DNA from: Actinokineospora enzanensis DSM 44649
GTDB taxonomy: Bacteria > Actinomycetota > Actinomycetes > Mycobacteriales > Pseudonocardiaceae
Length of the DNA stretch: 64,000 bases
Assembly (NCBI RefSeq): GCF_000374445.1
Contig: NZ_KB894406.1
Span: 186,001 to 250,000 of the forward strand
Direction: 5' to 3'
Below are positions 1 through 64,000 of the stretch, one piece after another. The translations under genes were made by a program, and so were the position numbers. The notes under the pieces were generated by a model. It had not been told where the DNA came from and ran no database searches. It saw only the letters and a list, made by a program, of their open reading frames with translations. The stretch's first letter is position 1. Each line of letters opens with the position of its first letter.

Positions 1-287
1 AGCCCAACCAGGGGTTGCAAAAGGAGATCACGCTGTTCGAGCGCGGCGCCAGGGTCGGTTTCTACAACACGTTCGCCGTCAGGTCCACCGAGGACAGGGT
101 GGACTGCGTGCCGTTCGGGAAGGTCGAGGTCAGCCGGGATGTCTCGACCGGCGAGGTGCACGCGTTGCGCGGTCGCGGGTTCGCCTCCGTGCAGTTCCAC
201 CCGGAGTCGGTGCTCACCGTCGACGGTCCCGGTCTGCTTTCGGACCTGATCTCCCATTCGGTCTCGGTGGCGGCTTTGGCCCGGTGA
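1..287 (+). CDS. C-terminal end of a PhzE/anthranilate synthase-type protein (partial at left edge)
   Basis: Open at the left window edge; the reading frame begins at base 3 and stops at 287, leaving about 94 residues. The tail contains GFYNTFAVRS and, near the end, GFASVQFHPESVLT. The HPES segment is the class I glutamine amidotransferase signature (catalytic His-x-Glu) found in TrpG and in fused TrpEG/PhzE proteins that make anthranilate or aminodeoxyisochorismate from chorismate. The PNQGxQKEI and RVGFYNTF phrases resemble the PhzE/ADIC-synthase branch. The synthase part and the amidotransferase nucleophile lie outside the window, so the exact reaction cannot be read. No gene follows closely; the next starts at 394. 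It may belong to a separate chorismate-derived pathway to the left. Confidence 0.75.
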   Translation, partial: PNQGLQKEITLFERGARVGFYNTFAVRSTEDRVDCVPFGKVEVSRDVSTGEVHALRGRGFASVQFHPESVLTVDGPGLLSDLISHSVSVAALAR

Positions 288-393
288 TTCCGCGCGGTTG
301 CGGAATTCGCCTGGTCGCGGGTTTCGGCCGCGAATCAGGTTCGGTGCTACACCGAAAGCGTGAGCCGCGATCCCGGTGCCGGGAGGGTGATGC

Positions 394-1590
394 ATGGGCG
401 CGCGGCGGGAAGTCCACAACACGGTCTCGGGGTCGCACGCCGAGAACATCATCCAGGCAGGCGTGGTCAAGGGCGGCCTGTTCCGGCGCGTCTACCGCGT
501 CAGCGTGGACATGCCGCGCCCGGTGCGGATCACATTTGTCGTATTCCTGGTGATGGTCCTACTCGGCGCGTCCACCTTCGCCGTCGTGACCTGGGTTTTG
601 CCGCAATTCGCCCCCACCTACAAAACCGAGTTCCTCGTCGACCTGTCCGCAGGCGACGTCCCGGACGATTTCGGGGCGAGCGCCGACTCCCTGCGAAAGG
701 CCCTCGGGAACTCCGGCGACGACGACGCCCTCGCCCTGCGCGGCTTCGGCGGCGACTGCGGCTCGGACGCCAATACCAACCAACTCGTCGGCTTCGGCAC
801 CGGCAACCGCACGGAGGTCGCCGACGCGGTCCACGGCGCGCACACGACCGGCGCGGCGACGTTGTTGCGCGGGATAGTCGAGGCCACGCAGGACTTCTCC
901 GGCCCGTTCACGCAGCGAGCCAAGCAGGTCAACCGCATTATCGTCGTGACCAGGCACGGGATCGACGCCTGCGACGACGACGCGGACTTCGTGGAGAAGG
1001 AGATCCGGGACCGCGTCGCCGCGAGCGGCCTGTCCCTGGAGTTCCGTTTCGTCGGCTACCGCGTCCCACACGACCAGAACGACGTACTCGCCCGCCTGGC
1101 CTCCGGCGCGGGCGCCCCGCCCCCGGTCCTCGCCGACAACCAGGACCAACTGCGCGGCGCCCTCGACTGGTTCACCAACGTCGAACCCGTCCTGCGGTCC
1201 GCGACCCAGGTGGTCGACGCGTTCAACCCGACGGTCGCCAAGGTCGACCAAGCCGTCCAGGCGATCATCGACGGCCGCCTCGACGTGGCCGCGCGGACGC
1301 TGGACGAGGTCAAACCCACCACCGCGGACGCCGAGTTCGAGAACCTGCGCACCCGCGCCCGCACCCCGGACGCCGTCGCATTGCACACCAAGGCCCTGTC
1401 CCTGCGCGACCGCCAACGCGACGTGTTGGACTCGGCGTCCCGGTTGCTGGACACCGCCCGTTCCGGATCCCCGCTGGGACAGCGCCTGACCGGGTATCAA
1501 CAGGCGGCCGACAACTACAACGCGAACGTCGACGACATCAACCGCATGCTGGCCCAGTTGCGCGCCCAGGCCCCGGGAGGCGGCCGGTGA
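394..1590 (+). CDS. Membrane-anchored VWA-like protein (first of a related pair)
   Basis: This 398-residue protein has no confident functional assignment. The N-terminus (residues 8-28) has an NTVSGSHAENIIQAG segment, resembling the NxxSGxxxGxxxQxG leaders seen on some actinobacterial signalling proteins. One hydrophobic transmembrane segment lies at about residues 46-66. An extracytoplasmic domain follows with a VDLSAGD strand end that looks like a degraded VWA MIDAS motif (DxSxS), then an FGGDCGS segment. The C-terminal 150 residues are probably helical. A GGGAGGG-like ribosome site precedes the ATG. The stop overlaps the GTG of the next gene by four bases, so the two are co-translated. The same middle domain recurs in the next protein. 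Confidence 0.7.
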   Translation: MGARREVHNTVSGSHAENIIQAGVVKGGLFRRVYRVSVDMPRPVRITFVVFLVMVLLGASTFAVVTWVLPQFAPTYKTEFLVDLSAGDVPDDFGASADSLRKALGNSGDDDALALRGFGGDCGSDANTNQLVGFGTGNRTEVADAVHGAHTTGAATLLRGIVEATQDFSGPFTQRAKQVNRIIVVTRHGIDACDDDADFVEKEIRDRVAASGLSLEFRFVGYRVPHDQNDVLARLASGAGAPPPVLADNQDQLRGALDWFTNVEPVLRSATQVVDAFNPTVAKVDQAVQAIIDGRLDVAARTLDEVKPTTADAEFENLRTRARTPDAVALHTKALSLRDRQRDVLDSASRLLDTARSGSPLGQRLTGYQQAADNYNANVDDINRMLAQLRAQAPGGGR

Positions 1591-3266
1591 ATCGGCTCGT
1601 ACTCATCCTGGTCACGGTCTTCGTGGTCTTCGCCAGCGCGACGACGTTCGTGCTGCTCGCCGTGATCCCCGACTACCGCACCACCGTCCTGGTCGACACC
1701 TCCACCCAGACCACCGACTTCCCCGGCGTCCTGGCCGCCGTCACCGCAACCGCCCACAACATAGGCACGGACGACTCTCTCTCGTTGCGCCGCTTCGGGG
1801 GCGAGTGCGGGTCTCCGGACAACACCGCCGAGCTGACCGACGATCCTTCCGCCGTCGGTTCCGCCTTGCGGGGTGTGCGCCCGTCCGGTCGTCCCACTCT
1901 GTTGAGCGGGATCCTCGCGGCGATCGACGACTTCGATGGCGTTCTGCCGTTCCATGGGACGAAACGGAACAGGATCGTCATCATCTCCAGCACAGGACTG
2001 GATGCTTGTTCCGGCGACCCGGCGGCGGTGTCCCGAACCATCCAGGAACATGTCCGTTCCGCAGGCCTCGCCTTGGAACTGCGGGTCATCGGGCATCGCG
2101 TTCCACCTGACCAACGGGACGCGCTGAAACAGGTGGCGGGAGATCAGCCGGTCGCCTTCACCGAGTCCGCGGCCGACTTGAGCGCCGAGTTGGACACGCT
2201 CGTGATCCCGAGGTCGCCGGAAGCCGCGAAGATCAGCGTGACCGCGCCGCCCCCGGCGGAACCGGTGTTCGCGTTCGGCTCGTCGACCGGGATGGGGATC
2301 GTGCGGGGCGAGAAGGTGGTCAAGCAGGTCACACGCAAGGAGTCCGAGTCCCAAGCCTGGTTCCGGCCTGCCTTCACCTCCGACGGCCGGTACGTGTTCA
2401 CCACGGTCGCGGAGGGTGTGCTCGTCATCGAGGTGTCGAGCGGCGCGGAACGCACGGTGCCCTGTGACCAATGCCAGACGGCCGTCCCGGCCGGGGAGAG
2501 CCTGATCGTCTGGCTCGATTCCGGCGACCGCATGGTGGTGCTGGACGCGAGCAAACCGGACGCGTCACCTCGGTCCGTGGCCGTTCCGTTCCCACCGAGG
2601 CAGTTCCCCACGGAGCTGGGCGGAGGACACGTGGAACCGATCGGTGGCCGCGCAGGCCACGTCGTCATCGCCTGGGGCGACGGGACGTCGGCCTACGGGG
2701 GGCCGGAGACCATCTACGACGTCGACCTCGACGGCTCCCGCCACGACCTGGGCAACACGACCGACGAAGCGAACGTGGCCGTCGGGATCGCGGCGATCGC
2801 ACCGGATGGGAAGCTCATCGCCATACCGGCCACGGAGCACGCAGGTGCCTGCGAGTCGGTGACCGCGGTGGCCCTGATCGATCCCCCCACACAGGAGCAT
2901 CGCAGGCTGGCCGTCGTCGATCCCAAGCACCCGCAGGCAGACGTCAATGGCTCCAGCGTCCGTGACCTGTGGTTCGACCACGACGGCGGCCTGAACGCCA
3001 TCTACACCGATCGCCACTGCGACTCCACCGGCGGTGACGCGACCATCGTCCAGGACGTCAGCCTGTGGCACCTCACTCCCGGCGACGACCACTGGGAACT
3101 CCGCGACGCCGGCCCACTGCTGTCGTCCCGCGACGTGGCACCCGGTGTGCGGGCGGTGATCGTCGACCCGGACTCGGACCGCCTGTCCGGCACCGTGCAC
3201 GTGAAGACGGCCGACCGTGACATCAACCTCGGCGTCCAGGCCAGCAGTCTCGCCGTCCCGGATTAG
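1587..3266 (+). CDS. Membrane-anchored VWA-like protein with C-terminal beta-propeller-like region
   Basis: The GTG start at 1587 lies in the GTGA overlap with the upstream stop; the frame extends upstream only as the shadow of the previous gene. The 559-residue product has a transmembrane helix at residues 5-27, then a VWA-like domain (VDTSTQT in place of DxSxS; LSLRRFGGECGS matching the upstream protein's LALRGFGGDCGS). From about residue 230 the sequence shows repeated strand-rich blocks such as AFTSDGRYVFTT and AAIAPDGKLIAIP, typical of WD40/TolB-like beta-propellers. It is probably displayed outside the membrane as a partner of the preceding paralogue. Function is unknown; a surface sensing or scaffolding role is inference. 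Confidence 0.7.
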   Translation: MNRLVLILVTVFVVFASATTFVLLAVIPDYRTTVLVDTSTQTTDFPGVLAAVTATAHNIGTDDSLSLRRFGGECGSPDNTAELTDDPSAVGSALRGVRPSGRPTLLSGILAAIDDFDGVLPFHGTKRNRIVIISSTGLDACSGDPAAVSRTIQEHVRSAGLALELRVIGHRVPPDQRDALKQVAGDQPVAFTESAADLSAELDTLVIPRSPEAAKISVTAPPPAEPVFAFGSSTGMGIVRGEKVVKQVTRKESESQAWFRPAFTSDGRYVFTTVAEGVLVIEVSSGAERTVPCDQCQTAVPAGESLIVWLDSGDRMVVLDASKPDASPRSVAVPFPPRQFPTELGGGHVEPIGGRAGHVVIAWGDGTSAYGGPETIYDVDLDGSRHDLGNTTDEANVAVGIAAIAPDGKLIAIPATEHAGACESVTAVALIDPPTQEHRRLAVVDPKHPQADVNGSSVRDLWFDHDGGLNAIYTDRHCDSTGGDATIVQDVSLWHLTPGDDHWELRDAGPLLSSRDVAPGVRAVIVDPDSDRLSGTVHVKTADRDINLGVQASSLAVPD

Positions 3267-3645
3267 GCGCCCCGGCCCAGGCGGACTGGACGTCGAGGCC
3301 ATGGGGCGACCGCAAGCACAAGATGATCAACGGGATCAGCGACAACGAGCCCAACATCAACGTCACCGGATTCGCGAACGACCGCACCAACGACGTCATA
3401 GTGCCCCCTGAGCATCCGTCGCGATCCCTGCCGCACACCAGCCGTACGCGGATCATTACCGAACGTACAGCAGCCTTTGCCTCGACCTGGCTCTCTCCCT
3501 CTTCCTCTCCCACGCGAAGGTCGGCACACCGGGGCGGTGCAAGCGCGACCGACCGCGTCGATGAAATCGGCCGCCGGGTGGCCTGCTTCGTAGAGGTAGC
3601 CCCAACCCGGGGCTGAGAACGGGCTGCGGTGACTGGGGCGTGAAG
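3267..3645. other. Gene-poor spacer with a gene remnant
   Basis: Between two convergent genes I see no intact gene. The only recognisable content is the short remnant at 3546-3602 described separately. Reading frames here are short and mutually overlapping. Confidence 0.5.
3546..3602 (-). pseudogene. Remnant of a paralogue of the gene at 7010-7603
   Basis: Read on the minus strand the segment gives YLYEAGHPAADFIDAVGR, which matches DLYEAGRLATDFIDAIAR in the C-terminal part of the protein at 7010-7603 at 13 of 17 core positions. The DNA is also similar over about 42 bases. The similarity ends on both sides and no start or full domain remains, so it reads as a decayed fragment. It lies just downstream of the XRE regulator at 3646-4515. 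Confidence 0.5.
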
Positions 3646-4515
3646 TCAACCCGCTCGATCGAGACCGGGATCGGTGTGGCGGATTCCGTTGCTATGCAGG
3701 CGATGTACTGCTTTGGTGAGATAGGCGACCGTGTCATCCGGGCTGAGTGCGTTCATCTCCATCAGCCTGATGTCGATGGTGAGGTTCCGGAGATCCTCGG
3801 GGCGGTACAGCCAGGTGTTCGAGCGCCGGGAGTGCTGGATGGCGACCGTCGTGTGACGCGTCTCGGTGAGGGTGAAGGCCTGATCGAGGTCGGCCTGCCA
3901 GCCCACCTGCTGCGGTACGACGCGAAGATCGACCTGAGGATGCGTGGCGCGGGTCAGCAGGCGTTCGAGCTGGGCGCCGAACATGTCGACCGTGCCGATC
4001 GGGCGCGTGAGGGCCGCCGTACCCAGGAACGCGGTCAGCCGGGTTCGCGGCGACGGAATGGCGCGTTGGCGGTCGAGCAGTGTGGCGACGTGGGCTTCGA
4101 CCTGGTCGATGTGGACTTCCCCGGCGTGCGCGACGGCCGTGGCGACCTCGCGGGTGCGGAGCAAGGGTGGAACGAGTCGAGGCGCTACCTCGGTGATGCG
4201 CGTGGCGGTGGCCTCCAGGGCGAGGTAGGCCTCGCGCTGGAGCACGTCTTCCTTGGTTGTGCTGGCGATCCAGCACGAGTCGTGCAGATTCTCGCTCAGG
4301 TCCATCACCCGGCGGAACCGCTCACCGCGAATGCCGAGGTGTGCGAGCAGGTGTGAGACCTGGTGGGGCTTCGGTGCCCTTTCACCGATTTCCCACCGAA
4401 GCAGGGTGGGCGCATCCCGCTCGATCTGGAAAGCGAGCGCCCGCATGGAACGGCCCTTCTCGGTCCGTAGTCGTCGGAGCATCAGACCAAGAGCGACGGC
4501 GCGGGGCGTGGGCAT
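3646..4515 (-). CDS. XRE-family regulator with DUF5753-like C-terminal domain
   Basis: This 289-residue protein begins MPTPRAVALGLMLRRLRTEK, followed by a helix-turn-helix at about residues 10-65 (SMRALAFQIERDAPTLLRWE). The rest matches the layout of actinobacterial XRE/DUF5753 regulators: a helical domain with LREVATAVAHA-type segments, a hydrophobic ligand-pocket region around VDLRVVPQQVGWQADLDQAF, and a C-terminal YLTKAVHRL. These proteins are usually encoded beside a small DUF397 protein; none is intact here. It is transcribed away from the second XRE-type gene at 4792, with about 275 bases between them. Confidence 0.85.
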   Translation of the reverse strand: MPTPRAVALGLMLRRLRTEKGRSMRALAFQIERDAPTLLRWEIGERAPKPHQVSHLLAHLGIRGERFRRVMDLSENLHDSCWIASTTKEDVLQREAYLALEATATRITEVAPRLVPPLLRTREVATAVAHAGEVHIDQVEAHVATLLDRQRAIPSPRTRLTAFLGTAALTRPIGTVDMFGAQLERLLTRATHPQVDLRVVPQQVGWQADLDQAFTLTETRHTTVAIQHSRRSNTWLYRPEDLRNLTIDIRLMEMNALSPDDTVAYLTKAVHRLHSNGIRHTDPGLDRAG

Positions 4516-4791
4516 CAGCGGGCATCCTTGCCGTGATCATGGTTGTGGTGGATTGCGGTGCACGGTTGGCTGGCGGCAGCGGCCGACAGGAGCCGATGAG
4601 TGCGACGAAGCGCTCTCGAAGCGGTCGATGGCTTCATGGGTCAGACCTTGCCGTGGGTCGCGCTTCTCTGGAACGTCCTCATCAGGGGACGTCAAGGGGA
4701 GGGTTGAGGGATGATTTAGCGCCGCTTTGAAGGATGTTTCCGTGTGGACTGTGCGACGATGTGCGGTGACGAAGGTTGACGGGAGCACTGC

Positions 4792-6108
4792 GTGATTGAG
4801 CCGAATGACCGGTTGAGAGCGCTTCGGGAACGCACGGAGTCGTCGGTGACGCCCGGGGAGAGCCTTTCCCGCAGCGAGCTGGCAGAGCAGGTCAACGCAT
4901 GGGTGCATGCCCATCGCAACCGGGTGGTCGAGCTGGATGGGAACTACGTCGGCAAGCTTGAACGCGGTCTCATTCGGTGGCCCCAACTCGACTATCGCGA
5001 GGGTCTGCGAGCGGTGCTCGGCGTGCGCGCCGACCGAGAACTCGGCTTCCGACGATCACGCAGCGCCACCGCTAACCTCGACCACGTGAATCGTTCAGAG
5101 TTCCTTCGCGCGGCCCTGGGCGTGACCGTGGGCGGTCTGATCGCTCCGCTGGCCCAGTCGCTCCAGGCCCTCCAGCCCATGTCGATCCCGTCGGTCGTCG
5201 GACAGGCGGAGATCGACAAGGTACGCATGGTCGCGAGACTGTTCGGGACGTGGGATCACACGTACGGCGGCGGGCTCGTCCGCGAGGCGGTGACCGCCCA
5301 GCTCCGCTATTCGGCAGGCCTGCTCAACGCCAGGTGCCCCGAGCGGCTGCGCGGTGAGCTGTTCGGTGCGGTTGGCCTGCTCGGCCACACATCCGGTTTC
5401 ATGGCGTTCGACGCCCACGCACATGACGACGCTCGTCGCATGTTCGAGTTCGCGCTGTCCTGCGCCGAGGAAGCGACTGACTGGCATCTGCGCGCGAAGG
5501 TCTTGTCGAGCATGGCTCGTCAGGAGACCTGGTGCGGCAATCCGGATAAGGGACTCACCCTCGTTGAACTGGCAATGGTTCGAGCTGATCGACTTACACC
5601 GACCGAGCGGGCCATGTTGTTGAGCGCTCGTGCTCGTGCCCTCGCCAAGCTGACCCGCGTCTCCGAGGCTGCTACCACCGTCGGCATGGCCGATGACCAG
5701 TTCGCGAACGCCGCGCCTGCGAATGATCCGGCGTGGATGGCGTATTACGACGATGCCCAGCACGCGGGCGATACCGGGCATGCCCTGTTCGACCTCGCCA
5801 CGCACGGTCGCTTCGCATCCGAGGCCACTGATCGACTGCACACGGCCGTGATAGGTCACACTGCCCCGTATGTCAGGTCACGGGCATTCTCCCGGATCAA
5901 GTTGGCATCGTTGACCATGTGCACCGGTGATCCGGCTGAGGCGGTCCGGATCGGTGAGCGTGCGTTGGTCGAGGCAGGCGCGATCACCTCGCGTCGGGCT
6001 GTCGATGACCTTCGTGAGCTGCGGGGGTTCGCGGCTCGCCATCACCGGGTGGCCGAGGTGGCCGAGTTGCGACGGGCGATCGATCATCGGCTGGCGATCA
6101 CGTCGTGA
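4792..6108 (+). CDS. XRE/TPR-type transcriptional regulator
   Basis: GTG start; 438 residues. The N-terminal 75 residues form a helix-turn-helix (SLSRSELAEQVNAWV, then NYVGKLERGLIRWP), as in the actinobacterial family of XRE regulators that carry TPR-like helices. A hydrophobic linker VTVGGLIAPLAQSL follows, then helical repeats to the end, including ARRMFEFALSCAEEATDW and MLLSARARALAKL, likely a peptide- or protein-binding superhelix. Its TGA overlaps the GTG of the kinase gene (GTGA at 6105-6108), so the pair is an operon. Base composition looks less GC-rich than in the polyketide region. Confidence 0.85.
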   Translation: MIEPNDRLRALRERTESSVTPGESLSRSELAEQVNAWVHAHRNRVVELDGNYVGKLERGLIRWPQLDYREGLRAVLGVRADRELGFRRSRSATANLDHVNRSEFLRAALGVTVGGLIAPLAQSLQALQPMSIPSVVGQAEIDKVRMVARLFGTWDHTYGGGLVREAVTAQLRYSAGLLNARCPERLRGELFGAVGLLGHTSGFMAFDAHAHDDARRMFEFALSCAEEATDWHLRAKVLSSMARQETWCGNPDKGLTLVELAMVRADRLTPTERAMLLSARARALAKLTRVSEAATTVGMADDQFANAAPANDPAWMAYYDDAQHAGDTGHALFDLATHGRFASEATDRLHTAVIGHTAPYVRSRAFSRIKLASLTMCTGDPAEAVRIGERALVEAGAITSRRAVDDLRELRGFAARHHRVAEVAELRRAIDHRLAITS

Positions 6109-6998
6109 ACGGTCGGGAGCAGGCCGCTCGCCACATCCTCGATCGGGCGTGTGCCCAGGTGGGGGTGTCCTCTGACGGTGCCACGGTGGTCCGGATCGGC
6201 GAGAACGCGATCTTTCGGTTGCCTGGCGGCGGTGTCGCGAGGATCGCGCGGACGGGCCAGGTTTCGGCCGCTCGTCGGGAGGTCGCCGCGGCCGGGTGGA
6301 TGGAGCGGGCCGGTGTGCCCGCGGTTCGGCTCACCGAGCCTGCCGCTCAGCCGGTCGTGGTGGATGGTCGGGCGGTCACGTTCTGGCGGGAGCTGTCGGC
6401 GCACGAGCATGGGACGCCCCGGCAGGTGGCGCTCGCGTTGCGCAGGTTGCACGATGTGCCGCCGCCCGGCGACATCGGGCTCGGTGCCATCCAGCCGTTC
6501 GTTCGCCTGGCGGAGCGGATCGCTCGGGGTTCCACGCTGGGTGAGGACGACCGCTCATGGCTGCGCGACCACCTGGCCGAACTGGAGCAACGCTGGAGCC
6601 TGCGCCCGCCGGGCCTGCCGGAGTGCGTCGTGCACGGGGACGCCTGGGCGGGCAATGTGGTGTCGCTGGCGAGTGGGGAGATCGTCTTCCTCGACCTGGA
6701 ACGCACCGCGATCGGGTCGCCGGAGTGGGATCTGGTGCATACCGCGATCAAGTACGTCTCGTTCGGGTGGATCGGCGAGGACGAGTATCGGACGTTCAGC
6801 GAGGCATACGGCCACGATGTGACCGGGTGGGCCGGGTTCGAGTTGTTCCGGGACATCCGCGAGTTCCGGATGACGTGCATGGCGGTGCAGGTCGCCGCCG
6901 AGGAACCGGACGCGGTCGGGCAGGCTTTGCACCGCGTCAGGTGCCTGCGGGGCGAGAATGGGCCGCGTCCCTGGTCCGGTTGGTCGGCAGTGTCCTGA
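6105..6998 (+). CDS. APH-family phosphotransferase
   Basis: This 297-residue protein has the aminoglycoside phosphotransferase/choline kinase fold. Visible elements are an N-lobe with IGENAIFRLPGGGVARIAR, the Brenner motif CVVHGDAWAGN (His177, Asp179, Asn184) and the metal-binding FLDLER (Asp197). The family phosphorylates small hydroxylated substrates with ATP or GTP, including aminoglycosides, macrolides, choline and homoserine-like compounds. It is translationally coupled to the XRE/TPR regulator upstream. Whether it is a resistance enzyme or a metabolic kinase cannot be told from the sequence. The C-terminus is normal for the family. Confidence 0.85.
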   Translation: MNGREQAARHILDRACAQVGVSSDGATVVRIGENAIFRLPGGGVARIARTGQVSAARREVAAAGWMERAGVPAVRLTEPAAQPVVVDGRAVTFWRELSAHEHGTPRQVALALRRLHDVPPPGDIGLGAIQPFVRLAERIARGSTLGEDDRSWLRDHLAELEQRWSLRPPGLPECVVHGDAWAGNVVSLASGEIVFLDLERTAIGSPEWDLVHTAIKYVSFGWIGEDEYRTFSEAYGHDVTGWAGFELFRDIREFRMTCMAVQVAAEEPDAVGQALHRVRCLRGENGPRPWSGWSAVS

Positions 6999-7009
6999 CC
7001 AGGTGAAGG

Positions 7010-7603
7010 TCAGTCCTCGGGGAAGAACGAGATCATGTCGAGGGTGGCCTGCGGCGGTTCCGTGCCGACCCAGTACCCCGGCCCCGTGCGGGTCTCCCAG
7101 GCCAGGTGGTGTCGAGCGATGGCGTCGATGAAGTCGGTGGCCAGGCGGCCTGCCTCGTAGAGGTCCTGGTCGGTGGTCTGGGAGCTGGCGCCGACGATCA
7201 GGCCCCGGACTTCGGCGGAGTGGCCGTGGCGGAAGCCGCCGGTGCCGCACAGGTGTGGGTCGACCAGTACGGCCTCGCCGTAGTTGCGGCCGAGCCTGCG
7301 GTGTCCGGCGGCCTTGGCGGCGGCGTTCGCCAGGAATCGGGGGCCGTCGGCGCCGATCGTGAGGGCGGCCAGGACGGCTCGGGGATCGGGGAGCCAGGTG
7401 GGGGCGGTGGGGTCGAGCAGGATGAAGGCCATGCAGTCGCGCTTGTAGTGGCCGCGCGGCCCGGGAGCCTCGTGGTGGCGTTGGATGCTCTCGGCGCGGG
7501 CGCGGCCCAGGGCAGCGAGCAGGTCCGTCAGCTCGGTGTCGGTGAGCATGTAGTCGTACGGGTTGGTGCGGACCTTGACGCGGACGGACAGGGGGACGGT
7601 CAA
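7010..7603 (-). CDS. Protein of unknown function with a conserved YEAG...DFIDA segment
   Basis: I place the start at the TTG at 7603 because AGAAGGAG lies just upstream; an open frame extends to 7702 without a better site. The 197-residue product has no recognised domain, signal peptide or membrane segment. It contains RGHYKRDCMAFILLDP, then FLANAAAKAAGHRRLGRNYGEA, and a C-terminal YEAGRLATDFIDAIARHH. A fragment of the same C-terminal segment is present at about 3.6 kb. It converges on the kinase gene with only eleven bases between stops. Confidence 0.55.
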   Translation of the reverse strand: MTVPLSVRVKVRTNPYDYMLTDTELTDLLAALGRARAESIQRHHEAPGPRGHYKRDCMAFILLDPTAPTWLPDPRAVLAALTIGADGPRFLANAAAKAAGHRRLGRNYGEAVLVDPHLCGTGGFRHGHSAEVRGLIVGASSQTTDQDLYEAGRLATDFIDAIARHHLAWETRTGPGYWVGTEPPQATLDMISFFPED

Positions 7604-7689
7604 GGGTCGGCTCCTTCTGACGCGGGTGCTGAGGTCACCGACGATCCTTACAGGACCGATGATCGCGTCCGATGTGGACCCCTGATAGC

Positions 7690-7716
7690 GGGGCCCGCCC
7701 ACGGCGGGCGGGCCCC
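7690..7716 (-). terminator. Hairpin terminator of the discoidin-protein gene
   Basis: Perfect 11-bp inverted repeat (GGGGCCCGCCC and its complement) around a five-base loop, starting a few bases after the stop of the minus-strand gene at 7722-8471. No U-tract follows, as is common in high-GC actinobacteria. Confidence 0.6.
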
Positions 7717-7721
7717 GGGGA

Positions 7722-8471
7722 TCAGTAGGCGAAGGCCTGGATCTCGTTCACGCGGGCGATGTTCGGCAGGGTGCTGGTGCCCACCTTGGCCAGCACTCGC
7801 ACGCCGCGCGTGTTGCGGGGGGCGAACCAGGTGTTGACCGTGGCCGACGTGTTGTAGTTGTAGGTGGCGACCGTGTCCCACCACTGGCCGTTCTCGTTCA
7901 GGACCTGGATGTCGAAGTCGCGGAGTTCGGCGGACTTGGTGGTGTACACGGTGATGTGGCCCACCTTCTGCAGGTCCGGCCAGACCACCTGGATCCATTC
8001 CGGATTGACGAGCATCGAGCGGTTGGCGCTGAGCCAGCTGTGCTGGCAGCCGAACGCCGTGCTGTTGTCGCCGTCGTTGACCACCGCGGGACGGTAGTGG
8101 TCGTAGGTGGACGAGGCCGTGGCGGTGCCCGCGCGGGCGTGGTTGACGACCGTGGGTGGCGGGGCGCTGGGCGGGGTCGTCGACGAGGTGTCGGGGACCA
8201 GGTAGGTCGTGCCGGAAGGCGGGCTGGGCGGGGTGCCGTAGCACGGGTCCCAGGTGCCCGTGGTCTGGGGCGTGGTCGGCACGGTGGTCGAGACGGTGCC
8301 GGACACGCTGGTCCCGGGGGTGGTCACGGAGGTGGTCAGGGTCGTGGTGGGTAACGCGGTGGTGGCGGCGGGTTCGGGGGCCGCGGTCGCGGTGGGGACG
8401 AGCACCGCGAGGGCGGCGATACTGGCCAGGGCCAGCGCCGGGGGGAGGTATGCGCGGGCAGGGTGGCGCAT
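7722..8471 (-). CDS. Secreted protein with a discoidin (F5/8 type C)-like domain
   Basis: The 249-residue protein starts with a Sec signal peptide: MRHPAR, then a hydrophobic stretch ending at AATA near residue 31. A Thr/Pro/Ser-rich linker runs to about residue 110. The C-terminal 140 residues form a discoidin/CBM32-type jelly roll: ATASSTYDHYRPAVVNDGD, then PEWIQVVWPDLQKVGHITVY and FDIQVLNENGQWW, ending GVRVLAKVGTSTL. Such domains bind glycans or surfaces outside the cell. No catalytic domain is attached. It sits next to, but outside, the polyketide operon. Confidence 0.85.
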   Translation of the reverse strand: MRHPARAYLPPALALASIAALAVLVPTATAAPEPAATTALPTTTLTTSVTTPGTSVSGTVSTTVPTTPQTTGTWDPCYGTPPSPPSGTTYLVPDTSSTTPPSAPPPTVVNHARAGTATASSTYDHYRPAVVNDGDNSTAFGCQHSWLSANRSMLVNPEWIQVVWPDLQKVGHITVYTTKSAELRDFDIQVLNENGQWWDTVATYNYNTSATVNTWFAPRNTRGVRVLAKVGTSTLPNIARVNEIQAFAY

Positions 8472-8600
8472 CGGGGTTCCTCTCGGAGTGGGACGCGGAC
8501 ATTCGGGACGGTACGGGTGAAGCTACCCAAGTCGATCACCCGGAGAAAGAACCTCTCGATACCACCGCGACCGTCCACAATCACACTCGCCGAGAAGCCG

Positions 8601-8629
8601 GGCCCCCGGCGCCACCGGCGCCGGGGGCC
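8601..8629. terminator. Hairpin terminator after the polyketide operon
   Basis: Perfect 13-bp inverted repeat (GGCCCCCGGCGCC) with a three-base loop. It lies immediately downstream of the last gene of the minus-strand operon (stop at 8635). Confidence 0.65.
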
Positions 8630-8634
8630 GCGAC

Positions 8635-9408
8635 TCAGCCCCGGGCGAACCCGTCCAGCTCCGCCGCCGTGTCGTCGGCCAGCCGGGCGCGGAGCTTGTC
8701 CGCCGCGGACTCGTCCGCGCCCTCGGCCAGCGTCGCCGTGCGGCGGATGGACAGGTCCACGCCGCCGTCCGGGCGGGCCGTCAGGCGGTACTCGCCGGTC
8801 AGCGACTCGACCCCCTCGTCCAGGTCCGCGATCCGCTTCACCACGATCTTCCGTTCCGGCAGCGACACCCGCCGCCACAGCGCGGTGTCCTCGGTCGACG
8901 CCAGCGCCCGCTCGAACAGCGTGGACGCGGGCCCCTCGAACGCGCGGGTGGCCGTCGCCTCCACGGTGTCGCGGCGCAGGCGGGCCAGGTTCTCGCCCAG
9001 CTGCTTGAGGTGCGCCAGCTGTCGCGGCACGTTGCGGTCCAGGTCGGGCAGCAGCTTGTCCAGGATCGCCGCCTTGTCCGCTGGCACGTCCAGCGAGTGC
9101 ACGACCCGGACCCGGGTCACCGCGCCCTCGGTGGTGAACGTCCACTCGCCGCGCATCCGGGTCAGCGGCGGCTTCGGGGTGACGTGCTGGAACACGATCC
9201 GCAGCGCCGCGCGGTCGAGCTCCCGGCTCACCTGCCAGCTGCGCACCCCGTCCCCGTCGAGCACGTACCGCTCGACCACGGACGCGCTGATCACCTCGGC
9301 GTGCAGGTGCGTCGGGAACCATTGCGGTGCCCGCTCGACGTCCGCGACCAGGTCGAACAGGTCCTCGGCTGGGGCGGCGACGGTGAGCTCGTGCGTGTTG
9401 TCTGTCAT
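8635..9408 (-). CDS. SRPBCC polyketide aromatase/cyclase
   Basis: The 257-residue protein has the START/SRPBCC fold of polyketide cyclases: MTDNTHELTVAAPAEDLFDLV, then ERAPQWFPTHLHAEV and WQVSRELDRAALRIVFQHV. A second, weaker copy begins near residue 150 (FEGPASTLFERALAS), which looks shortened compared with true didomain aromatases of about 315 residues. These enzymes hold the poly-beta-ketone chain and direct aldol cyclisation and dehydration in the cytoplasm. It is the last gene of the eight-gene minimal-PKS operon. A full didomain homologue is encoded at 24138-25085, so the two probably act on different rings. Confidence 0.85.
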   Translation of the reverse strand: MTDNTHELTVAAPAEDLFDLVADVERAPQWFPTHLHAEVISASVVERYVLDGDGVRSWQVSRELDRAALRIVFQHVTPKPPLTRMRGEWTFTTEGAVTRVRVVHSLDVPADKAAILDKLLPDLDRNVPRQLAHLKQLGENLARLRRDTVEATATRAFEGPASTLFERALASTEDTALWRRVSLPERKIVVKRIADLDEGVESLTGEYRLTARPDGGVDLSIRRTATLAEGADESAADKLRARLADDTAAELDGFARG

Positions 9409-9417
9409 CGGGGTCTC

Positions 9418-9473
9418 CGGCTCAGTGGAATCGGCTCGGTGTAATCGGCTCAGGGGGATCGGCTCAGTGGAAT
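9418..9473. repeat. Four tandem 14-bp repeats
   Basis: Four head-to-tail copies of CGGCTCAGTGGAAT; copies 1 and 4 are identical, copies 2 and 3 differ at two or three positions. The array fills the spacer between the cyclase start and the aldo/keto reductase stop, and the last copy supplies the reductase stop codon. Confidence 0.9.
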
Positions 9474-10477
9474 CGGGCGGCCGGACCCAGCGGGTCCGCG
9501 GTCAGGATCGGGTTGTCGCGCACCGCGGGCGCCAGCGCGACCTCCACGGCCTTGACCAGGTCGTCGTCCAGCACGGTGTCGACCGCGGCCAGGTTCGCGG
9601 CCAGCTGCTCCGGCCGGGACGCGCCCGCGATGGCCGAGGCGACCGCCGGGTTGCGCAGCACCCAGGCCAGCGCCAGCACCGGCAGTGTCAGCCCGGCCTC
9701 GGCGGCCAGCGGCACCAGCCGGTCGACCGCCGCCAGCACGATCGGGTCGCGGTAGTTCCACCGGTCGATGGACATCGCGCCGATCTTGAGCGAGCCGCGG
9801 CTGCCCTCCGGCGCGTCGCCGCCCGCCCGGTACTTGCCGGTCAGGATGCCGCCCGCCAGCGGCGACCAGGCGATCTGGCTGATGCCCAGCTCCTGCGAGG
9901 TGGGGATGACCTCGCCCTCGATCACCCGCCACAGCAGGTTGTACTGCGGCTGGTTGGACACCAGCGGGGTGCGCAGCTCGGCGGCGATCTTCGCGGCCTC
10001 GCGCAGTGCCGGGGCGGGCCACTCGGACACGCCGAAGTAGCGGACCTTGCCCGCGCGCACCAGGTCGGCGAAGGCCACCACGGTCTCCTCGACCGGTGTG
10101 TCCGGGTCGTAGCGGTGCGCCTGGTAGAGGTCGACGTAGTCGGTGCCGAGGCGGCGCAGCGAGCCGTCGATCGAGTCGAGGATGTGCTTGCGGGACAGCC
10201 TGCCCTGGTTGGGGTCGGGCTTCTTCGAGCGGCCGACCTTGGTGCACAGCACGATGTTCTCGCGCGGGTGCGCGGCCAGCGCCTCGCCGAGGAAGGTCTC
10301 GGCGGCGCCGTCGGCGTAGACGTCGGCGGTGTCGAAGGTGGTGATGCCCGCCTCGACCGCGGCGTCGATCATGCCGCGGGCGGCGTCCAGGTCCAGCTGG
10401 TCGCGGGCGGTGATGGAGTTGCCGTAGGCGAGCGCCGAGACCATCAGGCCGCCTGCGCCCAGTCGGGTGTACTTCAC
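9464..10477 (-). CDS. Aldo/keto reductase
   Basis: The 337-residue protein is an aldo/keto reductase of the potassium-channel beta-subunit-like branch. The catalytic tetrad is visible: Asp in TTFDTADVYADG, Tyr four residues later, Lys in LCTKVG and His in YQAHRYDP. The NADPH-binding C-terminal segment is IAGASRPEQLAANL. It would reduce a ketone or aldehyde, or a quinone-like group, during tailoring of the aromatic polyketide. It lies between the methyltransferase and the cyclase in the operon and is preceded by GGAGCAGCACCGTG. Confidence 0.9.
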   Translation of the reverse strand: MKYTRLGAGGLMVSALAYGNSITARDQLDLDAARGMIDAAVEAGITTFDTADVYADGAAETFLGEALAAHPRENIVLCTKVGRSKKPDPNQGRLSRKHILDSIDGSLRRLGTDYVDLYQAHRYDPDTPVEETVVAFADLVRAGKVRYFGVSEWPAPALREAAKIAAELRTPLVSNQPQYNLLWRVIEGEVIPTSQELGISQIAWSPLAGGILTGKYRAGGDAPEGSRGSLKIGAMSIDRWNYRDPIVLAAVDRLVPLAAEAGLTLPVLALAWVLRNPAVASAIAGASRPEQLAANLAAVDTVLDDDLVKAVEVALAPAVRDNPILTADPLGPAARFH

Positions 10478-10512
10478 GGTGCTGCTCCTGGGGTGATCAC
10501 GAGTCGAGCGAC

Positions 10513-11538
10513 TCAGGGGTTGGCGGCCCGGCGGGCCAGGACGACGTGCACGGGCAGCTCCCCGACCCGGTCCTCGGTCTCCACCTCGAACCCGGCGCGG
10601 GCGAACATCTCCCGGTAGGCGGCGAGCGGGTGCGCCTCCCCGCCCGCGGTGCCCGCGAGCATCATCAGCGACAGCCCGTGCGCGGCGTGCTCCCGCGCGG
10701 GCGGCAGCTCGCCGGTGGCGAACCCGGTCAGCACGACCCGGCCGCCCGGCGCGACGACGGCGGCGACCCGGCGCAGCAGCTCGACGCCGCGCTCGCGATC
10801 GAACATCGGCAGCAGGTTGGCCAGCACCACCAGGTCGTACGGGCCGCCGAGATCGGCGGTGAACGCGTCCCCGGCGACCGTGCGCACCCGGTGGGCGACA
10901 CCGGAACGTGCGGCCTGGGCGGTGACCGCGGGCAGCACGCTCGCCCAGTCCAGCGCCACGACCCGGGCGGCCGAGTGCGTCCGGGCGAACTCACAGCCGA
11001 ACAAGGCGTTGCCGCAGCCCAGGTCCAGCACGTCGAGCGCGTCCCGGCCCTCCGCCCAGTCCGCGGTGGTGGCGAGAAACTGCTTGCAGGTGGCCGCGGC
11101 CACGAAGGTCGAGTCGGCGGCGAAGTCCACCCAGTACGGCAGGTCCGGTTCGGTCAGTCCGGCGTGGGCGCCCGCGTGTCCATTCCGGACGGTGTCGGCG
11201 AGGTCCAGCATGGCCGACCACTCCCAGTCGGCGGCGACCAGCTTCGCCGCGCCGCCCGCGTACTGGGGGCTGGTGCTCACCAGCAGGGTCTCGGCGCCCT
11301 CGGGGGCGCTGTAGGTGACGCCGTCGGAGTCGAGAAGCCCTTGGGAAGCCATGGTTCCCAACAGGATCCGGGTTCCGCGCTCGTCGAGTCCCAGTTCGAC
11401 GGCCACCTTCTCCGGTGTGGTCGGGCCTGCGGCCAGCGCGTCGTAGATCCGCAGCCGGATCGCGGCCCGCAGCACGGCGGTCCGCTTGAACGCCTGCAAC
11501 GTCTCCAGCAGCGTCTGCCGGGTGATCGGGGCGGTCAT
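10513..11538 (-). CDS. SAM-dependent O/C-methyltransferase (Methyltransf_2 type)
   Basis: The true start is the ATG at 11538, overlapping the upstream stop (ATGA) and preceded by GAGAGGAG. The 341-residue product has an N-terminal winged-helix dimerisation domain (KRTAVLRAAIRLRIYDALAAG) and a Rossmann SAM site, VLDLGCGNALFGCEFA. Family members methylate hydroxyls or carbons of polyketides (for example in tetracycline, anthracycline and tetracenomycin pathways). There is a second methyltransferase of the same length and family at 31473. Position and substrate are not predictable from sequence. Confidence 0.9.
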   Translation of the reverse strand: MTAPITRQTLLETLQAFKRTAVLRAAIRLRIYDALAAGPTTPEKVAVELGLDERGTRILLGTMASQGLLDSDGVTYSAPEGAETLLVSTSPQYAGGAAKLVAADWEWSAMLDLADTVRNGHAGAHAGLTEPDLPYWVDFAADSTFVAAATCKQFLATTADWAEGRDALDVLDLGCGNALFGCEFARTHSAARVVALDWASVLPAVTAQAARSGVAHRVRTVAGDAFTADLGGPYDLVVLANLLPMFDRERGVELLRRVAAVVAPGGRVVLTGFATGELPPAREHAAHGLSLMMLAGTAGGEAHPLAAYREMFARAGFEVETEDRVGELPVHVVLARRAANP

Positions 11539-12794
11539 CAGGCACTCCTCTCGGCGGGTCGCTCGTCCGCGGTGAACAGGTCGGTCCGGACCCGGATGGC
11601 CCGGTTGCCGAAGGCGATCTTGTCCAACATCAGCCGGAACAGCGGGCTGCGGGACATCACCGACGCCAGCGCCGGGCGCACCACGGAGGACACCCGGCCG
11701 GTGGACAGCATCGCCTTGCTCTGGATGGTCTGGATCTTCAGCATCCGGTCGATATCGGGCTTGCGGACCCGCACGTACGCGTCCAGGTCGGCCGCGGTGA
11801 CGACGGCGTCGCCGGTGTTCTTTCCCAGCACCCCGACCAGGACCGGGTGCGCGGCGACCGCGTCCTGGATGGCCAGGTTGATGCCCTGGGCACCGATCGG
11901 GCTGAACGTGTGCGCGGCGTCGCCGACGAGCAGCAACCCGTCCCGGGCCCACTCCCGCGCGTTCGCCGCGTACACGTCCAGCAGCGTCAGGTCCCGGAAC
12001 GAGGTGATCTCCGCCGCGATCCGGGCCGCGTGCGTCGGCACGGCCGCGATCAGCCGCTGCTTCAGCTCGTCGAACCCGGACGCGGCCAGCTCCTTGTACG
12101 CGCCGTGCGGCAGGCACCAGCCCAGCTGCACCGCGCCCGACGACGCGTACGCCAGCACCGGGTTGCCGCCCGCGCGGAACACCCGCACGTCGGTCGGCAG
12201 CCCGTGGCTCCCGCTCAGCTTGAACCAGAGCACGTCCTGCGCGAACGCGTCCACCCGGCCCCCGTCGATCCCGGCGAGCACACGCACCTTGGAGCTGCGC
12301 CCGTCCGCACCGACCACACAGGACGCTCGGATCGTGTGCTCACCATCCTGTTCTCGGACGACCACACCACGAACAGCACTGTCCTCAGCGACCAGAGCGG
12401 TCACCTTGGCACCCTCGCGGTAGGTGAATCCGGGGTGATGGGCGCATTCGTCGAGCAGCGCCGACAGCACATGCGGCTGCGGGATGCTCAGCAGCCGGTT
12501 GTACGGGCCGGGCAGCCCGCGGTAGTCGGCATCGATCAGCCGCCTGCCGTTCTGCTCCAGCACGAACCGGTCGTGCGGGTGCCCGCCCCGGGCGAGGGCG
12601 GGCGCCAGCACGCCCAGGGCGTCGAGCAGGGCCTGGCCGCCCGGCTGCAGGATCTCGCCGCGGAACTCGCGGTCGAGCGAGCGGGACCGCTCCACCAGCA
12701 CCACGTCCAGCCCGGACCGGGCCAGCAGCAGTGCCAGGGTGGTCCCGGCGGGGCCTGCGCCGACGACGCAGACGTCGGTGGTGTGGTCGGCCAC
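11538..12794 (-). CDS. FAD-dependent aromatic hydroxylase (group A)
   Basis: I chose the GTG at 12794 because GGAAGGGG lies upstream and the flavin motif follows directly. The 418-residue protein has VVGAGPAGTTLALLLARSG (GxGxxG at residues 12-17), the GRS motif in VVGADGRSSKVR, and the second FAD motif GLLLVGDAAHTFSP near residue 300. These are the p-hydroxybenzoate-hydroxylase-type monooxygenases that insert oxygen using NAD(P)H and O2. It is placed between the amidotransferase and methyltransferase genes, so it likely hydroxylates the aromatic intermediate before methylation. Confidence 0.92.
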   Translation of the reverse strand: MADHTTDVCVVGAGPAGTTLALLLARSGLDVVLVERSRSLDREFRGEILQPGGQALLDALGVLAPALARGGHPHDRFVLEQNGRRLIDADYRGLPGPYNRLLSIPQPHVLSALLDECAHHPGFTYREGAKVTALVAEDSAVRGVVVREQDGEHTIRASCVVGADGRSSKVRVLAGIDGGRVDAFAQDVLWFKLSGSHGLPTDVRVFRAGGNPVLAYASSGAVQLGWCLPHGAYKELAASGFDELKQRLIAAVPTHAARIAAEITSFRDLTLLDVYAANAREWARDGLLLVGDAAHTFSPIGAQGINLAIQDAVAAHPVLVGVLGKNTGDAVVTAADLDAYVRVRKPDIDRMLKIQTIQSKAMLSTGRVSSVVRPALASVMSRSPLFRLMLDKIAFGNRAIRVRTDLFTADERPAERSA

Positions 12795-12828
12795 GGTCGG
12801 GCCCCTTCCGGGAGTGGTGGGATGGGTC

Positions 12829-14679
12829 TCAGAGATCGAGGGTGACGCCGTACTCGGTGAGCCAGCGGTTGAGCCAGAGCGCCATCTCCAGGCCGCCCCG
12901 GTCGTAGGGCATGCTGGTGGCGCCCTCCGGCTTGGCCACCTCGCGCCGGGCCTTGTCGATGTCCAGCAGCGGCAGCACCGGCGAGTTGCGGTCGGCGAGC
13001 ACACCGGCCAGCTCGCGGCGCAGCACCCGCGCGTACGCCGGGTCCTGGGTGGCCGGGTAGGGCGTCTTGACCCGGTTGGCCACCACCTCCGGCAGCACGT
13101 CCTTGACGGCCGCGCGCAGCAGGCTCTTCTCCCGGCCGTCGAACGACTTCATCGCCCACGGCACATTGAACACGTAGTCGACCAGCCGGTGGTCGCAGAA
13201 CGGCACCCGGACCTCCAGGCTGACCGCCATGCTCATCCGGTCCTTGCGGTCCAGCAGGGTCTGCACGAACCGGGTCAGGTTGAGGTAGGTGATCTCCCGC
13301 ATGCGCCGGTCGGTCTCGCTCTCGCCGGGCAGCTGCGGCACCTCGGCCAGCGCGGTGCGGTAGCTGTCGGCGCGGTAGGCGGGCAGGTCCAGCTTCTCCA
13401 GGAACCCCTTGTCCAGAAGGGACGATCCGCCGAAGTAGCGGGATGATCCCTTGGTCAGCCAGGGGAAGGTGTCCGCGCGCAGCGCCGCCGGGTTGCGGAA
13501 CCACTGGTAGCCGCCGAACAGCTCGTCCGCCGACTCGCCGGACAAGGCCACTGTGGAGTGTCCACGGACGGCCTTGAACAACAGGTACAACGACGGCCAC
13601 ATGTCGCCCCAGAACGCGGGCGGGGTGTCCACCGCGGTCAGCACGGCCGCGCGTACCGCCGGGTCGGACAGTCGGGCGTTGTCCAGCACGATGTCGTGGT
13701 GGTCGGCGCCCACGTGCCCGGCCAGCGCGGCGATGAACGGCGCGTCCGGCGCGGGCCGCACCGCGTCCGGCTCGAACCGCTCGGCCGAACCGGCGAAGTC
13801 CACCGAGAACGAGCGCACCCGGCCCCGGCCCTGCTCGGCCAGCGCGGCCGCGGCCAGCGAGGTGATCGCCGAGGAGTCCAGGCCGCCGGAGAGCAGCGTG
13901 CACACCGGCACGTCGGAGATCAGCTGCCGGTCCACGATGTCCACCAGCAGGCCGCGCACGGTGCTGATCGTGGTGTCCAGGTCGTCGGTGTGCTCGCGCG
14001 CGGTGAGCTGCCAGTAGCGGCGCTTGGTGAGCCCGCCGCGGCCGATGCGCACCAGCGAGCCGGGCCGCACCTCGTGCATGCCCGCGAACACCGCCGCCTC
14101 CGGCGTCTTCACCATCTCCAGGACCTCGCACAGGCCCTCCGCGCCGACCCGGCGGCCCGCCATCGGGTTCGCCAGGATCGCCTTGGGCTCGGAGCCGAAC
14201 AGCACCCCGTCCCGGGTGGGCTGGTAGAACAGCGGCTTCACGCCCATCCGGTCGCGCACCAACAGCAGCTCCTCGCGCGCCACGTCCCACACCGCGATGG
14301 CGAACATGCCGTTGAGCCGCTCGACGAACTCCTCGCCCCACTCCAGGAACGCGTGCAGCACCACCTCGGTGTCGCTCGCGGTCCGGAACCGGTGACCCAC
14401 GCCCTCCAATTCGGTGCGCAGCTCCCGGAAGTTGTAGATCTCACCGCAGAACGACAGCGCGGCCAGCTCGCGGCCGTGCGTGCTGGCGGTCATCGGCTGC
14501 GCGCCGCCCGCCAGGTCGATGACCGCCAGCCTGCGGTGGCCGAGGGCCACGTGACGGTCGATCCACAGCCCCTCCGCGTCCGGGCCGCGGCAGGCCATGG
14601 TGTCGGTCATCGCCTGCGCGACGGCGCGGCGGTCGGCGAGGTCGCACCCGAAGTCGACCCAGCCCGCGATCCCGCACAT
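12829..14679 (-). CDS. Asparagine synthase-like glutamine amidotransferase
   Basis: The 616-residue protein starts MCGIAGW, so Cys2 becomes the N-terminal nucleophile of the class II glutaminase. The synthetase half carries the PP-loop LLSGGLDSSAIT for ATP/AMP chemistry and LSGESADELFGGY. A GGAAAGGAG site precedes the ATG. In aromatic polyketide clusters such enzymes (OxyD-type in oxytetracycline, FdmV- and LlpA-type in pentangular pathways) place an amide on a carboxylate, either on the malonate starter or late on the skeleton. Location directly after ACP makes an early role plausible. An acyl-CoA ligase and acyltransferase are encoded at 26.6-29.5 kb. Confidence 0.92.
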   Translation of the reverse strand: MCGIAGWVDFGCDLADRRAVAQAMTDTMACRGPDAEGLWIDRHVALGHRRLAVIDLAGGAQPMTASTHGRELAALSFCGEIYNFRELRTELEGVGHRFRTASDTEVVLHAFLEWGEEFVERLNGMFAIAVWDVAREELLLVRDRMGVKPLFYQPTRDGVLFGSEPKAILANPMAGRRVGAEGLCEVLEMVKTPEAAVFAGMHEVRPGSLVRIGRGGLTKRRYWQLTAREHTDDLDTTISTVRGLLVDIVDRQLISDVPVCTLLSGGLDSSAITSLAAAALAEQGRGRVRSFSVDFAGSAERFEPDAVRPAPDAPFIAALAGHVGADHHDIVLDNARLSDPAVRAAVLTAVDTPPAFWGDMWPSLYLLFKAVRGHSTVALSGESADELFGGYQWFRNPAALRADTFPWLTKGSSRYFGGSSLLDKGFLEKLDLPAYRADSYRTALAEVPQLPGESETDRRMREITYLNLTRFVQTLLDRKDRMSMAVSLEVRVPFCDHRLVDYVFNVPWAMKSFDGREKSLLRAAVKDVLPEVVANRVKTPYPATQDPAYARVLRRELAGVLADRNSPVLPLLDIDKARREVAKPEGATSMPYDRGGLEMALWLNRWLTEYGVTLDL

Positions 14680-14781
14680 GGGGTTTCTCCTTTCCGGCGA
14701 AGTGAGTTGTCCGAGAACCCGGCGGCGCCGCGCCCCCGAGTCGTCCACAGTGGACGTCGGGCGGCGCGGCGGCCGCGCGGG

Positions 14782-15039
14782 TCAGACCGTCTCGGCGAGC
14801 GTGTTGTTGACCGCGTCCAGCAGCTCGGCGGGGGTGTTCGCCTCGGTGATCGCGCCGTCCGGCAGCCGCACGCCCAGCTCCCGCTCGATCCGGCTGACGG
14901 TGTTCAGCAGGGCCAGCGAGTCGTAGCCGAGGTCCTCGAAGGTGACGGTCAGGATGTCGCCGTCCAGGGTGATGTCCTCGTCCTCGCCCGCGCTCTCGCG
15001 CAGGGTGTCGACCAGCTCGGTGATGGTGAAAGCGCCCAT
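14782..15039 (-). CDS. Type II PKS acyl carrier protein
   Basis: An 85-residue acidic protein with the phosphopantetheine site DLGYDSLALLN (Ser41). It carries the growing polyketide chain between KS/CLF and the cyclases. Size and composition are typical for aromatic PKS carrier proteins. It lies 42 bases after the chain-length factor in the usual KS-CLF-ACP order. Confidence 0.97.
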   Translation of the reverse strand: MGAFTITELVDTLRESAGEDEDITLDGDILTVTFEDLGYDSLALLNTVSRIERELGVRLPDGAITEANTPAELLDAVNNTLAETV

Positions 15040-15081
15040 GTCGGTGATGCTCCTTCTGGTGTGTGCGGTGTCTTGGGAAAG

Positions 15082-16347
15082 TCAGGCCGCGCGGCGGACC
15101 ACGACGGCGGAGTTGAAGCCGCCGTGGCCGCGGGCCAGCACCAGGGCGGTGGTCAGCGGGGTCTCCCGGGGGGTGTCCCGGACCAGGTCGATCGGGTGGC
15201 CTGCGGGCCGCTCGATGTTGACCGTCGGCGGGATCACACCGTCCCGGATGGACAGCAGCGCGGTGGCGACGTCCAGCGGCCCGCCACCGGCCAGCAGCCG
15301 CCCGGTCATGGTCTTGGGCACCGTCACCGGCACCCCGCGCGGGCCGAACACCTCGGCGATCGCGGTGGCCTCGGCCGCGTCCAGGTGCGGCACGCCCGCC
15401 CCGTCGGCGAACACGACGTCCACCTCGCGCGGGCTGATCCCGGCGTCGCGCAGCGCCTGCTCGATCGCCCGGCGCAGCCCGGACGGCGCGTCGCTGCCCG
15501 GCGCCGGGTCGAAGGTGGCCGAGTGCCCGGCCAGCACCCCGTGCACCTCGTGCACCGGGTCGACGCCCCGGCGCGCCACGTGCTCCGGGTGCTCCATGAT
15601 CAGCAGCGCGCCGCCCTCGCCGGGCACGTGCCCCGCCGCGCGCCGGTCGAACGGCAGGAACGCCGCGGCCGGGTCGGTGGCGTCGGTGAGCCTGCCGGAA
15701 CGGATCTGGCACAGCCAGCCCCACGGGCACAACGAGCCGTCCACCGCGCCCGCCACCATCAGGTCGGTGCCGGTGCGGATGTTGCGCCGCGCCTTGCCCA
15801 GCGCGTCCAGGCCGCCCGCCTGCTCGGCCACCACGGTGCCGCTGGCCCCGCGCAGCGCGTGCCGGATGGAGATCTGGCCGCTGTTGACCGGGTAGAACCA
15901 GGCGAACGACTGGTACGCGCTGACGTACTCGCCGCCCTTGCTCCACAGCGCCTCCAGCTCGCGCTGGCCGAACTCGAACCCGCCTGCGGACGCGCCGGTG
16001 ATCACCCCGGCGGCGTACTCGGGCAGTTGGTGCGGGTCCACGTCGGCGTCCTCGAACGCCTCGGCCGCGGCCAGCAGCGCCAGCCGGGTCATGTGGTCGG
16101 TCTGCGGCATCAGCCGGTTGGGCAGCGCGGAGAAGTCCGCGTCCACCTGCCCGGCCAGCTTCGCGCTGTACCCGGCCGGGTCGAACCGGGTGATCTCGGC
16201 CAGGCCGGACTCGCCGGACAGCACCGCCGCCCAGTACTCCTCGACGCCGATCCCGTTGGCGGCCAGCACGCCCAGGCCGGTGATCACCGGCGCGACCCGC
16301 AGGTCCGCCTCGGTGCGGTTGGCGTGGTGCGCGGGGGAGACGCTCAT
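15082..16347 (-). CDS. Ketosynthase beta subunit / chain-length factor
   Basis: The 421-residue thiolase-fold protein pairs with KS-alpha to set chain length. The active-site Cys is replaced by Gln176 in VVAEQAGGLDALG, the hallmark of chain-length factors. The ATG at 16347 overlaps the KS-alpha stop by four bases (ATGA), giving coupled synthesis of the heterodimer. Chain length cannot be read reliably by eye. The protein ends GHGGFNSAVVVRRAA as usual. Confidence 0.96.
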   Translation of the reverse strand: MSVSPAHHANRTEADLRVAPVITGLGVLAANGIGVEEYWAAVLSGESGLAEITRFDPAGYSAKLAGQVDADFSALPNRLMPQTDHMTRLALLAAAEAFEDADVDPHQLPEYAAGVITGASAGGFEFGQRELEALWSKGGEYVSAYQSFAWFYPVNSGQISIRHALRGASGTVVAEQAGGLDALGKARRNIRTGTDLMVAGAVDGSLCPWGWLCQIRSGRLTDATDPAAAFLPFDRRAAGHVPGEGGALLIMEHPEHVARRGVDPVHEVHGVLAGHSATFDPAPGSDAPSGLRRAIEQALRDAGISPREVDVVFADGAGVPHLDAAEATAIAEVFGPRGVPVTVPKTMTGRLLAGGGPLDVATALLSIRDGVIPPTVNIERPAGHPIDLVRDTPRETPLTTALVLARGHGGFNSAVVVRRAA

Positions 16348-17621
16348 GCCCGCCACCCCGGCTTCGTCACGACCAGCGCGCTCTGGAACCCGCCGAACCC
16401 GCTGGCCACGCTCACCACCGTGTTCACCGGCAGCTCGCGGGCGATGTTCGGCACGTAGTCCAGGTCGCACTCGGGATCGGGGTTGTGCAGGTTCGCCGTC
16501 GGCGGCACCACCGAGTGCTCCACCGCCAGCACGCACGCGGCCGCCTCCAGCGCGCAGATCGCGCCGAGCGAGTGGCCGATCATGGACTTGATGGAGCTGA
16601 TCGGCACCCGGTAGGCGTGGTGGCCCAGGCTGCGCTTGAACGCGCCGGTCTCGTGCCGGTCGTTCTGCTTGGTCGCCGAGCCGTGCGCGTTGACGTAGTC
16701 CACATCGGCCGGGTCCAGCCGGGCGCGGACCATCGCCGCGCTGATCGCGTCGGCCATCTCCAGGCCGTCCGGGCGCAGGCCGGTCATGCTGTAGGCGTTG
16801 CAGCGGTTGGCCGAACCGGCGAGCTCCGCGTACACCCGGGCGCCGCGCCTACGGGCGTGCTCGGCCTCCTCCAGCACGAACATGGCCGCGCCCTCGCCGA
16901 GCACGAACCCGTCGCGGGTCGCGTCGAACGGGCGGGACGCCGTGGTCGGGTCGTCGTTGCGCGCCGAGGTGGCCTTGATCGCGTCGAAGCAGGCCACCGT
17001 GATCGGGGAGATGGACGCGTCCGACGCGCCCGCCACCATCACGTCCGCCGAGCCGTCCAGGATCTGGTCCATGGCGTGCCCGAGCACGTCGATGCCCGAG
17101 GTGCAGCCGGTGGACACGATGCCGACCGGGCCCTGCGCGTCCGCGAGCCAGGCCACCTCGGCGGCCATGGACGACGGGACGTAGTAGTCGTACAGGTAGG
17201 GGCTGGCGTGCGACTCGTCCACCAGCCAGGTGCTGCCCTCGTCGCTGACGATGGCGTACTCGCGGTCCAGGCTGGTGGTGGCGCCGCAGGCGGTGCCCAC
17301 CATCACCCCGGTCCGCTCCGGGACCGACTCGCCCAGGATGCCGCTGTCCTCCAGCGCCTCGCGGGTGGCGACCACCGCGAACTGGGTGGTGCGGTCCCAC
17401 TTGCGGATCTGCCGCTGGCTCAGCCCGCAGGCCACCGCGTCGAAGTCGATCTCCGCGGCGATCCTGGACCGGAACCGCGAGGCGTCGAAGCTGGTGATCG
17501 CCCGGGTCGCGGTACGGCCGTCGGTCAGCATCTGCCAGAACTGCTTGGTGCCCACGCCGCCGGGGGCGACCACTCCGATCCCGGTCACCACCACGCGCCG
17601 GGATCCGAACGCTGCCGTCAC
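16344..17621 (-). CDS. Ketosynthase alpha subunit of a type II PKS
   Basis: The GTG at 17621 follows GGAGGGAAC and gives 425 residues, the standard length. Cys173 lies in STGCTSGIDV; the two catalytic His are His313 (NAHGSATKQ) and His350 (KSMIGHSLGA). It condenses malonyl-ACP units with the CLF partner. It is the first gene of an eight-gene operon (KS-alpha, CLF, ACP, amidotransferase, hydroxylase, methyltransferase, AKR, cyclase) and is divergent from the acyl-CoA carboxylase operon over a 254-base spacer. No KSIII-type priming synthase is visible in the window. Confidence 0.97.
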   Translation of the reverse strand: MTAAFGSRRVVVTGIGVVAPGGVGTKQFWQMLTDGRTATRAITSFDASRFRSRIAAEIDFDAVACGLSQRQIRKWDRTTQFAVVATREALEDSGILGESVPERTGVMVGTACGATTSLDREYAIVSDEGSTWLVDESHASPYLYDYYVPSSMAAEVAWLADAQGPVGIVSTGCTSGIDVLGHAMDQILDGSADVMVAGASDASISPITVACFDAIKATSARNDDPTTASRPFDATRDGFVLGEGAAMFVLEEAEHARRRGARVYAELAGSANRCNAYSMTGLRPDGLEMADAISAAMVRARLDPADVDYVNAHGSATKQNDRHETGAFKRSLGHHAYRVPISSIKSMIGHSLGAICALEAAACVLAVEHSVVPPTANLHNPDPECDLDYVPNIARELPVNTVVSVASGFGGFQSALVVTKPGWRA

Positions 17622-17688
17622 AGTTCCTCCCTCCGTGCCCTCGGCCACGGGGCGGGCCGATGTCGTGATCCACTCTCGGTCGGCCGTG

Positions 17689-17717
17689 TCGAGGCCGATC
17701 GGAGAGCCGGTCGACGC
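17689..17717. promoter_or_regulatory. Possible SARP-type direct repeat in the KS/ACC divergent promoter
   Basis: Two related heptamers, TCGAGGC (17689) and TCGACGC (17711), start 22 bases apart, that is two helical turns. SARP regulators usually bind heptamers of this kind. The match is short and could be chance. Confidence 0.25.
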
Positions 17718-17875
17718 GGCGCCGGTCCCGCGCAACGCCCCGTGCCCGCTGCCGACGCGACCATCCCGCCGACGCGATACGACCCGGACCCCCGTGGTCG
17801 ACCGCGCCTCGTTCAGTCGTGGGACGCGCAGGCGGAGGGTCCGTCCACGGCGGTGATCGCAGGGAGGGAGCGGCC

Positions 17876-19624
17876 ATGTCCAGCGAGACGATCGAGCGCC
17901 CGGTGGAGAGCGCGCCTGCGCGGTGGGTGCGGTGTGCCGGGTGTGGCGCCGTGCTCTACGCCCGTCGGATCTCGCGTGAGCTGGGTGTGTGTCCCGAGTG
18001 CGGTCATCACCATCGGCTCACCGCTGACGAGCGGATTCGCGGGTTGCTGGATGAGGGGTCCGTGGTCGAGTTGGACCATGATCCGGCTGATGGGGACCCG
18101 CTGGGCTTCACCGACACGGTCGCCTACCCGGCCCGACGTGCTGCGGCGCGGGCCAAGACCGGCCTGCGCGAGGCTGTCGTGTGCGTGCGGGGGAGGGTGG
18201 AGGGTCGTCCGGTGGTGTTGGCCGTGATGGACTTCCGGTTCCTCGGCGGCAGCCTCAGCGGCGCGGTCGGTGAGCTGATCACCCGGGCGGGGGAGGAGGC
18301 GCTGCGGCGGCGGGAACCGTTCGTGATCGTGAGCGCGTCGGGTGGGGCGCGGATGCAGGAGGGTCCGCTGTCGCTGATGCAGATGGCCAAGACGAGCGAG
18401 CTCATCGGGCGGTTGGACGCGGCCGGGGTGCTGGTGGTGTCGATCGTCACCGATCCCACGTTCGGCGGGGTGGCGGCGTCGTACGCGACGTTGGCGGACG
18501 TGATCATCGCGGAGCCGGGGGCGCGGCTGGGGTTCGCCGGGCCGCGGGTGATCGAGCAGACGATCCGGCGGCCGTTGCCCGCGGGCTTCCAGACGGCCGA
18601 GTTCCTGCTCTCGCGCGGTCTGATCGATGCCGTTCACCCGCGCGCGGAACTCCGTGCCCGATTGGCGTCATTGCTCGCCGTGACCGCTGCGGCCGGTGAG
18701 TCCACGGTGGATGGTTTGACGGACACCCTGCCGGGGACCGCGCGTCGCGGGTCGGACGGCGGGCGGGAGCTTGGCGCTGGTGTGCGGGCGGTGGAGGCGG
18801 ATGGCGTGGTGCGGGATCCCGGTGCGTTGCCGGAGGTCGATCCGTGGATTGCCGTGCGCGGCGCTCGGGACATCGCTCGACCTACCGCTGCGGATTACCT
18901 CGGGCGGATCTGCTCGGAGTTCGTCGAGCTCCGGGGCGATCGGCTGGGCAAGGACTGCCCGGCGGTGCTCGGCGGTATCGGCCTGTTCGACGGCGCGCCG
19001 GTCATGGTCATCGGCATCCGCAAGGGCCACACCGCCGCCGAACTGGGCGCCGCCGACTTCGGCATGGCGTCCCCTGCGGGCTACCGCAAGGCCGCCCGGC
19101 TCATGCGGTTGGCCGCCAAGCTGGACATCCCGGTCATCACGCTGATCGACACCCCCGGTGCCGCACCCGGCCTGGAGGCCGAGGAGAACGGCCAAGCATA
19201 CGCGATCTCGGACAGCATCCGGCTGATGGCGGGGCTGCCCGTCCCGACCGTCGCCGTCATCACCGGCGAGGGCGGCAGCGGCGGCGCCCTGGCCCTGGCC
19301 ACCGCCGACCGCGTGCTCATGTTCGCGGGTGCCGTCTACTCGGTGATCAGCGCCGAAGGCTGCGCCGCGATCCTGTTCGGCGACGCCTCCCTGGCCCCCG
19401 ACGCGGCCCGCGCCCTGCGCGTCGACGCCCGACAACTCCTCGAACTCGGCATCGTCGACGGCGTCATCCCCGAACCCGACGGCGGCACCCAGTCCGACCA
19501 CGACGCGGCCGCCCGCGCCCTGCGCGCAGCACTGACCGGCGCCCTGCGAGAACTCCGAGCGCTGGACAAGGAAACCCTGACCCGCCGACGCCACACCTGC
19601 TTCCGCAGCTTCGCCGCCGACTGA
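17876..19624 (+). CDS. Fused acyl-CoA carboxylase carboxyltransferase (AccD-AccA)
   Basis: The 582-residue protein joins both carboxyltransferase halves. The N-terminal half has the AccD zinc ribbon (CAGC and CPEC, residues 19-42) and the crotonase-type core [18 protein letters not shown]; the C-terminal half from about residue 320 is AccA-like, with [18 protein letters not shown] and [17 protein letters not shown]. It transfers CO2 from biotin to acetyl-CoA. GGGAGGGAG precedes the ATG. Dedicated carboxylases in aromatic polyketide clusters raise malonyl-CoA supply. The BCCP and biotin carboxylase genes follow, completing the enzyme. Confidence 0.95.
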
Positions 19625-19707
19625 CCCGCCTGCGCGGCGTCGTGCGTCCGCCCGCCTGTTCAGGCGTTTCCCGTCCGTGTGATACCCCGAGTGGAAGAGA
19701 GGACGAA

Positions 19708-20259
19708 GTGACCGAAGACCTGTACCGCCCCGGCCTGCGCCGGGCGGACCTGGAGGCAGGCGGGCCGATGGACCCGTTCACCCGGGACGCCGGGGTGGAG
19801 TTGATCGATCCGGTCGACCTGGGGTCGCTGCTGCGCGAGGCGATCGGCGCTGCCACCGACCTGCTCGGACGGGACGGGCGGCCGCCGACGTCGTTGTCGG
19901 TGCGGGCTGGGGCGGTGGCCATCGATCTGTCCTGGCGTGAGCCCGCGAGCCGGGGGCACCGGGTGGACGCGCCCGCTCCCGTCGTGCCGGTGGTCGAGAC
20001 GGCGCCTGTCGCTCCGGCGGGGCATGTGGTGACCGCGCCCACGGTCGGGGTGTTCTACCGGTCGCCGTCGCCAGGGGCCGAGCCGTTCGTCAGTGCAGGA
20101 GTGACGGTCAGCGCGGGGCAACAGATCGGCATCGTCGAGGCGATGAAGCTGATGATCCCGGTCGAGGCCGACCGCGCGGGCACCGTGGCCGAGATCCTGG
20201 TCGGTGACGGTGACCCGGTCGAGTTCGCCACCCCGCTGCTCGTGCTCGACCCGCACTGA
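19708..20259 (+). CDS. Biotin carboxyl carrier protein
   Basis: GTG start after GAGAGGACGAA; 183 residues. The C-terminal biotinyl domain carries IVEAMKLMIPVEAD with the biotinylated Lys147, between GVFYRSPSPG and the closing GDPVEFATPLLVLDP. A Pro/Val-rich linker at residues 85-105 separates it from a 75-residue N-terminal segment of unknown role. It carries carboxybiotin between the biotin carboxylase and the carboxyltransferase encoded on either side. Confidence 0.95.
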   Translation: MTEDLYRPGLRRADLEAGGPMDPFTRDAGVELIDPVDLGSLLREAIGAATDLLGRDGRPPTSLSVRAGAVAIDLSWREPASRGHRVDAPAPVVPVVETAPVAPAGHVVTAPTVGVFYRSPSPGAEPFVSAGVTVSAGQQIGIVEAMKLMIPVEADRAGTVAEILVGDGDPVEFATPLLVLDPH

Positions 20260-20269
20260 GGGGCGCGCC

Positions 20270-21622
20270 ATGATCTCCAGCGTGTTCATCGCCAATCGCG
20301 GCGAGATCGCCCTCCGGATCGCGCGGGCCGCGCGGGACCTGGGGGTGCGGGTGGTGGCCGGGTGCTCCACCGCCGACCTGGGCTCCGCGGTCGGCGGGGT
20401 CGCCGACCGGGTCGTCCACATCGGACCGGCGCCGTCCCGGCGCAGCTACCTGGACGCGGCGGCCACGATCCAGTCGGCGCTGCTCAGCGGGGCCGAGGCG
20501 GTGCACCCCGGGTACGGCTTCCTGTCCGAGGACGCCGACTTCGCCGAGGCCTGCGCGGCCGAGGGGCTGGTCTTCATCGGCCCGCCGCCCGAGGTCATGC
20601 GCCGGTTGGGCGACAAGTCGACCGCCCGCGCGGCCATGACCGCGGCCGGTCTGCCACTGCTGCCCGGCGCCATCGAGCCGATCCAGGACGTGGACACCGC
20701 CCGCGCCCTCGCCGCCGAGATCGGCTACCCGCTGATCATCAAGGCGGTCGCGGGCGGCGGCGGTCGCGGCATGCGGATCGTCACCGCGGAGGCGGGCCTG
20801 GCCCCCGCGTTCGAGGAGACCACCGCGACCGCGCGCCTGCTGTTCAACGACGGCCGCGTCTACCTGGAGCGCTACCTGGCCCGCGCCCGGCACGTCGAGG
20901 TGCAGGTGCTCGCCGACGCGCACGGCAACTGCGTCCACCTTGGCGAGCGCGACTGCTCGGTGCAACGCAGGCACCAGAAGCTCATCGAGGAGTCGCCCGC
21001 ACCCCGGCTGCCCGCCGAGCTCGTCGACCGCATCTGCGCGGCTGCGGTGCGCGGGGCGCTGGCCACCGGGTATGTGGGCGCGGGGACGTTCGAGTTCCTG
21101 GTGGGCGAGGACGGGCGGTTCTACTTCATGGAGGTGAACTGCCGGATCCAGGTCGAGCACCCGGTGACCGAGATGGTGACGGGGATCGACCTGGTGCAGG
21201 AACAGTTCCGGGTCGCGGCGGGGGAGCGGCTGCGGCTACTCCAGTCCGATGTGGAGCGTCGGGGCGTGGCCATCGAGTGCCGCATCAACGCCGAGGACCC
21301 GGTGCGCGGCTTCCTGCCGACGCCGGGTCTGCTGGAGGAGTTCGTCCCCCCGGGCGGCGCCTTCGTCCGCGTCGACACGCACGCGCACACCGGCTACCGC
21401 GTCCCACCGGACTACGACTCGCTGCTGGCCAAGGTGATCGTCTGGGCACCGGACCGGCCCGCCGCGATCACCCGGATGCGCAACGCCCTGGCGGAGCTGC
21501 GGGTCACCGGCCCCGGCGTGCACACCACCGCGGCCTACCTGGACGCCGTCCTGGCCGACGCCCGTTTCGCCGACGCCACCCACCACACCCGCCTGCTCGA
21601 CGACTTCGCCTTCACCGGCTAG
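20270..21622 (+). CDS. Biotin carboxylase subunit of acyl-CoA carboxylase
   Basis: The 450-residue protein is a canonical biotin carboxylase: VFIANRGEIALRIARA at the start, HPGYGFLSE, the glycine-rich ATP-grasp loop KAVAGGGGRGMRIV, and FYFMEVNCRIQVEHPVTE in the active site (the usual MEVNTRIQVEH has Thr changed to Cys here). It carboxylates biotin on the BCCP with ATP and bicarbonate. It is the last gene of the three-gene ACC operon, ten bases after the BCCP stop, and is followed by a strong hairpin. Confidence 0.96.
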   Translation: MISSVFIANRGEIALRIARAARDLGVRVVAGCSTADLGSAVGGVADRVVHIGPAPSRRSYLDAAATIQSALLSGAEAVHPGYGFLSEDADFAEACAAEGLVFIGPPPEVMRRLGDKSTARAAMTAAGLPLLPGAIEPIQDVDTARALAAEIGYPLIIKAVAGGGGRGMRIVTAEAGLAPAFEETTATARLLFNDGRVYLERYLARARHVEVQVLADAHGNCVHLGERDCSVQRRHQKLIEESPAPRLPAELVDRICAAAVRGALATGYVGAGTFEFLVGEDGRFYFMEVNCRIQVEHPVTEMVTGIDLVQEQFRVAAGERLRLLQSDVERRGVAIECRINAEDPVRGFLPTPGLLEEFVPPGGAFVRVDTHAHTGYRVPPDYDSLLAKVIVWAPDRPAAITRMRNALAELRVTGPGVHTTAAYLDAVLADARFADATHHTRLLDDFAFTG

Positions 21623-21637
21623 CCGGGGAGACCGCCA

Positions 21638-21695
21638 ATGCCTCGACCCTGTCTGCCGACCGAGTATCGGTGGTCGGCATACAGGGTCGAGGCAT
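21638..21695. terminator. Long bidirectional hairpin between convergent genes
   Basis: Outer arms ATGCCTCGACCCTGT and its exact complement (15 bp), then one mismatch, then a further 8-9 bp and a loop of about eight bases. It fills the space between the biotin carboxylase stop (21622) and the convergent SDR stop (21699), so it can end transcription from both sides. Confidence 0.85.
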
Positions 21696-21698
21696 CGT

Positions 21699-22436
21699 TC
21701 ACGCCAGCAGCGATAGCCCGCCGTCCACGGTCAGAACCTGTCCGTGCAGGTGCGCCGCCTCCGGACGGCAGAGCAGTGCGACCACGTCCGCCACCTCCAC
21801 CGCCGTCACCAGCCGCTTCAATGGCGACCGCCCCGCCACCCGCTTGGCGATCTCATCCGGCTCCCCGCAGGCGACCTTCCCCGGCGACACCACGTTCACC
21901 GCGATCCCCGACGGCGCCAGCTGCACCGCGAGATACCGCACCGCGCTCTCCAGTGCCGCCTTCGCGATCCCCTGCCCGACATACCCCGGCACCACCCGCC
22001 GCGCCCCGGTGCTCGACACCGCGATGACCCGGCCGCCCGGCCGCAGTAGCGCGACCAGATCCTTGGCCCCGTGCAGCAACGGCCCCAGCACGGTCGCCAG
22101 GTCCCGCTCGCACGCCTCGACATCCGGGTCCACCGCCGACATCGGTGTCATCGCGGCCGCCGCGTGCACGAGGATGTCCAGCCGTCCGTAGCGGGCCGCG
22201 ATCCCCCGGTAGAGGTCGGCCACCTCGGCCGGGTTCCCCACGTCGGCCCGGACCGCGCTCACCTTGCCCCCGGCCGCCGTCAGCTCCGCCACCGCGGTCT
22301 CGGCGGCCTTCTCGTCCCGGGCGTACCCCAGCAACACCTCGGCACCCCGCCCCGCCAGTGCTGCGGCCACGGCCCGCCCCACTCCACCGGTACCCCCGGT
22401 GACCAGCGCGGTCGCCCCTTCCAGCTCGACAGCCAT
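21699..22436 (-). CDS. SDR reductase with FabL-like Tyr-x6-Lys active site
   Basis: The ATG at 22436 follows GGAGAGGTGGAGG; 245 residues. The Rossmann motif is VTGGTGGVGRAVA. Instead of the usual Tyr-x3-Lys, the active-site region reads PGYVGQGIAKAALE, giving Tyr152-x6-Lys159, the spacing of enoyl-ACP reductases such as FabL. The ending GQVLTVDGGLSLLA also resembles FabL. It may therefore reduce an enoyl or enone group in a starter chain or ring rather than a ketone. It is separated from the next minus-strand operon by a hairpin, so it may be transcribed independently. Confidence 0.85.
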   Translation of the reverse strand: MAVELEGATALVTGGTGGVGRAVAAALAGRGAEVLLGYARDEKAAETAVAELTAAGGKVSAVRADVGNPAEVADLYRGIAARYGRLDILVHAAAAMTPMSAVDPDVEACERDLATVLGPLLHGAKDLVALLRPGGRVIAVSSTGARRVVPGYVGQGIAKAALESAVRYLAVQLAPSGIAVNVVSPGKVACGEPDEIAKRVAGRSPLKRLVTAVEVADVVALLCRPEAAHLHGQVLTVDGGLSLLA

Positions 22437-22464
22437 TCCTCCACCTCTCCTGGTCGACGCCGAA

Positions 22465-22505
22465 CCGACCGTGCGCGAGACCCGAGGGTCATCGCGCACG
22501 GTCGG
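22465..22505 (-). terminator. Hairpin terminator after the FAD hydroxylase gene
   Basis: Perfect 14-bp arms, CCGACCGTGCGCGA and its complement, around a 13-base loop. It lies between the stop of the FAD hydroxylase (22544) and the start of the FabL-like gene (22436), both on the minus strand. Confidence 0.75.
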
Positions 22506-22543
22506 CCGGGTTTCCTGTTTCACTTGTATCGCCGGATGATCCG

Positions 22544-24145
22544 TCAGCCCGCGTCACTGTGGACGCCGGGGCGGACCGGGTCGGCAGGCAGCCCTACCCG
22601 TCGCAGGGTCGCGGGCAGGGTGTCGGCCGGGCCGCGGGCGGCGAGGTAGCCGTCCGGGCGGATCAGGGCATATGAGCCCGGTGTGCCGCCGAACGCGCGG
22701 TGCAGGCGGCCGTCCGGGTCGGGGAGCGGGGCCGGGTGGTCGCCGGTGGACGACGCGCCCAGGACGGTACGGAGGGCCACCGCCGTGTCCGGGACCGACA
22801 GCGGGACGACCGACGGACCGGCGAAGTGCAGCAGCGTCCACCGTGGATCGCGCAGCTGGGCCAGCAACGCGCGCCAGCCCGGACTCTCCGCGACGTCCTT
22901 CTCGGTGCAACCCACCCGGTCTCCGGGCTGCCAACCGGATCCGGTCGCGACAGTCGACAGTGGACTGTCCCGATAGTTCAGTCCCAACCCGCAGAACCCG
23001 CGCACGATCTTGCCCTCGATCTTACGCTTCAACGGCCGCACCCGGCTCACCACGCCCAGCCCCAGCGGCAACAGAACCGGCGCCAGCGTGTCCCGCAGGG
23101 CCACCAGCGCGGTCGCCGTCCGGGTCGAGCGCAGCAGCGTCGCCCCGATCGGCACCCGCTCCGCGCCGTAGGTGTCCAGCAACGTCTCCGTCGCGTGGCC
23201 GCGCACGACATCCGCCAGTTTCCAGGCCAGGTTGATCCCGTCCTGGAGCCCGGTGTTCATCCCTTGCCCCGACGCCGGGCTGTGGACATGCGCCGCGTCA
23301 CCGGCCACGAAACACCGGCCGACGCGCATCCGCTCGATCATGCGCTGCTGCACGGTGAACACCGACACCCACGTCGGAGCGGACACCGATACCGGCTTGC
23401 GCAACGCGCCCGTCAGCTTCGCCTCGATGCGGGCCCGGACCGTCTCCGCGTCGCCCTCGTGGTCCACGGTGTCGATCACTCGCCACTTGCCCGGCTCCGG
23501 GAACGGCACCAGCAGCAGCGCCCCCGCCCCGGTGTGCACCAGGTGGTTGCTGTTCGGCGGCAGGTCGACATCCACCACGACGTCGGCGTTCAGCCAGGTC
23601 TGCGTCGAGTCGCCGGACAGCCGCAGCCCCAACGACTTCCGCACGACGCTCCGGCCGCCGTCGGCACCCACCAGCCACGGCACCCGCACGGTCTCCAGCC
23701 CGCCGTGCCCGTGTCGCAACCGGACGGTCACCCCGTCGGCGTCCTGCTCCAGCCCCGCCACCGCCACCGACCACTCGATGTCCACGCCCTGCCCGGCCAC
23801 GCCCTCGCGCAGCACCCGCTCGGTGAGCACCTGGTCCACCATCAGGCTGAACGGGAACCGGGTCGGCAGCGCGTCGTAGTTGGTGTCGAACCGCACCAGC
23901 CGTCTGCCGCGCTGGTGCACCGAGAAGTGCTCGACCTTGCGCCCCAACGGGAGCAGCCGCTCGGCCAGGCCGATCTGGTCGAACAGCTCCAGGGTGCGCG
24001 CGTGCGTGGCCATCGCCCGGCTGGTGGTCGCCGGGCCGGGGGCCGCGTCCACCACGCGGACGCGGACCCCGCGCCGGGCCAGCTCGTGCGCGACCACCAG
24101 CCCGACCGGGCCCGCCCCGGCCACCAGGACGGCGGCCTCAGGCAT
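22544..24145 (-). CDS. FAD-dependent aromatic polyketide hydroxylase (group A, long form)
   Basis: The 533-residue protein has VLVAGAGPVGLVVAHELARRG, VGADGGRSVVRKSLG and VAGDAAHVHSPASGQGMNTG, plus the C-terminal thioredoxin-like domain of the PgaE/RdmE/OxyS class, here with DPDGRLHRAFG and YALIRPDGYLAARG. Such enzymes hydroxylate or oxidatively rearrange angucycline, anthracycline and tetracycline intermediates with NADPH and O2. The start overlaps the aromatase stop by eight bases, so it is translated with the aromatase and ketoreductase as one operon. Confidence 0.94.
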   Translation of the reverse strand: MPEAAVLVAGAGPVGLVVAHELARRGVRVRVVDAAPGPATTSRAMATHARTLELFDQIGLAERLLPLGRKVEHFSVHQRGRRLVRFDTNYDALPTRFPFSLMVDQVLTERVLREGVAGQGVDIEWSVAVAGLEQDADGVTVRLRHGHGGLETVRVPWLVGADGGRSVVRKSLGLRLSGDSTQTWLNADVVVDVDLPPNSNHLVHTGAGALLLVPFPEPGKWRVIDTVDHEGDAETVRARIEAKLTGALRKPVSVSAPTWVSVFTVQQRMIERMRVGRCFVAGDAAHVHSPASGQGMNTGLQDGINLAWKLADVVRGHATETLLDTYGAERVPIGATLLRSTRTATALVALRDTLAPVLLPLGLGVVSRVRPLKRKIEGKIVRGFCGLGLNYRDSPLSTVATGSGWQPGDRVGCTEKDVAESPGWRALLAQLRDPRWTLLHFAGPSVVPLSVPDTAVALRTVLGASSTGDHPAPLPDPDGRLHRAFGGTPGSYALIRPDGYLAARGPADTLPATLRRVGLPADPVRPGVHSDAG

Positions 24146-25085
24146 CGTGTCCCTCGGCGTACTTCTTGGCCAGCGCCAGCGTCGCCTGGCTGTTGCCGCC
24201 CGCGGCGGCCCGGATGAACGCCTTCGCCGACTCGACCGTGCCCTCCGCGCCCAGCACCTTGCCGATGTTGGCCGAGTTGACCACCACCGCGTGCCACGAG
24301 GTGACGGTCACCGCGTCGCCCTCCTTGCGGATGCGCCACTCGCCGACGTGCGCGGTCATCAGCGACGGGGTGCGCAGCTGCTTGTAGGTGATCCGCTCGG
24401 CCGGGAAGCACACCCGCACCGACTCGGTGGTGTGCACCGAGCCGTCCCGGGCCAGCGTGTCCATGGACATCCGCTGCACGTTCGGCTCGTCCTCGGTCAG
24501 CGTGATGTCCGGGACGTGCGGCAGCCGCTCGCTCCACCGGGACGCGTCGTAGAGGAAGTCGTAGACGGTCTCCGGGGAGGCCAGCACGGTCACCGAGTCC
24601 TCGAACTCGAACTCCAGCTCGCGCACCTCCTCGGCCCGCTCCGCGACCGCCTTGAGGTTGGCCAGCTCGGTCTCGCTGTTGCGGTTCGTGGCCTCGGTGA
24701 TCCAGGCCAGTGACTCCGGCTTGTCGTCCACGGCGGTGAAGTCGTGTTCCAGCACCAGCTTCGTGCCACCATTGGCGCCGTCGAGCACGCGCCAGGTGCC
24801 CTTCATGCTCGCCACCGGCGGCGAGGATACCTCCTGCTGGAACGTGATCACCCGGCCCGCCTGGTCCAGCACGCGGTGCGAGGTCCACGACTTGACCTCG
24901 CCGTTGGCCGTCGCCCAGATCGCCAGCCGCTCGGTGGTGTCGGTCAGCGCCGTCTGTTCCACGTGGATGGTCGGCTCGAACAGCCGCGGCCACGCGGCCG
25001 CGTCGCCGATCAGCGCGTAGACCGCCGCGGGCGGCGCGGCGATGTCGATCTCATGGGTCAGGTGCGTGCGGGTGCTCTCGGACAT
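24138..25085 (-). CDS. Didomain aromatase/cyclase
   Basis: The 315-residue protein holds two SRPBCC domains of about 150 residues each. The first contains EIDIAAPPAAVYALIGDAA and WPRLFEPTIHVEQ; the second begins near residue 158 with FEDSVTVLASPETVYDFLYD. Length and didomain form match ActVII/OxyK/MtmQ-type aromatases that dehydrate and aromatise the C9-reduced first ring. It is co-operonic with an actIII-type ketoreductase, which is the expected partner because didomain aromatases act after ketoreduction. Confidence 0.93.
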   Translation of the reverse strand: MSESTRTHLTHEIDIAAPPAAVYALIGDAAAWPRLFEPTIHVEQTALTDTTERLAIWATANGEVKSWTSHRVLDQAGRVITFQQEVSSPPVASMKGTWRVLDGANGGTKLVLEHDFTAVDDKPESLAWITEATNRNSETELANLKAVAERAEEVRELEFEFEDSVTVLASPETVYDFLYDASRWSERLPHVPDITLTEDEPNVQRMSMDTLARDGSVHTTESVRVCFPAERITYKQLRTPSLMTAHVGEWRIRKEGDAVTVTSWHAVVVNSANIGKVLGAEGTVESAKAFIRAAAGGNSQATLALAKKYAEGHDA

Positions 25086-25132
25086 GGCATACCTCCGGGG
25101 CTCGGGCGGTGGGGATGGGCGCGGGAGAAGGA

Positions 25133-25918
25133 CTAATAACTGCTCAAACCGCCGCAGACGTTCATTGCCTGGGCGGTAATCGACGCGGCGGTGTCGGTGG
25201 CCAGGTAGTCGATGAGGCCCGCGACCTCCTCCGGGGTGGAGTAGCGCCCCAGCGGGATCTTCTGGTTGAACGCGGTCAGCACGGCCGCCTCGTCGGTCTC
25301 CCAGGTGTTCGCGTAGGCCTGCCGCACCCGCACCGCCATCGGCGTCTCGACGTACCCGGGGCACACCGCGTTGACCGTGGTGCCGGTCTGCGCCAGCTCC
25401 TTGGCCAGCGCCTTGGTGAACCCGATGACCCCGGCCTTGGCCGCCGAGTACGGCGCGCCGAGCGGCACGCCCTGCTTGCCGCCGGTGGAGGCGACGTTGA
25501 TGATCCGGCCCGGCCCGGCCTCGCCCAGCCGACCGGTGGTCAGCGCGGCCCTGGTCACCAGGAACACGCTGTTGAGGTTGGTGTCGATCACGTCGTACCA
25601 GAGCTCGTCGGCGATCGCGGCCGTCTTGCCGCCGCCGTTGCGGCCCGCGTTGTTGACCAGCACGCTGATCGGCCCGAATCGGTCCACCGCCGCCTCGACC
25701 AGCGCCTGCACCGAGTCCTTCGACCGGACGTCGGCCTCCGCGCCGTCCACCTCGTAGCCCGCCTCGCGCAGCTCCTTCACCGTGGACGCCACGTTCTCCA
25801 GGGTCCGGGCACAGAGGAACACCCGCACCCCCCGCGCGCCCAGCCGCCGGGCGGTGGCCAGCCCGATCCCGCTGGTCCCGCCGGTCACCAGTGCCACGTC
25901 GAGCGTGTTCGCCGTCAT
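25133..25918 (-). CDS. actIII-type C9 ketoreductase
   Basis: The 261-residue SDR aligns by eye over its whole length with the actinorhodin ketoreductase: TGGTSGIGLATARRL, NNAGRNGGGKTA, IINVASTGGKQG, APYSAAKAGV and a C-terminal TAQAMNVCGGLSSY. Catalytic Ser144, Tyr157 and Lys161 are in place. It reduces one keto group, normally C9, of the nascent chain with NADPH. The XGG motif at residues 94-96 is Asn-Gly-Gly where the actinorhodin enzyme has Pro-Gly-Gly, which may affect stereochemistry or substrate. First gene of its operon; divergent from the SnoaL gene. Confidence 0.96.
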   Translation of the reverse strand: MTANTLDVALVTGGTSGIGLATARRLGARGVRVFLCARTLENVASTVKELREAGYEVDGAEADVRSKDSVQALVEAAVDRFGPISVLVNNAGRNGGGKTAAIADELWYDVIDTNLNSVFLVTRAALTTGRLGEAGPGRIINVASTGGKQGVPLGAPYSAAKAGVIGFTKALAKELAQTGTTVNAVCPGYVETPMAVRVRQAYANTWETDEAAVLTAFNQKIPLGRYSTPEEVAGLIDYLATDTAASITAQAMNVCGGLSSY

Positions 25919-26024
25919 TGTCCGCCCACCTCCGTGCGAGTGCCCCGGGCAGCGCGGGGCGCTGTCGGGTGTGGTCTGTACGCCGCCAGCCTCACCGGCC
26001 CGGTTCGACCGCAGACCGAACACC

Positions 26025-26058
26025 GTTGGAGGCGGCCGACCCTCATCCGCTCTCCAAC
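26025..26058. promoter_or_regulatory. Inverted repeat in a divergent promoter
   Basis: Arms GTTGGAG and CTCCAAC separated by 20 bases, with partial pairing continuing inward. It lies in the 224-base spacer between the ketoreductase (minus) and the SnoaL gene (plus). A candidate operator only. Confidence 0.3.
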
Positions 26059-26142
26059 CGCCTTCGACGGCGGGTGACCAACCTTCGGGGGGTGGCGTCG
26101 ACCGGCGCCGCGGACGAGTGGGCGGAGCGAAAGGACTTCCTG

Positions 26143-26586
26143 GTGACGATCTCCGACAACGCGGTGCGGACCAGTGCGGATCTCTATCAGGAGGTCCAGC
26201 ACTTCTACGGCCGCCAGATGCGCTACCTGGACGACAACCACATCGAGGCGTGGGCGGCCACCTTCACCGAGGACGGCGTGTTCTCGGCCAACGCGCACCC
26301 GGAGCCGCAGGTGGGCCGGGACAACATCGTGGCGGGCGCCCGCAAGGCCGCCGCCGCGCTGGCCGAGCAGGGCATCCAGCGCAGGCACTGGCTGGGCATG
26401 GTCGAGGTGGCCGAGGCCGCCGACGGCACCGTGGTGGCGCGCAGCTACGCGCTGGTCTACAACACCCCGCGCGGCGGGCAGGCCGCGGTGCACCTGAGCT
26501 GCTCGTGCGAGGACGTGCTGGTCCGCGAGGACGGCGAGCTGAAGGTCCGGACCCGGCGGGTCACCCGCGACGACCTGCTGCCGTGA
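26143..26586 (+). CDS. SnoaL/NTF2-fold protein
   Basis: I chose the GTG at 26143, seven bases after AAAGGA; the frame is open further upstream without a good site. The 147-residue product has the SnoaL/NTF2 cone fold: YGRQMRYLDDNHIEAWAATFTEDGVFSA, then RRHWLGMVEV and SYALVYNTP, ending LKVRTRRVTRDDLLP. In polyketide pathways this fold includes cyclases and hydroxylases such as SnoaL and MtmX-like proteins. First gene of a plus-strand operon with an acyl-CoA ligase. A second SnoaL-like protein is encoded at 48167. Confidence 0.85.
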   Translation: MTISDNAVRTSADLYQEVQHFYGRQMRYLDDNHIEAWAATFTEDGVFSANAHPEPQVGRDNIVAGARKAAAALAEQGIQRRHWLGMVEVAEAADGTVVARSYALVYNTPRGGQAAVHLSCSCEDVLVREDGELKVRTRRVTRDDLLP

Positions 26587-26612
26587 CCGCCACCCGGGAG
26601 GAGGGGACGTCG

Positions 26613-28178
26613 ATGTCCACCGGTGTGGTCACGGGCGAGTCCCTGGACGTGCTGGGCGGCCTGGTCGGCGGCCCGCGCACCGACGACGTGCTGCGCGCCG
26701 CCGCGGTGGCCGCGCCCGACGCGGTCGCGCTGGTCTCGCCCGCAGGCACGCTCACGTACGCCGAGTTCGACCTGAAGGTCGACGCGCTCGCGGCGGCCCT
26801 GCGGGAGCGGGTCGGTCAGGGCGCGGTCATCGCGTTGACCGCCGCGCTGGACGAGTCGTTCGCGGTCGGCTACTTCGCGATCGCCCGCTCCGGCAACATC
26901 AGCGCGCTGATCAACCCGCTGCTGCGCCCCGACGGCTATACGCACGTGCTGCGCACCTCCGGGGCACGGCTGGCGATCGTGGTGCCGTCGGTGTACCTGC
27001 GGGTCGCCGAGGTGTTCGACCGGCTGCCCGAGCTGGGGTGGCTGGTGCTGACGCACCGGGTGGGGGAGGAGCTGCCGGAGGCGGAGACCGTCCGGGAGCT
27101 CGTCACCGCGGCGACGCCGTCGTCGGACGAGCCCGACGCGGGCCCGGACGACGTGGCGTGCCTGCAGTTCACCAGCGGCACGACCGGCGCGCCCAAGGCG
27201 GTCCGGCTCTCGCACCGCAACCTGACGGTGAACGCGGCGCAGGTGGCGCACTCGCACCGGCTGGACCCGTACTCGGTGCTGGTGAACTACCTGCCCACGT
27301 TCCACCTCATGCACCTGACCGCCGGGGTGGCCGCGCGCGCCACGCACGTGCTGTGCCCCGGGGACGATCCGGTCGTCGCGATCGAGACCGCCGCCCGGTA
27401 CCGGGCGACGCATTTCTACAGCCTGCCCGTGCGGCTCTCGCGGCTCGCCGTGGACCCGCGGCTGTCCGGCCTCACCGTGCCGACCCTGCGCGCGATACTG
27501 TCCGGCGGCTCGTCGCTGCCGGGCCCGGCGACGCTGTCGCTCTCGCAGCAGTTCGGCGTGCCGGTGGTGCAGGGCTACGGCCTGGCCGAGACCTCGCCGT
27601 TGACCAACAGCGAGAACCTCGACCGCTGGAAGCTCGGCTCCAGCGGCCCGCCGGTCCCGGGCACCTCGGTGCGCGTGGTCGACGTGGCCACCCGGGCGGT
27701 CCTGCCGGTCGGCGGGATCGGCGAGATCGAGGTCGTCGGCCCCCAGCTCATGCAGGGCTACCTGGGCCGCGACCTGGCCACGGAGCTGACCGCGGACGGC
27801 TGGTTCGCCACCGGCGACATCGGTCGGGTCGACGCGGACGGCCACCTGTTCGTGGTCGACCGGATCAAGGACGTCTTCAAGTGCGACAACTGGCTGGTGT
27901 CGCCCTCGGAGATCGAGCGCGTCGTGCTGCGCCACCCGGGCGTCGCCGACTGCGTGGTCGTCGACTACCCGGACGAGTTCAGCGGCGCCGTCGCCTGCGG
28001 CGTCATCGTCCCCCGGGGCGCCGACTTCGACCCGGAGGACCTGCGGTCCTTCGTCGCCGCCCGCACCCCGTACTACGAGAACCTCCGCCACATCACCCTC
28101 GTCGACGCCATCCCGCGGTCCCCCAACGGCAAGGTGCAACGCCGTGCGGTCCGGGACAGCGTCCTCGGCACCTCTTGA
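26613..28178 (+). CDS. Acyl-CoA ligase (AMP-binding)
   Basis: The ATG at 26613 follows GGAGGAGGGGACG. The 521-residue protein has the P-loop-like FTSGTTGAPKAVRLSH, GYGLAETSPLTNSE, the GWFATGDIGRVD hinge region and the C-terminal catalytic Lys in PRSPNGKVQRRAV. It activates a carboxylic acid as acyl-AMP and passes it to CoA. Ligases of this kind (MtmL, OxyH) accompany amidotransferases and acyltransferases in tetracycline- and aureolic-acid-type clusters and may activate the starter or rescue a free acid intermediate. Substrate not predictable by eye. Confidence 0.93.
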   Translation: MSTGVVTGESLDVLGGLVGGPRTDDVLRAAAVAAPDAVALVSPAGTLTYAEFDLKVDALAAALRERVGQGAVIALTAALDESFAVGYFAIARSGNISALINPLLRPDGYTHVLRTSGARLAIVVPSVYLRVAEVFDRLPELGWLVLTHRVGEELPEAETVRELVTAATPSSDEPDAGPDDVACLQFTSGTTGAPKAVRLSHRNLTVNAAQVAHSHRLDPYSVLVNYLPTFHLMHLTAGVAARATHVLCPGDDPVVAIETAARYRATHFYSLPVRLSRLAVDPRLSGLTVPTLRAILSGGSSLPGPATLSLSQQFGVPVVQGYGLAETSPLTNSENLDRWKLGSSGPPVPGTSVRVVDVATRAVLPVGGIGEIEVVGPQLMQGYLGRDLATELTADGWFATGDIGRVDADGHLFVVDRIKDVFKCDNWLVSPSEIERVVLRHPGVADCVVVDYPDEFSGAVACGVIVPRGADFDPEDLRSFVAARTPYYENLRHITLVDAIPRSPNGKVQRRAVRDSVLGTS

Positions 28179-28191
28179 TCAGGAGACGGAC

Positions 28192-28494
28192 ATGTTCACC
28201 TTCATCAACAGCTTCAAGGTCACCGGCCCGACGGCCGACTTCGAGGCCGCCCTCGGCCGGATCAGCGCCCATATGTCCAGCCGCCCCGGTTTCCGCTGGG
28301 CCAAGCTCTACCGCAGCATCCGCGACGCGGACGTCTACGTCGAGATGGCCGAGTGGGACGACGCCGCCTCGCACCGCGCCGCCACCCAGGAGCCGGGCTT
28401 CCAGGCCAACATCGGCTCGCTGATGGCCGTCGCCACGGCCGAGCCCGGCCCGTTCGAGCTGCTCGCCGACCACGAAGGACAGCCGGTCGCCTGA
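28192..28494 (+). CDS. ABM-family small monooxygenase/cyclase-like protein
   Basis: A 100-residue single-domain protein preceded by AGGAGACGG. The sequence MFTFINSFKV, then FRWAKLYRSIRDADVYVEMAEW, matches antibiotic-biosynthesis-monooxygenase (ABM) ferredoxin-like folds. Members such as ActVA-ORF6 and TcmH oxidise anthrones to quinones without cofactors, while others act as cyclase helpers. It follows the ligase by 13 bases. A hairpin with a U-rich tail lies just after its stop. Confidence 0.82.
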   Translation: MFTFINSFKVTGPTADFEAALGRISAHMSSRPGFRWAKLYRSIRDADVYVEMAEWDDAASHRAATQEPGFQANIGSLMAVATAEPGPFELLADHEGQPVA

Positions 28495-28501
28495 CCGGCC
28501 T

Positions 28502-28553
28502 GCCGTTCCGCCACCTACTCACCCCCGGGGTGGCGGAACGGCTCTTTCCTTTT
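28502..28553 (+). terminator. Intrinsic terminator or attenuator inside the operon
   Basis: Perfect 14-bp arms, GCCGTTCCGCCACC and its complement, around a 13-base loop, followed by TCTTTCCTTTT. It lies between the ABM gene and the acyltransferase gene on the same strand and ends just before the GGAGGAG site of the latter. Confidence 0.75.
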
Positions 28554-28565
28554 GGAGGAGCCACA

Positions 28566-29492
28566 ATGACCACCGGTGACGTCGTCCTGCTGATCCCCGG
28601 CCAGGGCGCGCAGTACCCCGGCATGGCCGTCGACCGACACCGCGCCGACCCGGCCTTCGCCGCCGATATCGACGAGTTCTTCGCGCTGATGGGCCCGCGC
28701 GGCGCGGAGATCCGCACCGACTGGCTTGCCGAACACCCGGTGGTGCCGATCGACGACGCGTCCCGGGCCCAGCCGCTGCTGTTCGCGCTCGGGTATGCGC
28801 ATGCCCGGTCCCTGATGCGCGGCGGGGTGGACCCTACCGTCCTTATCGGACACAGCGTCGGCGAGCTGGTCGCCGCCTGCCTGGCCGAGGTGTTCGACCT
28901 GGCCACGGCCGCGGCGATCATGAACGCCCGGTTGAGCGCGCTGGCGGATATCGCCGACGGCGGGATGGTCGCGGTCGCCGCCTCGGCGGCGACCGTCGAG
29001 CCGTTCCTGGTCGACGGGGTGGTTGTCGGGGCGGTCAACGCTCCTATGCAGACAGTGGTGTCCGGGGCGCGTGCGGCCCTGGACGAGGTCGTCGCCGCGA
29101 TGACCGCCGCCGGGCTGGTGTGCTTCCCGGTGCCCGCGCTACAGCCGTTTCACAGCCCGGCCGCCGCGGGGCCTGCGGCGTTGTTCACCGCCGGGATCGC
29201 CGGGTTGCCGCTGCACGCGCCTCGGCGGTTGATCCAGTCGACGGTCACCGCCGAGGTGGTCACCGGGGCCGAGGCCCGGCGGCCGGATTTCTGGGCCGAG
29301 CAGATCGCGCAGCCGGTGGTGTTCTGGCCTGCCGTGGACGCGGTGTTGTCGGATCCCGGGTTGCTGGGGGACGGGTTCGTCGTGGTGGAGGCGGGGGAGG
29401 GGAAGTCGCTCTCCTCGCTGGTACGACGTCACAAGGCGATGCGGTCGGGCCGGGGCTCGGTGTTGCGGCCGGGCGAGCTGGTACACCGGTAA
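28566..29492 (+). CDS. Acyltransferase (malonyl-CoA:ACP transacylase-like)
   Basis: The 308-residue protein has the FabD/AT fold: LLIPGQGAQYPGMA at the start, the nucleophile motif GHSVGELVA (Ser97), and the catalytic His in PFHSPAAAG. The Arg that binds the malonyl carboxylate is not obvious in the usual QPLLFALGYAHARSLM segment, so a non-malonyl starter or an editing role (ZhuC-, OxyP-like) is possible. GGAGGAG precedes the ATG. A terminator-like hairpin separates it from the ABM gene upstream. Confidence 0.9.
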   Translation: MTTGDVVLLIPGQGAQYPGMAVDRHRADPAFAADIDEFFALMGPRGAEIRTDWLAEHPVVPIDDASRAQPLLFALGYAHARSLMRGGVDPTVLIGHSVGELVAACLAEVFDLATAAAIMNARLSALADIADGGMVAVAASAATVEPFLVDGVVVGAVNAPMQTVVSGARAALDEVVAAMTAAGLVCFPVPALQPFHSPAAAGPAALFTAGIAGLPLHAPRRLIQSTVTAEVVTGAEARRPDFWAEQIAQPVVFWPAVDAVLSDPGLLGDGFVVVEAGEGKSLSSLVRRHKAMRSGRGSVLRPGELVHR

Positions 29493-29504
29493 CCACAGCA
29501 CACG

Positions 29505-29541
29505 AAACCCGCCCCCGGCCGAAGCGGCCGGGGGCGGATTT
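29505..29541. terminator. Bidirectional terminator
   Basis: Stem GCCCCCGGCC/GGCCGGGGGC extended by CC/GG and AAA/TTT with one mismatch, loop GAAGC-like. It lies between the convergent acyltransferase and MBL genes; the flanking A and T runs suit termination in both directions. Confidence 0.8.
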
Positions 29542-29626
29542 CGCCGTGTCGGCTACCGTCCACAGCAGACTTGACCGGAACGGTTCCGCCTGCGCGGCGA
29601 GGGAGGTGCCGCGCAGGCGGAAGTAC

Positions 29627-30565
29627 TCATGCGTGGCAGGTGGGCAAACCCCCGTAGTGCTTCACCATCGCCCCGAACATCTCGCCCACATCCAGCACGG
29701 CCCCGGGCTCGGCCCCCCGGGCCTCCGCGCAGGCCCGGAACAGGTTCGGCACCAACCTCTCCCCGTCCACCCACTCCGAGAACTCCCCGAGCGACACCGA
29801 CGAAGCCACCTCCAGCGGCCCCACCCCCGAAGCCACAGCCTCGCAGGCAAGCCCGCTCAACCACCGCAGATACCGCACGTTGGCGTCCAACATCTCGATC
29901 CCGCACACCGGCCCGTGCCCCGGCACGATCACCGACGGATCCAGCCGCCGCACGGTCTCCAGCGCGTCCAGCAACCCGCGAACCGACCCGGTCATCACGA
30001 ACGGCGTCACCCCGGACATCACCAGGTCCCCGGCGAACAACACCCGCTCGGCGGGCAGCCACACCGCCGTGTCGTAGGCGGAGTGCGCGGGCCCCAGATG
30101 GAGCAACTCGGCGACCGTTCCCCCGGCCCGCACCGTCATCCGGTCGCGGTAGGTGACCGTCGGGGCGTCAACCCCTATCTCGCCCCACTCCACGTCCGGC
30201 CACAGTGTCGTCAGGTGGAGCCCGTGCGCCACCATGTCGGCGGCCGTGCCCTCCTGGGCGATCACCGTCGCCTCCGGGAAGGCCGCGTTTCCGAACGTGT
30301 GGTCGCCGTGCGAGTGCGTGTTCACCAGGAAGCGTGGCGGCGGCGCGCCGGTGCTCGCGATCATGGCGCGGAGCAGTTCGGCGCGTCCCCTGGTGGCCGC
30401 GGTGTCGATCAGCACGGTGTCGTCCCGGCCGGTGAGGACGCCCGCGTTGTTCAGGCACCAGCCGCCGTCCGGTTGCAGGAAGGCGTGGACGCCGTCGGCG
30501 ACCTCGGTGAGGGCAGGCGCCTCAGCGCTGGGCGTAGCGGTCGGCGAGTGCGGGTTTGCGGTCAT
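29627..30565 (-). CDS. Metallo-beta-lactamase-fold hydrolase
   Basis: The 312-residue protein has the MBL zinc motif NTHSHGDHTFGN (His84, His86, Asp88, His89), a later His in LGPAHSAYDTAVW, Asp in LFAGDLVM and His in VPGHGPVCG. In type II polyketide clusters this fold includes ActIV-type cyclase/thioesterases, but generic hydrolases share it. Its ATG lies 44 bases inside the 3' end of the LuxR gene on the same strand, so the two are coupled; no later start codon gives a complete domain. Confidence 0.88.
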   Translation of the reverse strand: MTANPHSPTATPSAEAPALTEVADGVHAFLQPDGGWCLNNAGVLTGRDDTVLIDTAATRGRAELLRAMIASTGAPPPRFLVNTHSHGDHTFGNAAFPEATVIAQEGTAADMVAHGLHLTTLWPDVEWGEIGVDAPTVTYRDRMTVRAGGTVAELLHLGPAHSAYDTAVWLPAERVLFAGDLVMSGVTPFVMTGSVRGLLDALETVRRLDPSVIVPGHGPVCGIEMLDANVRYLRWLSGLACEAVASGVGPLEVASSVSLGEFSEWVDGERLVPNLFRACAEARGAEPGAVLDVGEMFGAMVKHYGGLPTCHA

Positions 30566-31232
30566 GGCCCGAGCATGCGCGGAGGCGATCGTGGTGCTCT
30601 GGGGGCGTGATCGGGCGGTCGAGCCGGATGCCCAGCCTGCCATCCTGGTTGGACCGGTTCACCGCGTCGATGCGAGAGACCGCCCCCAGCTTGCCGAAGA
30701 TGTTGCGCAGGTGCCGCTTGACCGTGCCCTCCGCGATGGACAGGTGGGTGGCGATCTGGCGGTTGCTCATCCCGCTGGCCACCAGGTCCAGGACCTCGCT
30801 CTCGCGCACGGACAGCTGCCTGCGCTGCTCGTCGTACGGGTCGTCCTGCTGGGCGCGGGCAGTGGGCAGCATCAGCACCACGCCGTCGTCGCGGCGGTCG
30901 GCGGTGACGATGGCGTCGGTGAGGTGGCCGAACGGGCTGTCGGGGGCCAGGTGCACGTCGGCGCCGAGGTCGCGGGACTGGCTGATCGCCACGCTGCGCA
31001 GCGAGCGGGCCACCAGCCGCAGCCCGCCGAGGCACTGGGCCAGCGCGAACGCGGGCGCGCCGCCGACGACCACCACATCCGGGCAGGCGTCGAGCAGCAG
31101 CTGCATCTCCGGCCCGTCGAGATCGGTCGCCCCCACGACCACGAACCTGCCCTCCGCCGCCAGCGCGTTCCGCAGCGCCTCGCGTAAGAGCAGGGAGCCG
31201 TACAGGAGCAGGACGGAGATCGTCTTAGGCAT
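30522..31232 (-). CDS. LuxR-type regulator with a degenerate receiver domain; contains a TTA codon
   Basis: The 236-residue protein has an N-terminal domain shaped like a response-regulator receiver but without the acidic pocket: the start is LLLYGSLLLREAL rather than DDH, and the phospho-acceptor position reads DVVVVGG instead of DVVLMD. It is thus unlikely to be phosphorylated. The C-terminal LuxR helix-turn-helix is clear: LSVRESEVLDLVASGMSNRQIA, then GTVKRHLRNIFGKLGA. Leu16 is a TTA codon (31185-31187), predicting dependence on the bldA tRNA. Divergent from the methyltransferase at 31473. Confidence 0.9.
   Translation of the reverse strand: MPKTISVLLLYGSLLLREALRNALAAEGRFVVVGATDLDGPEMQLLLDACPDVVVVGGAPAFALAQCLGGLRLVARSLRSVAISQSRDLGADVHLAPDSPFGHLTDAIVTADRRDDGVVLMLPTARAQQDDPYDEQRRQLSVRESEVLDLVASGMSNRQIATHLSIAEGTVKRHLRNIFGKLGAVSRIDAVNRSNQDGRLGIRLDRPITPPEHHDRLRACSGHDRKPALADRYAQR
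31185..31187 (-). other. TTA (bldA) codon in the LuxR gene
   Basis: In-frame TTA for Leu16. In streptomycetes and relatives TTA codons are rare and need the bldA tRNA, so they delay regulator synthesis to late growth. Confidence 0.85.
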
Positions 31233-31260
31233 GGTGCTAACCCCCTGTATCGACCATGAT

Positions 31261-31275
31261 CTTAAGTAGCTTAAG
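31261..31275. promoter_or_regulatory. CTTAAG-TAG-CTTAAG palindrome upstream of the LuxR gene
   Basis: A perfect 15-base symmetrical element about 30 bases upstream of the LuxR ATG in an AT-richer divergent spacer of 240 bases. It could be an operator for LuxR itself or for another regulator. Confidence 0.4.
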
Positions 31276-31472
31276 TGCGACACTCTCAGCTTCCGTACCG
31301 CCGAACGAGTGGACGCCATGGTAACGGCTATCCAGGGTGGTCAAGCTGGTTTATCGGTACTTTTCTCGGCAATTGTCCTAGGGGTGCGATCAGTCCTCTG
31401 CGTGATTTCCAACGGCATTCGATCGCGGACGGTCACGATGGGGTATCACGTGCGTCGAGCAGGAGGAATCCG

Positions 31473-32498
31473 ATGTCGGAAACGGTACGGGCGAACGGCC
31501 CCATGGACACCGCCGGGGTCATGCGGCTCACCACGGCCTACGCCGAAAGCAGGCTGCTGCACAGCGCGGTGGAGGTCGGTGTCTTCGAATTGCTGGCCAA
31601 CGGCCCGGCGGTGGAACCGGAGATTCGTCGTGAATTGAGCCTGCATGCCCGTTTCCTCCCGCATTTCCTGGACGCGTTGGTCGCGCTGGGGCTGTTGGAG
31701 AAGGACGGCGAGAGCTACCGCAACGCCCCCGCCGCGGCCCAGGTCCTCGTCCCCGGTGGCGAGGTTTTCCTCGGCGGCCGGGTGCGCGCCGCGGCGACCA
31801 AGCACTACCACACCTGGGGCAGGCTGACCGACGCCCTGCGTGACGGCGAGGCCAAGGCGGGCGGCGGGCCCAACGCGTTCAAGCGCCTGTACAGCGACCC
31901 CGCGCAGACCCGCGCGTTCCTCATCCACATGGACGCCAACAACGGCCAGGTCGCCCCACAGCTCGCCGCGACCGTCGACTGGTCCGGCATCCGCGACTTC
32001 GTCGACGTCGGCGGCGCCCGCGGCAACGTGGCCGCGCACCTGGTCGCCGCGCATCCGCACCTGCACGGCGGCGTGTTCGAGCTGCCCGCGGTGGAGCCGG
32101 TGTTCGACGAGCTGATGGCCGAGCGCGGCCTGACCGGCAAGGTCACCTTCCACGGCGGCGACTTCTTCGCCGACCCGCTGCCCGCCACCGACGCGATCGT
32201 GCTCGGCCACGTGTTGCACGACTGGTCCGGGGACAGGTGCGTGGAGCTGCTGGAACGGGTCCGGGACGCGCTCAACCCCGGCGGCGCGGTGGTGATCTAC
32301 GACCAGATGCTGGACGAGACCGCGCCCGCGCTGCGCAGCCTGATCGGCAGCCTCAACGTCGGCCTGATCACCGAGGGCGGCGGCGAGTACACCGTGTCCC
32401 GGTGCCGCACCTGGCTGGAGAAGGCGGGTTTCCGGTTCGCCAAGGCCACTCCGTTCCCGCAGGGCAACGACACGGTCGTGGTCGGCATCAAGAACTGA
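31473..32498 (+). CDS. SAM-dependent methyltransferase (Methyltransf_2 type)
   Basis: The 341-residue protein follows AGGAGGAATCCG. It has the N-terminal dimerisation/winged-helix region (TTAYAESRLLHSAVEVGVFE) and a SAM site DFVDVGGARGNVAAHLVAA, then VLGHVLHDWSGDRCVELL and a C-terminal YTVSRCRTWLEKAGF. These features match polyketide O-methyltransferases such as TcmN C-terminal domain, DnrK and OxyF/OxyT relatives. It is a single-gene unit between the LuxR and SARP genes and ends in a strong hairpin. Confidence 0.92.
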   Translation: MSETVRANGPMDTAGVMRLTTAYAESRLLHSAVEVGVFELLANGPAVEPEIRRELSLHARFLPHFLDALVALGLLEKDGESYRNAPAAAQVLVPGGEVFLGGRVRAAATKHYHTWGRLTDALRDGEAKAGGGPNAFKRLYSDPAQTRAFLIHMDANNGQVAPQLAATVDWSGIRDFVDVGGARGNVAAHLVAAHPHLHGGVFELPAVEPVFDELMAERGLTGKVTFHGGDFFADPLPATDAIVLGHVLHDWSGDRCVELLERVRDALNPGGAVVIYDQMLDETAPALRSLIGSLNVGLITEGGGEYTVSRCRTWLEKAGFRFAKATPFPQGNDTVVVGIKN

Positions 32499-32518
32499 TA
32501 TGCCCCTATCCGAAGCGG

Positions 32519-32555
32519 AAGCCGGGACGCCTGTGGCGTCCCGGCTTTCCCGTGT
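32519..32555 (+). terminator. Terminator of the methyltransferase gene
   Basis: Perfect 13-bp arms, AAGCCGGGACGCC and complement, with a TGT loop, followed by TTCCCGTGTT. It lies between the methyltransferase and the convergent SARP gene. Confidence 0.8.
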
Positions 32556-32593
32556 TCTCGGGCTGTTTTCTTGAGGATCTCTTGAACCGGGCT

Positions 32594-33379
32594 TCAGACC
32601 GCGGTGAGCAGCGGCGCGTCGATCTGGTCCTGCTCGGCCAGGATCGACCGGTGCACCTCGCGGATGACCGCCGAGGGCTCCAGGCCCAGCTCCTCGTTCA
32701 GGATCGACCGGACGCTGCGGTAGGCGTGCAGCGCGTCGTTGCGCCTGCCCGCCCGGGTGAGCGCGACCATCAGCTGCGCGTGGAACCATTCGTTGAACGG
32801 GTGCTCGGTGACCAGCGCGCGCAGCTCCCCGATGAGGTCCACGTGCTTGCCGAGCAGCAGGTCGATGTGGGTGCGCAGCTGCAGCGCGGCGATCCGCCGG
32901 TCCTCCAGGCCCGCGACGTGCGTCTGCAGCAGCGGGCCGATGCGCACATTGCTCAGCGCGGGCCCGCGCCACATGACCAGTGCCTCGGTGGCGCATTCCG
33001 CGGCGGTGCGGATGTCACCGGAGGCCAGGTACTCCTTGGCCATGGCGTGGAACATGTCGAAATCGGCAGTGTCCACCGTGCCCGGCGGCAGCCGCAGCAC
33101 ATAGCCGGGTTCCTGGGTCTGCACCAGCCGTTCCGCACGCGCCTCCCCGAAGGCGTTCGCGAACAATCGGCGCAGCTGGTAGATGTAGGTGCGCGCGGTA
33201 TTGACGCCGCTGCGCGGTGGGGTGCCCTCCCATAACTCCTCCACCAGCGCGTCCACGCTGATCAATCGGTTGGCCCCGACGGTCAGCAAAGCGAGCACCT
33301 GTTTTACTTTAGGAGCTGTGGGAGTCAGCTCCGCTTTACCGTCGAATACCCCCAAGGGCCCGAGGATCGTGATGTTCAT
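32594..33379 (-). CDS. SARP-family pathway activator (short form); contains a TTA codon
   Basis: The 261-residue protein is a classical small SARP: an OmpR-like winged helix (MNITILGPLGVFDG, then TPTAPKVKQVLALLTVGANR and RTYIYQLRRLF) and a BTAD helical domain (DIRTAAECATEALVMWRGPAL, then ALHAYRSVRSILNEELGLEP). SARPs bind heptamer repeats at promoters of antibiotic genes and activate them. Leu49 in EELW is a TTA codon (33233-33235), predicting bldA control. GAAGGGAGC precedes the ATG at 33379. Being the smallest SARP and the nearest to the PKS genes, it is the likely activator of that cluster. Confidence 0.94.
   Translation of the reverse strand: MNITILGPLGVFDGKAELTPTAPKVKQVLALLTVGANRLISVDALVEELWEGTPPRSGVNTARTYIYQLRRLFANAFGEARAERLVQTQEPGYVLRLPPGTVDTADFDMFHAMAKEYLASGDIRTAAECATEALVMWRGPALSNVRIGPLLQTHVAGLEDRRIAALQLRTHIDLLLGKHVDLIGELRALVTEHPFNEWFHAQLMVALTRAGRRNDALHAYRSVRSILNEELGLEPSAVIREVHRSILAEQDQIDAPLLTAV
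33233..33235 (-). other. TTA (bldA) codon in the SARP gene
   Basis: In-frame TTA at Leu49 within the winged-helix domain, in a GAG-GAG-TTA-TGG context. I saw no TTA in the two larger SARP genes at 51.3 and 58-59.8 kb. Confidence 0.85.
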
Positions 33380-33506
33380 CACCGCTCCCTTCGAAACACT
33401 CCCCATGCCTTGCCGACGTTAGCGCACAGGTAAAGCGGGGCCAATCATTATGCCTCTAAAGGAACACGGTGTGACCTGACCGGGTACCGCTGTCGATCAT
33501 CGGACG

Positions 33507-33547
33507 ATTGACCCGGTCGGCGCGTCAACTGCGCTGGCCGGGTCAAT
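33507..33547. terminator. Hairpin between the SARP gene and the next minus-strand gene
   Basis: Arms ATTGACCCGG and CCGGGTCAAT with inner GCGC pairs. It lies downstream of the gene at 33596-34153 and about 130 bases upstream of the SARP start, so it may isolate the SARP promoter from read-through. Confidence 0.55.
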
Positions 33548-33595
33548 GCGGGGTGGTCTGTTCGGCGCGCACGCCGATAGGGGTGCCGGATTGCC

Positions 33596-34153
33596 TTATA
33601 GTGGTTCAGGAGCGGAGGGTGGGTCATGCCGGAGCAGATCACGGAAACGCCGTTCGCCCTCGACCAGCTCCACCGTCCCGCGGGTCGACGGGTGCCCGGG
33701 CAGGTCCACCACGTGCTCGCCGGGGTGCAGTCCCTCGAACAGGTAGCGCCCCAGTTCATCGGTCACCGTCCGCCGCAGCTCACCGTCGGGGAGGACGAGC
33801 CGGACCGTGACCCCGGTGAGTGCCCCGGCTGGTCCGCTCACCGTGCCCGCCACCGACGCCCGGTGCGGCAGCAGCGTCACGTCGTAGTGCACCGTCCCCG
33901 GCGGCAGGTCCAGCCGCGTGGTGCGCGGCTCGCACCGGGCGGCCGACCAGATCGCCAGGAAGCTGCCGGGCGCGTCGGTGGCCAGCCAGTAGTGCCCGCA
34001 CGGCGGGCACGCGCACTGGTCCACCTGGGTGCCCGAGGTGTCCACCAGGGTCGCGGTGGCGTCCGGGATGACCCGCCCCGACCGGTCCCGCACCGTCCCG
34101 GTGACCATCGCGACCGCGAAGTCGACCGGTCCGGACGCGTAGACCTCTGCCAT
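33596..34153 (-). CDS. Carboxypeptidase-regulatory-like (beta-sandwich) protein
   Basis: The 185-residue protein follows AAGGGGCACGCC. It has two predicted transthyretin/CarboxypepD_reg-like beta-sandwich repeats: VTGTVRDRSGRVIPDATATLVD, and VAGTVSGPAGALTGVTVRLV ending DELGRYLFEGLHPGEHVVDL. Between them is QCACPPCGHYW, a Cys pair that could bind metal or form a disulfide. There is no signal peptide, so it is probably cytoplasmic. Function unknown. It follows the efflux gene after a repeat-filled spacer of about 180 bases on the same strand. Confidence 0.65.
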   Translation of the reverse strand: MAEVYASGPVDFAVAMVTGTVRDRSGRVIPDATATLVDTSGTQVDQCACPPCGHYWLATDAPGSFLAIWSAARCEPRTTRLDLPPGTVHYDVTLLPHRASVAGTVSGPAGALTGVTVRLVLPDGELRRTVTDELGRYLFEGLHPGEHVVDLPGHPSTRGTVELVEGERRFRDLLRHDPPSAPEPL

Positions 34154-34195
34154 GGCGTGCCCCTTCTCGTCGTGCCCTGTCCCGCCGCGCCGGTC

Positions 34196-34285
34196 CGGAC
34201 CGCGTTGTGTCGTACCGCGCTGTCCCGAACCGTGCCGCCTCGAACCGTGCCGTCCCGGACCGTGCTGCCCCGGACCGTGCCGTCC
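34196..34285. repeat. Six tandem 15-bp repeats
   Basis: Six diverged head-to-tail units around CGGACCGTGCCGTCC fill the spacer between the efflux gene and the downstream minus-strand gene. As the unit is a multiple of three, one minus-strand frame reads as repeated Thr-Val-Arg-x-x, but neither flanking gene uses that frame. Confidence 0.9.
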
Positions 34286-34331
34286 CGGACCGAATCGGTC
34301 GACACGGTGTCGGCCGGGGCGTCGGTCGCGG

Positions 34332-35807
34332 TCATCGCCGCGCGTCGGTCGCCGCCGACTCCGCCCGGCTGACCTTCTCCGCCTTGGCCAGCACGAACGC
34401 GGGCAGCAGCGCCAGCACGGTGAGCCCGATGACCCAGTAGTGCGTGCTGCCCATCGCGTCCGCGGCCGCCGCGGCGGTGGGGTGCTCGGGGAGCATGTCC
34501 TGGTAGATCACGGTCAGCAGGGCGATGCCCAGCGAGCCGCCGAGCCGCTGCATCAGGTTCAGCTGCGGGGTGGCGTGCGGGATCTGGTCCTTGCGCACCA
34601 CCGCGTAGGTGGTGGACATCGCGGGCACCACGGTCAGGCCGGTCGCCACGCCGCGGGCCACCAGCACCACGCCCAGCCACCAGTAGCTCTCGGTCGTGCC
34701 GATGACGGCGAGCGGGATCGTGCTCACCAGCGCCAGCACCAGGCCCGAGATCACGACCCGGCCGCCGCCGAAGCGGTCGCACAGACTGCCCGAGATGGGG
34801 GTGGCGATGAGCGCGCCGATCGCCTGCGTGGCCACCATCAGGCCCGCCACCAGCGGCGTCTCGCCGCGGGCGTGCAGGAAGTACAGCGGCAGCAGGGCCA
34901 GCGACCCGTACAGCACCGCGCCGAGGCTGAACGAGGTGATGCACGCGGACGCGAACGCCTTGTTCGCGAACAGTCGCAGGTCGAGCAGCGGCTGGTCGCG
35001 GCGCAGCGAGTGCCAGACGAACGTGCCGAGCAGCAGCACGGCGGCCACGATCAGGCCCGCGCTGATGCCGACGTGCGGGTTGTTCGGCACGGTCACGTCG
35101 GCGATGCCGTACGTCAGCATCGGCATGCCGAGTGCGGTGAGCACCAGGCCGAAGGTGTCGAACCGGCCCGCCTCCCCGCCCGGGGTCCGCTCCAGCGTGA
35201 ACCAGGCGAAGACCAGCGCGATGACGCAGAGCGGCACGTTGATCAGGAACAGCGAGCGCCAGCCGAGGTGGTCGACCAGGATGCCGCCCAGCGTCGGGCC
35301 GAGCAGCGGGGCCAGCACGATCGGCACGCCCATCATGGCCATGATCCGGCCCAGCTGGTCGCGCCGGGCGCGGGCGGCCAGCAGCATCTGGCCCGCCGGG
35401 ACGAGCAGGCCGCCGGTCATGCCGAGCGCGGCGCGCGCGGCGATCAGCAGGCCGATCGAGTTGGCCGCGGCGCCGACCGCGGACAGGACGGTGAACATGG
35501 CCAGCATGGCCAGCCACAGCCGGGCCGCGCCGAAGCGCCGGGCGAGCCAGCCCGCGAGCGGGATGACCGCCGCGTACCCGAGCAGGTACGCGGTCACCGA
35601 CCAGTGTGTGGCTCCCGAGGAGGAGTGCAGGTCGACGCTGATCTTCTCGGTGGCGGCGTTGAAGACGGTGGTCGTCAGGGCCGACATGAAGGCGCCGAAC
35701 GCGACGATGGTCGCGGTCAGCACGATCGCCGCGGGCAGCTTCGCCGGTCCGGCGGGCGGTGTCGGGGCGGGTGGTGGGGCTGTCGTGCTGAGAGGCTTGG
35801 CTGACAT
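34332..35807 (-). CDS. DHA2-family drug efflux transporter (14-TM MFS)
   Basis: The 491-residue protein has about 14 hydrophobic segments and the MFS motifs of the EmrB/QacA group: GWLARRFGAARLWLAMLAMF after helix 2, RAALGMTGGLLVPAGQML in helix 4-5 (motif C region, GPTLGGILVDHLGWR). These proton antiporters export aromatic drugs. It is divergent from a TetR gene, with two TTAA-N5-TTAA sites in the 90-base spacer, a standard arrangement for product export and self-resistance. Its start at 35807 lies just after the first operator. Confidence 0.93.
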   Translation of the reverse strand: MSAKPLSTTAPPPAPTPPAGPAKLPAAIVLTATIVAFGAFMSALTTTVFNAATEKISVDLHSSSGATHWSVTAYLLGYAAVIPLAGWLARRFGAARLWLAMLAMFTVLSAVGAAANSIGLLIAARAALGMTGGLLVPAGQMLLAARARRDQLGRIMAMMGVPIVLAPLLGPTLGGILVDHLGWRSLFLINVPLCVIALVFAWFTLERTPGGEAGRFDTFGLVLTALGMPMLTYGIADVTVPNNPHVGISAGLIVAAVLLLGTFVWHSLRRDQPLLDLRLFANKAFASACITSFSLGAVLYGSLALLPLYFLHARGETPLVAGLMVATQAIGALIATPISGSLCDRFGGGRVVISGLVLALVSTIPLAVIGTTESYWWLGVVLVARGVATGLTVVPAMSTTYAVVRKDQIPHATPQLNLMQRLGGSLGIALLTVIYQDMLPEHPTAAAAADAMGSTHYWVIGLTVLALLPAFVLAKAEKVSRAESAATDARR

Positions 35808-35830
35808 CGAGGGCTCCAGAGAGAGGTTCC

Positions 35831-35843
35831 TTAACGACGTTAA
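35831..35843. promoter_or_regulatory. TetR operator 1 (TTAA-N5-TTAA)
   Basis: TTAACGACGTTAA, an almost perfect palindrome between the divergent efflux and tetR-type genes. The same half-sites with the same spacing recur 23 bases away. Confidence 0.7.
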
Positions 35844-35853
35844 AGACGGTAGC

Positions 35854-35866
35854 TTAACCCCATTAA
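35854..35866. promoter_or_regulatory. TetR operator 2 (TTAA-N5-TTAA)
   Basis: TTAACCCCATTAA, sharing half-sites and spacing with operator 1. Two operators in one divergent promoter would allow the regulator to control both itself and the pump. Confidence 0.7.
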
Positions 35867-35897
35867 ACTGTCAATGATCTCCCCTGGAAGGTGGGCC

Positions 35898-36533
35898 ATG
35901 GCCCTCTCGCGGCAAGTCATCCTCAAGGCCGCGCTGCAGCTGCTGGACGAGGTCGGCCTGGACAAGCTGACCCTCCAGCGCATCGCGGACGTGCTCGGCG
36001 TGCAGACGCCTGCCCTGTACTGGCACTTCAAGAACAAGCGCGAGCTGTTCGCGCACATGGCCGACGAGCTGGTCCGCTCCCAGTTCGAGGACTTCGGCGA
36101 GGCCCAGGCCGACCTCCCCTGGGACCGCTGCATGGTCGAGCTGGCCCGCCGCGTCTACCGCACCCTGCTCTCCCACCGCGACGGCGCCCGCCTGTTCGCC
36201 GGGAACCACCTGCAGTACGGCTTCGCCCAACGCAGCCTGGAGAACGTCCTGACCGCCCTGCGCGCCGCGGGCTTCACCACCTTCGAGGCGCTCACCGCGT
36301 GCAGCACGCTGGTCAACTACACGACGGGCACGGTCATCGAACAGCAGAGCCTCGCCCTGATGAGCGGCCCGGACCCGCAGACCCCCGCCCAACCGGACGC
36401 GCCGAGCGAGCTGAGCAAGGCCGAGGCGTCGGCGCTGTTCGACCAGGAGGCCATGTTCGAGCGCGGCCTGGAGATCGTGGTGGCGGGCATGGCCGCCAAG
36501 TTCGTCCGCACCACGGCCGAGCGCACCGGCTGA
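35898..36533 (+). CDS. TetR-family regulator with tetracycline-repressor-like C-terminal domain
   Basis: The ATG at 35898 follows GGAAGGTGG; 211 residues. The helix-turn-helix spans residues 5-50 (RQVILKAALQLLDEVGLDKL, ADVLGVQTPALYWHFKNKRE). The C-terminal part with MVELARRVYRTLLSHRDGARLFAG, then LTACSTLVNYTTGTVIEQQ, matches the TetR_C tetracycline-type ligand domain. It probably represses the divergent DHA2 pump until the pathway product binds. This agrees with, but does not prove, a tetracycline-like product. Confidence 0.92.
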   Translation: MALSRQVILKAALQLLDEVGLDKLTLQRIADVLGVQTPALYWHFKNKRELFAHMADELVRSQFEDFGEAQADLPWDRCMVELARRVYRTLLSHRDGARLFAGNHLQYGFAQRSLENVLTALRAAGFTTFEALTACSTLVNYTTGTVIEQQSLALMSGPDPQTPAQPDAPSELSKAEASALFDQEAMFERGLEIVVAGMAAKFVRTTAERTG

Positions 36534-36548
36534 CCTGCCGGGAGAACG

Positions 36549-36588
36549 ACGAAGCGGACCATTCCGCAGGTGGGATGGTCCGCTTCGT
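36549..36588 (+). terminator. Terminator of the tetR-type gene
   Basis: Perfect 14-bp arms, ACGAAGCGGACCAT and complement, around a 12-base loop and followed by TCTG, beginning 15 bases after the stop codon. Confidence 0.75.
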
Positions 36589-36706
36589 TCTGCGCGTCAG
36601 CCCGTCGGTGGGATCGGTGAAGCCGCTGGTGTGGTTCGGCGGCATCCGGACCGCCACGGCCTCGGCGCGCGTTGATGGACTCCACGGAGGACGGACCACG
36701 CTGGTG

Positions 36707-37987
36707 TCAGCAGCCTGTCCCCTCACTCACGCGACCGTACAACTCGGCGGCATCTCGGGGTGAGTCCACTGTGCGCAGGCTGCTGGGCAGGAGCAACGTG
36801 GCTGCACTCCACGCCAGGCCGCCGAACACCAGCACGAGGGCCAGACCGAGACGGTTTCCCAGGTAGCTCACGGCGAGCTGTGCGAGAACTCCACCCAGGA
36901 GCGCGGCGAGGGGAATGGTGGCCCACGAGATCGTCCGCGCGGTGGCGCTGACCCTGCCCAGCAACGAGGCGTCGGTGAGATATTGGCGGAGGCTCACGGA
37001 GTTGACGTTCCAGATCGGGAGGAAGAAGCCGGACACCACGGAGATGACGACCATGACCGGGAATGGTGCCCAGACCAGTGCCAACGGCGCGGCGAGCCAT
37101 GGCAACCCCTTGACCGCACTGGACACCAACATGGCCCGGCCAAGCCCGAACCGACCCACGATCCGGTTGCACGACGCGGCTCCCACGAGCGTGGCTATCG
37201 CGCCCGTGGCGAGGATGGTGCTGGCGGTGGTGGGGGTGAAACCGAGACCGCGATAGGCGTAGAGCAGGAACAGCTCCATCGCCAACCCCCGACCGAGGTT
37301 GGCTGCGGCCGTCGCGAGGACGAGGCGGAACAACAGCCGGTGCCGGATCACGATCCGGATCCCCCGCCGCGCCTCCGCGAACAGACTGCGCCTCGGACGG
37401 TCGGGCAGCCGCTCGGGTTCGCGAATCGTGACCAGGGCGAGCACGGAAGCCAGATACGAGGCGGCATCCACAAGAATCGCGTTGGCGGCCCCGGCGACCT
37501 GAACGAGGAAACCGGCGACCGGCGGCCCGGCCACCTGTGCCGTCGACGCACTGATCTCCATCCGCGCATTGCTTCTGGCGATCTGCTCCGGCTCGACGAG
37601 CGACGGAAGGTAGGCCTGGTAACCGACATCGAAGAAGATCGCCGCACCACCGGTGATCGCGGCCACGACGATCATCTGTACGAACCCGAGTCCACCCAGG
37701 ACAGCGGCCACCGGCAACGACGCCATCGCCAGGAACCGCACCAGATCGGCGGCGATCAGCACCTTTCTCCGCTGGGCACGGTCAATCCAGACGCCTGCGA
37801 CCAGGCCGAGCAGGGGATAGCCGACGGTGCCGACCGTGGTCAACAGGCCAAGCTGGAACGGACTCACCTGCAACACGAGCAGAGCAACCGTCGGCACGGC
37901 AACAAAACTGACCTGGTCACCGACAGCACTGACCGTCTGGCCGAACCAAAGACGCCGAAACCCGCGCCCCCCGGACCGTGTCCCCAT
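36707..37987 (-). CDS. MFS exporter (macrolide-efflux/DHA3-like)
   Basis: The 426-residue protein has 12 predicted membrane segments with the start GFRRLWFGQTVSAVGDQVS typical of the MFS_3/DHA3 branch, then GVWIDRAQRRKVLIAADLVR (motif A) and GYQAYLPSLVEPEQIARSNA, a segment well conserved in this family. It would export a drug-like compound. It is transcribed alone, converging on the TetR gene. A CTAGA-N3-TCTAG element lies just upstream of the ATG. Confidence 0.9.
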   Translation of the reverse strand: MGTRSGGRGFRRLWFGQTVSAVGDQVSFVAVPTVALLVLQVSPFQLGLLTTVGTVGYPLLGLVAGVWIDRAQRRKVLIAADLVRFLAMASLPVAAVLGGLGFVQMIVVAAITGGAAIFFDVGYQAYLPSLVEPEQIARSNARMEISASTAQVAGPPVAGFLVQVAGAANAILVDAASYLASVLALVTIREPERLPDRPRRSLFAEARRGIRIVIRHRLLFRLVLATAAANLGRGLAMELFLLYAYRGLGFTPTTASTILATGAIATLVGAASCNRIVGRFGLGRAMLVSSAVKGLPWLAAPLALVWAPFPVMVVISVVSGFFLPIWNVNSVSLRQYLTDASLLGRVSATARTISWATIPLAALLGGVLAQLAVSYLGNRLGLALVLVFGGLAWSAATLLLPSSLRTVDSPRDAAELYGRVSEGTGC

Positions 37988-37997
37988 GCCCACTACG

Positions 37998-38010
37998 CTA
38001 GAAGCTCTAG
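37998..38010. promoter_or_regulatory. CTAGA-N3-TCTAG palindrome upstream of the MFS gene
   Basis: A perfect 5-3-5 inverted repeat about ten bases upstream of the ATG, where it would overlap the transcription or translation start. A candidate operator; no regulator gene lies next to it. Confidence 0.4.
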
Positions 38011-38067
38011 TTAAGCCGAGGTCAACCGCCTGCGGACCGGTCCGACACACGACCGGCCCGACGAAGC

Positions 38068-38568
38068 TCAGCCGCCAACACTCAACCGACGGGCAAACCC
38101 TCGCATTCGCCCCCGATCCTCCCCGAACACACTCTCCCACTCCTCATCCAACGAAAACCACCCCACAGGCTGCCCCTCCTCCCCCCGAACCTCCACCTCG
38201 GCAGAAACAACCGCCCCATAAACCAAACACAACGTAGCCGACAAATCCGCCCGATAAGACCGAACCGCAACCGCGGCAGGCACATCCGACAACTCGGCCG
38301 AAACCCCGGCCTCCTCGGCCAACTCGCGCACCGCGGCTGCCCGAGGCGTCTCCCCGATCTCCACCGTCCCCCCGGGCGCGACCCACCCCCGCCGGTGGTG
38401 CCGCACCAACAACACCCGCCGATAAGACGGATCCACCACCCAGACCTCGGCAGCGATCGGCTCCGTCAACACCGGCCGGGCCCTCAACCACGCCCGAGCG
38501 TCATCGAACTCCACCACGGCCAGCCCCGCATCGGCCACCGCCGCGTTCATGGTCACCTGGTCGATCAT
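38068..38568 (-). CDS. Nudix hydrolase
   Basis: The 166-residue protein has an intact Nudix box, from GGTVEIGETPRAAAVRELAE to EAGV, following VLLVRHHRRGWVAPG. It would hydrolyse a nucleoside diphosphate linked to another moiety, with Mg2+. The C-terminal region PVGWFSLDEEWESVFGEDR is the usual substrate-facing helix. It stands alone between the MFS gene and the truncated LysE gene and shows no clear link to either pathway. Confidence 0.9.
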   Translation of the reverse strand: MIDQVTMNAAVADAGLAVVEFDDARAWLRARPVLTEPIAAEVWVVDPSYRRVLLVRHHRRGWVAPGGTVEIGETPRAAAVRELAEEAGVSAELSDVPAAVAVRSYRADLSATLCLVYGAVVSAEVEVRGEEGQPVGWFSLDEEWESVFGEDRGRMRGFARRLSVGG

Positions 38569-38627
38569 TCGGCCATGGTAGACACCGATCAGGAGCGACG
38601 GGCGCGATCGCGTGGGACGCTCTGTCG

Positions 38628-38774
38628 GTGCCCATTGATCCGCACCTGTTCGCAGCGTTCGTCCTGACCGCGGTGGTGGCCATGCTCGTCCCCGGCCCGG
38701 ACATGCTCTTCGTCCTCGGCTGCGGGATCCGCGGCGGCGCCCGCGCCGGTCTGCTTGCCACCGCGGGCCGGTCG
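38628..38774 (+). pseudogene. Truncated LysE-family exporter gene
   Basis: A start codon is followed by MPIDPHLFAAFVLTAVVAML, then VPGPDMLFVLGCGIRGGARAGLLATAG, the first membrane helix and loop of LysE/RhtB amino-acid exporters. The similarity stops after about 48 residues and the sequence runs directly into tandem 16-bp repeats. The remaining 150 or so residues of a normal LysE protein are missing, so this is a broken gene. Confidence 0.75.
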
Positions 38775-38777
38775 CAC

Positions 38778-38825
38778 AGTGGTCGGTCGACAAAGTGGTC
38801 GGTCGACGCAGTGGTCAGTCGACCG
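38778..38825. repeat. Three tandem 16-bp repeats
   Basis: Copies of AGTGGTCGGTCGACAA: 16-base units with changes only at the last bases and one internal A. The array begins where the LysE fragment ends and the third copy overlaps the stop codon of the DUF1330 gene. Confidence 0.9.
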
Positions 38826-39132
38826 GGTGGGCGAGCCCGCCGTCGATGAACAGGATGCGCCGGATCGGCGGCTCGCTCCGGGCGGCCAGCGCGGCGCGGT
38901 AGTCCGGGGAGTCGTACCAGGCGCGGGCGTCGGCGAGGCTGGGGAACTCGATGATGACGATGCGGTGGTCGTCCGGCCACTGCCCCTCGACGGCCACCGG
39001 GGTCTGGCCGCGGGCCAGGTAGCGGCCGCCGTGCGCGGCGATGGCGGCCGCCGAGGCGGCGCGGTACCGGCGGATCTCGTCGTCGTCCTGGTACGGGGAT
39101 TCGGCGATCACGTAGGCGGGCACAACCCCCAT
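38815..39132 (-). CDS. DUF1330 family protein
   Basis: A 105-residue ferredoxin-like protein: PAYVIAESPYQDDDEIRRYR, then GGRYLARGQTPVAVEGQW and IVIIEFPSLADARAWYDSPDY, all typical of DUF1330, a small dimeric fold of unclear enzymatic function. Start ATG at 39132. It is divergent from the AlaX-like gene, with a 60-base spacer. Confidence 0.88.
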   Translation of the reverse strand: MGVVPAYVIAESPYQDDDEIRRYRAASAAAIAAHGGRYLARGQTPVAVEGQWPDDHRIVIIEFPSLADARAWYDSPDYRAALAARSEPPIRRILFIDGGLAHPVD

Positions 39133-39192
39133 TGTGGCACGACTGTGGCACGGCTCGCGGGCGGCCGGGAGCGGGGCGTAGGGTGTACCCAC

Positions 39193-40092
39193 GTGAACGT
39201 TGTGGACTCCGGCGAACTGGCCGTCACCACCGTGACCTACCCCGCGGGTTCGCTGCGGGAGAAGGCGTCCGTGCTGACCACCGTGCGCGAACCGGACCGG
39301 CTGTTGGTCTTCACCGACCGCACCCCGTTCCACCCGCTCGACCCGTTGTGGCCCGACCAGCCCGCCGACCACGGTGAACTCCGCGTCGGCGACCACGCCT
39401 TCCCGGTCCGCGACACCCTCACCGCCGCCCGCCGCGACGACGGTCCACTGGTGGTGGATGACGACATCGCCGCCCGCCGCGACGAACCCGGCGTGCTCTT
39501 CGCCGTCGCCCACGTCCTCGACCCCGAGGCCGCACCGCACCTGACCCCCGGCACGAGCGTGGACCTCGTGGTCGACGCGGAGCGACGGAACCGGCTCAGT
39601 GCCGCGCACACCGCGTGCCATCTCCTGGCGTACGCGCTCAACCAGGTCACCCATGGCTTGTGGCGCAAGGAAGTCCCCACCGACTCACGCGGCCACTACG
39701 ACCTGGACGCCGCCACCTGCGTGCTCACCCGTCACGACGTGGACGGCAGTCTCGACCACTACCGGCTCGGCAAGTCCCTGCGCAAGAAGGGATTCGACAC
39801 CGCCGCGTTCCTGGACCGTCTGCCGGATGTGATCGGCGAGGTCAACGCGGTGCTCGCGGGCTGGATCGCGGCCGACGTGGCGGTGCGCGTCGAGGTCACC
39901 GGCCCCGCCCTCACCGACCGCAGGCAGTGGGTCTGCGAGACCCCCGGCGGCGTCGCCACCATGCCCTGCGGCGGCACCCACGTGCACCACCTGGCCGAGA
40001 TCGACTCGATGACCGCCACGGCCACCCACGACGCGGACTCCGGCATCCTGGAGATCCGCAACCGCGTCGTGGTGGCCGCGACGGTCTACTAG
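39193..40092 (+). CDS. AlaX-type alanyl-tRNA editing protein
   Basis: GTG start; 299 residues. It has the two zinc-binding motifs of the AlaRS editing domain: HTACHLL (His139, His143) and CGGTHVHHL (Cys259, His263), with the second in the usual TPGGVATMPCGGTH context. AlaX proteins hydrolyse mischarged Ser-, Gly- or analogue-tRNA(Ala) in trans. The N-terminal 125 residues with VTTVTYPAGSLREK and DRTPFHPLDP match the AlaX N-domain. The stop overlaps the stop of the convergent ATP-grasp gene by two bases. Its placement beside a putative amino-acid-derived metabolite operon suggests protection from a product analogue (inference). Confidence 0.88.
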   Translation: MNVVDSGELAVTTVTYPAGSLREKASVLTTVREPDRLLVFTDRTPFHPLDPLWPDQPADHGELRVGDHAFPVRDTLTAARRDDGPLVVDDDIAARRDEPGVLFAVAHVLDPEAAPHLTPGTSVDLVVDAERRNRLSAAHTACHLLAYALNQVTHGLWRKEVPTDSRGHYDLDAATCVLTRHDVDGSLDHYRLGKSLRKKGFDTAAFLDRLPDVIGEVNAVLAGWIAADVAVRVEVTGPALTDRRQWVCETPGGVATMPCGGTHVHHLAEIDSMTATATHDADSGILEIRNRVVVAATVY

Positions 40093-41309
40093 CGGTACAG
40101 CCCGGTGAGTTCCATGTCCCGCAGCGTCTGGTAGTCCCGTTCCAGCTCCGCCTGGTCGTCCGTGCACAGGTACACCGTGCCCGGACACGTGGCCATGTCG
40201 ATCGTCTTCGTCAGCGGCGCGCCCTCCGCGTGGTTCGCCACCAGACCGGCGAACGACGGCAGTTCGCGCACCCGGTCCCACCCGTCCGCGTCCGGCATCC
40301 GCCCAGTGGCAGGGGAGATGAGGTTGACACACCGCAGCAGGTTCTTGAGCTGGTACGGCGCGTCCGTCTCGGCGACGAAGCTCTCCGGGTCGGCGAGGGC
40401 GAACGCCAGGGTGTTCACCTGGTCGGTGCCGACGCAGCGGCTGAGCAGCTCCGGCACCTGGCCGCCGCCAAGGCGCGCGCCGGTCTCGATCAGGAACGGA
40501 CCGTCGTCGGTCAGCATGATCTCCGTGTGCGCGGCGCCGTGCGAGATTCCCAGTGCGTCCAGCACATCGCGCGCGTACCCGACCACCTCGGCCACGCCGA
40601 ACGCGTCCAATGGCAGCAGGTCCTCGTAGTCGTACACGGCCTGACCGTCGACCTGGCGCTTGTGGTAGCGCCACACCTCGATCAGCCGGTGTGTGCCCGC
40701 CCAGCTCACCGTGTTCAGGTAGTACTCGGAGCCGCGCAGGAACTGTTGCGCCAGCACGGTGTCGTTGCGGCGGCCGTAACGGTCCACCGACGCCATGATC
40801 CGGTCGTGCGCGGCCACGACCTCCTCGGCCGTGGTGCACGTGATCACGTTGTCCGTGCCCGCGCTCAGCACCGGCTTCAGCACCACCGGCCGGATCCCGT
40901 TGTCCCGCACCCACGCCACGGTGTCCGCCGACGACGCGGAGCGGAAGTCGCGCGCCGCGGCCAGACCGGCGGCGCGGATCGTCTCCTGCATGGCCGCCTT
41001 GTCGCGGCGGGCGACGGAGTGGTCGATCGCGTTGCCCGGCAGGCCGAGCGCGGCCGCGAGCCGGTCGGCCAGCAGCACACCGGACTCGGCGGCGGCGACC
41101 ACCGTGGTCACGCCGAGTTCGCGCATCGCCGCCGCCGTCGCCGCGATGTCGCCGGTGTGCGCCAGCTCGACCGCGAAGTCCGCCGGGCGGTACGCCAGCC
41201 GCGTGTCCGGGAACTCCGACCGGACGTGGATGAACGGCACCCCGCGCAGCCGCAGTGCGGCGGGCAGCAGCCTGCCCGCCCCGTACGCGTCCACTATGGC
41301 GCAGGTCAC
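40089..41309 (-). CDS. ATP-grasp ligase
   Basis: The GTG at 41309 overlaps the upstream stop (GTGA); 406 residues. ATP-grasp elements are VVLKPVLSAGTDNV (the binding loop Lys), VLAQQFLRGSEYYLNTVSW and the metal-binding LIETGARLGGG. The N-terminal Rossmann-like part is AIVDAYGAGRLLPAALRL. Related carboxylate-amine ligases join amino acids or keto acids to amines via an acyl phosphate. It is the last gene of the six-gene minus-strand set, next to its EamA exporter. Substrates unknown. Confidence 0.9.
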   Translation of the reverse strand: MTCAIVDAYGAGRLLPAALRLRGVPFIHVRSEFPDTRLAYRPADFAVELAHTGDIAATAAAMRELGVTTVVAAAESGVLLADRLAAALGLPGNAIDHSVARRDKAAMQETIRAAGLAAARDFRSASSADTVAWVRDNGIRPVVLKPVLSAGTDNVITCTTAEEVVAAHDRIMASVDRYGRRNDTVLAQQFLRGSEYYLNTVSWAGTHRLIEVWRYHKRQVDGQAVYDYEDLLPLDAFGVAEVVGYARDVLDALGISHGAAHTEIMLTDDGPFLIETGARLGGGQVPELLSRCVGTDQVNTLAFALADPESFVAETDAPYQLKNLLRCVNLISPATGRMPDADGWDRVRELPSFAGLVANHAEGAPLTKTIDMATCPGTVYLCTDDQAELERDYQTLRDMELTGLYR

Positions 41310-42247
41310 TGTGAAACCTCCGACTTCTCCGACCCGGACCCGGCCGGTCGCCGGTCCGCTCGATCCCGGACCAGCGCTCCCACCGCCACCAGCACGACCA
41401 CGCCGATGATGCCGACGAGGGTGAAGGCGGAGAAGCGCAGCCTGCCGTCGGCCAGCTGCATGGTGAACGCCATCAGCGGCGACAGCGCGATCACCAGCGA
41501 GGTGGTGATCGGTTCGGTGTGCTTGATCCCGATCTGCAGCACGTAGATCGGCGTCGCGACACCGATCACCGCCACCACCACACCGGGCAGCAGTGCGGCA
41601 CCGAGATCGGGGTGGCGCTCCAGCCCGAACAGCACCCAGGCGAGCGCGCTCATCAGGAAGAACCTGGTGGCCAGCACGGTTCCCGGGGCGCACCCGGCGT
41701 CGCTGAGCCGCTTCATGTAGATGATGTTCACCGAGGACCCGACCGCGCAGGCCACCGTCAGCACGAGCCCGATGACCGCGTCCGACACGGTGATCCCGGC
41801 CAGCCCGCTGCGCCCGCTGAACGACACCCACACCAGGCCCGCGAGCAGGCCGCAGATGCCGATCGACACCGCGACCTCGACGCCGAGCACCCTGCTGTCC
41901 TTGCGCAGCAGCGGACCGGCCAGCACCGCGATCACCGGGCCGAGCGCGAGGCCGAGCACGTTGACGATCGCCGGTTCCAGGTAGGCCAGCGCGTACAGGG
42001 TGGCCAGCCAGGTCACCGCGGTGGTGATGTTGATCGCCACCAGGTCCCTGCGGTGCGCGTGCAGCTCGCCGGGCCCGGCGGAGCGGACCCGGCGACCCTG
42101 CACGGCCAGGAAGAACAGCATGGTCAGCGTGAACGACACGGCCGCGATCCCGGCCGGGCTCACCGACTCGAACTGGTTGCCCGCGTAGACGTCCATCGCC
42201 GCGGTGAGCACGGCGTAGCCGAGCAGCGGCACCAGCCCGCGCCGCAT
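41306..42247 (-). CDS. EamA/DMT-family exporter
   Basis: The 313-residue protein has ten predicted membrane segments in two EamA repeats: LVPLLGYAVLTAAMDVYAGN at the start, ALAYLEPAIVNVLGLALGPV in the first repeat and HTEPITTSLVIALSPLMAF in the second. DMT transporters export amino acids and small metallophores. It lies between the LYS9-like gene and the ATP-grasp gene and is translationally coupled to the latter, so it probably exports the operon's product. A longer start at an upstream GTG is possible. Confidence 0.88.
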   Translation of the reverse strand: MRRGLVPLLGYAVLTAAMDVYAGNQFESVSPAGIAAVSFTLTMLFFLAVQGRRVRSAGPGELHAHRRDLVAINITTAVTWLATLYALAYLEPAIVNVLGLALGPVIAVLAGPLLRKDSRVLGVEVAVSIGICGLLAGLVWVSFSGRSGLAGITVSDAVIGLVLTVACAVGSSVNIIYMKRLSDAGCAPGTVLATRFFLMSALAWVLFGLERHPDLGAALLPGVVVAVIGVATPIYVLQIGIKHTEPITTSLVIALSPLMAFTMQLADGRLRFSAFTLVGIIGVVVLVAVGALVRDRADRRPAGSGSEKSEVSQ

Positions 42248-42390
42248 CGAACCCGCGCGGGTACCCCCACCTTGCACGATGCGTCCCCCATGAGGTCTGT
42301 TCGGCACGGCGTCGCTATCCGTTCCCCCGAACGGTTTCCGCGCGCCGACTGTCGTGAACGACCGCCAGGGTACGCACTCGTGCGCGGCGG

Positions 42391-43536
42391 TCAGTCGCCA
42401 GCGTAGCCCGTCTCGATGCCCCACGTGGCCAACTTGCCCAGCCAGCGGTCGACCGCGGCCGGTTCGTCGGCCGCCTGGTGCAGTCCCGGCGCGACGTTCC
42501 CGCCGGTGACCTCCAGGATGCCCAGGGCGAGCGGCACCGACACCAGCCGCGGGGTGGCGGCCTCGGTCGCGGTGCCGACGGCGTCGAGAACGTACTCACC
42601 ACTCCAGGTTCTGCCGTCCTCGGTGCGTACGTCGAGGCTTACCGCCATGACCACCCGATCGTGGTCGTCGGTCGTGGTCGGGTGCCGCTCGGCGAGTTCC
42701 GCCGCCAGCGCGGTGATCCGGTCCGCGTCGGCGGTCACCAGCTCGGCGAACACCTCCTTCCACGCCTGGCTCCAGCCGTCCAAACGCATCGTTCCGCGCA
42801 CGAACGTCTCGATCGTCCAGTTGGTCGGAAAGTGGTAGGTCGCCACGAACGGGACACTGTCCCGGTTCGGGTACACCTCGAACGTCTCGTCGCCGATCCG
42901 TTGCGCGCGAACGGCTTCCCACGGCCGCGCGACCTCGACCTCGGCCCCGTCGTCGATCATCCGCGCCGGGCTCAGCAGCGCCGTCAGCACCCCGCGCGGC
43001 GCCCAGCTGAACCGGTAGCGGAAGTCGTTGGGCACGGCGGGATTGCTGCCGCAGTACGAGGTGAACCGGACGGTCGCACGGCCGTCCCCGACGAACTCGC
43101 CCGCCTTGCGCACCAGCTCGTGCGCCAACAGGTGGTCGATACCGGGGTCCAGCCCGATCTCGGTCAGCACGACCAGCCCGCGCGCGGCCGCCGCGTCGGT
43201 CTGCTCGGCGATCCCCGGGCTGAGGTAGCTGGAGCACGCGAAGTGCGCGTCGTGCTCGATCGCCAGGCGCAGCAACGCCGGGTGCTCGGTGGCGGGCAGC
43301 ATGGACACCACGACGTCGCCGGCGCGCAGCTCGGCGGCGAGCTCCGCGTGGCCGAACGTCCGCGTCTCGGCCTGTCCGGACAGTCCCAGCTCGGCCAGCC
43401 GCCTGTCCGCCTTGGCCGCGGTGCGCCCCCACAGCAGCGTCGTGGCCGCCGCGCAGACCAGGCCGAGCCCGCTGCCGGTGGACATGCCGGTGCCGATCCA
43501 GTGCACGCGGCCGCTCGGGGTCACCAGGTCAGCCAT
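42391..43536 (-). CDS. Saccharopine dehydrogenase-like oxidoreductase (LYS9-type)
   Basis: The 381-residue protein, preceded by GGAAGGAGACC, has an N-terminal Rossmann nucleotide site VHWIGTGMSTGSGLGLVCAA and the saccharopine reductase layout: VVVSMLPATEHPALLRLAIE, TEIGLDPGIDHLLAHELVRK and SYCGSNPAVPNDFRYRFSW. In lysine metabolism such enzymes interconvert saccharopine with aminoadipate semialdehyde plus glutamate; homologues also make opine-like secondary amines. Its ATG lies inside the 3' end of the LYS1-like gene (8-base overlap), indicating joint use. Confidence 0.9.
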   Translation of the reverse strand: MADLVTPSGRVHWIGTGMSTGSGLGLVCAAATTLLWGRTAAKADRRLAELGLSGQAETRTFGHAELAAELRAGDVVVSMLPATEHPALLRLAIEHDAHFACSSYLSPGIAEQTDAAAARGLVVLTEIGLDPGIDHLLAHELVRKAGEFVGDGRATVRFTSYCGSNPAVPNDFRYRFSWAPRGVLTALLSPARMIDDGAEVEVARPWEAVRAQRIGDETFEVYPNRDSVPFVATYHFPTNWTIETFVRGTMRLDGWSQAWKEVFAELVTADADRITALAAELAERHPTTTDDHDRVVMAVSLDVRTEDGRTWSGEYVLDAVGTATEAATPRLVSVPLALGILEVTGGNVAPGLHQAADEPAAVDRWLGKLATWGIETGYAGD

Positions 43537-44587
43537 GGAGGTCTCCTTCCGCGCCAAGGCGGGCGATCGCGTCGTCGAACCGGGCGCGGGCGCGGTCCCA
43601 CACCGGGCCGCCCGCGGTGAGGCCGGTCAGGTGCGGCAGCAGCCCGGCGGAGAAGGCCGTGCTGGACTCGCGGGGCAGCAGCGACGGCAGGTTGTCGATG
43701 GCCAGCACGTCCAGCACCGGACTGCCCGCGTGCACCGTGCGCGCGGGGGAGTCCCAGGTCGTGGTCTTGTCGTTGATCGGCAACCGGTTCAGGTCCGAGG
43801 TGACGTCGCAGGTCACGTCGGAGACGGTGCGCAGCACGCGGCCCGGCGCGGTCGTGTCGGCCGCGGTGAGGAACGGCGTGCCGGGCTCGTTCGCGAACAC
43901 GGTGTTGACCAGGATGTCGTGGCCCAGCAGGGCTTCCCGGTCCAGCGCCCGGGTCTCGGCCAGGTCCCACTCGGTGGTCGGCACGCCCGCCACCGCCAAC
44001 GCCTCCACGGCGCCCCGGCCGGACCGGCCCAGCGCGCCGACCACCAGCGCCCGTTCGGCGGCCGGGGTGGCGCGCAGCCGGGCGTCCAGGTCTTCCCGAC
44101 TGCCGGAGCGCAGCGGGGCGAGCAGCTCGTTGCGGTGGTGGAGGACGGCGAGCGCGGCGCCCACGTAGCCCGCCCAGAAGCCGAACGCGACCACCCGGCG
44201 GCCGTCGTCGTCGACCAGCTCCTCCAGGTCGAGCAGGGTGCCGCCGCCCCAGGTGAGCCTGCGCAGCAGGTCGGGCCCGTCGACCTGGCCCTTGAAAGCG
44301 TGGCCGAAGAAGATGTGCCGGTGGGTCAGCGCCCGCGCGGCCGAGGAGGGCTCCTTGAGCCCGAGCACGAACACCTCCGGCGGCGCGTCCGGCCAGGTGT
44401 CCCCAGGCACGACCCGGCAGCCCGCGGCCGCGTACTCCTCGACCGGGAACGCCCGCTGTCCGGCCTCCTCGACCATCACCGCGAACCCCGCCTCGACCAG
44501 GCGCGCGGCGTCCGCGGGTACCAGTGGTGTGCGCTCCTCGTGCGGCGCGACCTCGCGGCGCAGCCACAACCCCGTCCTGCTCGACAT
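43529..44587 (-). CDS. Saccharopine dehydrogenase, lysine-forming type (LYS1-like)
   Basis: The 352-residue protein begins MSSRTGLWLRREVAPHEERT, the AlaDh/PNT N-terminal domain, then GLKEPSSAARALTHRHIFFG and HAFKGQVDG, which hold the substrate-site Lys and His of fungal LYS1 enzymes. The NAD site region is ALVVGALGRSGRGAVEALA. LYS1 interconverts lysine plus 2-oxoglutarate with saccharopine. Directly followed by the LYS9-like gene with an eight-base overlap. The spacer upstream contains a 24-bp tandem repeat. Substrates may differ from lysine here. Confidence 0.9.
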   Translation of the reverse strand: MSSRTGLWLRREVAPHEERTPLVPADAARLVEAGFAVMVEEAGQRAFPVEEYAAAGCRVVPGDTWPDAPPEVFVLGLKEPSSAARALTHRHIFFGHAFKGQVDGPDLLRRLTWGGGTLLDLEELVDDDGRRVVAFGFWAGYVGAALAVLHHRNELLAPLRSGSREDLDARLRATPAAERALVVGALGRSGRGAVEALAVAGVPTTEWDLAETRALDREALLGHDILVNTVFANEPGTPFLTAADTTAPGRVLRTVSDVTCDVTSDLNRLPINDKTTTWDSPARTVHAGSPVLDVLAIDNLPSLLPRESSTAFSAGLLPHLTGLTAGGPVWDRARARFDDAIARLGAEGDLHG

Positions 44588-44634
44588 CTGTTCTGCTCGT
44601 CCCCTTGTCCGTGCTCGCTGGCTGGGTGAATGGC

Positions 44635-44697
44635 CGGGTGGGTGGGTTGGAAGATCAGCGGGTGGGTGGGTTGGAAGATCAGTGGGTGGGTCAGTGG
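44635..44697. repeat. Tandem 24-bp repeat
   Basis: Two exact copies of a 24-base unit (44635-44658 and 44659-44682; both contain GGTTGGAAGATCAG) and a partial third. The array lies between the ThDP gene stop and the LYS1-like start, which are on the same strand. Confidence 0.9.
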
Positions 44698-46415
44698 ATG
44701 GGGCGGGTGCGCTGGGCCCCGGACAGCGCGGCCTGCCAGCTGGCGACCGGCGGCGGCACCTCGATGTGGCTGGGCACCGCGACGTGGATGACCGACGGCC
44801 CCTCGGCCGTCGCCGCCTGCTTGGCCAGCACCGCGAACTCGGCGGCGGTGTGCGCGCGGGCGCCGGTGACGCCCATGCCCGCGGCCAGCAGCACCGGGTC
44901 CAGCGGGCCGGGGTCGACGGCGAAGTAGCGGCCGCCCGCGTACAGGTGCTGGATCATCTTGATCCAGCCCATCGAGGTGTTGTCCAGCACCACGTAGGTG
45001 ACCGGCAGCCGCAGCCGGGCCGCGGTCTCCCACTCGCCCACGGCCATGGCCACGCTGTTCTCCGTGGTCAGGCACAGCACGCGGGAGCCGGGGTGGCCGA
45101 CCGCGAGCGCGATGGACGCCGGGATGGCGAAGCCCATCGGGCCGTGGCCGCGCGGGATGACCACCCGCCAGCCGTCGCCGGGGCACTCCCAGAAGCTGGA
45201 CAGGTACGGCGTCGGCGTGCCCGCGTCCGCGGCGATCCAGGTGTCGCGGCCGAACGCCTCGCCGAGCGCCCGGACGACCTCGCGCGGGTGCACCACGCCC
45301 TCGTCGAGCACCGGCGTGTCGGCGTCGACGTGGCTCGCCCACACCGCGCGGGCGGCCGCGATCTCGGCGGACCTGGCCGCGCGGACCTCCTCGGCCGCGG
45401 CCGGGATGGCGGCCACGACCTGGGCCAACACCGCCTTCGCGTCGCCGACCATGGCGACCCCGCGCGGGTAGTTGTGCCCGGCCCGGCCCTCGTCGGCCTC
45501 GATGTGCGCCACCTTGACCGAGCCGTCCCGCGGCGGGGCGGTGAAGCCGAGCGTGTCGGTGGCGTTGGCCCGGGTGCCCACGAACAGCACCGCGTCCGCC
45601 TCGGCGAGCCGGGCGTTGGCGTAGTCGCGGGCGCCGTTGGCGCCGATCACGCCCAGCGCCAGCGGGTGCGCCTCGTCCAGCGCGCCCTTGCCGTGGATGG
45701 TCGTGGCGACCGGGACGGCCCCGCGCTCGGCCAGCGCGCGCAGCTCCGGCCAGGCGCCGGACAGGTGCGCGCCGCCGCCCGCGACGATCACCGGGTGCGC
45801 GGCGTCGGCGAGCATGTGCGCGGCGATCCGGACCGCGTCCAGCCTGCCCGCAGGCCGGTCGGTGGCCACCTCGGCGCGGGTGAGCGTGCCCTGCGGCGGC
45901 GCGTCGTCGAGCTCGGCCTCCAGCACGTCCTCCGGGAAGATCAACGCCACCGGGCCGGGACGGCCGGTGGTGGCCGCCCGGATCGCCGCCTCGACGGCAG
46001 CCGGGATGTCCCGCGGGTCGGTGACCGTGCGCCGCCACTTGGTGCAGGCGGCGAACAGCGCGTCCTGGTCCATCTCGCTGATCGGCGCGGTGCCCGCGCT
46101 GCGGGTGTTGTTGTCGGTGGCCAGCGCCACCAGCGGGATGCTCGACGTCAGCGCCTCGGCCAGACCGCTGGCCAGGTAGACCGCGCCCGCCCCGCTGGGC
46201 GCCTCGCACACGCCCAGCCGCCCGGTGGCGCGGGAGAACGCGTCGGCCATGAACCCGGCGTGCCGCTCGTCCCTGGCCAGCACGTGCCGGATCTCGTCGG
46301 CGCGCCGCCGCAGCACGTCGTAGAGGGCGATGCTGGTGTCCCCCGGGAACCCGAAGACCGTGTCCACGCCGCGCCGCGTCAACGACTCGACCAGCAGATC
46401 CGCTCCGTTGCCCAT
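44691..46415 (-). CDS. ThDP-dependent enzyme, acetolactate-synthase-like, with altered cofactor motif
   Basis: The 574-residue protein has the three-domain ThDP layout: Pyr domain with the activating Glu50 in LARDERHAGFMADAF, a central nucleotide-like domain (HPVIVAGGGAHLSG), and the PP domain from about residue 380. The usual GDG...NN metal/diphosphate motif is changed to Thr-Glu-Asn (451-453) and Asp-Asn (478-479) in CLTTENSVAMAVGEWETAA and VVLDNTSMGW. It may still bind ThDP with unusual chemistry or be non-canonical. It sits between the methyltransferase and LYS1-like genes. Confidence 0.85.
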   Translation of the reverse strand: MGNGADLLVESLTRRGVDTVFGFPGDTSIALYDVLRRRADEIRHVLARDERHAGFMADAFSRATGRLGVCEAPSGAGAVYLASGLAEALTSSIPLVALATDNNTRSAGTAPISEMDQDALFAACTKWRRTVTDPRDIPAAVEAAIRAATTGRPGPVALIFPEDVLEAELDDAPPQGTLTRAEVATDRPAGRLDAVRIAAHMLADAAHPVIVAGGGAHLSGAWPELRALAERGAVPVATTIHGKGALDEAHPLALGVIGANGARDYANARLAEADAVLFVGTRANATDTLGFTAPPRDGSVKVAHIEADEGRAGHNYPRGVAMVGDAKAVLAQVVAAIPAAAEEVRAARSAEIAAARAVWASHVDADTPVLDEGVVHPREVVRALGEAFGRDTWIAADAGTPTPYLSSFWECPGDGWRVVIPRGHGPMGFAIPASIALAVGHPGSRVLCLTTENSVAMAVGEWETAARLRLPVTYVVLDNTSMGWIKMIQHLYAGGRYFAVDPGPLDPVLLAAGMGVTGARAHTAAEFAVLAKQAATAEGPSVIHVAVPSHIEVPPPVASWQAALSGAQRTRPIH

Positions 46416-46426
46416 GCCCTGCCTTC

Positions 46427-46468
46427 CTGTTCCTGCCGCTCTGTTCCTGCTGTCCTGTTCCTGCGGCG
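46427..46468. repeat. Three tandem 14-bp repeats
   Basis: Three units of CTGTTCCTGC plus four variable bases. On the minus strand each unit reads GCAGGAACAG, giving three AGGA cores just upstream of the ThDP gene's ATG, so the array may add ribosome-binding cores. Confidence 0.9.
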
Positions 46469-46478
46469 GGGTGCTCGG

Positions 46479-47174
46479 TCAGCGGGTGAGGTGCGCGGTC
46501 ACGATCGACCGCACGCGCTCGCCGGAGATCGGTCGGTGGTAGCGGAACTCGCCGGGCTCGGCCTTGTCGAAACCGGCGGCGACGGCCTGGTCGGCGATGT
46601 AGTCGGCGGACAACCAGTGGAAACCGTCCACGCCGGGCGCCTGCTGGACGGGCGATCCGTCGTTGGGCGCGTCATTCGACGCGACAAGGCAGGCCAGGCC
46701 GTCGGCGCCCGGCTTCAGCCAGGCGCGGATCCGGGACAGCACCGGGACGAGACCGGCGGCCGGGTCGTTGAGGTGGCCGAGCACGCCGTCGATGTAGGCG
46801 ACGGTCCAGTGCCTGCCCGGTTCCCACTGGTAGATGTCGGCGCACTCGGCCTGGACACCCTTCCGCCTGGCCAGCTCCACCGCCTCCGGCATGGCGTCGA
46901 TGGCCAGCACCCGGTAGCCGCGGTCGACCAGCTCGGCCTCCACGGCGGCGTTCCCGCAGCCCAGGCTGAGCAGCTCGCCGCCGTCGCGGTCCAGCTCGGC
47001 GGCCAGCCGGTCGGCCATCCAGGTGCGGTACTCCAGGCTGTAGGTCGACGGCGTCACCGAGTCCCCGCGGCTGCCGCCGTCCTCCCAGACGTGGAACAGG
47101 CTGGCGCTGTCGGTGTTCTTGTCGAGGTAGAAGCGGACGAGGTCGTCCTGGTTCCTCGCAGGCGTGTGGAACAT
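46479..47174 (-). CDS. Class I SAM-dependent methyltransferase
   Basis: The ATG at 47174 is chosen because GGGGGA lies five bases upstream; an in-frame ATG at 47186 is the alternative. The 231-residue protein has LLSLGCGNAAVEAELVDRG as the SAM site, then VLAIDAMPEAVELARRKG and VAYIDGVLGHLNDPAAGL. It resembles small-molecule methyltransferases of the Methyltransf_11/25 type. It is the first gene of the minus-strand amino-acid-derivative operon and would methylate the intermediate or product. Confidence 0.88.
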   Translation of the reverse strand: MFHTPARNQDDLVRFYLDKNTDSASLFHVWEDGGSRGDSVTPSTYSLEYRTWMADRLAAELDRDGGELLSLGCGNAAVEAELVDRGYRVLAIDAMPEAVELARRKGVQAECADIYQWEPGRHWTVAYIDGVLGHLNDPAAGLVPVLSRIRAWLKPGADGLACLVASNDAPNDGSPVQQAPGVDGFHWLSADYIADQAVAAGFDKAEPGEFRYHRPISGERVRSIVTAHLTR

Positions 47175-48166
47175 CGTTTCCCCCATCGTCGACAGAGTCG
47201 GCGCGCCGGTGGGCGACACCGCTGAATTCGGCCGCGATAACGCATGTGCCATTCTTCGTGCAATACCCACCCCACGCACGGGCAGGCCGAAACACCGACA
47301 GCGCACCGTCGGATACGAAGGTCGTTCCCCTTTGTGTCGGGTGCCTTCCCCCAGTTCCCCGTGAACACAACACAGTCCCCGCGAGTCCGGGGCCGGTGTC
47401 CCGCCCGGATCGCGGAACCGATTGTCATCAGGTCCGGCTATGGGTCGCAACCGCCCGTTCGAGTGAACAGGCCGCGGTCGCTGTGTAGCGTGACCGTCAT
47501 CACGCCGAGGTATGCGCGCGGTATACCGGGTCGTCGATGGAAAACGTGTGACCGGCGCGTTAGACGATCATATGCGGCAGATGTCGACATCCCTCGAATC
47601 GAGCACGAAACGGGTGAACGTCAAATACGCGAACGTCGAGATGTATCAACTCCTGGCTTAACTCGACGCCCGGCTGAACGCCAGTCCCACGCCGAAGCCA
47701 TCGGCACCCCGCCCATGCGACCCTGTCGCGGGCTGTCCCGTCCTGTTGAGCTCTTGACGACCATCGCGGTTTCCATACCGTGAATCGGGGGCGTCCGCAA
47801 TGCCACGCCCGCGCGGGCCGAGAGGGGCCATGGGGTAGACCGCCATCCATGTCGTGTCTTGATCATTCCGGCGTTTGCGGACTTGGCACGAAAGACGATC
47901 CGATGAGCGTCGAATAGTCTACCGTCGATATTTGCAATTCGATAAGTCGCATGCGGATTGTTTTCGGCGATTCGGTCCCGTCGCCGTGCTGCCGCGTTGT
48001 CGTCAGGTGGAGAGCCCGAACCGGCAAACGGTTCGCGGGTGGATGGTTGGCTCGGCAGGGGATGATCGGATGGTCGATCCGGCCCTTCTGCCCCCTCGGC
48101 GCATACGCCAGGATGTCGGTGATCATGAAGCGCGGTCGGCGAGACCGCAGGGTGGAGGAGGAATCC
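47175..48166. other. Gene-free spacer of nearly 1 kb
   Basis: Divergent promoter region of the methyltransferase (minus) and SnoaL-like (plus) genes. I see no convincing coding sequence or RNA gene. It contains an 18-base dyad, GCGTGA-N6-TCACGC (47488-47505), and an AT-richer stretch around 47915-47960. Base composition looks less GC-rich than the flanks, which suggests accumulated or unselected DNA. Confidence 0.5.
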
Positions 48167-48628
48167 GTGGCCGATGCTGGGGGAGCCGCCGTGGCGGACC
48201 GGTTGGATGTCATCGAGACGTGTACGCGGGTGGTGTGGCATACCGATCAGCGGGAGTGGGAGCGGCTCGGGGAGGTGTTCGCGGACCGGGTTTCCCTGGA
48301 CTACACCAGTCTCAACGGGGGTGAGCCCGTCACGCTGGCGCCGGAGGTGATCATCGGGGCCTGGCGGGACGCGCTCGGCGGGTATGACTCGACGCACCAT
48401 CTGCTCACCAACCATCTCGTGACCGTGGCCGGTGACGAGGCCGTGTGCACCGCCGCTTTCCTTGCCACGCACCGGCTCGGGTCGGCGCTCGGTGGTTCGT
48501 TGTGGACACTCGGGGGCACGTACCGGTTCTCGCTCACGCGGTCCGACCGGTGGCGGATCGACGGCATGGTGATGACCGCGGTCTGGGGCGACGGCAACCG
48601 CGACCTGCCCGCGCAAGCGGCGAAATGA
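48167..48628 (+). CDS. SnoaL-like (NTF2-fold) protein
   Basis: The GTG at 48167 follows GGAGGAGGAATCC and gives 153 residues. The fold signature is CTRVVWHTDQREWERLGEVF, then DRVSLDYTSLNGGEPV and DSTHHLLTNHLVTVAGDEAV, with His residues in the cavity as in SnoaL_4 dimers. Its stop overlaps an ATG of the hydrolase gene frame (ATGA), so both form an operon. It may act on a polyketide intermediate or be a steroid-isomerase-like protein. Confidence 0.82.
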   Translation: MADAGGAAVADRLDVIETCTRVVWHTDQREWERLGEVFADRVSLDYTSLNGGEPVTLAPEVIIGAWRDALGGYDSTHHLLTNHLVTVAGDEAVCTAAFLATHRLGSALGGSLWTLGGTYRFSLTRSDRWRIDGMVMTAVWGDGNRDLPAQAAK

Positions 48629-48645
48629 ACCTGGGGGAGCAGAAC

Positions 48646-49518
48646 ATGAAGACGACGTTCGACAGCGATGGCGTTCAGCTGGTCGGGAACCTCTACCTGC
48701 CCGCGGGTGCGGACACCGCACCGGGCGTTGTGGTCGCGGGCACCTGGACGAGCGTGAAGGAGCTGATGGCCGACCGTTACGCCCAGCGGCTCGCCGAACG
48801 CGGGTTCGCCGCGCTTTCCTTCGACTTCGCCGGTTTCGGCGAGTCCGGCGGCGAGCCCCGCGACGTCGAGTCACCGGCGTCGAAGGTGCGCGACATCCAC
48901 AACGCGGTCACGTTCCTGACCGACCACCCCTCCGTGGACGGCGACCGCGTCGGCGCGCTCGGCATCTGCGCCGCCGCCATGTACATGGCCGAGAACACCG
49001 CGCACGACCCACGCGTGCGGTCCCTCGCCCTGATCGCTCCCTGGCTGCACGACCGCCCGATCGTCGAGGCCTCCTACGGCGGTGCGGACGGCGTGGCCGC
49101 CAAGATCGAGCTGGCCCGTCGAGCCCGCGCGCGGTTCGAGGAGACCGGCGAGGTCGAGTACGTCCCGGTGGTCAGCGGCACCGACCCGGACGCCGCCATG
49201 CCCTTCGACATCGACTTCTACCTCAACCCGGCCCGTGGCGGCATTCCCGCCTGGCCCAACCGCTATGCCGTGCAGGCCTGGGAGGAATGGCTCACCTACG
49301 ACGCCGTCGCCCTGGCCCCGGAGATCACCCAGCCCACGCTCATCGTGCACAGCGAGGACGCGGCGATCCCGGACGGCACGCGCCGGTTCCACGCCGGACT
49401 GCCCGGTCGCAAGGACATCCTGTGGTCGCAGGGCACCCAGTTCGACTTCTACGACCAGGAACCGCAGGTGACTTTGTCGGCCGACACCGCCGCCGCGCAC
49501 TTCCGCCGCACTCTCTGA
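48646..49518 (+). CDS. Alpha/beta hydrolase
   Basis: I prefer the ATG at 48646, preceded by GGGGGAG, over the one at 48625. The 290-residue protein has an alpha/beta hydrolase core with SFDFAGFGESGGEPRD, a nucleophile-elbow region ALGICAAAMYMAE (Cys in place of Ser), and a C-terminal LIVHSEDAAIPDG. The Cys nucleophile and the DUF-type family context (dienelactone-hydrolase/YcjY-like) are notable; the His near the end is not obvious. It is co-transcribed with the SnoaL-like gene. Confidence 0.88.
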   Translation: MKTTFDSDGVQLVGNLYLPAGADTAPGVVVAGTWTSVKELMADRYAQRLAERGFAALSFDFAGFGESGGEPRDVESPASKVRDIHNAVTFLTDHPSVDGDRVGALGICAAAMYMAENTAHDPRVRSLALIAPWLHDRPIVEASYGGADGVAAKIELARRARARFEETGEVEYVPVVSGTDPDAAMPFDIDFYLNPARGGIPAWPNRYAVQAWEEWLTYDAVALAPEITQPTLIVHSEDAAIPDGTRRFHAGLPGRKDILWSQGTQFDFYDQEPQVTLSADTAAAHFRRTL

Positions 49519-49526
49519 TCCCGAGT

Positions 49527-49556
49527 ACCGGCCGGGCCCAAACAGGCCTGGCCGGT
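49527..49556. terminator. Bidirectional hairpin between convergent genes
   Basis: Twelve-base arms, ACCGGCCGGGCC and GGCCTGGCCGGT with one mismatch, around a six-base AAA-containing loop, between the hydrolase stop (49518) and the stop of the discoidin protein (49560). Confidence 0.65.
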
Positions 49557-49559
49557 GCC

Positions 49560-50447
49560 TCAGGAGACGGTCATCTCCGAAATGGCCACCTTGTCGATCG
49601 GCAGCTTCCGGTTGTCCTCCTCGCCGGGAACGCTGCTGAGAATGGTGAGCGTCACCGAACTGGTCGCCCGCGTCGGTATCGACACCGACTGCGCCCCGCG
49701 TCGACCCGGATCGGTGTCGAAGGTCGCGGTGACCGCCGTGCCGTCGGAGAAGGAAAGCCGCACGCCCGCGATACGACGGCACTGGCGATAACGGTCCGTG
49801 CCGTCGAACGGATCCGTCTTCGCGAACCCGGGAACCACCGACACCGAGCTGACCAGGACGGGCGAGGAGTACCCGATCGTCAGCGACTGCCCCACGCCAT
49901 CGGAATCGCACCGCCACGCGGTGTCGCTGTACCCGTCCACCGCTTTGTCTGCCTCATAACTGAACGGCGTCCCCGCCGCGTCCTTTCCCGGCGGCGACAC
50001 GCAGCTCGCACTGACCGACGACGGGGCGACGCCCCCGGCAGTCGGGAACCTGGGCACCGGCTGGGTGGTCGTGGTCGTGCTGGTGTCCTCATAGGACGAA
50101 GTGGTCGTCGAAGTCCACGTGGCGGCGACTCCGGACCCGCTGCTGGCCTGACCCGCCGACGCGGACGACGACCGCGTCCACACCACGAAAACCGCCACCA
50201 CCGCGGCGACCGCGAGCACGACCGAGCAGGCGGCCACCACGGTCATCCGGTCCGCGTGTCTCCGCGCGGCGGCCGCCTGAGTCAACGCCGTCTGCGACCA
50301 CGCCGTCTGCGGCGACACTGTCCGAGGCGACATCGCGGGCAACACCGAGGCAGGGGCAGTGGGCACCACCGCGAACCCGGGCACGCACTGGCACGGCGCC
50401 CCGGACGCGGGAAGCCTTCGCGAACAGACTGGGCAAAAGCCGGACAT
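49560..50447 (-). CDS. Zinc-ribbon/transmembrane protein with discoidin-like ectodomain
   Basis: The ATG at 50447 follows TGGAG; 295 residues. The N-terminus has Cys pairs CPVC and CQC (residues 4-21), a likely zinc ribbon in the cytoplasm. A transmembrane helix lies at about residues 68-90. A Ser/Thr-rich linker leads to a C-terminal F5/8C-like domain: DKAVDGYSDTAWRCDSDGVG, then LTIGYSSPVLVSSVSVVPGF. Function unknown; a membrane sensor of extracellular ligands is one option. It is divergent from the MarR gene. Confidence 0.75.
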   Translation of the reverse strand: MSGFCPVCSRRLPASGAPCQCVPGFAVVPTAPASVLPAMSPRTVSPQTAWSQTALTQAAAARRHADRMTVVAACSVVLAVAAVVAVFVVWTRSSSASAGQASSGSGVAATWTSTTTSSYEDTSTTTTTQPVPRFPTAGGVAPSSVSASCVSPPGKDAAGTPFSYEADKAVDGYSDTAWRCDSDGVGQSLTIGYSSPVLVSSVSVVPGFAKTDPFDGTDRYRQCRRIAGVRLSFSDGTAVTATFDTDPGRRGAQSVSIPTRATSSVTLTILSSVPGEEDNRKLPIDKVAISEMTVS

Positions 50448-50606
50448 GGCCACTCCAGACGACTAGGCATCTCCGAGACTACGTCGCCCCGCCCCGCGGT
50501 CCGTTACCCCCGCCGTCGCGCCGAGCGCGCCGTCCGATCGCGTGGACCGGCCTTCCAGCGCCCAAGTCCAGCATTCGACCGCGGTGTTCGGCGGACGGGG
50601 GCGAAC

Positions 50607-51164
50607 GTGTGGTTGGCGGAGCAGGTCGACTTCGGTGAGGTGGGCCGGGACTTCAGCGGTGCCCAGGTGCTCATGCACACCGCGGCGGGGGAGGTGCTCG
50701 GCGTGTCGGCCACCGACTACAAGTGTCTCGACCTCCTGCTCCGCGCGCCCACCACGCTGACCGCGGGCGGGCTCGCCGAGGCGTCCGGGCTGACCACCGG
50801 GTGCGTGACCGGTGTGGTGGACCGGCTGGAGCGGCTGGGGTTCGTGCACCGCGTCCGCGACCCGCACGACCGGCGGCGGGTGCTGCTGCGCCCGGCCGAG
50901 GGCGTCGAGGACCGGTTCACCTGGCTGTTCGAGCCGCTGCGGCGGGCGGTGGACGAGCTGGTCGACGGGCAGTTCGACGACCGGGAGCGGGCCGCGATCC
51001 GGCGCTACCTGATCGGCGCCACCCGGCTGATCCGCGAGCACACCGGCAGGCTGCGCGCGGACGGGCCGGACACGCGGCCGTGGCGATGGTCGAGCGCGGA
51101 CGAGCACCGCTCGACCATCGCACCAGCGCCGGTCGAATGCCCGCCGGGAGTGTCGGAGAGGTAA
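50607..51164 (+). CDS. MarR-family regulator
   Basis: GTG start; 185 residues. It has a winged helix typical of MarR: ATDYKCLDLLLRAPTTLTAG, then LAEASGLTTGCVTGVVDRLE and the wing HRVRDPHDRRRVLLRP. Such regulators respond to phenolic or drug-like ligands and often control divergent efflux or metabolism genes. The adjacent divergent gene encodes a discoidin membrane protein; the next plus-strand gene is a SARP. Confidence 0.88.
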   Translation: MWLAEQVDFGEVGRDFSGAQVLMHTAAGEVLGVSATDYKCLDLLLRAPTTLTAGGLAEASGLTTGCVTGVVDRLERLGFVHRVRDPHDRRRVLLRPAEGVEDRFTWLFEPLRRAVDELVDGQFDDRERAAIRRYLIGATRLIREHTGRLRADGPDTRPWRWSSADEHRSTIAPAPVECPPGVSER

Positions 51165-51283
51165 GGGGGTGTCCACCGCCGGGTGACGGCGGGGGAACTG
51201 GGGGGTGACGCGCGTGTCCCGGTCGGGGACCGCGCCGCGGCCGGTGGCCGACCCGTGCGCTCCGCACCACACACGACGCGAAA

Positions 51284-53152
51284 GTGGTGACCGACGTGCA
51301 GATCAACCTGTTGGGCCCGCTAGAGGTGCTGGACGAGGGACAGGACGTGACGCCGACCGCGCCCAAGCTGCGGCACGTGCTGGCGCTGCTGGCCGCGCAC
51401 GCGAACCGGGTGGTGTCGGTGGACCAGATCATCGAGGAGCTGTGGGAGGACCGCCCGCCGTTCAGCGCGATGACGACCCTGCAGACCTACATCTACCAGC
51501 TGCGCAAGCTGCTGCGTCTGACCGGCGCCAAGGAGCGCGGGACGGGCGCGCCGGACCGCGAGTTCGGCCTGCACACCTCGCCGACCGGGTACCTGCTGCG
51601 GATCGCGCCGGACGCGCTGGACCTGACCAGGTTCGAGCGGCTGGCCGAGCGCGGCCGGGCCGAGTCGGCCGCGGACGACCTGGTGGCCGCGGCCGCGTCG
51701 CTGCGGCACGCGCTGGCGGTGTGGCGCGGCCCGGCGCTCACCGATGTCGCGGCCGGACCGACGCTGGCGGTGGAGTCGGTGCGGCTGGAGGAGATCCGCA
51801 AGCGGGTGCTGGAGCTGTGCGTGGACGTCGAGCTGCGGCTGGGCAGGCACCACGAGCTGATCAGCGAGCTGAGCGGGATCGTCGGCAGGCACCCGACCCA
51901 GGAGGGCCTGCAGGGCAAGCTGATGCTCGCGCTCTACCGGTCGGGCAGGCGCACCGAGGCGCTGCAGGCCTACCAGCGGGCGCGCACGGCGCTGGCCGAC
52001 GAGCTGGGCCTGGAGCCGACGCCGGAGCTGCGCAGGCTGCACTGGGCCATGCTCACCGGCGACCCGAGCATCGAGACGCCCGCCGCGGCCGGGTCCGCCC
52101 CGCTGCGCGAGCTGCCGCCGGATGTGCCAGAGCTGGTCGGCAGGCAGGCCCAGGTGGCCGCGGTGCTGCACGCGTTGACCCCGGCCGAGCGCACGGTGCC
52201 GCCGGTGGTGGTCGCGGTCGGCGGGCCCGGCTCCGGCAAGTCCGCGTTCTGCGTGCACGCCGCCGTCCGCGCCGCGGAGTCCTATCCGGACGGTCAACTG
52301 TACGCGCGGCTGATCGGCCAGGACGGCACGCCGGTGCGGCCGGAGGAGGTGCTCGCCGGGTTCCTGCGCACGCTGGGCGTGCCGAGCGGGTCCATACCGT
52401 CCTCAGTGGACGAGCGGAGCCGGATGTTCCGCCGCTGGACGGCCGGTCGGGCCATCCTGGTCGTGCTGGACGACCTGGTCAGCCGCGCCCAGCTGCGGCC
52501 GCTGCTGCCGACCGGCCCCGGCTGCGCGGTGCTCGTCGCCAGCAGGCGCACGCTCTCCGACCAGGCCATCTCGGCGGTGGTGGAGCTGCCGCCGCTGAAA
52601 CCGTCGGAGGCGGTGCACCTGCTCAGCCAGGTCCGCGGCGCGCACCGCGTCACCGCCGAACGCGACGCGGTCACCGAGCTGGTCCGCCTGTGCGAGGGCC
52701 TCCCGCTGGCCCTGCGCGCGGCGGCGAGCAGGCTCGACCTGCGCCCGCACTGGTCGATCCGCCGCCTGGTCAACCGCATCCGGGACGAGCGGCAGCGGAT
52801 CCTGGAACTGTCCGCCGACGAGCTCGACCTGGCCCGCAGCGTCCGCCAGACCTACCGCGCGATGCCGTCCGCGAGCCGGTTGGTGCTGCGCACCCTGGCC
52901 GACCACGGCGCGGACCCGGTCTCCACCCGGGCGATCGCGACCGCGATGGACGTCGACGAGAGCTGCGCGGAGGCGCTGCTCGAACAGCTGGTGGAGTTCC
53001 AGCTGGCGGAGGTCACCCAGGACGGCGCGAGCACGGACTTCCGCTACCGGCTGCCCGCCCTGGTCCGCATCGCGGCGCGGGCGTTGGCGGGGCAGGAGCG
53101 GGCGGAGCACTCGACCTACCGACCGCGACGCACCGAGGCATTCGCGGGGTGA
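51284..53152 (+). CDS. SARP regulator with NB-ARC ATPase domain
   Basis: The 622-residue protein has the SARP winged helix (INLLGPLEVLDEGQDVTPTA, MTTLQTYIYQLRKLL), the BTAD domain (LRHALAVWRGPALTDVAAG), then from about residue 285 an NB-ARC domain with Walker A VAVGGPGSGKSAF and Walker B VVLDDLVSRA. It ends with a winged-helix-like region. It lacks the TPR tail of full AfsR, so it is a mid-size SARP. The start could be any of three nearby GTG codons. It precedes a cluster of ketoreductase and cyclase genes that it probably activates. Confidence 0.92.
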   Translation: MVTDVQINLLGPLEVLDEGQDVTPTAPKLRHVLALLAAHANRVVSVDQIIEELWEDRPPFSAMTTLQTYIYQLRKLLRLTGAKERGTGAPDREFGLHTSPTGYLLRIAPDALDLTRFERLAERGRAESAADDLVAAAASLRHALAVWRGPALTDVAAGPTLAVESVRLEEIRKRVLELCVDVELRLGRHHELISELSGIVGRHPTQEGLQGKLMLALYRSGRRTEALQAYQRARTALADELGLEPTPELRRLHWAMLTGDPSIETPAAAGSAPLRELPPDVPELVGRQAQVAAVLHALTPAERTVPPVVVAVGGPGSGKSAFCVHAAVRAAESYPDGQLYARLIGQDGTPVRPEEVLAGFLRTLGVPSGSIPSSVDERSRMFRRWTAGRAILVVLDDLVSRAQLRPLLPTGPGCAVLVASRRTLSDQAISAVVELPPLKPSEAVHLLSQVRGAHRVTAERDAVTELVRLCEGLPLALRAAASRLDLRPHWSIRRLVNRIRDERQRILELSADELDLARSVRQTYRAMPSASRLVLRTLADHGADPVSTRAIATAMDVDESCAEALLEQLVEFQLAEVTQDGASTDFRYRLPALVRIAARALAGQERAEHSTYRPRRTEAFAG

Positions 53153-53239
53153 TCGGTGCGATCGAGCGCGAGCGACCACGGGGCGATCGGTGACCGGTAT
53201 CGGGGCATGTCGGCGTGACTGGGCACGAGGAGAGGGTGG

Positions 53240-53971
53240 ATGGACTCGGGGTTGAGGGGCAAACGGGTGTTGGTGACCGGCGGGACCCGGGGGATCGGGC
53301 GGGCGGTCGCGGTGGCGTTCGCCGGAGCCGGGGCGCGGGTGGTGGTGTGCCACCGCACCGGCGGGGACGCGGCGGACGAGATGGCCGCCGAGCTGGCGGG
53401 GATCGGGGGCGGGCACCTGGTGGTGCGCGCCGACGTGACCGACCGGGGGGATGTCGGGCGGCTGGTCGAGCGGTGCCGGGCGCACCTTGGCGGGTTGGAC
53501 GTGCTGGTCGGGAATGTCGGGGTCGACGGCCAGAGCCCGTTCCGGGACCTGGCCGACGACGAGTGGCACCGGGTCGTCGACCACAACCTGACCAGCGCGT
53601 ACCTGGTCACCCAGGCCGCGCTCGACCTGCTCGCCGACGGTGCCTCGGTGGTGTTCGTCGGGTCCGCGGCCGCGCTGCGGGGCAGGCCGCTCGGCGCGCA
53701 CTACGCCGCGTCGAAGGCCGCGCTCATCGGGCTGACCAGGGGACTGTGCAAGGAGTTGGGTGGTCGCGGGATCCGGGTCAACACGGTCGCGCCCGGGGTC
53801 ACCGAGACCGGCGGCGGGCTGCCGCCCGAGGTGCGGCAGCGCCTGACCGCGGTCACGCCGCTGGGGCGGTTGGCCACCCCGGCGGACGTGGCCGGGGCCG
53901 TGTTGTTCCTGGCCGGGGACACCTCGACGTTCGTCACCGGCACGACGCTCACCGTGGATGGAGGAATCTGA
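53240..53971 (+). CDS. FabG-like SDR ketoreductase
   Basis: The 243-residue protein has VLVTGGTRGIGRAVAVAFAG, a NVGVDGQSPF segment, the active-site Tyr-x3-Lys in AHYAASKAALIG and a C-terminal TGTTLTVDGGI. These are FabG-type NADPH reductases; in this context it probably reduces a keto or quinone group of the polyketide. GAGGAGAGGG precedes the ATG. Its stop and the next gene's start share one base (TGATG), so the SchA/CurD protein is made with it. Confidence 0.93.
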   Translation: MDSGLRGKRVLVTGGTRGIGRAVAVAFAGAGARVVVCHRTGGDAADEMAAELAGIGGGHLVVRADVTDRGDVGRLVERCRAHLGGLDVLVGNVGVDGQSPFRDLADDEWHRVVDHNLTSAYLVTQAALDLLADGASVVFVGSAAALRGRPLGAHYAASKAALIGLTRGLCKELGGRGIRVNTVAPGVTETGGGLPPEVRQRLTAVTPLGRLATPADVAGAVLFLAGDTSTFVTGTTLTVDGGI

Positions 53972-54351
53972 TGCCGTTCGCCGCGATCAGTTACCGGGTC
54001 CGGCCCGGGAACGAGGACGAGATCGCCGAGATCTTCGCCGGGTTCCGGCGGGTCAGCACCCCGGTGCTCACCGACGAGCAGGGCAGGGAGGCGGGCAGGT
54101 TGCTCGGCACCGCCGTGTTCATCAAAGACGACAATCTGGTCAGAGTGATCCACTACGAGGGCGAGTTCGCCGCGGTCGCCCGGCACATGGCCCGACAGGG
54201 TGGTGTGCACCAGCTCGAAGAGCGTCTCGCGCCCTACCTCGCCGAGCCCCGCGACACGTCCACACCGGACGGTTTCCGGGCGTACTTCGCGGACGCCACC
54301 ATGCGGTGCATCTCCCAGCTGTCCGCGGCCGACCTGCCCGCGGGCGGGTGA
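53971..54351 (+). CDS. SchA/CurD-domain protein, copy 1
   Basis: A 126-residue protein: MPFAAISYRVRPGNEDEIAE, then IFAGFRRVSTP, LLGTAVFIKDDNLVRVIHYEG and APYLAEPRDTST. It matches the SchA/CurD domain of spore-pigment and other aromatic polyketide clusters, where it likely assists cyclisation or oxidation; exact chemistry unproven. A second copy is encoded at 55720-56076 on the opposite strand. One-base overlap with the SDR gene. Confidence 0.85.
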   Translation: MPFAAISYRVRPGNEDEIAEIFAGFRRVSTPVLTDEQGREAGRLLGTAVFIKDDNLVRVIHYEGEFAAVARHMARQGGVHQLEERLAPYLAEPRDTSTPDGFRAYFADATMRCISQLSAADLPAGG

Positions 54352-54355
54352 CGCC

Positions 54356-55207
54356 ATGCCAGGGAAGGTGGCCGTCGTCGGGCTCGGCGGCATGGGCGCG
54401 GGCATGGCCGCGGCACTGCTCACCGCCGGTTTCGACGTCACCGTGCACAACCGCACCGCCGCGAAGGCCGCGCCGTTGGCCGAGCGCGGGGCCCGGGTCG
54501 CCGAGTCGGTCGGGGCCGCGGCGGCCGGGGTCGACATCGTGGTGCTCAGCCTGAGCGACGAGACGGCGGTCGACGCGGTACTGGCCGACCTGCGACCGCG
54601 CCCCGGCACGGTCGTGGTCGACACGTCCACGGTCTCCGTCGGGTTCTCGCGCAGTGCGGCCGCGCGGCTGGCCGAGCAGGGCGTGGCCCGGGTGGAGGCG
54701 TGTGTGGTCGGGAACCCGAGGATGGCGAACACCGGACAGCTGCGGGTTTTCACCGCGGGCGACGAGTCTACTGTGGACAAAGTGCGACCGGTGCTCGACG
54801 CGGTGGGCGCGAGCGTGACCCACCTTGGTGCATTCGGTCGTTCCTGCGCGTTCAAACTCGCATTGAACCTGCTGCTCGGCGTGCAGACCGCGGCGCTGGC
54901 CGAGATGGTGCATTTCGCGGAGAGCGCCGGATTGGACCGGGAACAACTCCTCGGCACGGTCCTGGAGAGCGGCTGGAGCTCCCCGGTCCTGGCCTTCCGT
55001 GCCGAGTTCATGCGCAGGCGCGACTACCGGCCCGCCGCGTTCCGGGCCGAGCTGATGGGCAAGGACCTGCGCACCCTGGTGGCCGAGGCGGGCGCGCACG
55101 GCACGGCGCTGCCGGTGACCGAGAGCGCGCTGCGCGCCTACGAGGGCGCGGTGGCGGCCGGGCGCGGCGACGAGGACGCCGCCGTGGTCGCCGAGCTGCG
55201 CGGATGA
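54356..55207 (+). CDS. Beta-hydroxyacid dehydrogenase/imine reductase-type oxidoreductase
   Basis: The 283-residue protein, starting four bases after the previous stop, has the NAD(P) motif VAVVGLGGMGAGMAAALLTAGF and the catalytic-Lys helix GRSCAFKLALNLLLG (GxxxKxxxN). The substrate motif is altered (DTSTVSVGFSRSAA). Relatives act on 3-hydroxyacids or imines. Here it may reduce a carbonyl or imine on the polyketide. It ends in a strong terminator. Confidence 0.9.
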   Translation: MPGKVAVVGLGGMGAGMAAALLTAGFDVTVHNRTAAKAAPLAERGARVAESVGAAAAGVDIVVLSLSDETAVDAVLADLRPRPGTVVVDTSTVSVGFSRSAAARLAEQGVARVEACVVGNPRMANTGQLRVFTAGDESTVDKVRPVLDAVGASVTHLGAFGRSCAFKLALNLLLGVQTAALAEMVHFAESAGLDREQLLGTVLESGWSSPVLAFRAEFMRRRDYRPAAFRAELMGKDLRTLVAEAGAHGTALPVTESALRAYEGAVAAGRGDEDAAVVAELRG

Positions 55208-55213
55208 CGAACG

Positions 55214-55249
55214 GCGCCCCCGCCCGACCCGGGCGGGGGCGCTTGTTGT
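55214..55249 (+). terminator. Intrinsic terminator
   Basis: Perfect 13-bp arms, GCGCCCCCGCCCG and complement, with an ACC loop, followed by TTGTTGT; six bases after the dehydrogenase stop. The anthrone-oxygenase-type gene follows directly, so it may need its own promoter or read-through. Confidence 0.8.
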
Positions 55250-55265
55250 CGAAGGGGGACACGAG

Positions 55266-55706
55266 ATGACCGTCGTGGTGCTGCGCGTCCTGGCGCTGCT
55301 GGGCAGCGGGATCGCCGCGGGTGTGCTGTTCGCGGTCGCACTGAGCGTGCTGCCCGCATTGTTCGCGATGCCCCCGGAGCGTTACGTGTACGCGCACCGG
55401 CTGCTGGGCCGAAACTTCGATCCGACCATGCCGCTGGTCGTCCTGGGCACCGTGGCCGCCGATACCGCCTTGGCCGCCCTGGTACCGGAACACCGCGTCC
55501 TGTTCGTCATCGCTGCGGTGCTCTCCTTGGGCGTGTCCGCCGTGTCCCACCTGTGCAACGTGCCGATCAACCGCAGGGTCAAGGCGGTCGACGAGACCGC
55601 CCTGCCCCCGGACTGGCGCGACCCGCGCCCGAGTTGGCGCCGCTGGCACCTGCTGCGCACCGTGCTCGCGATACTCGCCTTCCTGACCTGCGCGCTCGCG
55701 GCCTGA
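55266..55706 (+). CDS. DUF1772 (anthrone oxygenase family) membrane protein
   Basis: The 146-residue protein has four predicted membrane segments: RVLALLGSGIAAGVLFAVAL at the start and RTVLAILAFLTCALAA at the end, with the conserved CNVPINRRVKAVD segment of DUF1772. Members linked to aromatic polyketides oxidise anthrones to anthraquinones. This supports an oxidised multi-ring product. It converges on SchA/CurD copy 2 with 13 bases between stops. Confidence 0.86.
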   Translation: MTVVVLRVLALLGSGIAAGVLFAVALSVLPALFAMPPERYVYAHRLLGRNFDPTMPLVVLGTVAADTALAALVPEHRVLFVIAAVLSLGVSAVSHLCNVPINRRVKAVDETALPPDWRDPRPSWRRWHLLRTVLAILAFLTCALAA

Positions 55707-55719
55707 CCGGCGCCGGGCG

Positions 55720-56076
55720 TCAGTCCCCGGCGGTCAGTCGGGAGATGGCGGGCAGCAGGCTGCGGCGGAACGTCTCGACGAAACCCGCCACGGTCCCGGT
55801 GTCCCGCGGTACGGCGAGGTAGGGCGCGAGCCTGCGTTCGGCCTCCTGCACCCCCGGCTGTCCCGCGATGTACCGGGCGATCGCGTCCAGGTCGCCGTCG
55901 TACTCGATGACCCGCACCATCACGGCCCCGCGCTGGAACAGCGTGGTGGACCGCAGCCGGGTCCCGGGCGCTCCCGGGACCTCGGCCGCGCCCACCCGCC
56001 GGAAGCCCGCGAAGATCTCCGCGATCTCCCGGTCGTGGCCGGGCCGGATGTCGTAGCTGATGGCCGCGAGCGGCAT
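55720..56076 (-). CDS. SchA/CurD-domain protein, copy 2
   Basis: The 118-residue protein shares MPLAAISYDIRPG, EIAEIFAGFRRVG, VRVIEYDGDLDAIARYIAGQ and LAPYLAVPRDTGT with copy 1, at roughly half identity. Encoded 11 bases after the glycosyltransferase stop on the same strand. Two diverged SchA/CurD proteins could serve two ring closures or two oxidation steps. Confidence 0.86.
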   Translation of the reverse strand: MPLAAISYDIRPGHDREIAEIFAGFRRVGAAEVPGAPGTRLRSTTLFQRGAVMVRVIEYDGDLDAIARYIAGQPGVQEAERRLAPYLAVPRDTGTVAGFVETFRRSLLPAISRLTAGD

Positions 56077-56087
56077 GGCTCCTCCGA

Positions 56088-57221
56088 TCAGGTGGCGAGC
56101 GCGGTCAACCGGGGGACCAGCGCGCTCGGTGGGGGCAGTTCGTCCATCTCCGCACGCAGCCGACGGGCCGCGTCCCGTTCCGCGGAACCGTCCAGGATCT
56201 CGTGCAACTCCCGGGACAACATCCCGGTGGCCGCCTGCTCGGCGCTCAGCACCCGCGCCGCCCCACTCGCGGCCAGGCGGCAGGCGAACCCGGCGTGGTC
56301 GGGTAACTGGGGCACGACCAGCGAGGGCACTCCGAGGCTCAACGCGGTCAATCCGCTCCCTGCCCCGCCGTGGTGGATCAGGGCATCGGCTCCCGGCAGC
56401 GCCAGGTGCAGCGGGACATCGGCCACTACCGGCAGCCCGCCGAGCAGTGCGCGTTGACCGCTCGACGCCACCACCCGGACGTCGACATCGTCCGCGAGCC
56501 GTCGGGCGATCGACGCGACCGGGAACCGCCCGGGGTCGACCTTCGCGATGGTGTGCCCCCAGGTGACGAGCACCCGCGGCCGACCGGTGTCCACAACCGA
56601 CGGTGGCACCGGACCGGGCCCGTTGAACGGCACGTACCGCACCCGCAGCACCGACCCGGCGGTGACGGGCTGGAAACCCGACGGCGTCGGATCAATGACC
56701 ACCGCGTCGGACAGCTCGGGCGGCTCGACCCCGTGCCGCTCGGCCACCGGCGCCAGCAGGTCTCGCACCATCCCGAGCGCGGGCCGCAGCAGGTCCACGC
56801 CGAACAGGTGCCGTACCCCCGGCACCCCGATCGCCGCGGCCGCGACCGGGCCCGCCAGGTTCGTCGGGTCGTACACCACCAGGTCCGGCCGCCACTCCCG
56901 GACGAACGCCAGCAGGTCGGGCAGCATCGACTCCGCGTGGGCCGCCAGCATCCGCAGCACCCGCGGCACCCCGTCCGGCTTCCCGGCGGGCCTGCCCGCC
57001 GTCACCCGGTCGGCAGGCAACAGGTACTCCCGCACCAACGCCGCGGTGTCCACGTCGGTACCGACCGGCACGCCGGGCAGACCCGCGCCCGACACCGTCG
57101 GCATCAGGCCGGGCTGGCTCGCGACCCGCACCTCGTGTCCCGCCGACCGCAGCGCCCACGCCAGCGGCACCATCGGGTACAGGTGTGAGGGCCACGCCCA
57201 GGTGGTGAACAGCACGCGCAT
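56088..57221 (-). CDS. GT1-family glycosyltransferase 1
   Basis: The 377-residue GT-B protein starts MRVLFTTWAWPSHLYPMVPL and carries the donor-binding C-terminal motif LIHHGGAGSGLTALSLGVPS, then VVPQLPDHAGFACRL. These match antibiotic glycosyltransferases that move deoxysugars from TDP/UDP-sugars onto polyketides. No activator-type P450 (DesVIII-like) gene is next to it. An ATG at 57233 is an alternative start. The sugar is unknown. Confidence 0.92.
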   Translation of the reverse strand: MRVLFTTWAWPSHLYPMVPLAWALRSAGHEVRVASQPGLMPTVSGAGLPGVPVGTDVDTAALVREYLLPADRVTAGRPAGKPDGVPRVLRMLAAHAESMLPDLLAFVREWRPDLVVYDPTNLAGPVAAAAIGVPGVRHLFGVDLLRPALGMVRDLLAPVAERHGVEPPELSDAVVIDPTPSGFQPVTAGSVLRVRYVPFNGPGPVPPSVVDTGRPRVLVTWGHTIAKVDPGRFPVASIARRLADDVDVRVVASSGQRALLGGLPVVADVPLHLALPGADALIHHGGAGSGLTALSLGVPSLVVPQLPDHAGFACRLAASGAARVLSAEQAATGMLSRELHEILDGSAERDAARRLRAEMDELPPPSALVPRLTALAT

Positions 57222-57308
57222 GCCGCCAAGCATCGCCACCCCGGCTCGAAATCCGCTCGACCCGTTGTCCTCCAACGGTTTTCGAGTCCCGCCGGGCACG
57301 ATCGAGCG

Positions 57309-57986
57309 ATGACACGCACTGTACTGGTGACCGGGGCCAACCGCGGTCTCGGCCGGGCCGTCGCCGCCCGGCTGCGGGCCGACGGCCTGCGCGTGGTGGT
57401 GACCGCGCGCGACGGTGACCGGGCGCGCGCGGTCGCGGCCGAGCTCGGGCCGGACGCGGTGGGCCTGCCGCTCGACGTCACCGATCCCGACGGCGTGCTG
57501 CGCGTCAAGGACGCCATCGGCCACGTCGACGCCCTGGTGAACAACGCGGGCGTCCTGCTGGACGCAGGCGGCGACCCGTTGGCGGTGCCCCTGGACTCGG
57601 TGCGCGCGACCCTGGCGGTGAACCTGCTCGGCGCCTGGCAGGTGACCCAGGCGTTCGTGCCCGGGATGGTGGCGGCGGGCTGGGGCCGGGTCGTCATGGT
57701 CTCCAGCGGCACCGGCACGTTCGCCAACGGCCTGTTCCCCCGCACCCCCGGCTATTCCGTGTCGAAGGCCGCGCTCAACGGGCTGACCGCGATGCTCGCC
57801 GCACGGCTGGCGGGCACCGGCGTGCTGGTGAACGCGGTCAACCCCGGCCGGGTGCGCACCCGGATGATGCCCGACGCGCCGCGCTCGGCCGCCGACGCCG
57901 CCGGGGACGTGGCCGCCGCCGTGCTGCTCCCCGACGACGGCCCGAACGGCGTCCTGCTGCGCGAGCGGGAGCCGTCAGCCTGGTAG
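57309..57986 (+). CDS. Short-chain dehydrogenase (carbonyl-reductase-like)
   Basis: The 225-residue SDR has VLVTGANRGLGRAVAARLRA, LVNNAGVLLDAGGDP and the active-site PGYSVSKAALNG. The C-terminus is shorter than in FabG-type enzymes and lacks the VDGG end, resembling carbonyl reductases. It is divergent from the glycosyltransferase and overlaps the convergent SARP gene by 12 bases. Confidence 0.9.
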   Translation: MTRTVLVTGANRGLGRAVAARLRADGLRVVVTARDGDRARAVAAELGPDAVGLPLDVTDPDGVLRVKDAIGHVDALVNNAGVLLDAGGDPLAVPLDSVRATLAVNLLGAWQVTQAFVPGMVAAGWGRVVMVSSGTGTFANGLFPRTPGYSVSKAALNGLTAMLAARLAGTGVLVNAVNPGRVRTRMMPDAPRSAADAAGDVAAAVLLPDDGPNGVLLREREPSAW

Positions 57987-59786
57987 CACCGACCGGACGC
58001 GTTCACGCGCGTAGTCGGCGAGCACCGGGTGCAGCCCGTACCGGGACTCGGTGCAGTCCTGCGCGGGCACGATGTCGGCGAGGTTGCGCGCCACCAGGGC
58101 GTCCAGCGTCTTGGCGCCGGTGCGCAGCTCGGCCGGGGTGGTGCCGACGCCGGGCACCGCGTCGGCCAGGCCGTGGAAGGCCGCGCGCTGCTGCGGCGGC
58201 AGCAGCCGGTAGCTGGCGTCCAGCCGGGCCCGCAGGTTGATGTCGCCGAAGCGCAGGTGGTCCAGCGGGCGGGCGGCGGCCTCGACCTGGTCGCGCAGCT
58301 GCCAGATCGGCACCCCGGTGGCCAGCAGCCGGGCGCCGAGACAGCGGATCGCCAGCGGCAGGTGGCCGAAGCGGGCCAGCAGCCGCTCGGCGTCCGCCCG
58401 TTCGCGGGTCACCCTGCCGGTGCCGACGATGCCCGCCAGTAGGGTCAGCGCGCGGGTCGGGCACATCGGGGCCAGCCGCAGCGAGTGCGCGCCCGGCTGG
58501 GTCGGCGGCGCGGCCGAGCTGGTGACGATCACCGCGCAGCGCGCGTCGCCCGGCAGCAGCGGCCGCACCTGCTCGTAGGAGCGGGCGTCGTCGAGCACGA
58601 CCAGCACCCGCCGCCCGGAGCTCCAGCTGCGGAACGCGGTCGCCCGCTCGGCCAGGTCGGCGGCGGTCACCTGGTGGGTCAGCTGCACCGCGCGCAGGAA
58701 CCGGGCCAGGATGTCGGCCGGTTCCGCGGGGTTGTCGTCGGTGCCGCGCAGGTCGGCGAAGAACTGGCCGTCGGGGAAGTGCTCGCGCAGCCGGTGCGCC
58801 AGGTGCACCGCGAACGCGGTCTTGCCCACGCCGGGCATGCCGTTCACGGTCAGCACCCGCAGCGCGGACGGCGGGCCGGTGCGCGGCCGCAGCCACTGCG
58901 TCGCCTGCCGCACCAGGTCGTCGGGTACCACGTAGTCGGCGGTGTCCGGCGGCAGCTGGGCGGGCGTGATCGGGGTCGCCACGACCGGCTCGCGCGCGCC
59001 GACGAGGGCGCTCGCGGGCACGCCGACGGCGGGGGCGCCGCCCGCGGCCAGGATCGTGCCGTGCAGCTCCTGCAGCGACACCGACGGCTCCAGGCCTGCC
59101 TGCTCGATCATCGCCTCGCGCAGCCGCTGGAAGACCGCCAGCGCCTCCAGCTGCCGATTGGACCGGTGCAGGGCCAGCATCAGGTCGCCGTGGAACTCCT
59201 CGTGCAGCGGGTGGCCGATGGTCAGCTCCTTGAGCTCGCTGATCAGCTCGCGGTGCCGGTCCAGCCGCAGGTCCGCCTCGATCCGCACCTCCAGCGTGCG
59301 CAGCTTGCGCTCGGCCAGCCGCATCGCGTGCGCGGACAGGGTGGCGCCGGTGGACAGGTCGCTGAGCGCGGGTCCGCGCCACAGCCGCAGCGCCTGCGCG
59401 CACAGCGTGGCGGCCTGCTCGACCTGGCCGCCGCGCAGCGCCGTCTCGCCCGCCATGGCGAGCCGTTCGAACTGGGCGACGTCCAGGTCCTCGGCCGCGA
59501 TCGAGGCGCGGTAGCCGCGCGGCAGCGTGTCCAGCAGGTCGGCGCCGGGGCCGGGGCCGGGCAGCAGCCTGCGGATCTTGTACACGTAGGTCTGCAGCGT
59601 GGCCAGCGCGCTGCGCGGGGGATTGTTCCCCCACAGCTCGTCGATCAGCTCCTCGGTTCGCACCACCCGACCCCGGTACAACGCGAGCATTGTCAGGACG
59701 ACGCGTTGTTTGTCCGCTTTCGGCGTGATGTCGTTTTCCCCGTCGAGCACCTGAATCGGGCCGAGCAATCGGAAACGTATACCCAC
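57975..59786 (-). CDS. SARP regulator with NB-ARC ATPase domain (third SARP)
   Basis: I use the GTG at 59786 (GGGGGACTGGGAA upstream), where the winged helix begins (GIRFRLLGPIQVLDGENDIT); the frame is open further upstream. The 603-residue protein has a BTAD domain (LCAQALRLWRGPALSDLSTG), NB-ARC with Walker A VNGMPGVGKTAFAVH and Walker B VLVVLDDARS, and the winged-helix end LADYARERVRSVLPG. It is similar in layout to the SARP at 51.3 kb and may control the glycosylation block. Confidence 0.92.
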   Translation of the reverse strand: MGIRFRLLGPIQVLDGENDITPKADKQRVVLTMLALYRGRVVRTEELIDELWGNNPPRSALATLQTYVYKIRRLLPGPGPGADLLDTLPRGYRASIAAEDLDVAQFERLAMAGETALRGGQVEQAATLCAQALRLWRGPALSDLSTGATLSAHAMRLAERKLRTLEVRIEADLRLDRHRELISELKELTIGHPLHEEFHGDLMLALHRSNRQLEALAVFQRLREAMIEQAGLEPSVSLQELHGTILAAGGAPAVGVPASALVGAREPVVATPITPAQLPPDTADYVVPDDLVRQATQWLRPRTGPPSALRVLTVNGMPGVGKTAFAVHLAHRLREHFPDGQFFADLRGTDDNPAEPADILARFLRAVQLTHQVTAADLAERATAFRSWSSGRRVLVVLDDARSYEQVRPLLPGDARCAVIVTSSAAPPTQPGAHSLRLAPMCPTRALTLLAGIVGTGRVTRERADAERLLARFGHLPLAIRCLGARLLATGVPIWQLRDQVEAAARPLDHLRFGDINLRARLDASYRLLPPQQRAAFHGLADAVPGVGTTPAELRTGAKTLDALVARNLADIVPAQDCTESRYGLHPVLADYARERVRSVLPG

Positions 59787-60148
59787 TTCCCAGTCCCCCA
59801 GTGACTCGTCAGCGGGCGGAATGATGTTGCGGACACGTGTCATGGTCGGGTATCGCGCGGATCCCCGGCCGCCTGCGTGGCGTGCGCGGGCGGCGCGGAT
59901 CAAGTCCACATGCGAATGTGGCTACCCCGGAACGTGCCCCCGGATCATTATTCCCCCCAGTTTGTCTTATCCCTCTATCGGCCTAGTGGCGACTCGCAAA
60001 CGCGGCGCGACGCGTGGTTCGCAAGTTATCGAATGCTACACCGCTGCGGCGGGCGAGTGCATTCCACTATGCGTCGAGCGCGGGTGGATCCGGAAAGGGG
60101 ATGGTCGATTCCCGCGGCCACGGCCGCGTCGACCAGCAAGGGGGCGGT
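59787..60148. other. Divergent promoter spacer
   Basis: Between the SARP (minus) and LLM-family (plus) genes. I see no gene. A short dyad CCACAT-GCGA-ATGTGG lies at 59906-59921 and the stretch 59940-60040 is AT-richer than its surroundings, consistent with promoters. Confidence 0.5.
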
Positions 60149-61000
60149 ATGCGAATCGGTATCGGGTTGCCCGCGGCGGTGCCGGGGTTTTCGGCCAGGG
60201 GTTTGCCTGCGTGGGCCGTTCGGGCGGAGGAACGCGGCTTCGCCACCCTGGCCGTGCTGGACCGGTTGGCCTACGCCAACCTGGAGCCGCTCGTGGCCCT
60301 GGCCGCCGCGGCCGCGGTGACCGAGCGGATCGGGCTGGCCGCGAGCGTGCTGATCGCCCCGTACCGCGCGGACGTCGCGGTGCTGGCCAAGCAGGCGGCC
60401 TCGGTCGAGCGGCTGGCCGGGGGCAGGCTCACGCTCGGCCTGTCGGCCGGTCTGCGCCGGGACGACTACGACCTCAACGGCGTCCCCTACGCCGACCGGG
60501 GAGCCCGGCTGGACGCGATGATCGGGCGGCTGCGCGAGCTCTGGGCCGGGGACGAGGTGGGGCCCGACCCGGCCGACGGCGGGCCCGCGCTGATGATCGG
60601 CGGGAACTCCGATGCCGCCCTGCGCCGGGCCGCGCGGCACGGCTTCGGCTGGATCGCGGGCGCCGGTTCGGCCGACCAATACGGCCGCGCGCTGGCCAGG
60701 ATGCGCGCGTTCTGGTCCGAACACGGGCACACGAGTACACAACCGACCAAAGCGCTGGTTTTCTACGCCCTCGGCGAACGCGCCACCGAACTGGCGAACC
60801 GCTACCTGCTCGACTACTACGCCTTTCTCGGACCGCACCGGGAAGTCATGGCCCGCAAGGCCGTCACCGGTGAACAGGGCGTACGGGAATGCGTGGCAGG
60901 CTATCGCCGGGCCGGGTGCGACGAACTGCTGTTCTTCCCCTGCGCCGATGACCCGGCCCAGCTCGACCTGCTCGCCGACGCGCTCGCCGGGCTCAGCTGA
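60149..61000 (+). CDS. LLM-class (luciferase-like) flavin/F420 oxidoreductase
   Basis: The 283-residue protein starts MRIGIGLPAAVPGFSARGLP and has RAEERGFATLAVLDRLAYAN, then TERIGLAASVLIAPYRADVA and LTLGLSAGLRRDDYDLNG, the LLM TIM-barrel pattern. Actinobacterial members often use F420 rather than FMN. It could reduce or oxidise the aglycone. GGGGGCGG precedes the ATG. It overlaps the convergent glycosyltransferase stop by eight bases. Confidence 0.9.
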   Translation: MRIGIGLPAAVPGFSARGLPAWAVRAEERGFATLAVLDRLAYANLEPLVALAAAAAVTERIGLAASVLIAPYRADVAVLAKQAASVERLAGGRLTLGLSAGLRRDDYDLNGVPYADRGARLDAMIGRLRELWAGDEVGPDPADGGPALMIGGNSDAALRRAARHGFGWIAGAGSADQYGRALARMRAFWSEHGHTSTQPTKALVFYALGERATELANRYLLDYYAFLGPHREVMARKAVTGEQGVRECVAGYRRAGCDELLFFPCADDPAQLDLLADALAGLS

Positions 61001-62180
61001 CCAGGGCCGCCAGGTCGTCGGCGAGGTCGTCGACCGAGGGCAGGGCGAGCATGTGCCGCCGCAGCGCCCTGCCCCGCGCGCGGTAGCGCGGGTCGTCGAG
61101 CACCTCGACGCAGGCCGCGCGCAGCGACCCGGCCGTGACCGACGACGGCGGCAGCAGCCGCGCCACCCCCAGCTCCGCGCACCGCGCCGCGATCCGGGGC
61201 TGGTCGGCGGTCAGCGGCACCGCCACCATCGGCACGCCGCAGCGCAGCGCCTCCTTCATCCCGTTGAACCCGGCGTGCGTCACGAACAGGTCGGCGCTCT
61301 CCAGCACGAGCGCCTGCGGCGAACGGGCGACCGCGTGCACGTGCGCCTGCTGCGGCCCGAAGCGCTCCGGATCCTCGCCGACGACGACCATCGCGGTGCA
61401 ATCCAGCGCGCCGACGACCTCCAGTATCGTCGAGGTCAGCCGCTCGGCCACCGGCAACCGGCCGGTCGAGGTGCCCAGCGCCGCGTACACGAACGGACGC
61501 GCGGGATCGGCCTCGGCGAGCCACTCGGGCAGGCGTTCGCCCCGGTGCGCCGAGTGCTCGTGCCGGTAGCAGCGGGTATTCGGCAGCACCAGCTCGGAGT
61601 CCCCGTACGCGGGCGGCAGGAAGCTCACGTGCAGGTGCCGGTAGAGCGACTCCCCCCGAACGTCGGCGGACAGTCCTAACGCGACACGGTGGTCGGCCAG
61701 CCGCGGCCCCAGCCGTTCGCCCACGAGCAGGTCCATCTCGCTGCCGGAGGCGACCGACACGTGCGGCACGCCCAACGCCTCCGCCGCCAGGTACCCGCCG
61801 AACTCCCCGACCTCCCGCACCACCAGGTCCGGCCGCCAGGACCCGGCCAGCCGCAGCACATCCCTGGCCAGCGCGAGGGCGACCGGCCCGGCGAACACCT
61901 CGGTCACGATCCGCGGCGCGAGCGCCTCGGTGGCCGCGCGGGCCTCCTCCGGCGGCAGCCGCGGGAAGTCCTTCGGCAGCAGCTGCCAGATCTCCCGCGA
62001 CCAGTCGTAGCCCCCGGGGACATGGTCCAGCCCATAGGCCGCGACGTCCGCCGCGAGCGTCTCCGCCGCGCACACGGCCACCTCGTGCCCGCGCCCGCGC
62101 AACGCGGCGGCGAGCGGCACCAACGGCCGCAGGTGCCCACCCGCAGGCTGGGTCGTGAACAACACGCGCAGGCCGCTCAC
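60993..62180 (-). CDS. GT1-family glycosyltransferase 2
   Basis: The GTG at 62180 overlaps the previous stop (GTGA); 395 residues. N-terminus LRVLFTTQPAGGHLRPLVPL, C-terminal donor motif LFVTHAGFNGMKEALRCGVP, then AVPLTADQPRIAARCAELGV. The HAGFN form of the donor loop is closer to macroside-type MGT/OleD enzymes than the HGGAG form of the other copies, so it may use a different donor or be an inactivating transferase. Translated together with glycosyltransferase 3. Confidence 0.92.
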   Translation of the reverse strand: MSGLRVLFTTQPAGGHLRPLVPLAAALRGRGHEVAVCAAETLAADVAAYGLDHVPGGYDWSREIWQLLPKDFPRLPPEEARAATEALAPRIVTEVFAGPVALALARDVLRLAGSWRPDLVVREVGEFGGYLAAEALGVPHVSVASGSEMDLLVGERLGPRLADHRVALGLSADVRGESLYRHLHVSFLPPAYGDSELVLPNTRCYRHEHSAHRGERLPEWLAEADPARPFVYAALGTSTGRLPVAERLTSTILEVVGALDCTAMVVVGEDPERFGPQQAHVHAVARSPQALVLESADLFVTHAGFNGMKEALRCGVPMVAVPLTADQPRIAARCAELGVARLLPPSSVTAGSLRAACVEVLDDPRYRARGRALRRHMLALPSVDDLADDLAALVS

Positions 62181-63376
62181 CGGACCGGCGTCCCGTCCTC
62201 GACCAGCTCCGCCAACCCCGCCGCGACCCGCGCTGGCGTGGGCTGGTCCAGGATCTCCCGCCGCAGCCCCGCCGCCACCTGCCGGTACGACGGGTCGGCC
62301 AGCATCCGCCGCGCCTGCTCGGCGATCACCGGCACGGTCGCGTCGTCGCGCAGCAGCACCACACCGGCGCCCGCGTCCGCCAGCTGCCGCGCGTTGAACA
62401 CCTGGTCCGGCAGGTGCGCCACGACCAGCAGCGGCACCCCGGAGGCGAGCGCGGTCATCGTGGTGCCCGCGCCGCCCTGGGCGATCACCAGGTCGCAGGT
62501 GGGCAGCAGCAGGTGCAGTGGCAGCGACTCCACCACGCGGACGTGCTGGGGCACCGCGCCGAGCAGCTCGCGGTGTGCCGCCGACACGGCGACGATGGTC
62601 TCCGCGTCCAGGTCCGCGATGGCCTCGATCACCTTGGGCGCCAGGAACATGTTCTCGCCGAAGCTGGGGATCGAGGTGCCCCAGGTGACGCAGACCCGCC
62701 GACGCGCGGGCGGGTCGAGCAGCCACCTCGGCATGACCCCCGGCCCGTTGTACGGCACGTACCGCACGCCCTGCCTGTGGTAGTCGGTCGTCACCTGCAC
62801 CCCGGGCGGGCACGGGTCCACGGTGACCGTGCCCATCGTGTCGACCGGTCCGAGGCCGAGCCGCTCGCCCAGCGGGGCGATCGCCCGCGACTCCAGCTCG
62901 CGGACGGCGTAGGTGTAGTCCGGGCCCCACAGGTGCCGGACCGAGGGCACACCCAGCGCCGCGGCCAGCAACGGGCCCGCGTACGTGGTCGGCTCGTGCA
63001 CGACCAGGTCCGGCCGCCACGCGGTGCCGAAGTCCAGCAGGTCGTCGATCATGTTCTCGGCCATCGCGACGAACGGGGCCAGCCCGCGCAACGCCATCTC
63101 CGCCGCCCGGCCCGAGGGCTCGGCGGCGCCGTTCCGCCAGGCGGGCGACTTCTTCGACACCACCGGCAGATCGCCCAGCTTCTCCCGCAGCAGCGCGGCG
63201 AAGTCCAGGTCCCGCCCCACCGCGACGGCGGTCAGCGCCGACTGGGTGATCACCGGCGCGAACCCGGGCGGCCCCGCCACCCGCACCTCGTGCCCGGCCG
63301 CCCGCAGCGCCCAGCCCAGCGGCACCATCGGGAAGTAGTGCGAGCCCCATGCCCAGCTCGTGAACAGCACCCGCAT
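62177..63376 (-). CDS. GT1-family glycosyltransferase 3
   Basis: The 399-residue protein starts MRVLFTSWAWGSHYFPMVPL, has an acceptor-side HLWGPDYTYAVRELESRAIA and the donor motif LVIAQGGAGTTMTALASGVP, with Gln in place of the usual His before GGAG. That His binds the diphosphate or sugar in most family members. It is first of a two-gene operon and divergent from a related glycosyltransferase at 63529, over 152 bases. Confidence 0.92.
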   Translation of the reverse strand: MRVLFTSWAWGSHYFPMVPLGWALRAAGHEVRVAGPPGFAPVITQSALTAVAVGRDLDFAALLREKLGDLPVVSKKSPAWRNGAAEPSGRAAEMALRGLAPFVAMAENMIDDLLDFGTAWRPDLVVHEPTTYAGPLLAAALGVPSVRHLWGPDYTYAVRELESRAIAPLGERLGLGPVDTMGTVTVDPCPPGVQVTTDYHRQGVRYVPYNGPGVMPRWLLDPPARRRVCVTWGTSIPSFGENMFLAPKVIEAIADLDAETIVAVSAAHRELLGAVPQHVRVVESLPLHLLLPTCDLVIAQGGAGTTMTALASGVPLLVVAHLPDQVFNARQLADAGAGVVLLRDDATVPVIAEQARRMLADPSYRQVAAGLRREILDQPTPARVAAGLAELVEDGTPVR

Positions 63377-63528
63377 GTCCGACCCGCTCCCTCCAGCCGA
63401 CGGCAACCCGGGCCGAATGCTCGACCGCCGCGGTGGGAGGGCGAGCAACCGGGATTCGAGGCGACCTGGACCACCGGCGGGCACGGTGGGCCGCCGAGTC
63501 ACCCGCCGCGCGGAAGGGCAGCCCCGAT

Positions 63529-64000
63529 ATGCGAGTACTGTTCACGTCCTGGTCCGGTGCCACCCACTACTTCCCGCAGGTGCCGCTGGGCTGGGCGCTG
63601 CAGGCCGCGGGCCACGAGGTGCGGGTGGCCAGCCAGCCCGCGCTCGCGCCGGTGATCACCGGGTCCGGACTGACTGCGGTGTCCGTCGGCCCCGACGTCG
63701 ACTATCCCGGTCTGGTCAAGGAGAAGGTCGGCGAGCTGCCCATCGTGCGGGCCGCGCCGGACTGGCGGGAGCGGCACCGCGGCAAGACCGCGCGGGCGCA
63801 CGAGGTGTTCGGCGCCATGGCCGACGTCATGGTCGACGACCTGCTGGAGTTCGCCCGCTGGTGGCGGCCGGACCTGGTGGTGTTCGACCCGACCAGCTAC
63901 GCCGGTCCGCTGGTGGCCGCGTTGGTCGGGGTGCCCGCGGTGCGCAACCTGTGGGGGCCGGACCTGATGTACCGGTTCGACGAGTTCGCGGGCGAGGCGC
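63529..64000 (+). CDS. GT1-family glycosyltransferase 4 (partial at right edge)
   Basis: Preceded by GGAAGGG; 157 residues remain before the window ends. The N-terminal acceptor domain, MRVLFTSWSGATHYFPQVPL, then WALQAAGHEVRVASQPALAP and RNLWGPDLMYRFDEFAGEA, is clearly paralogous to glycosyltransferase 3. The donor domain is outside the window. More sugar genes are likely to the right. Confidence 0.9.
   Translation, partial: MRVLFTSWSGATHYFPQVPLGWALQAAGHEVRVASQPALAPVITGSGLTAVSVGPDVDYPGLVKEKVGELPIVRAAPDWRERHRGKTARAHEVFGAMADVMVDDLLEFARWWRPDLVVFDPTSYAGPLVAALVGVPAVRNLWGPDLMYRFDEFAGEA

Follow-up and report, generated by a model that had tools for sequence, protein, structure and literature searches.

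A six-gene set and a convergent AlaX-type gene

The window, a 64-kb stretch of the Actinokineospora enzanensis DSM 44649 genome, carries at 40089-47174 six minus-strand genes in the order methyltransferase, ThDP enzyme, LYS1-like, LYS9-like, EamA and ATP-grasp, with which an AlaX-type gene on the plus strand (39193-40092) is convergent. Family calls were made by Pfam/NCBIfam profile scans, in which EamA was scanned from 42283. The features are as follows:

46479..47174 (-): class I SAM-dependent methyltransferase, the first gene of the operon, 231 aa; Methyltransf_23 48.3 bits
46418..46467: three imperfect repeats at 14-nt spacing, within the methyltransferase-ThDP gap
44691..46415 (-): ThDP-dependent enzyme of the acetolactate-synthase superfamily, 574 aa; TPP_enzyme N/M/C; TEN replaces the GDG cofactor motif
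44635..44688: 24-nt tandem repeat, two copies, within the ThDP-LYS1 gap
43529..44587 (-): LYS1-like saccharopine dehydrogenase (L-lysine-forming type), 352 aa; phmmer to 3ugk, E 4e-64
42391..43536 (-): LYS9-like saccharopine reductase (L-glutamate-forming type), 381 aa; phmmer to 1e5l, E 6e-36; Sacchrp_dh_C 122.8 bits
41306..42277 (-): EamA-family exporter, 323 aa, GTG start preceded by GGGGGA; EamA 48.3 bits
40089..41309 (-): ATP-grasp L-amino acid ligase-type enzyme, 406 aa; PRK07206 376.8 bits; PDB 30vh
39193..40092 (+): AlaX-type trans-editing protein, 299 aa; NF040865 48.2 bits; HTxCH + CGGTH; PDB 2e1b
38815..39132 (-): DUF1330 protein; PF07045 97 bits

The reading frames have no internal stops, and their GC3 is 0.93-0.99. 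On re-reading the sequence, we found that the frames, order, strands and overlaps given in the first-pass annotation were correct: LYS1 and LYS9 overlap by 8 bases (43529-43536), EamA and ATP-grasp overlap by 4 bases (41306-41309), and the stop codons of AlaX (40090-40092) and ATP-grasp (40089-40091) have two bases in common. The intergenic gaps are 63 bp between the methyltransferase and ThDP genes, 103 bp between the ThDP and LYS1 genes, and 113 bp between the LYS9 and EamA genes when the EamA start is taken as GTG 42277. The gaps and overlaps make a single transcript across the six genes plausible, and internal promoters could fit in the 103 and 113 bp gaps; a sigma-70 consensus scan found no promoter-like site in 38500-48400. 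Among the scanned flanking frames there were secondary-metabolism genes, comprising an acyltransferase domain, SARP-type regulators, an O-methyltransferase and an EryCIII-like glycosyltransferase.

Conservation and rarity of the six genes

The same six genes were found in the same order and strand in Streptomyces poonensis, with protein identities of 64-71% (66% for the methyltransferase), dN of 0.22-0.28 and dN/dS of 0.29-0.42 across all six. Since this order has been kept, the arrangement is not a chance one, and the co-occurrence of the genes with matched divergence bears out the proposal that they form a unit. By blastn, similarity between S. poonensis and the window region was limited to the six genes and DUF1330; S. 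poonensis also has a DUF1330 homologue beyond the 3' end of its operon, in reversed orientation and with a divergence unlike that of the six genes.

The full set was present in one of the 80 LYS1 loci retained from the collection scan, and the intact operons in the collection scanned are two, those of the window and S. poonensis. Near LYS1 in the other 79 loci, the other four families were absent; LYS9 lay directly downstream of LYS1 in 73 of them, without the remaining operon genes, and a DAO-type oxidase gene was matched in 53, as ordinary lysine catabolism or nitrogen salvage would have it. The first-pass annotation had named conservation of the set in lysine catabolism, without ligase, exporter or AlaX, as evidence against its reading; such conservation was found for the LYS1-LYS9 pair alone, whereas the full six-gene set was conserved once. 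Its statement that no described pathway has exactly these six genes still stands, as no paper describing the set was among the matches listed in full-text literature searches.

The LYS1-LYS9 pair is related to the fungal saccharopine enzymes

Judged by their sequences, both LYS1 and LYS9 of the operon are closely related to the fungal saccharopine enzymes, and the two genes are adjacent, as a saccharopine-pathway pair. LYS1 homology is near full-length, and a Lys and a His of LYS1, which we take to be the catalytic residues, are conserved in all nine bacterial sequences aligned. For LYS9, homology to the fungal protein extends across residues 42-260, with Pfam domains across the remainder (Sacchrp_dh_NADP and Sacchrp_dh_C, the latter at 122.8 bits); AlaDh_PNT_N (80.6 bits) was also among the operon family matches. 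The bacterial LYS9 is shorter than the fungal enzyme (381 vs 450 aa), and it carries SYCGSNP, in place of which the five further bacterial LYS9 in the alignment read SYCGG(V/I)P. Unlike the fungal pair, the operon pair is linked to a ThDP enzyme, a ligase and an exporter.

The window genome carries a second, distinct LYS1-LYS9 pair. In the trees, the operon copies paired with those of S. poonensis (LYS1 100/99, LYS9 100/100); the genome's own second LYS9 grouped with this operon pair (94/89), and its second LYS1 did not. The operon LYS1 of S. poonensis was the sole LYS1 found in that genome, so it could also serve general metabolism there.

The ThDP enzyme and its relatives

The ThDP protein contains three TPP_enzyme domains (Pfam). 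Its top Foldseek matches were AHAS (6lpi, E 3e-42) and BbmA (8x3x, E 1e-41), and its sequence matched 1upa (E 3e-35); the fold is common to AHAS, the BbmA 'HKA synthase', benzaldehyde lyase and carboxyethylarginine synthase. Two ThDP enzymes are reportedly the subject of a 2025 paper in Nat. Chem., cited in PMC13307353. The operon enzyme differs from these carboligases, with 22-30% identity among the Foldseek matches listed, TEN for GDG, and no Arg in the alignment at the acceptor-binding position of AHAS. The cofactor motif forms a series ADG/TEG/TEN, of which the operon enzyme has TEN, and with TEN for GDG its catalytic activity is itself putative. It scored under the cut-off of all 25 models listed of the 52 matched (for example, TIGR00118, 333.4 vs 538.35), and a role as acetolactate synthase for valine/isoleucine was rejected on these scores and the missing acceptor Arg.

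We read the neighbourhoods of the ThDP relatives at 20 kb, leaving out G021, the second G283 place and G1134/G1306. In the genomes searched, the ThDP proteins next closest to the operon enzyme, after that of S. poonensis, were those of the loci L096, L097 and L112 (57-61% identity), and a DAO-type oxidase gene adjoined the ThDP gene in all three. L096 was also near genes for a P6C (piperideine-6-carboxylate) dehydrogenase (791.9 vs a curated cut-off of 730) and an HglS-type 2-oxoadipate dioxygenase/decarboxylase (611.5 vs 600), and L112 had a weaker HglS-type match divided between two frames; P6C dehydrogenase was thus found in one of the three loci and an HglS-type match in two, one of them divided. 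The DAO-ThDP pair of actinomycetes, which includes L101 (46-48% identity), has a related ThDP enzyme, but no LYS1, LYS9, ATP-grasp, EamA, methyltransferase or AlaX match was found in any of the 20 kb reads. Neither the P6C dehydrogenase nor the HglS-type partner was found with the four relatives of 47-49% identity that have a hydantoinase-type layout, and several ThDP-relative loci carried MFS symporter or LysR genes. These catabolic-looking neighbourhoods are as compatible with a decarboxylase or a lyase as they are with a carboligase. When the ThDP protein was searched against plasmids, 1600 records matched, all below 60% identity, and the ten matches listed were at 37.8-38.4%.

The ligase, exporter, methyltransferase and AlaX-type protein

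The ATP-grasp protein passed the PRK07206 cut-off (376.8 bits vs 302) and matched the L-amino acid ligase of PDB 30vh (E 2e-67). Its place in this subfamily and its score of 210.1 bits with the model of dapdiamide A synthase DdaF liken it to the ligases of dapdiamide/bacilysin-type clusters, but it fell far under the equivalog cut-offs of DdaF (840) and the alanine-anticapsin ligase BacD (26.8 vs 850). The upstream enzymes of those clusters are also unlike those of the operon. Among the eight Streptomyces ligase neighbourhoods read, a related EamA gene overlapped the related ligase gene in two (L150 and L151). The AlphaFold model of the methyltransferase was poor (pLDDT 45.7). Pfam/NCBIfam scans of the six operon proteins found no domain of the carrier, condensation or ketosynthase type.

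The AlaX-type protein scored weakly against the AlaXM equivalog NF040865 (48.2 bits vs a cut-off of 300), matched no Pfam family at E 1e-3, and matched PDB 2e1b at E 9e-5. The metal-site motifs HxxxH and CxxxH are defining for AlaX trans-editing proteins, and its HTACH and CGGTH fit them. AlaX relatives were rare, and the three nearest were each within or next to an NRPS cluster, as judged from Pfam for two and from a matching layout for the third; a whole-word full-text search found no paper joining AlaX with 'biosynthetic gene cluster'. The first-pass annotation proposed that AlaX clears alanine-like analogues from tRNA. AlaX is not conserved with the operon: the genome of S. poonensis gave no match to it at E 1e-3, so an obligate role was rejected and any need for AlaX as a partner is putative.

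Proposed pathway and alternatives

We suggest, with a probability of about 0.6 for this class of system, that the operon serves to synthesise and export a small amino-acid conjugate derived from lysine, independently of NRPS and PKS. A product of this class is likely, and the chemistry that we infer would run as follows. The LYS1-type enzyme would join lysine, or a close analogue, with 2-oxoglutarate to saccharopine, and the LYS9-type enzyme would oxidise this to aminoadipate semialdehyde and glutamate, the semialdehyde cyclising to P6C. Acting on the aldehyde or cyclic imine, the ThDP enzyme would then add an acyl anion; alternatively, it would decarboxylate a derived 2-oxo acid. The methyltransferase would cap a hydroxyl, amine or carboxyl group, the ATP-grasp ligase would attach a second amino acid through an amide bond, and EamA would export the product. 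The kinship of LYS1 and LYS9 with the fungal enzymes, together with the gene neighbours of L096, points to a lysine-derived aminoadipate semialdehyde/P6C, and the direction from lysine to P6C is proposed tentatively, at a little under even odds. A true carboligation by the ThDP enzyme is doubtful. Rather unlikely is a template-free natural-product pathway of a new class: saccharopine enzymes of the fungal type would take the place of a PLP aminotransferase in supplying the lysine-derived semialdehyde or cyclic imine, and the ThDP enzyme, its cofactor motif remodelled from GDG to TEN, would add a carbon unit to the imine before amide ligation and export.

The operon could also run in reverse, with the ThDP enzyme decarboxylating a 2-oxo acid to an aldehyde, LYS9 and then LYS1 acting as a PLP-free transaminase that converts it to a primary amine via a saccharopine-like glutamate adduct, and the ligase using the new diamino compound. 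The fungal enzymes are reversible and together transfer the glutamate amino group to C-6 of aminoadipate semialdehyde, as is stated in a review (PMC9854754), and the DAO-type oxidase adjoining the ThDP relatives, several of which also have the MFS symporter or LysR, would suit a catabolic 2-oxo-acid decarboxylase. However, the P6C dehydrogenase and HglS-type neighbours of L096 indicate lysine-derived C6 intermediates and not a new aldehyde, and we consider the reverse direction unlikely.

The first-pass annotation proposed an opine- or dipeptide-like product; interconversion of amine and aldehyde by LYS1-LYS9 seems more likely than an opine retained in the product. The latter would give an aminopolycarboxylate (opine-type) metallophore, a product that retains a saccharopine-like secondary amine, chelates metal and leaves the cell through EamA; this is very unlikely. 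Opine-type reductases with an EamA exporter are the outline of pseudopaline-type operons, which the present operon resembles to that extent, but staphylopine/pseudopaline-type operons are defined by nicotianamine-synthase-like and staphylopine-dehydrogenase families, neither of which was among the listed Pfam/NCBIfam matches of the six proteins, and a staphylopine-type metallophore was rejected on this ground. No metal importer family was found among the scanned flanking frames, and neither the ligase nor the ThDP enzyme has a role in the scheme. Ordinary lysine catabolism or nitrogen salvage, which the widespread LYS1-LYS9 pairs, their DAO-type neighbours and the sole LYS1 of S. poonensis would suit, was rejected as most improbable, because the profile scan found no P6C/aminoadipate-semialdehyde dehydrogenase among the operon genes, tblastn with the L096 P6C dehydrogenase (E 1e-15) had no match in the window, the ligase and exporter do not belong there, and the operon LYS1 and LYS9 pair with their S. 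poonensis copies.

Clusters such as this one, with no NRPS or PKS domain, could escape detection rules built on those domains, and the AlaX gene is a candidate lead for self-protection. If the proposed chemistry of a lysine-derived conjugate is true, bacteria would have recruited a saccharopine pair to biosynthesis, and a lysine-derived aldehyde or imine would be the substrate of a ThDP enzyme whose metal-binding motif is altered.

Gene Organization of the Operon

The genes of the window were assigned to families with Pfam and NCBIfam. The six operon reading frames and the AlaX frame, read in the window, contain no internal stops, and the gene order given in the first-pass annotation was borne out, with intact frames:

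46479-47174, minus strand, methyltransferase (first in 5' to 3' order)
44691-46415, minus strand, ThDP enzyme (second)
43529-44587, minus strand, LYS1-like (third)
42391-43536, minus strand, LYS9-like (fourth)
41306-42277, minus strand, EamA, GTG start (fifth)
40089-41309, minus strand, ATP-grasp ligase (sixth)
39193-40092, convergent with the operon, AlaX-type
38815-39132, DUF1330, on the far side of the AlaX-type gene from the operon

Among the frames scanned in the flanks are regulators of the SARP, LuxR, MarR and TetR types, MFS transporters, an O-methyltransferase, an EryCIII-like glycosyltransferase and an acyltransferase domain. Short tandem repeats lie in two intergenic gaps within the operon (46418-46467 and 44635-44688). 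A stretch of about 1 kb upstream of the operon (47250-48249) has a lower G+C content (0.60-0.63), and the first called gene is at 48191.

Conservation of the Six-Gene Set

We scanned a collection of 84,980 species (one genome each), from which records of the window's own genome may be missing, using short peptide patterns taken from LYS1, which reach close relatives only. The scan found 136 LYS1 relatives, and the best 80 were retained for locus comparison. LYS9 was matched in 74 of these 80 loci (three of them partially), on the same strand and directly 3' of LYS1 in all 74. Among the same best 80 of 136, some of which run into contig ends, only the Streptomyces poonensis locus was also matched by the methyltransferase, ThDP enzyme, EamA and ATP-grasp proteins, and AlaX was matched in none (0/80). 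The six genes of S. poonensis have the same order and strand as in the window, with short gaps, and show 64-71% amino acid identity to it (dN 0.22-0.28, dN/dS 0.29-0.42). By blastn, similarity between the two regions was confined to the six genes and DUF1330 (54% identity, dN 0.43, dN/dS 0.64); tblastn added one distant match (33%), to an aldo/keto reductase, in another part of the window. DUF1330 is possibly an operon member; its orientation is opposite in the two regions, and in the window the AlaX gene stands between it and the operon.

The ThDP enzyme is itself rare. Protein searches gave matches to it in 8 of 297 genomes from the same family as the window (E 1e-120), 1 of 394 from its class (1e-150, the window's own), 2 of 392 from the genus of S. 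poonensis (1e-150, S. poonensis among them) and 2 of 250 from the Salinispora family (1e-140). Eight neighbourhoods of about 20 kb were read, seven of the nine non-own places from the window's-family search and one in genome G870, and at E 1e-5 all eight were devoid of the other operon proteins and AlaX.

LYS1 and LYS9

Among solved structures, the first match of the LYS1-like protein was 3ugk (saccharopine dehydrogenase [NAD+, L-lysine-forming], E 4e-64), which we take to be yeast Lys1, and that of the LYS9-like protein was 1e5l (saccharopine reductase, E 6e-36). All nine bacterial LYS1 proteins aligned retain the catalytic Lys and His of the yeast enzyme. Where five other bacterial LYS9 in the alignment read SYCGG(V/I)P, both operon LYS9 proteins read SYCGSNP, a substitution that hints at altered specificity.

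In trees of 22 loci for LYS1 and 20 for LYS9, out of 82 available, the window and S. poonensis were joined with support of 100/99 and 100/100, respectively. S. poonensis has only the operon copy of LYS1. The window's own genome has a second LYS1-LYS9 pair (locus L113 on contig C60, 6720-12305), whose LYS1 grouped with Streptomyces copies (97/91) and whose LYS9 was placed beside the operon pair (94/89); the position of this second pair is unsure because of long branches and a LYS9 bootstrap not yet settled. It is accompanied by EamA, PEP-mutase/isocitrate-lyase-family and APH-type kinase genes and so makes up a further set in which LYS1-LYS9 are joined by an exporter and a candidate C-C bond enzyme, in a small cluster that looks undescribed. 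The common Streptomyces pair lies near a gene clustered with GTP cyclohydrolase II in 78 of 81 loci (family assigned from one member) and near a DAO-type oxidase in 53 of 79. In the Streptomyces loci L007-L085 it sits within a conserved block, typed in L007 as GTP cyclohydrolase II, PTPS-family, glycosyltransferase and LPG-synthase-type membrane genes.

The ThDP Enzyme and its Relatives

The predicted model of the ThDP enzyme (pLDDT 74.8) matched AHAS 6lpi (E 3e-42), BbmA 8x3x (titled 'ThDP-dependent HKA synthase') and benzaldehyde lyase, and the protein fell under the cut-off of every model among the 25 shown of 52 matched. Alignment to AHAS I revealed no Arg at the acceptor-binding position. 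The GDG cofactor motif aligned as TEN in the two operon proteins, TEG in three relatives at 57-61% and ADG in four at 46-49% (L098, L099, L101, L102).

A DAO-type oxidase gene adjoins the ThDP gene in all three 57-61% relatives (L096, L097, L112), and a related MFS symporter gene is near it in L097, L112 and the more distant L101; L096 has a weaker symporter match, roughly 7 kb off. The gene for the divergent ThDP enzyme of L101 likewise adjoins a DAO-type oxidase gene. In the L096 neighbourhood (5196-12308), two genes exceeded the cut-offs for P6C (piperideine-6-carboxylate) dehydrogenase (NF050084, 791.9 vs 730) and 2-oxoadipate dioxygenase/decarboxylase (HglS-type; NF050083, 611.5 vs 600). 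L112 has an HglS-type match divided between two frames, and the L097 and L101 neighbourhoods have neither gene. All four types were absent from L098, L099, L100 and L102 (47-49% relatives); the ThDP neighbours in L099 are hydantoinase A/B, M20 peptidase, luciferase-like monooxygenase and GntR regulator genes, and gene lengths in the other three are similar to this layout.

Ligase, Exporter and AlaX

In the genus of S. poonensis, 21 of 199 genomes, S. poonensis among them, have a match to the ligase at E 1e-70; the window's own genome lacks a second close copy (next best 29% identity). Eight neighbourhoods, S. poonensis excluded, were read. In two (L150, L151) a related EamA gene (42% identical) overlaps the ligase gene in our gene calls; therefore, EamA and this type of ligase are also paired in at least one further sort of small cluster, as would be predicted for a make-and-export unit. 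L150 (5605-9504) has cysteine-synthase-type PALP, YggS-type, EamA and ligase genes in a row, a layout that sequence matches show in L151 as well; these two Streptomyces loci are possibly NRPS-free dipeptide clusters. In L144, and similarly in L145 by sequence match, a PALP gene adjoins the ligase together with MutE, AMP-binding and acyl-CoA dehydrogenase genes. The remaining four of the eight have no EamA relative.

The AlaX-type protein retains the HTxCH and CGGTH motifs. Among 20 genomes searched, it was found only in the window's own and not in 15 genomes of its genus, S. poonensis, G268, G283 or G870; across the 297 genomes of the family, four match it at E 1e-10, own included. CGGTH and HTxC are preserved in all three family relatives; the second His is present in two of them, and L120 has Glu at that site. 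By Pfam, the genes of L118 (9233-10021) and L120 (9303-10181) lie in or beside NRPS clusters, and the NRPS setting of L119 was judged from matching gene layout alone; therefore, a role in secondary metabolism is plausible. One of the L118 and L120 clusters has a lysine/ornithine monooxygenase and the other TauD-type oxygenases. The tie of AlaX to the six operon genes is a single case.

Proposed Chemistry

LYS1-LYS9 would convert lysine to aminoadipate semialdehyde/P6C. Together with the P6C/2-oxoadipate catabolic genes beside the L096 ThDP relative, this expected product provides two separate contexts that point to lysine-derived C6 intermediates; the link comes from few loci and leaves the reaction unfixed. 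The proposed chemistry, drawn mainly from these contexts, is offered as a hypothesis. Among the papers listed by full-text literature searches, none described the six-gene set; its parts are known families, and the combination appears undescribed. The operon is real and rare, its genes co-occur and it is biosynthetic in look, and the product class proposed for it is likely.
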